Below, piece by piece: positions 1 through 30,621 of a stretch of 30,621 nucleotides of DNA; the stretch's first letter is position 1; each line of letters opens with the position of its first letter. The notes under the pieces were generated by a model. It ran no database searches, was not told the DNA's origin, and saw only the letters and a list, made by a program, of their open reading frames with translations. The DNA lies in the IMG/VR virus record IMGVR_UViG_3300030102_003785, positions 9,505 through 40,125 of that record; one strand, written 5' to 3'. The DNA is from a virus. The position numbers and the translations under genes were made by a program.

Positions 1-113
1 AAAGGTCTTATGATTCTTTCATCTGTAGAATCATCTACTCGTAAATACTCTTTAACTTCCTGAAGTGTCACAGGTTCTTGTGTTGGCTCTACACTTACTA
101 CTAAACCTGCCAT
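1..113 (-). CDS. Head-tail connector protein, gp6/phiE125 gp8-like (partial, N-terminus only)
   Basis: Only the first 37 or so residues are inside the window; the gene runs off the left edge. The start ATG is at 113-111 and overlaps the stop of the preceding gene in a TAATG junction. The visible N-terminus carries the pattern EPVTLQEVKEYLRVD followed by an acidic stretch and DERII. This is the usual opening of the gp6-like head-tail connector (phiE125 gp8) family, which forms a ring below the portal in HK97-type phages. That family normally sits close to the capsid gene, whereas here about 12 kb of other genes, mostly fibres, intervene. The assignment rests on this short motif alone. Confidence 0.65.
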   Translation of the reverse strand, partial: MAGLVVSVEPTQEPVTLQEVKEYLRVDDSTDERIIRP

Positions 114-301
114 TAGTAAAATGCTCCTATAATCTGTGCAGCTATAATTAAAGCATATAAACCCCAGATCTGTTGTTCCATACGAATGAATCGCTTAGAA
201 CCTGATTCCATACGCCTTTCTATGTTTTCATAGCGTAACGCACAAATTTGTTCGTGTAGTTCAAGTTTGCTTGTATCAGTTGGGTTTTTTATCTCCGCCA
301 T
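113..301 (-). CDS. Small single-span membrane protein, holin-like or XhlA-like
   Basis: About 62 residues. I chose the ATG at 301 because a GAGGAAG ribosome-binding site sits just upstream; an in-frame ATG at 319 would add six residues. The first two-thirds is a charged amphipathic helix rich in Glu and Arg. One hydrophobic segment at the C-terminus (WGLYALIIAAQIIGAFY) is a likely membrane span. A soluble coiled coil followed by one C-terminal span resembles XhlA-type phage lysis accessory proteins and some small holins, but no lysin is visible beside it, so a structural or membrane-anchoring role is also possible. It overlaps the upstream gene by about 26 bases and the connector gene by one base. 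Confidence 0.55.
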   Translation of the reverse strand: MAEIKNPTDTSKLELHEQICALRYENIERRMESGSKRFIRMEQQIWGLYALIIAAQIIGAFY

Positions 302-584
302 TAGCACTTTCTTCCTCATCTTCCATTGGTTCTGGAAGATTGTCTTTTAGTTGTTCCATGTAATGTGCTATAAGTATGTCGGCTTTTTCTACTTCAAAAT
401 TTGCATTTGCAATAATATCACTCTTGCTTTTTTGCACGACTGACATTTTATTAAAAATAAGCTTACTATCTTCAGACATATCATCTACAAGATATTTTTT
501 ACTTACATCAACATCATCAACTTTTTCAGTCATAGTTAGAACTTGTGGTTCTTCATTAACTGTATTTTCTTTAGCTTCTGCCAT
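276..584 (-). CDS. Small acidic helical phage protein, function unknown
   Basis: 102 residues, not firmly recognised. The N-terminal third is acidic and probably disordered. The middle has a Y-L-V-D-D-M-S-E-D-S-K pattern followed by a long helix through to about residue 85, and the C-terminus is acidic (MEDEEES). The pattern 'Y-x-x-D-D-x-S-x-x-x-K' before a helix is reminiscent of small DUF6447-like proteins found beside phage tail or fibre genes; this is a recollection of pattern, not a match I could test. It lies immediately downstream of the third fibre gene in the same transcription direction, so it is probably a late gene, possibly structural or a chaperone. Confidence 0.6.
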   Translation of the reverse strand: MAEAKENTVNEEPQVLTMTEKVDDVDVSKKYLVDDMSEDSKLIFNKMSVVQKSKSDIIANANFEVEKADILIAHYMEQLKDNLPEPMEDEEESANGGDKKPN

Positions 585-619
585 AATTAATTCTCCTAAT
601 TAAAAGTATTAGTCTATCA

Positions 620-2629
620 CTATCCTTCTAATGTTTCTATTCTAGTTTTTAAATCTTCTATAACTGCTTGTTGTTCTTGTATAGCTTTAGTTAAAAGAGG
701 TATAAGTTTGCTTTGGTCTATACCTTGATATTCAGGATTACCTTCACCATCAACTGCATCTTTTTCACCTTTTATAGCTTCAGGAACTATGCTTGATACT
801 TCATGTGCTAAAAATCCATCAACCAATGTATTTGTTTCATCAGATATAAAATTAAATCTAGCTGGTTTTAATTGTTTCAATCTTGTGATTGCATCCCAAG
901 TGTAGTCTATATTTTCTTTTAATCTGTAATCAGAAGTTGTGTTATATGCAACACTTGAACCATTAGTTGAAATACTACCTATAGATCCAAATGCTTTATC
1001 AAAAACAATTAAATTTGCATTTGCTCCTATATTAACAGTAACAACTCTTGAAGCACTACTATTTGGATTGCTAAATACAGCAGCACCTTGATTAACAGCT
1101 GCTGAGTCTAGTTGTACAAATAATGGACATACAGTGTTAGCTGGACTTGTTGTACCTAAAGATAATTGTACATCTGTTGCACCACCAGCAGAAGTTTGTA
1201 AAACTTTTAAATATCCTTTATCTTCATCATCGTCCCATCTTGCACCAAAAAATATTTTACCTCCATAAGCTTCGCCAACTGTTCTAAGATATAAACCCTC
1301 AGTATTATTATTATCATAAAAATTTAATCTTGCAGTACCATCATTACTTGTCGCAAAAGTTAATGTTTCTGTAGAGTCTGTATAATCACCAATTTGTACT
1401 TCTGTAGCAGGACTATTCGTTCCAATTCCAAGTCTTCCTGAACTATCAAGGCGTAATGTCTCAGTACCTCCCTGAAAAAATGTTAAAGCATTACCAATAG
1501 TAATTAGATCTACTGTTGTATTATTAGAGTTGTCAGCAAAAGTTATGGCAGCCTCATCACTTGTACCATTATCTCTACCTAGAATTCTTATACCTCTTGC
1601 AGAACCATCAGCTTGAACATTAAAAGGAGCTGTTGAGGTTTGAGTTCCTATAGAAACACTACCTGAAGAATTAATACGCATTCTTTCTGAACCTGCTGTA
1701 TAGAGTCTCATGCTATCATCAGAATGTGCATATTCAATAAGTCCAGCATCAGCACCATCGTTAAATCTTATAGTTGAACCTGCTGTTGAGCCTAATGAAA
1801 TACCTCTTTCAGTAGAAGAACCATTATCACCAACAATTAAATCATCAGCAGTTGCTGAATAACCTGAGTTTGATGTTTCAGCAATCATTACACGACCACC
1901 ACTATCAATACGCATCCTTTCAGTATTGTTAGTTTCCAAAATTAAAGGTTTTCCTGATGTTTGTCCTGATACAAAAGCATTACCACTACCATTTATACCA
2001 ACTAACATACTTCCTGCAGAATTTTTAACTTCCATAAATCTAACTGTTGTGTCTGCTGCTTCTAAACTAAGAGTTTGAGAAGGACTACTTGTTCCAATTC
2101 CAACACGATTATTACTAGAATCAACTTTAAGTGTTGATGTATCTACAGTTAAATCTCCTGAAACAGTAAGACTTGATAAATTTCCAACACTTGTAATATT
2201 AGTTTGTGCTGCTGTTGATAAAGTTCCTGCTAAAGTCGTTGCTGTCAATGTTCCTGTAACTGTTACACCACCACTAGCTGTAGCAAGTTTTGCACTGTTA
2301 TCGTGATACAGAGTAACTGCTCCATCTGCTGAAGCTACTATGCTTTCTTCATTAAGTTTGGCTTGTATATGCACAGCACCATTTGTATCTGCTATGTAAA
2401 TATTACCTGTTGAGTTTGCTATGTAGCTGTTTGATCCATCGTGATAAATTTCTAGGTCTCCACCTGTACCTATCTTGATCTTATCGTTATCACCCATGTT
2501 TAGGTGTGTAGCTAAAGTAAGTTCTCCTGTTACACCTAGAGTTCCTGATATGGATATATTAGTGTCAAGCTTTGCACTAGTAATAGCACCATCTACAATA
2601 AGTTCACTTGGTACTAATGTATATGACAT
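620..2629 (-). CDS. Fibre protein 3 with C-terminal S74 intramolecular chaperone
   Basis: 669 residues. The N-terminus (VDGAITSAKLDTN, SGTLGVTG) is typical of phage fibre stems. The body is Ser/Thr/Gly-rich with repeated units of the form 'ERMRIDSSGRVGIGTSSP', a common beta-stem repeat in phage fibres. The last 104 residues form a Peptidase S74 chaperone beginning with SDYRLKEN. By analogy with endosialidase chaperones, Ser566 and Lys571 (spacing of five) would be the self-cleavage dyad, releasing the chaperone after trimerisation. The C-terminus is a coiled coil (IQEQQAVIEDLKTRIETLE). The start forms a TAATG junction with the upstream fibre gene. The N-terminal region is a clear paralogue of the split fibre upstream. 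Role: host recognition, or capsid decoration. Confidence 0.88.
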   Translation of the reverse strand: MSYTLVPSELIVDGAITSAKLDTNISISGTLGVTGELTLATHLNMGDNDKIKIGTGGDLEIYHDGSNSYIANSTGNIYIADTNGAVHIQAKLNEESIVASADGAVTLYHDNSAKLATASGGVTVTGTLTATTLAGTLSTAAQTNITSVGNLSSLTVSGDLTVDTSTLKVDSSNNRVGIGTSSPSQTLSLEAADTTVRFMEVKNSAGSMLVGINGSGNAFVSGQTSGKPLILETNNTERMRIDSGGRVMIAETSNSGYSATADDLIVGDNGSSTERGISLGSTAGSTIRFNDGADAGLIEYAHSDDSMRLYTAGSERMRINSSGSVSIGTQTSTAPFNVQADGSARGIRILGRDNGTSDEAAITFADNSNNTTVDLITIGNALTFFQGGTETLRLDSSGRLGIGTNSPATEVQIGDYTDSTETLTFATSNDGTARLNFYDNNNTEGLYLRTVGEAYGGKIFFGARWDDDEDKGYLKVLQTSAGGATDVQLSLGTTSPANTVCPLFVQLDSAAVNQGAAVFSNPNSSASRVVTVNIGANANLIVFDKAFGSIGSISTNGSSVAYNTTSDYRLKENIDYTWDAITRLKQLKPARFNFISDETNTLVDGFLAHEVSSIVPEAIKGEKDAVDGEGNPEYQGIDQSKLIPLLTKAIQEQQAVIEDLKTRIETLEG

Positions 2630-4380
2630 TATTTATCCTCCAGTTTTGCTTTGAGTTCTTCTACTTCTGCCGACAGTTGTTGTATTGATTTTACTAAAAT
2701 AGGTATTAAATGTTCGTATTTAAGTTTATAGGAGTCTGGATTTCTTGTATTTACTATATGGTCTTCTGTCCAACCTATTGATTTTTCTATTTTTTGTATT
2801 TCTTGTGCAATAAATCCTACTTGTTTTGTAGTTGATTTTTTTGAATGATCTCTCTCTCCATATTTTTCATGTGTATGTGGATAATAATTATCTCTATTAT
2901 CCCAAACATAAGTAACAGGTCTCATTTGATTTACAAAATTCAAACCTGCATTGTCAGATAAAGTTTCTATATCTGTTTTATCTCGTAAATCAGAACCACT
3001 TGTTAAAGCAACTTTACATTCAAAATTAGTGATTGAATTATTACCAAGTATTATTTGATTACTAGCAGTTGTTACACCTGCTAAAGCGTCTGCTCCTGAA
3101 TCTCTACCAACACAAATATTATTACTACCAGTAGTTATATTATTACCTGCATTACTTCCTAAAACTGTATTATTACTTCCAGTTGTCAATGATAAACCAC
3201 ATTGACCAATACCAGTATTAGAAGCACCTGAAGTTACATTAAATAAACAAGCATCACCTACAGCAGTATTCAGACCACCAGTACAGTCTTCTAATGCTCT
3301 AGAACCAACAGCACAATTTGATCCTGCTGTAATATTACTTGCTAATGCATTGTAGCCTATTGCTGTATTAAAACTTGCAGTAGTTGCTAGTTTTAAAGCG
3401 TTATAACCAACTGCTGTAAATCTAGTTCCTGTAGTTAAACTTTTACCTGCTTCATAACCAACTGCCACATGACCATCTGTTGTTGTTGTAGTTGTCAATG
3501 CTTGTGTACCTACAGCAACATTTTCTGTACCTGTAGTGTTTGCATCTAGAGCAGCATATCCTACTGCGACATTTGCTGTTCCTGTAGTGTTGACTGCTAA
3601 TGCTGTATGTCCAAAAGCAGTATTATTATCTGCTGTAGTATTAGCAGATAATGCTTCCACACCCATAGCTGTATTTCTAGTACCAGTAGTGTTTGAATCT
3701 AAAGCCAAAGCACCAACTGCAGTTAGTTGGTCTCCTGTGGTGTTTGCTTCTAAAGCTGATTTACCAATAGCTGTATTGCTATCTGCTGTTGTATTGTTTT
3801 TTAAAGAATCATGTCCAACAGCTACATTATTTTTACCTGTTGTATTATCTTCCATTGAATAATATCCAACAGCAACATTGTTTCTTCCTTCTGTATTGGT
3901 TTTTGCAGCGTTACTACCTATTATAGTATTACTATGACCTGTTGTATTTGCTAGTAAGGCTGCATTACCAATTGCTGTATTATCATCTGCTGTAGTAGCA
4001 TTTTCTAATGAATTTACACCTACAGATACATTTCCTGTACCTGTCGTGTTTGTTCTTAATGAATCTTTACCTATAGCAACATTATTATTGCCTGTTGTAT
4101 GATCTTCTAATGCTTTAAAACCTATTGCTGTATTACTATCGCCTGAAGTCAAACTTGAAAACACATCAACACCTAAACCTGTATTGTTAATAGCAGCATT
4201 TAAAGTACCTGTACTTGCGTTATCACTAATTAAAATACTGTCAGTAAAGTTTGTAGCATCAGCTAGAATACTTATGCCATTTATTGTGCCTGTTAATGTT
4301 ACGCCACCACTAGCTGTTTCTAATTTCTTTGATCCTGCATAATAAAGTTCTACAGCACCATCAGGTGTAGCAACAATCAT
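2629..4380 (-). CDS. Fibre protein 2, distal part: YadA-like head repeats plus S74 chaperone
   Basis: 583 residues. Roughly residues 75-400 contain about twenty 14-residue repeats of the form NTAIGxxALxANTTG, the signature of the left-handed beta-roll in the heads of YadA-like trimeric adhesins. A C-terminal S74-type domain follows, starting SDLRDKTD, with Ser463 and Lys468 at the expected dyad spacing, and a coiled coil ends the protein. It begins MIVATPDGAVELYY, which aligns with an internal segment of fibre 3 (SIVASADGAVTLYH) rather than with a fibre N-terminus. This ORF is therefore probably the distal part of a fibre whose proximal part is the 123-residue ORF just upstream. The two share an ATGA overlap, which would allow coupled translation. 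Confidence 0.85.
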   Translation of the reverse strand: MIVATPDGAVELYYAGSKKLETASGGVTLTGTINGISILADATNFTDSILISDNASTGTLNAAINNTGLGVDVFSSLTSGDSNTAIGFKALEDHTTGNNNVAIGKDSLRTNTTGTGNVSVGVNSLENATTADDNTAIGNAALLANTTGHSNTIIGSNAAKTNTEGRNNVAVGYYSMEDNTTGKNNVAVGHDSLKNNTTADSNTAIGKSALEANTTGDQLTAVGALALDSNTTGTRNTAMGVEALSANTTADNNTAFGHTALAVNTTGTANVAVGYAALDANTTGTENVAVGTQALTTTTTTDGHVAVGYEAGKSLTTGTRFTAVGYNALKLATTASFNTAIGYNALASNITAGSNCAVGSRALEDCTGGLNTAVGDACLFNVTSGASNTGIGQCGLSLTTGSNNTVLGSNAGNNITTGSNNICVGRDSGADALAGVTTASNQIILGNNSITNFECKVALTSGSDLRDKTDIETLSDNAGLNFVNQMRPVTYVWDNRDNYYPHTHEKYGERDHSKKSTTKQVGFIAQEIQKIEKSIGWTEDHIVNTRNPDSYKLKYEHLIPILVKSIQQLSAEVEELKAKLEDK

Positions 4381-4748
4381 GTTTTAATAATATCATCATC
4401 ACCTAAAACTAGATGTGTTGCTAAAGTTGTTACACCAGTAACATTAAGAGTTCCACTTACAGCTATATTGGTGTCTAACTTAGCACTTGTAACCTGTCCA
4501 TCTCCTAAATGTGCTGTGTCTATAGAACCATCAACATACTGATCTGAATCAACACTATTTGATGACATCTTTGCGTTTGTGATTGCACTATTAGAAATCT
4601 TAGCTGTAAGAATTGCATCGTCTGCAATCTTTGCTGTAGTTATAGCATTGTCATTAATAGAAGCAGTTACAACAGAGTTACTTGCTAATTGATCTGCACC
4701 AACTGCATCATCTTTAATTACACCACTTGTGACTTTAGTATTAGCCAT
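4377..4748 (-). CDS. Fibre protein 2, proximal part (N-terminal stem, separated by frameshift)
   Basis: 123 residues. It is made of short stem repeats such as AITTAKIADDA, AILTAKISNSA and AITNAKMSSNS, then TSAKLDTNIAVSGTLNVTG and ATHLVLGDDD. The last part aligns with residues around 15-50 of fibre 3 (TSAKLDTNISISGTLGVTG, ATHLNMGDND). The reading frame then stops at TGA inside ATGA, where fibre 3 continues for about 40 residues that are absent here. The start ATG overlaps the end of the giant fibre gene by eight bases and has GGAG upstream. It may be a free-standing adaptor that attaches the distal fibre, or the product of a deletion that split one gene. Confidence 0.75.
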   Translation of the reverse strand: MANTKVTSGVIKDDAVGADQLASNSVVTASINDNAITTAKIADDAILTAKISNSAITNAKMSSNSVDSDQYVDGSIDTAHLGDGQVTSAKLDTNIAVSGTLNVTGVTTLATHLVLGDDDIIKT

Positions 4749-7700
4749 TGTCTTTTAACTCCTTAACTTCTGCTTTAAGTGTTTCTATTTGCTCTTGTTG
4801 TTCTTGTATTGCTTTGACTAATAATGGTGTTATTCTTCCATAATCCATGCCTTGCATAATTTGACCATCTTTTTCACCTGATACTGCATCAGGAAATATG
4901 TCTTGAACTTCGTGTGCAATAAAACCTTCACTTGATGTACCATCTGCTTTCCAATTAAATTTAACTGGATTAAGTGCATTAAGTCTTTCTAAACCATTTT
5001 GTATTGGTTCTAAATTTTCTTTAAGTCTGTAGTCAGAACCTGTATCATAAGTAGTGCCTGTGTTTGATACACTAATAAAACCAATTTCTGTTCCTGAAGA
5101 ATTTCTATGGAATAAAGAAAAGTGAGTTGTTCCACTTGTGGAGTTTACTGTTTCTATAAATGGGTCACTTGGTGTAGCATTTCCAAATATTTGACCTCCT
5201 GTTCTTCCTGAAGTTACACCTACTAATACACTTCCATTACTTAAATCACAAGCAATAAAATTATGTGTCAAAGAACCATCATCATCTGATAAACCTTGAA
5301 TTTTTAATTGCGATGCATCAAGTGTAAGTCTTGCTCTTTTTTGCCCTGATGTTGAACCAATATCTTCTAAATTAAATTCAGGTGGATTACCTACAAAGTC
5401 AAAATCTGTAATACTGTTACCTTGAATTTTTACTGCATCACCTGCACCTGTTAAATTAACATCTAATTTTGCAGCAGGAGTAGTCGTTCCAATTCCAACA
5501 TTACCTGTATTTGTAATTACTAAAGGATTAAAGTGTGCACCGCTTCCATCTTGAGGGTCACCATCTTTAGCATTACTACAGCCAATGGTGAAGTTACCAA
5601 AAGCACTACCACCATTTCCTATTGACCAGTTTCTGCTAGCAGAATTACTACTAGTATCTGTTAGATATATTTTTGCCATTCCATCAAATGTAGTTGTATC
5701 GCCTTTAATATCTAATTTTGCTGCAGGAGAAGTTTGATTAATACCAACTCTTCCTGAACTATCAATACGCATTCTTTCTGCATTATTAGTAGCAAAAATT
5801 GACGCTGTGTTTTCATAATTGTAGTGATAAGCATTTCCTGAAGCATCAACGCCTACAAATAATCCATCACTTGTTGTAGTACCTGTGTTAGAATTTTGAT
5901 ACCTTATACCAGCAGATGAAGCACCTGTACTTCTAACCCTCATAGTCATATCATCTGTATCAGTTACATCTAATTTACTTCCACTAATTGGAGAACTTGT
6001 ATTAATACCAATATCTCCATCACTAGAAATACGCATTCTTTCTGTTGTAGTAGATGGGTCTCCATTTGTACCACCAGTTTTAAATATAACAGCACCAGAA
6101 GCACCATTAGCAGTAACTGTCATATGAACATTAGAGCCACCTGATGAAATTTGTGCTGTTGCATCTGTATTACCTACTAAAAGGCTTGAATTAAATATTG
6201 CTTTACCTGCTTCTGACATATCAATAGTAAGAGCTGTAAAACCTGAACCTCCATCATTACCTTTTAATTTAAAATCTTTATCTGACCCACTTACTGTAAA
6301 AGCTGTAGAATCAGATTCTTTTTGAATAAACCCAAATTGAGTTCCATCATCTGAAAAAATAATGACACCTGTATCAGAATCAAGAGTAATATTCCCACCA
6401 ACATCTAGTGTTAAAGCTCCACTATCAGAAATAGTAGAACCATCAATAGTAATATCATCAACTGTTAAAGCTGTTAGAGTACCTAAACTTGTTACATTAG
6501 TTTGTGCTGCTGTTGCTAGTGTTCCTGTTATGTTTCCTGATACTGATAAAGTGCTATCTAAAGTAGTTGCACCTGTTACATCTAATGTTCCTGCTATATC
6601 TATATTAGTATCTAGTTTTGCAGAAGTTACTGCATCATCTGCAATTTTTACTGTTGTTACTGCATTACTTGCTAGTTTTGCACTTGTCACATTAGCATCA
6701 GCAATAGTACTGGTGGTTACTGTATCTGAAGCTGGTGTGTTAAGTGCAGTTTGACTAAACATGATTACATCAATAGCTGTGCTATTTACTGGTGCAGTAT
6801 CAAAGGTTAGAGTTGTACCACTTACTGTGTATGTACTTTTATGTTGATAAACACCATCAATGTAAATCTGTGTATTATTCTCATTAGTTGGACTTATAGA
6901 TAATGTGAATGCAACTGTTGATCCATCTCCTGTAAACGCATTTTGTGTCACAGAAGAACCTGATATGTTTGCTTTTATGTGGTTTATTACTATCTTTCTA
7001 CCACTAACAGGTGCTGTATCTAAAGTGACTGTAGTACCACTAGCGACAAAATCTGCTTTGTTTTGATACACACCATCAATAAATATTATTAGATCATCTT
7101 CATTACTTACAGTAGAACTTATTGTAAATGCTCTTGTACTACCATCACCTGTGAAAGTATTAGTTTCCATAGCACTTGCACCACCACTTCCAGCGATTTC
7201 AGCAAATTCCGTACCATCATGTCCTTCAAACTTACCTAATGTAGTGTTAAACCTGAAGTCACCTGCTGTTCCTGAAGGTCTTTGTGCTGTCGTACCTGAA
7301 GGTACTTTTATTGATTCAGTACCACTCAATGTCATGTTTGCAAAAGTAGGACTGCTAGAAGTTGCTACAGCTTGTCCAATAGATACTGCTGTGCCTGATA
7401 CAGAAACACCAGTGCCTGCAGTAAGAGTAGTAATGTTCGCTGATCCATCAAAGCTAACACCATTGATTGTTCTAGCATTTGCTAAAGTAGTTGCTGTACT
7501 TGCTAATGCAACAGCAATATTTGCACTTCCATCAAAAGAAGTACCACCTATTGTTCTTGCTGTAGCTAGTTTTGTTGCAGTAGCAGCATTACCTGTTGTG
7601 TCCTGATTACCAGTCGTATTGACACCTGCAAGATTAATATTAGCTGTGCCATCAAATGATACTCCACCTATTGTACGAGCATTCGCTAATGCAGTTGCAG

Positions 7701-10700
7701 TATCAGCAAGTGCTACAGATATATTGCTTGTACCATCAAAGCTTGTTCCACCAATAGTTCTAGCAGTTTCTAATGCTGAAGCTGTACTTGCATTACCAGT
7801 AACAGCACCAGTTAATGGTCCAACAAAAGCGTCTGATGTCACAGTTCCATCAAAGAATGCATTTTTAAATTCAGCAGAAGATGTACCTAAATCAACATCA
7901 TCATCTGTAGCAGGAACTAATGCACCATTTGTAAGTTTTATCTGATTCTGATTACCTGCAAAAAAATGGATCTCATCTGCTGTACCAAAGTCTATTTTTG
8001 TTTGGTCATCTTCTCCAATCTTTATATCAGTAGCTAGTAAGCTTGTTATATTAGTTTGTGCAGGGTTTATAACGAAATCTAATGTCCCATCACTATCTTC
8101 ATAAGTGACAGTGATACCAGTTTCGGTATTACTAGAAACCATACCTCCAACAATGTCTTGTATTTCTTCTGTAGTTTTACCACTTTGTCCATAAGAAAAT
8201 GAGCCATCACCATCAGATAAAACTGCCTGACCTGCAGTACCATTACCTGATATGTTTAGTTGTGCTGCTCCCACAACATTGTCGTCAATAGTAGCACTAA
8301 GTGTTACATTACCTGATCCATCAAATGCAACAGCACTAGCTGTTATATCGCCTGATATTGAGAAGTTTCTACTGTTTGCAAGTGCAGTAGCTGTATCAGA
8401 ATTACCAGTAACATCACCTGTCAAATCACCAACAAAAGCTGTAGATGTGATTGAAGTAGCACCTGTCACAACACCAGCATCAATGATAATAGTCCCATCT
8501 AAAACAATTTGCTGACCTGTAAGAGGAGTTATATTGAGGTCTGTTCCTGCAGTACTAGATATTGTATTACCATTGATGTTGATATTATCAACTTGTAATG
8601 CTGTTAAAGTTCCTAGTGAAGTTATATTTGATTGAGCAGCACCTGTAACTGTTGCTGCTGTGCCTGAAACATTACCAGTGACATCTCCTACAAATGCTGT
8701 TGAAGTAATTGATGTCGCACCAGTTATAACTCCTGCATCTATAACTATTGCACCATCTAGCACTATTTGTTGTCCTGATAGTGGTGTAATGTTTAAATCA
8801 GTCCCTGCTGTAGATGAAATAGTGTTGCCATTTATATTTATGTTATCTACTTGTAAAGCAGTCAATGTGCCTAAACTTGTGATGTTTGACTGCGATGCTG
8901 TTTGTATTGTTCCTGTTAAATCACCAACTACATTACCTTCTAGACTTGCAATCAATGTACCTACTGCATATCCTGTACCTGATGTGTTAACAGTTGTAGT
9001 GGGTTCAGCTTGTAGATCTTTAAATAATTTAAATTTACCTGAGTCATTAGCATCTCTAAATAAACCTGCATATAAATCTTGTGATCCTGAAGTGTCATAC
9101 AGACCATAAAATCCTATATCAACACTATCTGCACCACTATTAGCTTTTGCAAGTTTAATAAGTGGATCTTCTACTTCTAATGTAGATGTATTTACTGTGG
9201 TAGTCGTACCATTGACTGTAAGATTGCCTGTAATAGTCACATTGTCAGGTAAACCTATTGTGACTGTCGCATTTTCACTTCCTGATCCTGAAACTTCTAT
9301 TTCATTACTTGTACCACTTATTCCTGCAACAAAGTTGCCAGTCGTGTCTGTTCCAAGAGCCACGCTGTCAGCTGCTATTGTCGTTGATAAGGTAATATTG
9401 CCTGTACCATCAAACGATACGCCTGAAGCAGTAACATCGCCTGATAAGGCTATCGTACGAGCATTTGCCAATGCAGTTGCAGTTGATGCATTACCTGTAA
9501 GTGCAGATGTTACTGTATTGAATTGGACATCATCAGATGTACCTACAGCTTGACCAATTGCAATAGTTGGTGTTGCAGATTCTCCACTATTATTAGAAAG
9601 ACTAACACCTGTACCTGCAACTAAGCTTTCAACATACGAACCTGTCGTATCAGTTCCTAAAGCGACACTATTTGCTTGTATTGTAGTTGATATACTAATA
9701 CCTGCTGATCCATCAAAGTTTGCAGTACCTACAACATCTCCTGAAAGTGCGATTGCTCTTGCTGTAGCTAGGGTTGTAGCTGTAGATGCATTGCCAACTA
9801 ACGCACCAGTGACTTGATTGAAAACAACATCATCTGAAGTGCCAACAGATTGACCAATTGCAAAAGTCACACCATTACCTGTAGCTGTAGAAGTGACTCC
9901 AGTACCACCTAGTAAAGATAATGTCTCAGAATCAAGATCAATAGCAATAGTTGAACTACCATCACTTATATCTAGGTCTTGTGCTGTAACTTGACTATCC
10001 ACATAAGTTTTTATTGCTTTTGCAGATGCTAATGTTGTATCAGTACCTGCTACACTTGATAGATCTGTATCCAATACACCAGATTTAAGATTATCTACTT
10101 CAATATTACTTACAGTATTATTATCTAAATCAATGGTCTTATTTGTAAGTGTTTGACTGCCTGTGAGTGTCGCCACAGTATTATCAATGGCAAAAGTGAC
10201 TGTATTTGTGTTTGCAGTTGAATTAATACCTGTTCCACCTGCTAATGTAAGTGTTTCGGAATCTAAATCTATAGATATATCGTTACTACCATCAGATACA
10301 TCTAAATCTTGTGCTGTAATCTGTGATTCAACAAAAGCTTTGATAGATTGCTGACTAGCAACTGCTGTAGCAGAATCACTAGCCATATTATCTTCATCTT
10401 TGAATGCTGTGCCTGATAATGTGCCATTAAGCACAGGACTTGTTAATGTTTTGTTAGTTAATGTAGCTGTAGTGCCTGAAAAATATGTATCAAGCCTTGT
10501 AACAGCTATTTGTTTCATTGTGCCATTGTCATTGACTATAAATTGATCTGCATCAACTACAACCACAGAACTTGCACTTGTATCACCATCTAATACATTA
10601 ATTTCTGTACCAGTCGTTGTTATTGCTGTTGTTCCATTTATTTTTGGCGATGTCAATGTTTTGTTTGTTAATGTTTGTGTACCAGTTAATGTCGCTACTG

Positions 10701-11550
10701 TTCCATCAATAGCAAATGTGAAGTTATTACCACTTAGACTAGATGTAAGACCAGTACCACCTAATAAACCAAGCACCTCACTATCTAGGTCTATTGATCC
10801 ATTGTTTGATCCATCAGTTATATCTAAATCTTCTAAAGTCAGTTGGTTATCTACATAAGCCTTGATTGACTGTTGTGAAGCAACTTTAGTTGCACTATTA
10901 CTTGACATATCATCTTCATCAAGAAATGCACTTCCTGATAAAGATGTATTTAATACTGGTGATGTAAGTGTTGGTGCAGTTAATGTTTTATTTGTAAGAG
11001 TTTGTGTGCCTGATAAAGTTACTACAGTTGCATCAATTGCAAAGGTCACATTGTTTCCACTAGCTGTACTACTAATACCTACACCACCAAGTAATCCTAA
11101 AGTTTCGCTATCTAAATCAATTGCAATGGTTGTGCTTCCATCTGAAATATCTAAATCTTGTAATGTTACTTGTGCATCTACATATGCTTTTATACTTTGT
11201 TGTGTAGATAATGCAGTGGCAGAATTTGAGTCCATGCCGTCTTCATCAAGTATTGTGGTTACTGTTGCACCACTTTCGCCTAATTGTAAGTTAAATAGTT
11301 TTTGTGTTAGTTGTTTGCCTTCTGTTGTGTCGTTTGCTGTCCATTTAACATTAGCATTATCATAAATAAGCAAAGCACCATTATTACTTGCACCTGCTGT
11401 ATCTTGGTTGATACCTCTTGCCATGATGGCACTTGGACCTGCAACTCCTTGTGTACCAACTGTTGTAACTGTAATACCACTTGTATCAGTAATTGTGATC
11501 TGATTTACAGTACTTACACTTGTAATTGTAATGCTATCAACAGAACTCAT
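4741..11550 (-). CDS. Giant repetitive fibre protein 1 with S74 chaperone
   Basis: 2269 residues, the largest gene here. Domains in order: (a) a short N-terminus; (b) four tandem units containing 'QDLDISDGS..IDLDSETL.LLGG' and 'GTQTLTNKTLTSP'; (c) several 'GNASTATALANARTIALSGDV' units; (d) two nearly identical 86-residue units around NININGNTISSTAGTDLNI; (e) two 'FTGDGSTxAFTxS…IDGVYQ' modules; (f) AKLDTNI stem and SSGRVGIN-type repeats; (g) a C-terminal S74 chaperone starting SDYRLKEN, with Ser2172 and Lys2177 as the presumed self-cleavage dyad, ending in a coiled coil. The start is an ATGA junction with the beta-sandwich gene. Likely a long homotrimeric fibre. Its place next to capsid genes leaves both tail and head attachment possible. 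Confidence 0.9.
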   Translation of the reverse strand: MSSVDSITITSVSTVNQITITDTSGITVTTVGTQGVAGPSAIMARGINQDTAGASNNGALLIYDNANVKWTANDTTEGKQLTQKLFNLQLGESGATVTTILDEDGMDSNSATALSTQQSIKAYVDAQVTLQDLDISDGSTTIAIDLDSETLGLLGGVGISSTASGNNVTFAIDATVVTLSGTQTLTNKTLTAPTLTSPVLNTSLSGSAFLDEDDMSSNSATKVASQQSIKAYVDNQLTLEDLDITDGSNNGSIDLDSEVLGLLGGTGLTSSLSGNNFTFAIDGTVATLTGTQTLTNKTLTSPKINGTTAITTTGTEINVLDGDTSASSVVVVDADQFIVNDNGTMKQIAVTRLDTYFSGTTATLTNKTLTSPVLNGTLSGTAFKDEDNMASDSATAVASQQSIKAFVESQITAQDLDVSDGSNDISIDLDSETLTLAGGTGINSTANTNTVTFAIDNTVATLTGSQTLTNKTIDLDNNTVSNIEVDNLKSGVLDTDLSSVAGTDTTLASAKAIKTYVDSQVTAQDLDISDGSSTIAIDLDSETLSLLGGTGVTSTATGNGVTFAIGQSVGTSDDVVFNQVTGALVGNASTATTLATARAIALSGDVVGTANFDGSAGISISTTIQANSVALGTDTTGSYVESLVAGTGVSLSNNSGESATPTIAIGQAVGTSDDVQFNTVTSALTGNASTATALANARTIALSGDVTASGVSFDGTGNITLSTTIAADSVALGTDTTGNFVAGISGTSNEIEVSGSGSENATVTIGLPDNVTITGNLTVNGTTTTVNTSTLEVEDPLIKLAKANSGADSVDIGFYGLYDTSGSQDLYAGLFRDANDSGKFKLFKDLQAEPTTTVNTSGTGYAVGTLIASLEGNVVGDLTGTIQTASQSNITSLGTLTALQVDNININGNTISSTAGTDLNITPLSGQQIVLDGAIVIDAGVITGATSITSTAFVGDVTGNVSGTAATVTGAAQSNITSLGTLTALQVDNININGNTISSTAGTDLNITPLTGQQIVLDGTIIIDAGVVTGATSITSTAFVGDLTGDVTGNSDTATALANSRNFSISGDITASAVAFDGSGNVTLSATIDDNVVGAAQLNISGNGTAGQAVLSDGDGSFSYGQSGKTTEEIQDIVGGMVSSNTETGITVTYEDSDGTLDFVINPAQTNITSLLATDIKIGEDDQTKIDFGTADEIHFFAGNQNQIKLTNGALVPATDDDVDLGTSSAEFKNAFFDGTVTSDAFVGPLTGAVTGNASTASALETARTIGGTSFDGTSNISVALADTATALANARTIGGVSFDGTANINLAGVNTTGNQDTTGNAATATKLATARTIGGTSFDGSANIAVALASTATTLANARTINGVSFDGSANITTLTAGTGVSVSGTAVSIGQAVATSSSPTFANMTLSGTESIKVPSGTTAQRPSGTAGDFRFNTTLGKFEGHDGTEFAEIAGSGGASAMETNTFTGDGSTRAFTISSTVSNEDDLIIFIDGVYQNKADFVASGTTVTLDTAPVSGRKIVINHIKANISGSSVTQNAFTGDGSTVAFTLSISPTNENNTQIYIDGVYQHKSTYTVSGTTLTFDTAPVNSTAIDVIMFSQTALNTPASDTVTTSTIADANVTSAKLASNAVTTVKIADDAVTSAKLDTNIDIAGTLDVTGATTLDSTLSVSGNITGTLATAAQTNVTSLGTLTALTVDDITIDGSTISDSGALTLDVGGNITLDSDTGVIIFSDDGTQFGFIQKESDSTAFTVSGSDKDFKLKGNDGGSGFTALTIDMSEAGKAIFNSSLLVGNTDATAQISSGGSNVHMTVTANGASGAVIFKTGGTNGDPSTTTERMRISSDGDIGINTSSPISGSKLDVTDTDDMTMRVRSTGASSAGIRYQNSNTGTTTSDGLFVGVDASGNAYHYNYENTASIFATNNAERMRIDSSGRVGINQTSPAAKLDIKGDTTTFDGMAKIYLTDTSSNSASRNWSIGNGGSAFGNFTIGCSNAKDGDPQDGSGAHFNPLVITNTGNVGIGTTTPAAKLDVNLTGAGDAVKIQGNSITDFDFVGNPPEFNLEDIGSTSGQKRARLTLDASQLKIQGLSDDDGSLTHNFIACDLSNGSVLVGVTSGRTGGQIFGNATPSDPFIETVNSTSGTTHFSLFHRNSSGTEIGFISVSNTGTTYDTGSDYRLKENLEPIQNGLERLNALNPVKFNWKADGTSSEGFIAHEVQDIFPDAVSGEKDGQIMQGMDYGRITPLLVKAIQEQQEQIETLKAEVKELKDNG
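8461..8634 (-). repeat. Internal fibre repeat, copy 1 (partner at 8719-8892)
   Basis: This segment and 8719-8892 lie 258 bases (86 codons) apart and encode almost the same amino acids, including NININGNTISSTAGTDLNI and GQQIVLDG. At the DNA level about four codons in five differ, nearly always at the third base. The protein repeat is therefore conserved while the DNA repeat is not. Confidence 0.8.
8719..8892 (-). repeat. Internal fibre repeat, copy 2 (partner at 8461-8634)
   Basis: Second copy of the unit described at 8461-8634. Amino-acid differences are few and conservative (for example Ser/Thr and Val/Ile), whereas most codons use a different synonymous third base. Confidence 0.8.
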
Positions 11551-11897
11551 GCTGTTATGTTTCTCCTGATACTGTAAGTGCCTTCTATTATCCTTGTTAC
11601 TACACCAGCACCACTTGTGATCTCTAAATCAAAAACACCATCATCAGGTGTGAGATTGCCTGTATCTGTAGCACTTATTGTTAGTACGATTGTTCCTGCA
11701 TTACCACCCATAGTCATACGACCATTTGCTGTTGTAAGAGATAATACTGTTGCTGTTGCATCAGGTTTTTCTTTTAGTGACATAGCACCTGTAAAACCTG
11801 TTAGATTGATTACTGCATTAGATGAATCTTTTAGAGTAAGTGTCTGCCCAAAAGTAGCACCTTGCTCTATGATAAAATGATGATAACCTGCACTCAT
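11547..11897 (-). CDS. Beta-sandwich structural protein (LtfC/BppU-N-like)
   Basis: 116 residues. The pattern is FIIEQGATFGQTLTLKDSS, then INLTGFTGAMSLKEKPDA, a T-x-x-NGRM strand, IVLTISATDTGNLTPDDGVFDLEI and a final strand-rich segment. This is a widespread small phage beta-sandwich fold, usually encoded next to fibre, baseplate or head genes and often named after LtfC/p132/Gp6 or the BppU N-terminal domain. It ends in an ATGA overlap with the giant fibre gene, so the two are probably translated together, and it may be the fibre's attachment or adaptor protein. Family recognition is by pattern; the functional role is inferred. Confidence 0.65.
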   Translation of the reverse strand: MSAGYHHFIIEQGATFGQTLTLKDSSNAVINLTGFTGAMSLKEKPDATATVLSLTTANGRMTMGGNAGTIVLTISATDTGNLTPDDGVFDLEITSGAGVVTRIIEGTYSIRRNITA

Positions 11898-11964
11898 ATA
11901 AACTTCCTATAAATCGCATGGTATCTACCATCTAGCTTCTGCTATGTTTATGATAACAAAGAAT

Positions 11965-12336
11965 TTATGATGATGCTTTCTTTGTTGTTTTCTTTTTAGT
12001 AGTTTTCTTTTTTGCAGTTGTTTTCTTTTTAGGTGCTTTCCCACCTTCCCATGCTTCGTTTACATCAGGAGTGTCAGGATCATCACCAATAAGTTGACCT
12101 TTATCGTTTCTTGCTCTTTTTACTTCTTTTACTTCGCCTTCCATATCAACAGTTTCATCTACAGAATCAACTTTGACTTCCATCGCCCAACCATTTTCAA
12201 CAAATTTTTCCATGACTTCATCTTGCCATGCACCTTCTGATTCAACGATCTCGTCGGCTCTGTAAAGCTTTACCTCAGTACCATGTTCATTACATGATGC
12301 TGGTTTTGGAACTACTATTTTATATTTTTTTGCCAT
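11965..12336 (-). CDS. Structural-region protein with Lys/Thr-rich basic tail
   Basis: 123 residues. The N-terminal half (KYKIVVPKPASCNEHGTEVKLY) looks folded and mixed alpha/beta. The middle has ARNDKGQLIGDDPDTPDVNEAW, of a kind I associate with small proteins beside marine phage capsid genes. The C-terminus from about residue 102 is almost purely Lys, Thr and Ala in KKKTT repeats, similar to histone H1-like tails. A basic tail could touch packaged DNA or the acidic capsid interior. I do not recognise a defined function. It lies between the capsid-associated protein and the beta-sandwich protein, with a strong hairpin in the upstream gap. Confidence 0.7.
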   Translation of the reverse strand: MAKKYKIVVPKPASCNEHGTEVKLYRADEIVESEGAWQDEVMEKFVENGWAMEVKVDSVDETVDMEGEVKEVKRARNDKGQLIGDDPDTPDVNEAWEGGKAPKKKTTAKKKTTKKKTTKKASS

Positions 12337-12353
12337 TTTAAATTCCTATAAAT

Positions 12354-12375
12354 GTGGGGTGCTTTCACACCCCAC
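12354..12375 (-). terminator. GC-rich hairpin downstream of capsid genes (attenuator or processing site)
   Basis: A perfect 8-bp stem, GTGGGGTG / CACCCCAC, surrounds a 6-base loop in an otherwise AT-rich gap. On the minus strand it lies after the stop of the capsid-associated gene and before the Lys-rich gene. There is no run of T directly after the stem, so it is not a textbook intrinsic terminator. Partial termination, transcript stabilisation or processing to raise capsid mRNA levels are the likely roles. Confidence 0.5.
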
Positions 12376-12388
12376 TAACATCCATCAA

Positions 12389-12838
12389 TTATGCAGTTGA
12401 TAATGAGTCTGCATCAGTGTTGTGTCTTGCACTTCCTTTGATGATAGTCGCAGCTATTGGTGTACCATTTGAGTGTGTACCAGTAAAGTCTGCTACTACT
12501 CTTAAATACCTTTTGCCACCAACATAACCAATTGAGGTCACTTGTGGTGTTTCTGCGTTTGCATCTAAAGTTAAGAAGATTCCATTTGAATCAACACTTC
12601 CATCAGTCACATGTAAAGAACTTGTAACTGCTGTAAATGTAGAATTATCATCTGAGTCTTCTAATTTAAAGTCAATTTTTACTGATGTTGAAAGAGTATC
12701 TCCTTCTACGCCAGTATCAACAACTGCTGTTGCAGATTCAAAAAACTGTAAATCTACACCAGTGCCATTTGTATCACTTGTACCAACTACAGGTGCAATT
12801 GATTGAATAATACTTATATTATTAGCTAAGTCTTTCAT
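12389..12838 (-). CDS. Capsid-associated structural protein (putative decoration protein)
   Basis: 149 residues. The pattern runs MKDLANNISIIQSIAPVVGT, then DLQFFESATAVVDTG, KLEDSDDNSTFTAV, and near the end VTSIGYVGGKRYLRVVADFTG and IIKGSARH. This beta-rich family occurs directly downstream of HK97-fold capsid genes in many phages of alphaproteobacteria and marine bacteria. It is usually annotated as hypothetical and is consistent with a decoration or stabilising protein on the capsid. Here it follows the capsid gene by 13 bases. The gene-order evidence is strong; the decoration role is inferred. Confidence 0.7.
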   Translation of the reverse strand: MKDLANNISIIQSIAPVVGTSDTNGTGVDLQFFESATAVVDTGVEGDTLSTSVKIDFKLEDSDDNSTFTAVTSSLHVTDGSVDSNGIFLTLDANAETPQVTSIGYVGGKRYLRVVADFTGTHSNGTPIAATIIKGSARHNTDADSLSTA

Positions 12839-12851
12839 TATTACTCCCTGC

Positions 12852-14066
12852 TTACGCTGTTACTTTTAGTTTGTTTATGGCTTCAGGAAGAATCACTTGC
12901 CCACCAACTCTTCTTCTAGCAATATATCTAACATTACCAGTAGTTGCTTGGGTAAATGGATCTCTTAGTACAGCTAAAGCCACCCTATCTACAATCATGT
13001 ATGCTTTGCTAAAGTCACCAAAGGCAACTGGAAAAGCATTTTGTGCAACTGAAGGCATATCTGTAGCTTCCACATAAGGTTGACCAAGGATAGTATTAAC
13101 CATATTACCACCCAACATCATACCTGTTTGGAAAACATACTGACCTGCAGTATCTTTAAGCTTTCTAATGTCAGCTAATGTGCTTCTGTTAAATACAAAA
13201 GTACCATTTCTGCCATATTCAGACTTAATGTTATGCACAAGCGAAATTAAGCTATCTGCTGTGATTGCACTATTTGAACCTGTGTCAACAGAACTAACAT
13301 TACTGTTAGTCATGAAACCTTCAGGCTTACCTACAGCATTACCACTAACAAATGCAGTACCTTCAGCTTTAGCAAACTGTGTTGCAAACTCTGATTGCAT
13401 TTCTGCTTCAAGATCAAATACTGTATCTTCTAAGTCTTGTTCAGAAATATCTACCAACGCATAGTATTCATGTGCAGGTAATTCTTCTAAACCAACTGTG
13501 TATCCAGTAGTTTCACTTCTTGTGCCACTTTCAGCTACCCACTGTGCAGCAAAAGTTCCAGTTCTCTTTGGAATCTGTACACTTCTTTGCCCAGTGCTTC
13601 TTACTCTAGCAATGCTTCTAATAGGTGAAATTTCTGTCACATCTTTGATCAGTTCTCTCACATATTCAGGTGGTGCTAAATAACCACCAGTTGAGTCATT
13701 GCTGACTGTTAAAGCTTTTTTCTCAGTATCGCTAAGTCCTTCAAGTCCTTTTCTGCAATATCTGTCAAAAGCTTCCATGTATTCATCTACTTGCTTACTT
13801 TCAAAACCTGAATTTGGTCTTTTTACAACTGTTTCAAGTTTATCAAGTTGGCTTTTGATGTTTTCGGCGTTTTGTTCAGCAATCGTAAGCTTCTGATTGA
13901 TGTCTTCATAAGAATCCATCTTAGCTTCCATTTTAGCTAATTTCTCGTCCACATATGCTGTACTTTCGCCTTTTTCAATCGCTTCAAGTCTTTCGTCATT
14001 GACCTTTTTAAATTCTTCAAAGGTTGAACCCATTTCTTGAATAGCGTTTTTTACATCTTCCGACAT
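12852..14066 (-). CDS. Major capsid protein, HK97 fold
   Basis: 404 residues, typical for the Phage_capsid (HK97 gp5) family. Residues 1 to about 95 form a coiled-coil scaffolding (delta) domain rich in Glu and Lys, expected to be removed by the prohead protease. The mature shell protein starts near DSTGGYLAPPEYVRELI, the usual landmark at the start of the HK97 N-arm. E-loop and P-domain landmarks include IPKRTGTFAAQWVAES, EGTAFVSGNAVGKPEGF, ADIRKLKDTAGQYVF and the C-terminal RYIARRRVGGQVI. Gene order protease-capsid matches HK97-type head modules. A GGAG-like site precedes the start. Confidence 0.95.
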   Translation of the reverse strand: MSEDVKNAIQEMGSTFEEFKKVNDERLEAIEKGESTAYVDEKLAKMEAKMDSYEDINQKLTIAEQNAENIKSQLDKLETVVKRPNSGFESKQVDEYMEAFDRYCRKGLEGLSDTEKKALTVSNDSTGGYLAPPEYVRELIKDVTEISPIRSIARVRSTGQRSVQIPKRTGTFAAQWVAESGTRSETTGYTVGLEELPAHEYYALVDISEQDLEDTVFDLEAEMQSEFATQFAKAEGTAFVSGNAVGKPEGFMTNSNVSSVDTGSNSAITADSLISLVHNIKSEYGRNGTFVFNRSTLADIRKLKDTAGQYVFQTGMMLGGNMVNTILGQPYVEATDMPSVAQNAFPVAFGDFSKAYMIVDRVALAVLRDPFTQATTGNVRYIARRRVGGQVILPEAINKLKVTA

Positions 14067-14080
14067 AATAATCTCCTATA

Positions 14081-15133
14081 TTAAGATTTTAAGGTTAAAG
14101 TTAAATTTTTTATGGCATCTACCAATTCAGCATTAGAGTCAACATCTCGTTGACCGAATGCATCAGTTACAGCTTTTGCTGCAACTTTCGCTTCTGAACG
14201 AGATAATGCGAAGGCATCTCGCATTCCATTTTCCCATTCTCTTATGGTTATCTCTTCACCTTTGACCGACATTACTGTGGCTTTGGGATTCATTGGAAAA
14301 GTTACCAACGAGACTTCCATTAATTCTACTTCTTTAATAATTCGTTTGTTAGCACGATTATCGTAAGAAACTTCTTTAGGGTTTACTCTAAATCCTATAG
14401 ATAGACCATCTAAAGCACCCATTTTAAGTAATTCGTATGCTTCTTTACCAGCTTGTGTTTGTAAAGCAAGTCTGCCTTTTACATATAGACCTTTTTCATC
14501 TTCTCGTATTTCATCAAACACACCTATAGGCATATCTGATTTGTGTTGGTAAAGTAATTTAACTTGATTTGGTTTTTTTCTTTTTAATGTCTTAGCAAAT
14601 GCACCTGTTTCAATAACATCATTGCCTAAATCTTTATTACCAAATACTGACCCATAACCTTCAAATACACCATACTCTTTATCTTCATCATCATCATCAT
14701 TTGGCATATATGCTTTAAGATCAGATTCAATTTCTAAAGTTTGTTCAAGATTGTCCAACGCATCTTTCATGTCTTTTGGTTTCTTCTTTTTGGGTTTTTT
14801 TCCGTAGCCTGAAACTTCTCTGCCTACAAGTTCAGTATATTCTGCGTGTGTTTTACATGGCATGAATACTAGATTGCCATTTTCATCGTGTGAGTGTGTC
14901 CCACTACAACCTATTTCATCTGCCCTAGCTTGTGCTTCCTCCTCAGTTGTAAAAACATCTCTTCTTATTTGTCTTTTACTATCCAAAGAATCTTCTTTGC
15001 TTGAATTATAACTACTGCTACAGACAGCTAACCTTTGATCTGAATCATATTCATCAACCATAGTGCTATCTCCCATGCATCTTTTCATAAAATCCTGCCT
15101 AGACTCATTATATTTAGGTTTGGGTATAGGCAT
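14081..15133 (-). CDS. HK97-type prohead protease (S78) with N-terminal extension
   Basis: 350 residues against roughly 180-220 for the plain protease. Residues 1-45 hold the 'MPIPKPKYNESRQDFMKRCM' type of opening seen in other phage head proteins. Residues 58-105 form a small separate module with C76, H80, H82 and C93 (CSGTHSH … MPC) that could bind a metal. A Lys-rich linker (111-121) leads into the protease from about residue 153: GVFEGYGSVFG, then LLYQHKSDMPIG with the candidate catalytic His197, then DGLSIGFR with the candidate Ser245, and ELMEVSLVTFPMNP. It would cleave capsid delta domains during maturation. The gap upstream (15134-15189) is AT-rich and might hold a promoter. Confidence 0.9.
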   Translation of the reverse strand: MPIPKPKYNESRQDFMKRCMGDSTMVDEYDSDQRLAVCSSSYNSSKEDSLDSKRQIRRDVFTTEEEAQARADEIGCSGTHSHDENGNLVFMPCKTHAEYTELVGREVSGYGKKPKKKKPKDMKDALDNLEQTLEIESDLKAYMPNDDDDEDKEYGVFEGYGSVFGNKDLGNDVIETGAFAKTLKRKKPNQVKLLYQHKSDMPIGVFDEIREDEKGLYVKGRLALQTQAGKEAYELLKMGALDGLSIGFRVNPKEVSYDNRANKRIIKEVELMEVSLVTFPMNPKATVMSVKGEEITIREWENGMRDAFALSRSEAKVAAKAVTDAFGQRDVDSNAELVDAIKNLTLTLKS

Positions 15134-15189
15134 AATTAATTTATATAGTATATTATGTGAACCATAAGCACAATATATAGTGTAAATTA
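15134..15189 (-). promoter_or_regulatory. Possible late promoter upstream of protease-capsid genes
   Basis: This 56-base gap is one of the longer gaps in the structural arm and is very AT-rich. On the minus strand it offers TTGTGC followed after 17 bases by TACTAT, a weak sigma70-like arrangement. It lacks the conserved ATATTCC element of the early promoters. The call is tentative, because random AT-rich DNA gives such boxes often. Confidence 0.25.
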
Positions 15190-16005
15190 TTAAATATCTC
15201 TTTCATCTGCATATACAATCACACATCTGCAATTTATTACATTTTTTGCACCACCTCTTGAGTCACCTGCAAATCCCATTGGAACACCACCAACAGTAAA
15301 GTCTTCGTCCATATCTACTATTTGCCCACTTGCTGCTGCATGAGTTGGTCTTGTTCTGGCATCATTTGTGGCAACCCATTTCTTCAACATTTTTAGTCCA
15401 AGATCTGCTTGTACTGTTTTATGATAAGAATGATTTGCAAAAGAAGCTGCACTATGCGTTTCAGTTCTTGCAATCAAAGCTGCTCTTACTCTACTGATTG
15501 GCAGAAATTTATCTGACACTAATTTAGTAATTTGAGGTAATGTTAGATTATCTGCTCTGCCTTGTTCTATGATTTTAGATATTCTATTAGCCATACGAAC
15601 ACTTATACCACTTAATATTAGCTGCCTTGAATTAAAATACTCATTTACAATAGCTTCAAAATCTACACTCCTTCCAAACACAACTGCTTCCTGTTTAAAG
15701 TTATCTTCATATTTATTTTCATTGAAGTCGTATAAGGCTTTGAAAACTCTACGATAATGAGATTGTATTAAAGGTATAAAATCTTCATTTAATATTTGTG
15801 CTGCGTTTGTTTCCTCATATATGCCATATTCCCTAAACAAAAACATTTGTACTCTTACAAATTTTCTAAATAAAGAATTAAGTCTTCTAAAAAATCTTTT
15901 TTCTAAATTGTTACGAAGTATGAGTTGTTGTCTTATCTCATTGCGTTCGGATATTCTTGTTTGTCTAAGACTTCTTATGCGTTTATGTTGGGTTGCCTGA
16001 GTCAC
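15190..16005 (-). CDS. Phage Mu F / SPP1 gp7-like head morphogenesis protein
   Basis: 271 residues. The N-terminal half is helical and strongly basic. The C-terminal half carries the family hallmark: RVRAALIARTETHSA, then KKWVATNDARTRPTHAAASGQIV, then a DFTVGGVPMGFAGD strand and the terminal NCRCVIVYADE. This domain is found in a minor head protein that binds the portal region and is thought to be carried with DNA in Mu and SPP1. Its place between portal and protease is standard. Confidence 0.88.
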   Translation of the reverse strand: MTQATQHKRIRSLRQTRISERNEIRQQLILRNNLEKRFFRRLNSLFRKFVRVQMFLFREYGIYEETNAAQILNEDFIPLIQSHYRRVFKALYDFNENKYEDNFKQEAVVFGRSVDFEAIVNEYFNSRQLILSGISVRMANRISKIIEQGRADNLTLPQITKLVSDKFLPISRVRAALIARTETHSAASFANHSYHKTVQADLGLKMLKKWVATNDARTRPTHAAASGQIVDMDEDFTVGGVPMGFAGDSRGGAKNVINCRCVIVYADERDI

Positions 16006-16031
16006 AAGGAAAATTTTATAAAACTCATAAC

Positions 16032-18140
16032 TCAGGTCTTAGAGGAAAGTGGGTGTCCCTTTGGAAATAAATCTGTATCATGCTTGCCACCTTGAAATCT
16101 ACCAGTTCTCAATGCAAATAAATAACTATTCACTCTGGCGTACGCCCACTGATCTGGTCCACTTACATTAGGTCTAACACTGCTTGGATTAGATCTGTAT
16201 GCACCTACACCTCTACGAAATACTGCTTCAAGCATTCTTACAGTGGCTCTTTTTTTTGGATTATCGCCATACTTCTCATTATGTTTATCCACTTTTTTCT
16301 TAAGTGCTTCTTTTACTTTAGATGAAACTTGTTTTTCATCAGCAACAACTGAAATATGTTTATCATCATCTAATGGTTCAAAATCCTCTAACTGTTTTCT
16401 GCCTTCAAGCTTTTTTGTCAGTTCAAGAATGACATCTTTCATACCTTGTTGACCAAGATTACCAATAACTCCCCATTTGATTTGCGCTACGATTCCTGCA
16501 ACATTTGATAAATTTGGTTCTTTGCTACCACTTCTGAATGCTTGTCCATCTCTAAAATGTCTTGCTGCCCATGATTCCCTTTCTTTTATCCATTTTAAAA
16601 CTGCAGGTGATTCAGAACCATCTCTTGCTCTACCCCATAACATATAAGCTTCATTACCTCTTATATTTCCACCTGCTTTCCAGATTTGTTTACCCACACC
16701 TTCGTTTTTTAAATTAGTAGCAAAGGTATAATCAAACTGTGGATATTGACTATTTCTTAAAGAGATTTTTTTGTTATCACCTCTTTTTGGAAAATTTGTT
16801 ACATCATTCTTTTCTTCTTCCAACATGAATTCATCTTCAAACTCATCATCGTATTCTTTTAGATCATCTTCATTTATTGGATTATCAGGTTTCTCAACAC
16901 CTTCATCTGTTAATGGGAACAATGTAGCAGATATATATAAATCATCTGCACCATCAACAGGTTGTAATCCTATAATTTCTCTAGCTTCGTTTCTTGTCAT
17001 AATACCTTCACGCACTGCTGATGTGACATTCTCGTATATCTTTCTTCTTCTTTCTGATAACGCAGGTATTGCATCAATATCAAATTCTAATTGTAATCTA
17101 TCGTCAAACATAGGAACTAACCATTCATTTAAGTCAGAAGATAGTTTTCTTAAATGTGGAATAATTGTTTCTTCATACAGTGCTAATCGTGCTTCAGCTA
17201 CATTTGCATATGTTTGTGCATCAGGTACACCTACTAATTGATTAGGTACACCAAAGCACATAGCAATATCTGTTGCACTCATGTGTTTTAAGTTAAGAAA
17301 ATCCATATCTTTTGGAGATAGTCCCATTTCTCGCCAATCAAAATCACCTTCCAATAACAATGGTCTTCCTGCATTATTTGTGCCACTGAATCTGTTGTTT
17401 AGGTCAGTTAGTAATTGTTGTCTTTGTGATTCTGTTAAGTTTACTGGAAAGCCTTGATCATCTTGTGGTTTAAATATGACTGCACCACTTGGTCTTGCAC
17501 CATTACCTAAAAGATTTACATTATGCTTACTTGCCATATTAAATTGATCTACCTCTACAGCAGCAGCACTCATTGGTGATAAACCATAATAATCATCTAA
17601 TGGATTCCACAGCTTAATATGTTTTAACTCACTAAAACCATTTTCTTGATCTATCTCATAAGTTTCATGGACTCTACCATTCATTATGTATTCATATCTT
17701 TCAGGTATAGGTTTACCACTACCTTTAATAACTATTCTGTCAGGTCTAAGTTGATGCAATTCTTGTGGTGCACCATTTTCTGCACCAAGTTTTAATATGT
17801 ATGCATTACCACTTAATAATACATAACCAAATAAACTGTTAAAAAACTCTGAATAAGATTGCAAGGGATTTGGTCTATTGAGTAAATTAATTAATGGGTG
17901 TTGTTCAATTATCTGATCACCAGCTTTCAAGATAAATGGCACAGCACTTGCACCTTTAGATATTTCGTTAACGCATCTGTAAACAATTGCATTTTTTAGA
18001 TAGCCTTCTTTTGCTAGATCTTGGTATTTATAAGTTTTGCTATCACTTGACCCAACACCAAAATAACCCATCATACCTGTTTGTTTTTGTTCAACAGGTT
18101 TAATGTTGAAGAGTCTTTGTAAAAATGTTTGCTCTGCCAT
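16032..18140 (-). CDS. Portal protein, HK97 family, with long C-terminal extension
   Basis: 702 residues; the portal itself normally takes about 400-450. Residues 1 to about 420 show HK97-type portal features: AIVYRCVNEISKGASAVPF near the N-terminus, HPLINLLNRPNP, the LLSGNAYI segment, FNMASKHNVNLLGNGARPSG, and EARLALYEETIIPHLRKL. An acidic linker (EEDEFEDEFMLEEE type) follows. The extra 270 residues hold two recognisable pieces: one with LKWIKERESWAARHFRDG and AQIKWGVIGNLG, and one with ATVRMLEAVFRRGVGAYR, ending RTGRFQGGKHDTDLFPKGHP. Such pieces occur in other phage head proteins without assigned function. It overlaps the terminase gene by one base. The portal is the DNA channel and packaging motor dock. 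Confidence 0.9.
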   Translation of the reverse strand: MAEQTFLQRLFNIKPVEQKQTGMMGYFGVGSSDSKTYKYQDLAKEGYLKNAIVYRCVNEISKGASAVPFILKAGDQIIEQHPLINLLNRPNPLQSYSEFFNSLFGYVLLSGNAYILKLGAENGAPQELHQLRPDRIVIKGSGKPIPERYEYIMNGRVHETYEIDQENGFSELKHIKLWNPLDDYYGLSPMSAAAVEVDQFNMASKHNVNLLGNGARPSGAVIFKPQDDQGFPVNLTESQRQQLLTDLNNRFSGTNNAGRPLLLEGDFDWREMGLSPKDMDFLNLKHMSATDIAMCFGVPNQLVGVPDAQTYANVAEARLALYEETIIPHLRKLSSDLNEWLVPMFDDRLQLEFDIDAIPALSERRRKIYENVTSAVREGIMTRNEAREIIGLQPVDGADDLYISATLFPLTDEGVEKPDNPINEDDLKEYDDEFEDEFMLEEEKNDVTNFPKRGDNKKISLRNSQYPQFDYTFATNLKNEGVGKQIWKAGGNIRGNEAYMLWGRARDGSESPAVLKWIKERESWAARHFRDGQAFRSGSKEPNLSNVAGIVAQIKWGVIGNLGQQGMKDVILELTKKLEGRKQLEDFEPLDDDKHISVVADEKQVSSKVKEALKKKVDKHNEKYGDNPKKRATVRMLEAVFRRGVGAYRSNPSSVRPNVSGPDQWAYARVNSYLFALRTGRFQGGKHDTDLFPKGHPLSSKT

Positions 18141-19441
18141 CAGCTTATTCTCCAGTTAACCTCTCCTCTTGATTTACTTAATTCAGTTAGTCCCCAAACT
18201 AAAGCATCAAGACGATCAGGTGAAATATTGCTCTCGCCAGTATAACTGCACATTTGCTCTTCTAACTCAGGAAATACACCCACATGATGTACTCGCCTTT
18301 GTTCATACAAAGCTGAGATTGGTTCAGCCCTCAAAATTTTACCTCTGGTTGCTCTGACACTTCTATAAGGTACATTATAATCATAATTCCTTATAAGTCT
18401 TTCAACCAAATCGCCACCATTGTTGACTTCACATACTATCATATCAGCATTCCACTCATAATATGAAGTTATTGCCATTCTACCCCATTTCTCTGGTTTG
18501 TGTCTTCCTGACAAATCTTCAAGTACATAAAAATGATTATTGAAATCTTTACCTACTACTATAATACCAGTTTCATCAGAATTTTCATTAGCTGTGACTG
18601 CAGGATCTATTCCAACTATTATTTTTTGTAATTCAACTTCTTTATCAACTCTTGTTTCTTCAATCAAATCAGGTGTCCATAAAGCACCTTCTACCTTATC
18701 AATTATCTCTGCATATAATTCTTGTTGACCAAGATTTGTGCCTTCATATTTATCTTTAAGCATTTTCAAAGCACTTTCTGCAAGGTTATCAGCGTTTTCA
18801 AATGTGTTGCCTTTTGTGACAGCTACATCATCTCTATCTACTAATTCTTTAACAAGCTTTGTTGGTCTTGGCGTTGTTGTAATAATACATTGTGGATTCT
18901 CTCCTAAACGCAGACCAAACATAAGCTGATCAAAAGCTTCAGGGTATCTCCAACTTGCTATCTCATCGCACCATGCTCTATGAAACTGTGGACCACGCAA
19001 CCTATCAGGCTCTTGTGCAGCATATCCTGTAATTTTAGATCCATTATATAATCTAATCTCTGATACACTTGATGAATAACCTTTTTGATCTCTACTTGAT
19101 ATGAAACAATCCTTTGGAATGATAGAAAGCAGACCACTTGGACCACCAAAACAAACTCTTCTTAAATCACCATGAGTTGGTGCAACTACAGCACAATTAA
19201 CATTTTCATGTCGCAGTGCAAATAATGCAATATCTTGTGCACCTGTTCTTGTTTTACCAAAACCTCTACCTGCTAATAAGAGCCAAATGAAATGCTCATC
19301 TTTAGGTTGAAGTTGTTTATCTCTTGCAGTCTTAAGCCAATCAGTGCGTAGTTTGAACGCTTCTGCTTCTGCTTTCTTCAACTGTGTCAAGCAGTTCCAT
19401 AGCTCGTTTGAATGCTTCGTTGTTTTCGTTAATTGTGGCAT
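18140..19441 (-). CDS. terL: Terminase large subunit (packaging ATPase and nuclease)
   Basis: 433 residues, typical length. ATPase: Walker A LLLAGRGFGKTRTG (residues 55-67) and Walker B with acidic D159-E160 in WCDEIASW. Nuclease: D279 in IVGIDPAV, E338 in VCEVNNGGD, and D409/D412 in SPDRLDALVWGL, the expected RNase H-like acidic set. It drives DNA into the prohead and cuts the concatemer. The chosen ATG at 19441 overlaps the small subunit gene by 101 bases. I kept it because about 50 residues before the Walker A is usual for this family and a shorter start would remove conserved N-terminal helix. Confidence 0.93.
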   Translation of the reverse strand: MPQLTKTTKHSNELWNCLTQLKKAEAEAFKLRTDWLKTARDKQLQPKDEHFIWLLLAGRGFGKTRTGAQDIALFALRHENVNCAVVAPTHGDLRRVCFGGPSGLLSIIPKDCFISSRDQKGYSSSVSEIRLYNGSKITGYAAQEPDRLRGPQFHRAWCDEIASWRYPEAFDQLMFGLRLGENPQCIITTTPRPTKLVKELVDRDDVAVTKGNTFENADNLAESALKMLKDKYEGTNLGQQELYAEIIDKVEGALWTPDLIEETRVDKEVELQKIIVGIDPAVTANENSDETGIIVVGKDFNNHFYVLEDLSGRHKPEKWGRMAITSYYEWNADMIVCEVNNGGDLVERLIRNYDYNVPYRSVRATRGKILRAEPISALYEQRRVHHVGVFPELEEQMCSYTGESNISPDRLDALVWGLTELSKSRGEVNWRIS

Positions 19442-19898
19442 CTATATTATGTGTTGCTTCTCCTAATGCAAGTTTTGCTACTTTTTGTGTGATTGAAATA
19501 GCTTGTGCTATTGAAGTTAGTTGTGAAGGTGGTAATCCAATTTTGCCATTTTGCATATCTTTATTATTCTTGCTTATGACTTGTGCAATTGTTGCAAATA
19601 CAGCTTCAGCTAAATTTACTGAATTATCATCTATCTTTTTAGACTTTTCTGCCCTTTCATTAGACCTTTTTGCATCAAGCTTTTTTGTATATTCACCATA
19701 GAATTGTTCTTTTTGTATTTTCCAATTTTCATTTCTTGCAACTCTATATACTGTGCTTTGTGCAACTTTATATTTTTTTATTAGTTCATCCAATGTTGGA
19801 AATATTATATTGTCATCTACTGATATGCCCTGAACAAAATCATTTCTGATCTTAATCTTTTTTGCATTTGTAAGTTTTGTTGATACTTTTTTGTTCAT
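19341..19898 (-). CDS. terS: Terminase small subunit-like DNA-binding protein
   Basis: 185 residues. A helix-turn-helix lies at about residues 33-58 (FPTLDELIKKYKVAQSTVYRVARNENW). A long helical middle region (about 60-150), rich in Lys and Ala, fits an oligomerisation core. The protein has the size, position and HTH-first layout of small terminases that recognise the packaging site. The C-terminal 33 residues are encoded in DNA that also encodes the start of the large subunit in another frame. It is the first gene of the structural arm, facing the divergent early genes across about 145 bases. Small terminases diverge fast, so the name depends mainly on context. Confidence 0.8.
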   Translation of the reverse strand: MNKKVSTKLTNAKKIKIRNDFVQGISVDDNIIFPTLDELIKKYKVAQSTVYRVARNENWKIQKEQFYGEYTKKLDAKRSNERAEKSKKIDDNSVNLAEAVFATIAQVISKNNKDMQNGKIGLPPSQLTSIAQAISITQKVAKLALGEATHNIDATINENNEAFKRAMELLDTVEESRSRSVQTTH

Positions 19899-19972
19899 TT
19901 TTTATCAAATATTATCAGCATAATAAATTAATTTTGCTTTTGATTACAGCTTTTACAGATAATACTAACATA

Positions 19973-20016
19973 ATATTCCGAATAAGGCTTGTTTAAATTA
20001 ATTATTTGGGAATAAT
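19973..20016 (+). promoter_or_regulatory. Early promoter P1 with conserved upstream element
   Basis: ATATTCC at 19973-19979, AGG at 19985-19987, a -35 box TTGTTT at 19989-19994, a 16-base spacer and a -10 box AATAAT at 20011-20016. Three other promoters in the window share the same elements at identical distances. The transcript would begin near 20023, leaving a short leader with GGAG ahead of the ATG at 20044. Confidence 0.75.
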
Positions 20017-20043
20017 CATAATTATAAATTGAAGGAGAGTGAA

Positions 20044-20274
20044 ATGATTAATTTAAAACTTACAAAAAAACAAGCAGAAGTAGTTAGTTACTGGCTTGAA
20101 TTTGGTGATTGTGCTTCAAATGAAAATTATGAAATTGCCAAAAAACGCTGTAAAGATAAATTCTTACGACAATGGATAGATTCTGAAAGAGAAGAAAGAG
20201 ACTATTGGAAATATCATGCTAAAGCTTGTAGCGACATAGGTTATAAATTGCATAAACAAATTAATAAGGAGTGA
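20044..20274 (+). CDS. Small early protein, function unknown
   Basis: 76 residues. The ATG at 20044 is preceded by GAAGGAGAG at good distance; an in-frame TTG at 20029 overlaps that site and is rejected. The sequence is helical and charged, beginning MINLKLTKKQAEVVSYWLEFG and later EREERDYWKYHAKACSDIGY. The first half could be a small DNA- or protein-binding helical domain, but I recognise no family. It is the first gene after promoter P1 and ends just before the next gene's ribosome-binding site. Confidence 0.7.
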   Translation: MINLKLTKKQAEVVSYWLEFGDCASNENYEIAKKRCKDKFLRQWIDSEREERDYWKYHAKACSDIGYKLHKQINKE

Positions 20275-20276
20275 AA

Positions 20277-20705
20277 ATGGGTAATAGAGCAGTAATAACA
20301 ATTAAAAATGAACACATACCAAAAGATGATTGGACATCTTTGTACTTACATTGGAATGGTGGTCGTGATTCTGTAGTGCCTTTTTTAAAAGTAGCTAAAT
20401 TATATGGTATTAGATGTAATGTAGATCCAAGTTATGGTATTGCCAGACTATGTCAGCTTATTGGTAACTGGATTGGTGGTACTTATTCTTTAGGTGTTGG
20501 CAAATATACAACTTATCATAAAGAGAGTTTAGACAATGGTGTTTATATTATTGATAATTGGGAAATTGTTGATAGAGAGTTTTTTGAAGGTGAAGAGCAA
20601 AACGAATATGATGAAGAAGAGTTTATCAAAGATATAAGAGCAGTAAATGATAAAATATTTGGTCATGAAGAAAATAATGTGACTGAAATTCATGTTTACA
20701 AATAA
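20277..20705 (+). CDS. MGNRAVIT-type conserved phage/plasmid protein, function unknown
   Basis: 142 residues. The ATG at 20277 follows AAGGAG. The pattern MGNRAVITI, then LYLHWNGGRDSVVPFLKVA, RLCQLIGNWIGG, LGVGKYTT, and DNGVYIIDNWEIVDREFF recalls a family of unknown function found across phages and plasmids of diverse bacteria. The C-terminus is acidic. It is likely a soluble cytoplasmic protein. Its position behind promoter P1 makes it an early gene, possibly for host takeover, but no activity can be assigned. Confidence 0.8.
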   Translation: MGNRAVITIKNEHIPKDDWTSLYLHWNGGRDSVVPFLKVAKLYGIRCNVDPSYGIARLCQLIGNWIGGTYSLGVGKYTTYHKESLDNGVYIIDNWEIVDREFFEGEEQNEYDEEEFIKDIRAVNDKIFGHEENNVTEIHVYK

Positions 20706-20748
20706 TATTCCTTTTTAGGTTTGTATTTATGGCAATACTGGGCATAAT
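20705..20748 (+). promoter_or_regulatory. Early promoter P2 with conserved upstream element
   Basis: ATATTCC at 20705-20711, AGG at 20717-20719, -35 TTGTAT at 20721-20726, 16-base spacer, -10 CATAAT at 20743-20748. The start codon of the replication gene is at 20755, seven bases after the -10 box, where transcription itself would be expected to begin. There is no ribosome-binding site, so the mRNA may be leaderless. Confidence 0.75.
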
Positions 20749-20754
20749 AAATCA

Positions 20755-21387
20755 ATGTCCATAGAAATGATGAATAGTGCTTGGAACACTGACGATCTCA
20801 CTCCAACAAAAAAACTTATATTACTTTTATTAGGTAGCTATGCTGATGAAAATCACCAGTGCTACCCTTCACACAAACATATTGCTAAAAAGATTGGTTT
20901 AAAAGATACGAAGGGCATACAAAAAACAATTAAAGAGTTTGAACAACTTGGTTATCTAAGGATTGAAAGAAGAACAAAGCAAAATGGTGCATATACATCT
21001 AACAAATACACTTTGACACTGCCATTGGGTGTTAGCACCCATAGGGGTAATAAAAGGGTGAGGGAAGGGGCAGAAACACCTGTTAATACAAAAGAAGAAA
21101 CAAAAACTTTTATTTATACAGATGAATTTGAAACATTTTGGGATCTATATCCAAGAAAAGTAGCTAAAAAGAACGCATACAAATTTTTTAAAAAAGTACC
21201 TGCAAAAGATTATGATTTACTAATTGCTTCAATAAAAAATTTAGGTAAATCAAAAATTGACATAAAGTACATTCCATATCCAGCAACTTGGTTAAATCAA
21301 GAAAGGTGGAAGGATAAATTTGAAGATATTAAGGAAGATCAAACAAATAAATCTACATCAAACTGGCATGATGATCTAGATATATAG
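20755..21387 (+). CDS. Replication initiator-like protein with winged-helix N-terminus
   Basis: 210 residues. Residues 1-90 form a helix-turn-helix_36-type domain: MSIEMMNSAWNTDDLTPTKKLILLLLGSYAD, CYPSHKHIAKKIGLKDTKGIQKTIKEFEQLGYLRIERR. A linker follows. The C-terminal part, YTDEFETFWDLYPRKVAKKNAYKFFKK … YIPYPATWLNQERWKD, is typical of phage O-like/DnaD-like replication proteins. It probably binds the origin and recruits host or phage helicase. I chose the ATG at 20755 because family members start with a similar MSI-x-x-MN-x-AW. There is no Shine-Dalgarno sequence. The stop lies in a palindrome shared with the stop of the convergent kinase gene. Confidence 0.85.
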   Translation: MSIEMMNSAWNTDDLTPTKKLILLLLGSYADENHQCYPSHKHIAKKIGLKDTKGIQKTIKEFEQLGYLRIERRTKQNGAYTSNKYTLTLPLGVSTHRGNKRVREGAETPVNTKEETKTFIYTDEFETFWDLYPRKVAKKNAYKFFKKVPAKDYDLLIASIKNLGKSKIDIKYIPYPATWLNQERWKDKFEDIKEDQTNKSTSNWHDDLDI

Positions 21388-21903
21388 ATCTTCATATATT
21401 TTATTTGCTAATTTTTTTGTATCGTCTAGGTCATGTAGTTCATAAAAAGATGTATGCTCTGAGATAATTGGATCAAACAAGATGTTATTGATCTTAGTTT
21501 TTCTGCCTTTTAAAAAAGATTCTTTCTGATTGTCATCTCTCTCAATATGTCTTTGCTTTAAAGTTTCATCATTATTTCTTAAAACAATTATTTGTGTATC
21601 AAAGTTATCAATACATTTTTTTAAAATTTGTTTAGTAAAAAGTCTATCTCCTTCAAAAAGTATATTTGTTTTTGTAATATCTAAAAATTTAATCATATCT
21701 ACAGGTGCAGCCATGCTTAACCTATCTGTACCACCAAACTTTTGACCTTCTGGGTAATGACCAATAATACAAGTATTTTTATACATTGATCCATTTAATA
21801 ATTTAAACTTCCAATGTTTTTTTAAGCCACATAAAGATATAACTTCACGCATTAAAGTAGATTTACCACTTGCAGGAACACCACCAATAGCTATGCATTT
21901 CAT
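21376..21903 (-). CDS. P-loop kinase of the DNA hypermodification cassette (candidate 5-hmdU DNA kinase)
   Basis: 175 residues. Walker A is GGVPASGKST at residues 7-16. A Walker B-like strand is NILFEGDRLF (E84, D86). Arg-rich lid-like residues (KQRHIERDD) follow near 115-123, as in small nucleoside/nucleotide kinases. On its own it would be an unassigned P-loop kinase. Its ATGA overlap with an aGPT-PPlase/HMUDK-type helical gene and its operon with a TET/JBP dioxygenase suggest it phosphorylates hydroxymethyl-pyrimidines in DNA, the activating step known for 5-hydroxymethyluracil DNA kinases of phages such as SP10 and ViI. The fold is clear; the substrate is inferred. Confidence 0.8.
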   Translation of the reverse strand: MKCIAIGGVPASGKSTLMREVISLCGLKKHWKFKLLNGSMYKNTCIIGHYPEGQKFGGTDRLSMAAPVDMIKFLDITKTNILFEGDRLFTKQILKKCIDNFDTQIIVLRNNDETLKQRHIERDDNQKESFLKGRKTKINNILFDPIISEHTSFYELHDLDDTKKLANKIYEDLYI

Positions 21904-22874
21904 AATGTATTGTAATTAAAAGTACCTGTATCAAGAAACACATCATAAAGATTATCTCTTATATTCCTACTAGCACTTTGTGATTTAAATAAAGTTTCTT
22001 CTCTTGCGTCCCAAAATACTTGCCAATCAATACCAAACCAATCATCACCTTCTACCTTTTTTATCTCTTCAGCTTGTCTATCTAAATAATAGCCAAGATA
22101 CCTACCTCTACTTTTTCTATATATTTTTTTGTAGCTACACAATAAGGTTTCCATTTGGTAATAATCCATTTCAATATTATATTGATCTAATAATTCATTT
22201 TTAATATTTATTGCTTCATGATTCATATAATCAATGCACGATCTATGTAATTTTTTATCAATCCAATCATCTTTATTTAATGCATAACAAAAGCCATTTC
22301 TATGCGATCTACTACCAGAGTAGTCCTCTAATTTCAGATCACTAGGGTTTAGATCTACTCCAACACAATCTTTAAGTGTCTGCATATAATACCAAGTTGA
22401 GTATCTGCCAAATTTGTATAAATTTTTGTTGATTGTTTGCCAAAGGAAATCAAAAGATTGTTTTTGAATAAAGTTATTGAATCTCTCTCGTTGTGTGCCT
22501 GTTTTGTTATTGTGATTTATCCATTTTTTATAACTAGCAAATTGTTGCGGAAGATAGCCTTTATTATATTTAGTGTCAGTTTGATAACGCAATCTTTTGT
22601 AATTTTCGTCATTCCACCATTTAAGTCTGTCTTGATCAACAAGTTCATAGTCAGGAAATTCATTCCAAATAATCCAAGCTGTTGGTAAATGATAAGTTGT
22701 CCCATATATCCAAGCAATCCAATATTTTTGCTCTATATTATGCTCGTATCTATCAAAAAGATAATTTAATAACCATAGTGCAGGATCACAATCATTGTTT
22801 TTAATTGACCAAGCACACCAATTAATAAATCCTGACCTACGATTTTCAGGCAATCTATAATCAATATTACTCAT
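21900..22874 (-). CDS. aGPT-PPlase / 5-hmdU DNA kinase helical-domain protein (thymine hypermodification)
   Basis: 324 residues, all-helical and rich in aromatic residues. Key motifs are FGRYSTWYYMQTL (155-167), D-L-N-P-S-D-L-K-L-E-D and SGSRSHRNGFC (186-196). The SGS-x-SHRNG motif is what I associate with the alpha-glutamyl/putrescinyl thymine pyrophosphorylase and HMUDK helical-domain families. These have a DNA glycosylase-like fold and act on pyrophosphoryl-hmU in DNA, or support the kinase step. It overlaps the acetyltransferase gene by eight bases and the kinase gene by four. In some phages the helical and kinase parts work together or are fused; here they are separate genes. Whether this copy transfers a side chain or only assists the kinase cannot be decided from sequence. 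Confidence 0.8.
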   Translation of the reverse strand: MSNIDYRLPENRRSGFINWCAWSIKNNDCDPALWLLNYLFDRYEHNIEQKYWIAWIYGTTYHLPTAWIIWNEFPDYELVDQDRLKWWNDENYKRLRYQTDTKYNKGYLPQQFASYKKWINHNNKTGTQRERFNNFIQKQSFDFLWQTINKNLYKFGRYSTWYYMQTLKDCVGVDLNPSDLKLEDYSGSRSHRNGFCYALNKDDWIDKKLHRSCIDYMNHEAINIKNELLDQYNIEMDYYQMETLLCSYKKIYRKSRGRYLGYYLDRQAEEIKKVEGDDWFGIDWQVFWDAREETLFKSQSASRNIRDNLYDVFLDTGTFNYNTL

Positions 22875-23481
22875 TAAACAAATGTTTTCTTAACCAGCAA
22901 TCACCAGCTTTTTGTATCGCTTGATATGTCATCATTAATTTATTGTTTGATAACTGTAGTGTTTCAATATCTTCAGTCTTTAATTTATTGCATATTTTTT
23001 CTTCAGGTATTAATAGACTTGGATTTTTTAGACCTTGCTCACGAAATTTAATTTGTTCTTGACTGCTTTCTTTTAATGGTTGATCTGATCTTAAACTGCC
23101 TTGCTTATCAACAGACCAAAAAACTAATCCATTTTTTTTGTGGAAACCTATGCTATCTGGTGTACATGATAATTTTATCCTTTGCATACCTCTTTTAATG
23201 CAATATTTTGCATGAAGATCCCAGACTTCTCTGCCATATCCTTTACCCTCTTTACCTTGTAATGTGACAATCTCATATAAATTTACATATTTAGTTCTAT
23301 CACTTCTTGTTGCAAATATAAGACTGACATATTCATTATCATCAACTAAAGCAAAGGGTGGGTGTTTATCATAATTACCAAATCTGATCCACAAACTATG
23401 TGAAGCTTTTAAAAAATTAGTATTACTACCTGATTTAGATTTTTTTATAATATCTTCTACTTCATAATCTTTAATAAACAT
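22867..23481 (-). CDS. GNAT-family N-acetyltransferase of the modification cassette
   Basis: 204 residues. The GNAT core runs from about residue 30 to 125. Strands around EYVSLIFATR and YVNLYEIVTLQG lead into the acetyl-CoA pyrophosphate loop GKEGKGYGREVW (76-87). After that come a helix, the strand QRIKLSCTPDS and the FHKKNGLVFW motif common near the end of GNAT domains. The C-terminal 70 residues are charged and helical, outside the usual core. In a thymine-modification operon, GNAT enzymes are predicted to acylate an amine on the base side chain (known association from comparative genomics of phage base modification). It begins in a TAATG junction with the amidotransferase gene. Confidence 0.85.
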   Translation of the reverse strand: MFIKDYEVEDIIKKSKSGSNTNFLKASHSLWIRFGNYDKHPPFALVDDNEYVSLIFATRSDRTKYVNLYEIVTLQGKEGKGYGREVWDLHAKYCIKRGMQRIKLSCTPDSIGFHKKNGLVFWSVDKQGSLRSDQPLKESSQEQIKFREQGLKNPSLLIPEEKICNKLKTEDIETLQLSNNKLMMTYQAIQKAGDCWLRKHLFNE

Positions 23482-24140
23482 TATTGTAGATCACCTTTAG
23501 ATTTTCTTATCATTACTTCATTTAAACCATTCTTACTTAATTTATAGTCAATACAACATTGTGTTTTGATAATGTTTTTTATGTTTGATCTAGCTAATAT
23601 ATCTTTTGTACTTGCTATGTAATATGTATTTTTATAGTTTGCATAATATAGTGGTCTTTGCTCATTGCGAAAAAATCTAATTGTAGGTGTATCTTTATTA
23701 TCAAGTAATATACATGACATAGATCCATCTAAATTTAATGGGTGTATATTTTTATTGTAATGTTTAAGTAAAATTTCTGAATCACACTTTGTATCAAATT
23801 TCATATTGTAAATTGATTGCCATTTTTTTGCGTCTGTTTGGGTCACAACACCATTATGCACAATAGCTACATCATCATATATTATTGGTTGGTTATATTG
23901 TAAATCGCTAGTGCTATATCTACAGTGTGCAATTAGATGTTTTGTTTTAATCTCAGGCAAATCAAACTTATCAGCTGAATGCTTAACTATTTTATGTTTA
24001 ATAATTGATTTATTATTTTCCCAATCAATCCATGACAGACCTGTAGCATGTTTACCTCTTATCATAGATTGTAAAAGTAAAGTTTGAATGATCTCCTGAT
24101 CAATATTTTTTTGGGAAAAGATCCCAATAACACCACACAT
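23481..24140 (-). CDS. Class II glutamine amidotransferase (Ntn hydrolase)
   Basis: 219 residues. The protein starts MCGVIGIF, so Met removal exposes Cys2 as the N-terminal nucleophile, as in GlmS, PurF and related GATase II enzymes. Other landmarks are HCRYSTSD (R74), AIVHNGVVTQ (N96-G97, oxyanion hole) and KCDSEILL (D120). It would split glutamine to release ammonia for a partner synthetase, but no synthetase domain is attached, since the family's glutaminase domain alone fills this length. In the operon it could aminate or amidate the hypermodified base side chain. It is joined by TAATG overlaps to the dioxygenase upstream and the acetyltransferase downstream. Confidence 0.88.
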   Translation of the reverse strand: MCGVIGIFSQKNIDQEIIQTLLLQSMIRGKHATGLSWIDWENNKSIIKHKIVKHSADKFDLPEIKTKHLIAHCRYSTSDLQYNQPIIYDDVAIVHNGVVTQTDAKKWQSIYNMKFDTKCDSEILLKHYNKNIHPLNLDGSMSCILLDNKDTPTIRFFRNEQRPLYYANYKNTYYIASTKDILARSNIKNIIKTQCCIDYKLSKNGLNEVMIRKSKGDLQ

Positions 24141-25030
24141 TAGTTCAGTTTTTCACCTCTTTTCCTATTTTGTGCTCTTTTTAATTCTTCTTTAGCATTT
24201 AAACAATTAAACATATTTTCTCTGTAATAACACACAATACTAATTCTTTCATATGCAAGTTGTGATTTAATTTCTGTATTACCATGATATTCATGCACAT
24301 TAAAGAAACAAACATCACCTGAACGAACATCAAAAGCAACTCTGTATCTAGGAATTGCAGTATAACCACCTTCATATTTACCTGCTTGTAAAACAGCTAA
24401 ATTACCTAATCCACCCTCATAATCACCAGCATCAGTATGCAAAGCTGTTCTAAAATTTTTATTTACAGTGATTGTGGTAAACACAGTATCTTTTATTACA
24501 AAGTCTTTTTCAGTTTTATCTGTCATTGTTTTTTGTGCATAATATTTTTCTGGACAAGCTTCCTCAAATAATTTATCTATATATTTAATATAAGGATAAG
24601 CATCACTGAATTGCTGAAAATTTTTTTCAAGCCATGCTGTTTGTCTGCAATAAGGAAATCTAGCGTTGCGGTCAAAATAACCAACAATACCAGAGTTTAC
24701 TTCTTTTGATGAATTAGTTTTACTTAGAGTTCCATCTTTTTTAATTTTTGCTGTTCTTGTAGCTAGATGATTTACCTCATCAATAAGTCCTGCTGCTGCA
24801 CCTCTATTATTTGAGGGCATTGCTGCTTTTCTGAGTGATTGATAGGCATTAGCACAAAGCTTTGAAGGTATTTTATTTTTTCTAAAAAAGAATAAAGGTT
24901 CACCTTTTTCATTATATGCATTGCAATCATCTTTTATTAATAGGTCATAATCTTTATCTGTGACCCATTCACCTGCTTTTGCTTTGGCTTCTTCAAAAGA
25001 ATAATGTGGTTTAAGATTGTATGTTTTCAT
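24140..25030 (-). CDS. TET/JBP-type Fe(II)/2-oxoglutarate dioxygenase acting on DNA pyrimidines
   Basis: 296 residues from the ATG at 25030; an in-frame TTG at 25036 is less likely. The double-stranded beta-helix core is in the C-terminal half. LHTDAGDYEGGLGNL supplies the HxD pair (H198, D200), FFNVHEYHGN the distal His (H249 probable) and ERISIVCYYR an Arg (R262) for 2-oxoglutarate. VFTTITVNKNFRTALHTD and GGYTAIPRYRVAFDVRSGD match the TET/JBP superfamily layout. Such enzymes hydroxylate the methyl of thymine (JBP) or 5-methylcytosine (TET). No cytosine C5-methyltransferase is visible here, which favours thymine, although a methyltransferase could lie outside the window. The start overlaps the end of the ParB-like gene by about 20 bases. 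Confidence 0.87.
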   Translation of the reverse strand: MKTYNLKPHYSFEEAKAKAGEWVTDKDYDLLIKDDCNAYNEKGEPLFFFRKNKIPSKLCANAYQSLRKAAMPSNNRGAAAGLIDEVNHLATRTAKIKKDGTLSKTNSSKEVNSGIVGYFDRNARFPYCRQTAWLEKNFQQFSDAYPYIKYIDKLFEEACPEKYYAQKTMTDKTEKDFVIKDTVFTTITVNKNFRTALHTDAGDYEGGLGNLAVLQAGKYEGGYTAIPRYRVAFDVRSGDVCFFNVHEYHGNTEIKSQLAYERISIVCYYRENMFNCLNAKEELKRAQNRKRGEKLN

Positions 25031-25628
25031 ATGCAATTTTTACTGCTTCATAAGTTGTTGATGTTATATTTTCTGATCCCCAAGAATTTTGTAAAGCTTC
25101 GCACATCATTCTAAATTCAGGCTCAGTTTCAGTATCTAAAAACAAGTTTACCATGCGTATATTACTTTGTTGAATATTTTCTAGATCTATATTTTCTGAT
25201 TCTATTTCATTAATTGGCTCATCAAACTCAATAATATCTGATGTAATCTTTTCAATACTATCATAGTCAAAAGCTGTGCTTGTTAGATCAAAGTCCATTT
25301 CTGCTAATGCTTGAAACTCTTTTGATAATAAATCTTTATCCCAATCTGCAAACTCACCTATTTTGTTATCTGCAATCCTAAAAGCTTTTTTTTGTGCGTC
25401 AGATAAATCTATTGCTTGATGTACTGGAACTTTCTTTAAACCAATGATCTCTGCTGCTTTAAGCCTTGTATGACCTGCTAAAACAATCATATTTTCATCA
25501 ACTACAATTGGAACTCTAAATCCAAAGTCTTTAATACTTTGTGCAACTTTATCAACAGCTTCAGCATTATTTCTAGGATTATCGTCATAGGGTTTGATGT
25601 CTTTAATATCAGTAAGTTTAACTTTCAT
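25011..25628 (-). CDS. ParB/Srx-like domain protein of the modification cassette
   Basis: 205 residues. Residues 1-75 form a ParB N-terminal domain: DIKPYDDNPRNN, VAQSIKDFGFRVPIVVDEN, and the ParB box AGHTRLKAAEIIGLKKVPV (51-69). Residues 75-120 (KKAFRIADNKIGEFADWD … LLSKEF) match the linker found in phage ParB-DNA methyltransferase fusions. No methyltransferase motifs follow. Instead there is a 90-residue tail ending NLFLDTETEPEFRMMCEAL … TYEAVKIAYEN. It is therefore a ParB domain without its usual methylase, positioned directly before a TET/JBP dioxygenase. It may bind or select DNA, or use CTP/ATP as other ParB-fold proteins do; the role is inferred. It overlaps the regulator gene by 11 bases. 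Confidence 0.85.
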   Translation of the reverse strand: MKVKLTDIKDIKPYDDNPRNNAEAVDKVAQSIKDFGFRVPIVVDENMIVLAGHTRLKAAEIIGLKKVPVHQAIDLSDAQKKAFRIADNKIGEFADWDKDLLSKEFQALAEMDFDLTSTAFDYDSIEKITSDIIEFDEPINEIESENIDLENIQQSNIRMVNLFLDTETEPEFRMMCEALQNSWGSENITSTTYEAVKIAYENIQS

Positions 25629-25836
25629 TGTTTATCCCATAAAAATCGTTAGGCTCAACTTCGCCTTCGGTTATTTTGTAAATTGTAAGCATATCATCTC
25701 TTCTTGGTATTCTTACACCTGTAATCCACTTGGCAAATGTGCTTTGTGGTATTTTATTGCCTGTAGCCATTTCAACCATGTCAAGAAATGACAACTGTGT
25801 GTAATCCTCTTTTTTAAGATAATCTTTAAGCAACAT
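25618..25836 (-). CDS. Cro/CI-like helix-turn-helix regulator
   Basis: 72 residues from the ATG at 25836 (MLLKDYLKK), which fits the usual start of small Cro-type proteins. A GTG at 25851 would add five residues and has AAGGA seven bases upstream, so it remains possible. The HTH is FLDMVEMATGNKIPQSTFAKWITGVRIPRRDDMLTIYKITEGEV, followed by EPNDFYG, a common ending in phage XRE-family repressors. It is the first gene of the modification operon and is divergent from the recombination operon. The conserved ATATTCC-N5-AGG element lies in the gap between them. It is the best candidate for the protein that reads that element in all four promoters. Confidence 0.85.
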   Translation of the reverse strand: MLLKDYLKKEDYTQLSFLDMVEMATGNKIPQSTFAKWITGVRIPRRDDMLTIYKITEGEVEPNDFYGINNES

Positions 25837-25842
25837 ATCAAC

Positions 25843-25848
25843 ATTATA
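25843..25848 (-). promoter_or_regulatory. Possible -10 box of the regulator/modification operon promoter
   Basis: On the minus strand a perfect TATAAT ends six bases before the ATG at 25836. If used, the transcript would be leaderless at that ATG. The matching -35 position falls inside the ATATTCC-N5-AGG element and is a poor match (AGCCTT), so this promoter could depend on, or be blocked by, a protein bound there. Confidence 0.4.
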
Positions 25849-25854
25849 CACATA

Positions 25855-25898
25855 ATATTCCTTAAAAGGCTTGTTTTTTGCTTAAATTTAGCCATAAT
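25855..25898 (+). promoter_or_regulatory. Early promoter P3 with conserved upstream element (divergent control region)
   Basis: ATATTCC at 25855-25861, AGG at 25867-25869, -35 TTGTTT at 25871-25876, 16-base spacer, -10 CATAAT at 25893-25898. CCTTAAAAGG has inverted CCTT/AAGG arms centred about 40 bases before the expected transcription start. It drives the operon starting at 25932, whose ATG follows GAGGAA. Confidence 0.8.
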
Positions 25899-25931
25899 TA
25901 AATGATTAGAAAATTAAATTGAGGAAATAAA

Positions 25932-26222
25932 ATGAAAACAAATATATCAATTGAACTTAATGATAGCGAGAGATCCCACTTACACAACATCTATCATAAT
26001 AAAAAGTCATCAAGACTTATATCAAGAAAAGAAATAAATAATCTAGTTCATCTAATGCTTCAAGAACTATTAGCATCAGATGTTGGTAATTACACTAGTA
26101 TTACTAATAATATTGCAGAAGAAGGTGTTAGATATTATTTCAATGATCAAAGAGTGACACCTGATGAGTGGCAAGCAGGTATCCAAGTTTGGTTAGAAAA
26201 AAGGAAACAGAATGCAAACTAA
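25932..26222 (+). CDS. Putative ribbon-helix-helix-like small protein
   Basis: 96 residues. The N-terminus (TNISIELNDSERSHLHNIYHNK … SRKEINNLVHLMLQELL) has the strand-helix-helix order of ribbon-helix-helix DNA-binding proteins, with NISIELND as the ribbon strand. The C-terminal half (GVRYYFNDQRVTPDEWQAGIQVWLEKRK) is not part of that fold. The first gene after promoter P3, it overlaps the nuclease gene by 11 bases. A regulatory or DNA-binding role is plausible but unproven. Confidence 0.65.
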   Translation: MKTNISIELNDSERSHLHNIYHNKKSSRLISRKEINNLVHLMLQELLASDVGNYTSITNNIAEEGVRYYFNDQRVTPDEWQAGIQVWLEKRKQNAN

Positions 26223-26961
26223 TGATCCTTTTGCAAACTTTGGTATTGAGCATTTATCATCACAATCAATAAATCTGTTTGTAGCAAATTTACCATTATT
26301 TATTGTGCGTTATTTGTGGGAATATAAATCTCCCACTAACGCTGCAATGCTTCGTGGATCTGTAATTGATAAAGCGATAGGTGAATTTAAGTCCATAAAA
26401 GAATCTCAAACAGACTTTAAAAAATTAGTAAATTGGCATAAAAGTCGTGGTGTTGAATTTGATAAGGATAAAGTTGAAAAAGAATTAAATAATATATCCA
26501 ATTACTTAGAACTAGGCATACCTCATTACAAGAATCTAGGTAAATTTAAATCTTATCAAAAAAAAGTAGAACTTAATCATGAAGATCTACCAATACCAAT
26601 CATAGGATATATTGATTTGGAGTATGAAAATTGCATTAGAGATATTAAAACTACTGCAAAAACTCCTAAATTAACAGATCAAGTTTCAAGACAGTTGGCT
26701 ATTTATTCAACTGCATTGGATAAACCTGCATTTGCAGATTACTTATATGTGGCAAAAACCAAACAGGAAGTTGTTACATTTGAGATCCAAGATGTAAATG
26801 ACAGGATAAATGAAGTGTATAGGATTGCATTAGCAATGATGAATCTTTTACAAAATAATGATATTAACTCTCTTGTAGATTCATGCTACCCAAATTTTGC
26901 AGATTGGATGTGGGACGAAGGTAGTATTGAAGTTGCAAAAGAACTTTGGAGAATAAAATGA
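26212..26961 (+). CDS. PD-(D/E)XK nuclease (RecB/Cas4-like exonuclease)
   Basis: 249 residues. Motifs follow the RecB/Cas4-like order. An N-terminal SQSINLFVANLP is the usual 'S-x-S-x-x-x-F' opening. AAMLRGSVIDKAIGE stands in for the RG-x-x-x-H motif, here with Asp in the His position. GYIDLEYENCIRDIKTT supplies the D and D-x-K catalytic core. QLAIYSTAL supplies the downstream Q-x-x-x-Y motif. The likely role is a 5'-to-3' exonuclease that prepares single-stranded ends for the annealing protein encoded next, with which it shares an ATGA overlap. Confidence 0.82.
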   Translation: MQTNDPFANFGIEHLSSQSINLFVANLPLFIVRYLWEYKSPTNAAMLRGSVIDKAIGEFKSIKESQTDFKKLVNWHKSRGVEFDKDKVEKELNNISNYLELGIPHYKNLGKFKSYQKKVELNHEDLPIPIIGYIDLEYENCIRDIKTTAKTPKLTDQVSRQLAIYSTALDKPAFADYLYVAKTKQEVVTFEIQDVNDRINEVYRIALAMMNLLQNNDINSLVDSCYPNFADWMWDEGSIEVAKELWRIK

Positions 26962-27392
26962 AACCTAATAATGAACTAATAAATGCTTTAATAAAAGCAC
27001 AAACAAATATGGAAAATGCCAGTAAAGATGGAACAAACCCACACTTTGGTAATGGTTATGCTTCTTTAGAATCATGTTTAGAAGCAGTAAAAAAACCTTT
27101 GCTTGATGAGGGTATCATGTTTTTACAACGCTTTGAAGAAAATGACAGAGGAGTTTGTGTAGAAACTATATTCTATGGACATGGTAGCGAATTGTCAGCA
27201 GGAAAATTTTTTGTACCTGCAGATAAAAATAATGCACAAGGCTTTGGAAGTGCTATGACATACGCAAGAAGATACAGTTTATGTGCTGCTTGTGGTATAG
27301 GTGCAGGTATTAAAGTAGAAGAAAATGCTACTGTTGAGCCTACAGGTAGTGATGATGATGGAAATGCTGCTTCTGAAGAGTTCAAATTATAA
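26958..27392 (+). CDS. erf: ERF-family single-strand annealing protein
   Basis: 144 residues from the ATG at 26958, which is in an ATGA junction with GGAG upstream; an in-frame TTG at 26946 is rejected. Family landmarks are the N-terminal ALIKAQTNMENASKDGTNPHFGNGYASLESCLEAVKKPLLDEG, then ETIFYGHGSELSAG, and NAQGFGSAMTYARRYSLCAACGIG, which is highly characteristic of ERF. The C-terminus is short and acidic. It promotes strand annealing during phage recombination and concatemer formation. The coupled nuclease/annealase pair mirrors lambda Exo/Beta in logic. Confidence 0.92.
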   Translation: MKPNNELINALIKAQTNMENASKDGTNPHFGNGYASLESCLEAVKKPLLDEGIMFLQRFEENDRGVCVETIFYGHGSELSAGKFFVPADKNNAQGFGSAMTYARRYSLCAACGIGAGIKVEENATVEPTGSDDDGNAASEEFKL

Positions 27393-27769
27393 TGTATATA
27401 CCTGAAGCTTTAAGAAATAAAAAGTATGCAAAGTATTCAGTGACAGATCTTGTGTTTTTAGTTTTTCTAAAGGCACAAGAGAAAAATATTTGGCTTACTT
27501 TTAAAGATATACAAAATAAAATTTTAGATGTTTATAGAGCAAATGGTTTTAGCGAAGGCTATATCATGAAAAATAAATTTTATGGAACACCCACAATAAG
27601 TGCTGCAATTAGAAATATTAGAAATGCTAATGCAAGGTGGGATTATGAATTACCTGACTTTGATGAGGTAGTTATTAAAAGAAAAAAATTAAATAGCAAA
27701 GGCTATGAATATAAACTAGTAATTGGAGATGATTATGGCAAGGAAGCAAAATACGACTTATTTAAGTAG
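27392..27769 (+). CDS. Putative winged-helix protein, function unknown
   Basis: 125 residues, starting in a TAATG junction with erf. It contains a helical N-terminus (YSVTDLVFLVFLKAQEKNIWLTFKDIQNKILDVY), then TPTISAAIRNIRNANARWDYE and a beta-hairpin-like end, IKRKKLNSKGYEYKLVI. The order (helices, an S/T-x-S-x-x-I-R-x-I-R recognition-like helix, then K-G-Y-E-Y-K-L wing) resembles small phage winged-helix proteins. No family name is certain. Its place in the recombination operon suggests a DNA-linked role. Confidence 0.65.
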   Translation: MYIPEALRNKKYAKYSVTDLVFLVFLKAQEKNIWLTFKDIQNKILDVYRANGFSEGYIMKNKFYGTPTISAAIRNIRNANARWDYELPDFDEVVIKRKKLNSKGYEYKLVIGDDYGKEAKYDLFK

Positions 27770-27989
27770 AAATATTAAATTGACTTTAAAAGATGAAATA
27801 AAAATTCTTGATCTGACAAATGAATTAAGATACATACTAAATAATATATCAGAGTGTAATGATATGTGGGTTAGTGATCTCAATACATTAAGAAAGCTTG
27901 AATGTAAGCTGGAAGATCTATTTGGATTTGAATATGATCCAAAAAAGTATAAATATGATTTAAAAAATACAACAGGTATTAAAAGATGA
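27735..27989 (+). CDS. Small helical early protein, function unknown
   Basis: 84 residues. I prefer the ATG at 27735 because GGAG lies six bases upstream; the ATG at 27729 is too close to it. It starts MARKQNTTYLSRNIKLTLKDE and continues as two helices, ending FGFEYDPKKYKYDLKN. I recognise no family. It overlaps the previous gene by about 35 bases and the next tiny gene by four. Confidence 0.6.
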   Translation: MARKQNTTYLSRNIKLTLKDEIKILDLTNELRYILNNISECNDMWVSDLNTLRKLECKLEDLFGFEYDPKKYKYDLKNTTGIKR

Positions 27990-28063
27990 GTGAAACAATG
28001 TTTGCAATAATTTGTTTATTTGCATGTTTAATATTAATTTACATTAACGAAAAAAATATATAA
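27986..28063 (+). CDS. 25-residue single-span membrane peptide (putative)
   Basis: An ATGA junction with the previous gene opens a 25-codon frame ending in TAA. It starts MSETMFAIICLFACLILIYI and ends NEKNI, so it is almost entirely one hydrophobic span with a short charged tail. The overlap junction and the clean hydrophobic segment support translation. Small phage membrane peptides can alter host membrane proteins or act in exclusion; the function here is unknown. Confidence 0.5.
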   Translation: MSETMFAIICLFACLILIYINEKNI

Positions 28064-28067
28064 GGAG
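28040..28067 (+). repeat. Direct repeat around gene end and ribosome-binding site, copy 1
   Basis: A 28-base segment starting TACATTAAC and ending TATATAAGGAG matches 28281-28308 at 26 of 28 positions. In both places it encodes the C-terminal residues of one gene (YIN-x-KNI, stop) and the AAGGAG ribosome-binding site of the next. Confidence 0.75.
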
Positions 28068-28073
28068 AATAAA

Positions 28074-28304
28074 ATGAACAAAAAAAAATTACAAACACCT
28101 GTTTATGAAAAAATAAAAAATAGAAAAAAATTGAGAAGCAAAAATACTGGTAATTTTAGATATGGTGTTAATTTAAGTGTATCTTTTGAAACACATAAAA
28201 ATTTGTTAATTGTTAAAAAACAAAATAATTTTAAATCTTTAGCAAAAACTACAGAATTTTTAGTAAATAAACATCTTGATTACATTAACATAAAAAATAT
28301 ATAA
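28074..28304 (+). CDS. Small basic protein, function unknown
   Basis: 76 residues, strongly Lys-rich. The ATG at 28074 is preceded by AAGGAG. The N-terminal half is basic and probably flexible. The middle (GVNLSVSFETHKNLLIVKKQNNFKSLAKTTEFLVNKHLDYI) has a strand followed by two helices, compatible with a ribbon-helix-helix or similar small DNA-binding fold. The C-terminus (YINIKNI) repeats that of the tiny peptide gene upstream. Naming a function would be a guess. Confidence 0.65.
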   Translation: MNKKKLQTPVYEKIKNRKKLRSKNTGNFRYGVNLSVSFETHKNLLIVKKQNNFKSLAKTTEFLVNKHLDYINIKNI

Positions 28305-28308
28305 GGAG
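28281..28308 (+). repeat. Direct repeat around gene end and ribosome-binding site, copy 2
   Basis: Second copy of the segment at 28040-28067, with two mismatches. The copies lie 241 bases apart and bracket one small gene, as expected from duplication of a gene-junction cassette. Confidence 0.75.
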
Positions 28309-28314
28309 TGAACT

Positions 28315-28707
28315 ATGAGTGATAGTTATGAACAAAAAAACAATACAGGTGCTTTATTTCAAGATGATAAAGTTGAAATCGTAAGAAAAGGTAAAATTAT
28401 AATTGATAACAAACTGCGTTATGCCAGTATTATCAAATATCAATTACCAAATGAAAAGCCAAAATATGAGTTATCAATCTCTGCTGGTCCACTGTATATC
28501 AATCAAGAAGAAGATAAGAAGTCTGAAAAAAGTCCAGACATAAGTGGTCCAATAAGTATTGATGGAAAACAGTATAAGTTTGGTGGATACAGACAGACTA
28601 GTAAAAAAGGCGTTGAATATACATCTGTCTTGTTATATGAAAAAGAAGATAATGATTATCCTTTTCCAAAAAAAGAAGATACAGATGACGATCTACCTTT
28701 TATTTGA
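28315..28707 (+). CDS. Putative single-stranded DNA-binding-type protein with SSB-like acidic tail
   Basis: 130 residues, with AAGGAG before the start. Residues 1-110 are beta-rich (KVEIVRKGKIIIDNKLRYASIIKYQL, ISIDGKQYKFGGYRQTSKKGVEYTSVLLYE), compatible with a small OB-like barrel. The end is acidic and reads EDTDDDLPFI. The DDDLPF motif closely copies the C-terminal tip of bacterial SSB (DDDIPF), which recruits DNA repair and replication proteins; here one extra Ile follows. Position among recombination genes supports an ssDNA-binding role. I cannot show sequence similarity to a named SSB. Confidence 0.6.
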   Translation: MSDSYEQKNNTGALFQDDKVEIVRKGKIIIDNKLRYASIIKYQLPNEKPKYELSISAGPLYINQEEDKKSEKSPDISGPISIDGKQYKFGGYRQTSKKGVEYTSVLLYEKEDNDYPFPKKEDTDDDLPFI

Positions 28708-28716
28708 GGAAACAAA

Positions 28717-28965
28717 ATGAAAGTTATAGAAGCGTTAAAGATACAAAGTATTTTAGATAAAAGAGAAATACCATGTGATATACATGATGAACTTACATAT
28801 TATTCTGAATCGCAAGATAAGTATATTAAAGTGCATGACATGGATATAACACATTTAGTAAGAGCATTCTTAAGTATGCAAGAAAAGTACAATATAGCTT
28901 TACACAATTTTCTAAATCAACACATGACACAAAAAATTCGTGACGAAAAAAAGAAAAAATATTGA
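28717..28965 (+). CDS. Small helical early protein, function unknown
   Basis: 82 residues, starting after TGAGGAA. It begins MKVIEALKIQSILDKREIPCDIHDELTYY, and the rest is mainly helical, including THLVRAFLSMQEKYNIALHNFLNQHM, ending in a Lys run. No family is recognised. It overlaps the GIY-YIG gene by 26 bases. Confidence 0.6.
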   Translation: MKVIEALKIQSILDKREIPCDIHDELTYYSESQDKYIKVHDMDITHLVRAFLSMQEKYNIALHNFLNQHMTQKIRDEKKKKY

Positions 28966-29566
28966 TGAAATCAAAAATGCATTAAGTACTGGTAAGAGAG
29001 ACTTTTTTACAAGTAATACTACAATGGGTACTATGTCTATTGATTTTAATAATTTTGGTAGTGCAACAGGAGCAATGAATGTTGTTAATACATGGAATAA
29101 TAATGTTTCAAGTAGTGGTAATATAATTGTTACAAAACAAAACTATACTCCAAAAGAAATTATTACTTTATTTTCTAGTTCTGCTTCACACAGAAGAAAA
29201 TTTAAAACTAAAGATATTTTTAAATCTGGTGTATATATTTTGTATAAAAAAAATGTTGTAGTTTATGTAGGCGAAAGTATAAATCCTTATCAGAGAATTT
29301 GCACACATCAAAAATCAGATAAAGACTTTGATTGTTTCAGAATCTTATATTGTAAAAAAAACAGAAGAAAATACTGGGAAAAAAAACTCATCAACGCATA
29401 TCTACCACAATATAATAAAACTAATAAAAAAATACCACAGAGAAATGTATATCATGAATCTGCAAGATTTCGTACAGTTTGGTCCACACCTATTGCTTAT
29501 TTATCTGCTGATAAAATTAAATTTTTAGGTGATACAATGCACGAATTAGTTGCTAATATTTTATAA
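28940..29566 (+). CDS. GIY-YIG endonuclease
   Basis: 208 residues from a GTG at 28940; no strong ribosome-binding site is seen, and an ATG at 29023 would remove the N-terminal 28 residues. The catalytic domain begins near residue 95: GVYILYKKNVVVYVGES is the GIY … YIG pair (GVY and YVG), then QRICTHQ with the conserved Arg, and YWEKKLINAYLPQYNK with the metal-binding Glu and the Asn near the end. The N-terminal 90 residues are Ser/Asn/Gly-rich and of unknown role. There is no intron or homing context, so a role in DNA cleavage during infection, such as host DNA breakdown or repair, is more likely than homing. Confidence 0.85.
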   Translation: MTKKRKNIDEIKNALSTGKRDFFTSNTTMGTMSIDFNNFGSATGAMNVVNTWNNNVSSSGNIIVTKQNYTPKEIITLFSSSASHRRKFKTKDIFKSGVYILYKKNVVVYVGESINPYQRICTHQKSDKDFDCFRILYCKKNRRKYWEKKLINAYLPQYNKTNKKIPQRNVYHESARFRTVWSTPIAYLSADKIKFLGDTMHELVANIL

Positions 29567-29905
29567 ATGTCTAAAAGAATAGTTGATAAAAAACATTTGG
29601 AGTATGTTGGATCTCTACCATGTTTTATATCTAAATCTGGGTTCATGTCTTGTGTTGGTCCAATACAAGTTCATCATTTATTAAAACCTAGTGATAATAA
29701 GCGTGGTTGGTCTTTAAAAGCAGGTGACAATCAAGTAATACCACTATGTATGTTTCATCATGCACAACTTCATACAAAATTTGGTAATGAATTTAAATTT
29801 TTAAAACATTATGGATTTAAACAGAATGCTGCACAAGAATATGCAAAAACTTTATGGGAAAATAAACAAGATTATTATGAAATAGATGATGATTTGCCCT
29901 TCTAA
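29567..29905 (+). CDS. HNH-like nuclease (DUF968/Ref-type pattern) with SSB-like C-terminal tail
   Basis: 112 residues, starting directly after the stop of the GIY-YIG gene. It has IQVHHLLKPSDNKRGWSLK, then AGDNQVIPLCMFHHAQLHTKFGNEF, a His-rich pattern like DUF968/Ref-type HNH nucleases (HH … N … HH … H). Such proteins act in phage recombination. A plain pair of Cys zinc ligands is not evident, although two Cys residues lie near the N-terminus (LPCFISKSGFMSC). The protein ends EIDDDLPF, nearly the SSB C-terminal tip, suggesting recruitment by host or phage proteins that read that tail. The nuclease family call is by pattern. Confidence 0.75.
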   Translation: MSKRIVDKKHLEYVGSLPCFISKSGFMSCVGPIQVHHLLKPSDNKRGWSLKAGDNQVIPLCMFHHAQLHTKFGNEFKFLKHYGFKQNAAQEYAKTLWENKQDYYEIDDDLPF

Positions 29906-29949
29906 ATATTCCTTAAAAGGCTTGTTTTTTTACCTAAATGCCCCATAAT
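29906..29949 (+). promoter_or_regulatory. Early promoter P4 with conserved upstream element
   Basis: ATATTCC at 29906-29912, AGG at 29918-29920, -35 TTGTTT at 29922-29927, 16-base spacer, -10 CATAAT at 29944-29949. The 22 bases from ATATTCC through the -35 hexamer are identical to P3. It lies just after the HNH-like gene stop and drives the gene group starting at 29983. Confidence 0.8.
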
Positions 29950-29982
29950 TATAATGTGGATAATAAATTGATAGGAGATAAA

Positions 29983-30132
29983 ATGAAAAAAACAACACTT
30001 AAACCATATTCTAAAAATATTGCAAAACAAAAGCGTATTCAAGAGTTAAAAGAACATATTGTTTTATACACATGTGAACTTAGAAGATACAAAGAAGAGT
30101 TAATGCAATTACAAAATCAAAAAGTATCATAA
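29983..30132 (+). CDS. Small coiled-coil protein, function unknown
   Basis: 49 residues. The ATG at 29983 has TAGGAGA upstream; an earlier in-frame start near 29938 would lie inside the promoter and is rejected. It is Lys-rich, beginning MKKTTLKPYSKNIAKQKR, then one long helix (IQELKEHIVLYTCELRRYKEELMQLQNQ) that looks like a coiled coil. No family is recognised. It ends in a TAATG junction with the next gene. Confidence 0.6.
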   Translation: MKKTTLKPYSKNIAKQKRIQELKEHIVLYTCELRRYKEELMQLQNQKVS

Positions 30133-30395
30133 TGAAATTAACTAACAAGCAACAAAACTATTTATTAAGCAAATACAAGTACAATGCGTATGGTGATACC
30201 CATTCTGTGTTCATAATTGAAAATGACTGTGAGGTTTGGAGAAAGGACTTAACAGATCATACTAGTATGCATCTTTTAACTGATAAAGAGGTTAGTTTAC
30301 TTCTTGCTCTATCACCTGATCGTGATATAAATCAAACTTCATATAGTGAAGAAAAAATACAGATAGCTGAAGTATCAAGAAGAGTGGTTTTATAA
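30132..30395 (+). CDS. Small early protein, function unknown
   Basis: 87 residues, starting in a TAATG junction. It begins MKLTNKQQNYLLSKYKYNAYGD, has a central FIIENDCEVWRKDL segment and a helical end, EEKIQIAEVSRRVV. The layout is mixed alpha/beta. No family is recognised. The stop is directly followed by the next ATG. Confidence 0.6.
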   Translation: MKLTNKQQNYLLSKYKYNAYGDTHSVFIIENDCEVWRKDLTDHTSMHLLTDKEVSLLLALSPDRDINQTSYSEEKIQIAEVSRRVVL

Positions 30396-30545
30396 ATGAG
30401 ATACGAATTATATGTACTAACTAAAACTAATTTTTGGTGGTTAGCTGTAAAGACATCAGATGAAAAATACTTTGATTACAAAAAAAGAAAGTTTATTAAA
30501 GAAGGTTTTCAAGTAAAAGAAACAATACAAATATTAGGAGCATAA
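30396..30545 (+). CDS. Very small early protein, function unknown
   Basis: 49 residues, starting at the base after the previous stop. It begins MRYELYVLTKTNFWWLAVKT and ends VKETIQILGA. A strand-rich, compact small protein is likely. Support comes from tight packing between neighbours and the ribosome-binding site for the next gene (TAGGAG) overlapping its end. Confidence 0.5.
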   Translation: MRYELYVLTKTNFWWLAVKTSDEKYFDYKKRKFIKEGFQVKETIQILGA

Positions 30546-30546
30546 A

Positions 30547-30621
30547 ATGAAATTTTATTACTTAGAAGATATAAACAGGGAACATATACAATTCTTTAAA
30601 ACAAAAAAATCTGCATTAGAT
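30547..30621 (+). CDS. Partial early gene running off the right edge
   Basis: An ATG at 30547, seven to eight bases after TAGGAG, opens a frame that stays open to the window end (25 codons seen). It starts MKFYYLEDINREHIQFFKT. Too little is visible for any identification. Confidence 0.5.
   Translation, partial: MKFYYLEDINREHIQFFKTKKSALD

Follow-up and report, generated by a model that had tools for sequence, protein, structure and literature searches.

What a compact gene cluster in a phage genome does to the bases of that phage's DNA, and with which chemistry, is the question raised by the window, the 30,621-nt stretch of viral DNA analyzed here (IMG/VR record IMGVR_UViG_3300030102_003785, positions 9,505 to 40,125). 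The first-pass annotation had described six overlapping genes on one strand at 21376-25628 as a DNA-base hypermodification operon. All six ORFs were confirmed at 21376-25628 on the minus strand, with neighbors overlapping, and a seventh ORF was found directly upstream (E-values follow the profile names):

25618..25851, minus strand: small helix-turn-helix-like protein, 77 aa, GTG start (ORF overlapping ParB)
25011..25628, minus strand: ParB_N-domain protein, 205 aa (Pfam ParB_N, 5.7e-7)
24140..25036, minus strand: TET/JBP 2-oxoglutarate/Fe(II) dioxygenase, 298 aa from TTG 25036 (Pfam Tet_JBP, 1.8e-26)
23481..24140, minus strand: class II (Ntn) glutamine amidotransferase (GAT), stand-alone domain, 219 aa (GATase_6, 2.8e-11)
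22867..23481, minus strand: GNAT N-acyltransferase, 204 aa (Pfam Acetyltransf_1, 2.9e-6)
21900..22874, minus strand: amino acid:DNA transferase (ADDT, formerly aGPT-Pplase2), 324 aa (PF18724, 2.8e-18)
21376..21903, minus strand: P-loop kinase, 175 aa (AAA_18, 4.2e-5, and Ploopntkinase3, 0.0011, both below cut-off)

Operon layout and recurrence

From ParB to the kinase, the overlaps are 26 nt (ParB/TET), 1 nt (TET/GAT), 1 nt (GAT/GNAT), 8 nt (GNAT/ADDT), and 4 nt (ADDT/kinase). The TET gene more likely begins at the in-frame ATG at 25030 (296 aa), the start used by relatives, which would make the ParB/TET overlap 20 nt. Based on the Pfam scan, the matches to ParB_N, Tet_JBP, GATase_6, Acetyltransf_1, and ADDT (PF18724) all exceed the curated cut-offs. 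The order ParB-TET-GAT-GNAT-ADDT-kinase was found again in many diverged viral contigs, and because of this recurrence we do not attribute the six-gene order to chance; most contigs compared are fragments. ADDT relatives are encoded by at least 570 contigs and GAT relatives by 553. Among cultured phages, related loci occur in Caulobacter phage Cr30, Rhodococcus phage Tonitrus, and Pelagibacter phage HTVC112P. No bacterial or prophage copies turned up when 84,980 species genomes were scanned twice, and no exact terminal repeat ≥12 bases long was found in the 40,533-bp phage record.

Because the gene for the 77-aa protein overlaps ParB and relatives encode similar proteins of 67-78 aa at this position (before ParB in L010, L020, L021, L022, and L023), the operon probably comprises seven genes. 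The protein, whose database matches are weak and are to phage repressors, is likely a regulator encoded by the first gene of the operon. The ParB protein matched phrog_620 (3.7e-51) and phrog_498 (1.1e-43); the latter is named DNA methyltransferase, and the match covers its N-terminal part only. ParB stands before TET in most relatives within the clade of the window's phage. It is probably a DNA-binding or targeting factor, and it might conceivably guide the modification.

The dioxygenase, the kinase, and the target base

The annotation had assigned the dioxygenase to the TET/JBP family from its HxD...H and Arg residues. The Pfam profile bears this out (92.7 bits against a cut-off of 34.9), and H200-x-D202...H251...R264, in which R264 is the 2-oxoglutarate-binding arginine, is unchanged in 21 sequences. 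In a profile search, the window TET also matched TET2 structures. We predict that it acts on DNA as a thymine 5-methyl hydroxylase. The residue five positions past the first metal-binding His (Asp here, Asn in the Rhodococcus equi phage Tonitrus) was considered as a marker of base specificity and dropped, because it did not set Melnitz, which has a C5-methyltransferase, apart from the others.

The kinase was also annotated correctly in carrying a clear Walker A motif, GGVPASGKST; it matches phrog_800 (2.4e-11), and its Walker A Gly/Lys, FxGTD, and EGxR residues are unchanged in 15 sequences. The Pfam scan gave no match to HMUD2 or HMUDK_hel (PF18747 / PF18723). Its gene position and P-loop lead us to predict a 5-hydroxymethyl-dU DNA kinase.

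The annotation had named thymine as the target, or cytosine if a methyltransferase existed elsewhere. The 40,533-bp record yielded no C5-methyltransferase (PF00145), and neither did 80 of 81 others, many of which are fragments (1/32 records, that of Methylophilales phage Melnitz-2, and 0/50 further records contained one). A thymidylate-synthase-family enzyme was not found in the window's phage record either, which supports hydroxylation on DNA by TET rather than in the nucleotide pool, as annotated; among the records searched, this family exceeded the cut-off only in Cr30, L082, and L092. In L082 and L092, GAT and ADDT occur with the 5-hmdU kinase families HMUD2 and HMUDK_hel (the HMUD2 scan covered L082 only, and the L092 counterpart was identified by eye), and L092 adds an amidoligase and a GNAT. 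TET was not found in L082 or L092, in a search whose control genomes were all negative. From the presence of the GAT-ADDT cassette with 5-hmdU kinase genes in these two relatives, we infer that the cassette acts on 5-hydroxymethyl-U (hmU). This co-occurrence and the near-absence of C5-methyltransferases favor thymine over cytosine and strongly suggest that thymine is the substrate, in line with the annotation's first alternative. The window holds a predicted hmU source, a kinase, and an ADDT together, as thymidine hypermodification requires.

If cytosine were nonetheless the target, the 5mC that TET would oxidize would come from the host's or an unseen methyltransferase, with hydroxymethyl-cytosine then decorated by the kinase and ADDT. 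Phage TETs studied by experiment are known to act on 5mC, and because Melnitz-2 carries TET and a related kinase alongside an HhaI-like C5-methyltransferase, the kinase family of the window's phage may also act on hydroxymethyl-cytosine. However, the gene that separates TET from the kinase in Melnitz cannot be recognized as an ADDT (the 427-aa candidate has no Pfam or PHROG match and was not counted). Given also the scarcity of C5-methyltransferases in the records searched and the 5-hmdU kinase genes found with the cassette, we consider a cytosine target quite improbable.

Glutaminase, ADDT, and GNAT

The 324-aa protein had been annotated as aGPT/HMUDK-type. It is an ADDT/aGPT-Pplase2 protein (PF18724, 66.9 bits against a cut-off of 26.2; motif SGSRSHRNG) and not HMUDK_hel, which is a separate Pfam family. 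The two profile checks on which the annotation could have failed, TET/JBP for the dioxygenase and aGPT for the 324-aa protein, thus came out in its favor. The alignment of the 324-aa protein with the Kuttervirus ADDT, which is encoded beside HMUD2, runs from one end to the other. AlphaFold predicted its structure with a pLDDT of 95.1, and the top PDB fold was 8z2n (probability 1.00, E only 0.018), the 5-phosphomethyl-dU (5-PmdU) glycinyltransferase of phage PaMx11, whereas a PDB search by sequence alone gave no real match. ADDT is predicted to replace the phosphate of 5-phosphomethyl-dU with an amine.

As the annotation had read from Cys2, the GAT is a class II amidotransferase: its profile matches PurF/GlmS/AsnB glutaminase structures, and C2 (the Cys nucleophile), R74, N96, G97, and D120 (the glutamine-binding Arg, Asn-Gly, and Asp) are unchanged in 43 sequences. 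It is a predicted glutaminase and ammonia source. The protein carries no fused synthase, and its constant neighbor is ADDT. GAT is tied to ADDT: it is present at 60/60 ADDT-bait loci with TET in reach; three loci (L051, L053, and L108) consist of a minimal TET-GAT-ADDT-kinase set, keeping GAT without amidoligase or GNAT; and the ADDT tree places ADDTs without GAT on one side, with weak support (54) and long branches. This linkage suggests ammonia as the ADDT nucleophile. To our knowledge, the ADDT-type enzymes characterized so far use amino acids or amines and none uses ammonia, and we know of no counterpart of GAT in the studied thymidine hypermodification pathways.

In many relatives, an amidoligase-like enzyme directly follows GAT (between GAT and GNAT in L010, L012, L020, and others); PF12224 matches 16/27 aligned proteins (best E 1.4e-6), and 2/27 fall outside the amidoligase references. 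No amidoligase gene lies between GAT and GNAT in the window's phage. Because the phage is without this enzyme, the amidated product that the annotation had allowed is less likely here, and the N-acylated one fits. The amidoligase label switches at least 15 times over the ADDT tree. A Cys/Leu after SHRNG in ADDT seemed to mark amidoligase loci in L010, L012, and L020, but it failed as a marker over 46 sequences.

ADDT could instead decorate phosphomethyl-dU with an amino acid, for instance glycine, as in known phages, after which GAT ammonia would amidate the carboxyl and GNAT would acylate or otherwise alter the product. The resemblance to the 5-PmdU glycinyltransferase and the amidoligase-like enzymes of relatives speak for such a route; however, no recognizable carboxyl-activating enzyme was found in the window's phage or in 25 distinct ParB-TET-GAT-GNAT-ADDT-kinase cassettes, and the three minimal loci retain GAT with neither amidoligase nor GNAT. 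We regard this route as unlikely, and we infer with moderate confidence that ADDT uses ammonia directly.

The annotated GNAT and its acetyl-CoA loop were confirmed by the Acetyltransf_1 profile (28.0 bits against a cut-off of 20.7), by the AlphaFold structure (pLDDT 95.6; closest PDB folds SpeG, Ard1, and GCN5), and by the loop EGKGYG, which has Glu in place of the usual Arg/Gln. A tblastn search identified no homologues in sequenced phages. The nearest folds are amine acetyltransferases, and the predicted role of GNAT is to cap the amine on the base. Host proteins are frequent substrates of phage GNATs (PMC7824862), and in LUZ24-like phages GAT adjoins amidoligases with no TET or ADDT nearby; GAT and GNAT might thus act off DNA, on host proteins or metabolites, while TET, kinase, and ADDT leave an amino-acid-decorated T. 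This is very improbable in our view, as GAT is constant at the ADDT-bait loci with TET in reach and stays with ADDT in 5-hmdU systems in which TET was not found, and the exchanged block in L020/L021 runs from the end of GAT through GNAT to the middle of ADDT.

Proposed pathway and comparison with known systems

We consider it somewhat probable that this marine phage carries out post-replicative thymine hypermodification by TET, kinase, ADDT with GAT, and GNAT; the proposal draws on the enzyme families, intact glutaminase site, ADDT fold match, operon conservation, and cassette swaps, as seen in sequences and structural models. TET would hydroxylate the 5-methyl group of thymine in phage DNA to give hmU, with the ParB protein possibly guiding it, and the P-loop kinase would add a phosphate to the hydroxymethyl group. 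ADDT would then swap the phosphate for a nitrogen nucleophile, using glutamine ammonia released by GAT directly, to give 5-aminomethyl-dU, to which GNAT would add an acyl group, which might most simply be acetyl, to give 5-(acylamino)methyl-dU. 5-Aminomethyluracil is already known from phage DNA (PMC11550810). By analogy, the modified base would shield phage DNA from restriction.

More tentatively, we propose that the ADDT of this clade is an ammonia-using DNA transferase with a dedicated glutaminase, which would convert TET-made hmU to 5-aminomethyl-dU with no amino acid intermediate before capping, and that phages swap the amine-making step as a cassette (GAT; amidoligase; flavin oxidase; PLP-enzyme-like domain) and so vary the chemistry of their DNA. 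In L214, the slot holds a different ADDT and an FAD-dependent DAO-family oxidase.

A five-gene ParB-TET-ADDT-kinase locus for thymine hypermodification has been published for Tonitrus (PMC11955845), with ParB-like, TET/JBP-like, aGPT-Pplase2/ADDT, and kinase genes close together in that order. This precedent tempers the annotation's view that the modified base may be undescribed. GAT and GNAT are absent from the Tonitrus locus; that locus has instead a 293-aa protein that fits no family with confidence, and its ADDT and TET are only ~20% identical to those of the window. Predictions published in 2013 may already have anticipated the GAT-bearing gene set.

In phages M6, ViI, and phiW-14, hmU in DNA is phosphorylated by a DNA kinase and an amine then replaces the phosphate (PMC6449724). 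The hmU of those phages is assumed to arise in the nucleotide pool, whereas in the window's phage its production by TET would take place in DNA. The PaMx11 system (gp46/gp47, PDB 8z2n) shares the ADDT fold and the predicted aminomethyl intermediate. Its glycine is reportedly added and then cleaved oxidatively by a flavin enzyme to yield 5-aminomethyl-dU. The L214 oxidase belongs to the enzyme type with which PaMx11 makes this product via glycine (title of Wen et al. 2024, as cited in PMC11946847). In contrast, the window has no flavin enzyme, and GAT would supply ammonia, although L214 has its flavin enzyme in that slot. In the CmoA/CmoX/CmoY carboxymethylcytosine system, the glutaminase domain of some members is thought to feed ammonia for base amidation (PMC12783734); that system differs in its cytosine target, carboxymethyl handle, and asparagine-synthetase-like ligase.

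If the proposal is correct, hundreds of phage contigs carry aminated or acylaminated thymines made by TET on DNA, which departs from the nucleotide-pool route known from studied phages, and a glutaminase joins DNA-modification chemistry, with a concrete product to look for. Decorating genes would be swapped between close phages, leaving restriction and modification-dependent defenses to chase a moving target, and the enzymes could serve site-specific amination of DNA. Phage TET + TAGT loci and kinetoplastid base J likewise begin with TET/JBP hydroxylation on DNA, but their decoration is a sugar rather than an amine. In three relatives (L022, L023, and L027), glycosyltransferase-type genes follow the same ParB-TET pair.

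Composition of the operon

The source record, an IMG/VR virus of 40,533 bases (window, bases 9505-40125), has a G+C content of 33.5%, and terminase, portal, and capsid genes accompany the operon in the phage sequence. Six genes lie on the minus strand where the first-pass annotation placed them, with neighbors overlapping by 1-26 bases.

21376-25628, minus strand: ParB, TET/JBP dioxygenase (TET), class II glutamine amidotransferase (GAT), N-acyltransferase (GNAT), amino acid:DNA transferase (ADDT), and kinase

A profile scan of the operon proteins identified Pfam matches above cut-off to ParB_N, Tet_JBP, GATase_6, Acetyltransf_1, and ADDT, as proposed; the proposed P-loop kinase obtained a match below cut-off. 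ParB also overlaps a helix-turn-helix-like gene of 77 aa, whose position is taken in relatives by similar small genes; on this basis, we include it in the operon. Elsewhere in the window, we noted by eye:

620-11550, minus strand: ORFs of 669, 583, and 2269 aa, all three tail-fibre-like and apparently ending in an intramolecular-chaperone-like sequence
28940-29566, plus strand: GIY-YIG nuclease-like ORF

Gene order and cassette exchange

TET as bait recovered 26 viral loci. Across the relatives L004-L021, truncated contigs aside, the genes keep the order ParB-TET-GAT-GNAT-ADDT-kinase, either intact or modified by a single insert or a substituted GNAT, although identity drops to ~68% for TET and ~50% for GAT. 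Relatives of GAT are encoded by 553 contigs; among the annotated GAT-bait loci (mainly the best 80), this order makes up 25 of 60 distinct TET-to-kinase cassettes. Because GAT itself had been the bait, we took a second census in which ADDT and kinase served as baits. GAT was present in all 60 ADDT-bait loci having TET in reach.

With the kinase bait, TET was found upstream of 43 distinct kinases. GAT and ADDT lie between them in 17: eight with GNAT, five with an unlabelled gene located where locus L029 has a short GNAT, and four with an amidoligase and a second GNAT type. An unlabelled gene precedes ADDT in 11 of the 43 (by eye, those of L028 and L206 are Rossmann methyltransferase-like, with no confident family), and the interval is empty in nine, including two (L206 and L210) in which a facing gene is ADDT-like. 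A fused protein separates TET and kinase in four, ADDT accompanies a DAO-family flavin oxidase in one, and two unlabelled genes flank ADDT in one. The C-terminal half of the fusion is ADDT, and the N-terminal half weakly matches a PLP-dependent PALP enzyme (0.028 in L201).

L201:2063-4198 (also L203, L204, and L207): fused PLP-like/ADDT protein, 711-712 aa

The close phages L020 and L021 share two flanking blocks with 95.6% and 87% identity, most 200-base bins exceeding 92%, whereas L020:11400-13590, from the end of GAT to mid-ADDT, is unrelated to L021 or 60-73% identical. One phage carries a GNAT in this block, the other an amidoligase and another GNAT; the amine-processing block is cleanly exchanged between the two, and the breakpoints fall within GAT and ADDT. 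Glycosyltransferase-type genes come after the same ParB-TET pair in L022, L023, and L027; Pfam identifies a TET-associated glycosyltransferase in L027, and L022 has a match to a phage glucosyltransferase family. These gene arrangements indicate a constant front end with exchangeable decoration.

Other replacements and labels were observed. A low-molecular-weight phosphatase-like gene replaces GNAT after amidoligase in L086:9692-10126 (by eye) and L098:8692-9147 (LMWPc scan). A 430-500 aa gene, often located between GNAT and ADDT (L088:9243-10694 and similar loci), has a GIY-YIG-like start in L088 and is possibly a homing insert. Public records label TET/JBP relatives as SNF2 DNA repair or DnaJ proteins (Pelagibacter phage HTVC112P gp18, Cr30, DLP_6, and S-CBWM1).

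Predicted steps of the pathway

The ADDT model (46-sequence alignment, pLDDT 95.1) convincingly matched only three PDB chains, all of phage PaMx11 gp46, a 5-phosphomethyl-dU glycinyltransferase (prob 1.00, TM 0.53-0.56, E 0.02-0.04); the next match was 8-oxoguanine DNA glycosylase (prob 0.75). A BFVD fold search returned named ADDT proteins, and the Kuttervirus ADDT aligns with the window protein end to end, with GSxSxRNG common to both. Based on this homology, the assignment to ADDT of step 3, in which the phosphate on the base would be exchanged for an amine, is well founded.

As a stand-alone Ntn glutaminase, GAT retains an intact site in 43 of 43 sequences, and its nearest structures are PurF/GlmS/AsnB. 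In the minimal cassettes L051, L053, and L108, TET-GAT-ADDT-kinase has no gene in between, so ammonia from GAT would have no obvious acceptor but the phosphomethyl base handled by ADDT. In a 91-row ADDT tree, every row without GAT falls on one side of a weakly supported branch (support 54) with long branches. GAT is missing from none of the 77 rows of the main group, within which amidoligase presence switches at least 15 times. One locus fills the GAT-GNAT-ADDT slot differently.

L214:4428-6004: divergent ADDT and DAO-family flavin oxidase

In PaMx11, this oxidase type is said (Wen et al. 2024) to convert the glycine adduct to 5-aminomethyl-dU. We read the GAT and flavin-oxidase routes as probably two ways to one aminomethyl base.

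The GNAT model (pLDDT 95.6) is closest in fold to SpeG, Ard1, and GCN5, which are amine-acetylating enzymes, and a GNAT still fills the slot in loci with a substituted sequence (L010, L020, and L029). Acetyl is the simplest guess for the acyl group of the predicted cap.

Target base and known systems

TET requires DNA containing a 5-methyl pyrimidine. Searches for a C5-methyltransferase found none in the 40,533-base record and, of the relatives covered, one in Methylophilales phage Melnitz-2 only; no thymidylate-synthase-family gene exceeded cut-off in the record or in TET relatives except Cr30 (all of these records may be fragments). In L082 and L092, GAT-ADDT occurs with 5-hmdU DNA kinase genes (HMUDK_hel in both; HMUD2 scanned in L082) and a thymidylate-synthase-type enzyme, and L092 additionally has amidoligase and GNAT. 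TET was not found in either contig, which like the records above may be a fragment, a weaker absence as the control genomes of that search were also all negative. Because GAT-ADDT genes occur with both TET and thymidylate-synthase-type routes to 5-hydroxymethyl-U (hmU), the shared decorating genes point to thymine as the likely target.

Iyer et al. 2013 reportedly predicted TET-fed base modification in phages. The chemistry we infer for the operon is testable. The first-pass annotation considered that the modified base may be undescribed. The idea of TET-fed thymine hypermodification has been put forward before: the described thymine hypermodification locus of Rhodococcus phage Tonitrus likewise combines ParB, TET, aGPT-Pplase2 (the former name of ADDT), and kinase (PMC11955845). 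For phages M6, ViI, and phiW-14, the accepted route runs from hmU through a kinase to amine transfer (PMC6449724), and 5-aminomethyluracil is already known as a phage base (PMC11550810). However, no description of the constant GAT and the GAT-ADDT-kinase core, or of the sharing of that core between TET and thymidylate-synthase-type systems, was found in the literature examined, although Iyer et al. 2013 may list the gene set.

Melnitz-2 carries consecutive genes for an HhaI-like methyltransferase, TET, a 427-aa protein of no recognised family, and a kinase of the operon-kinase family; this array may represent a cytosine variant of the pathway.
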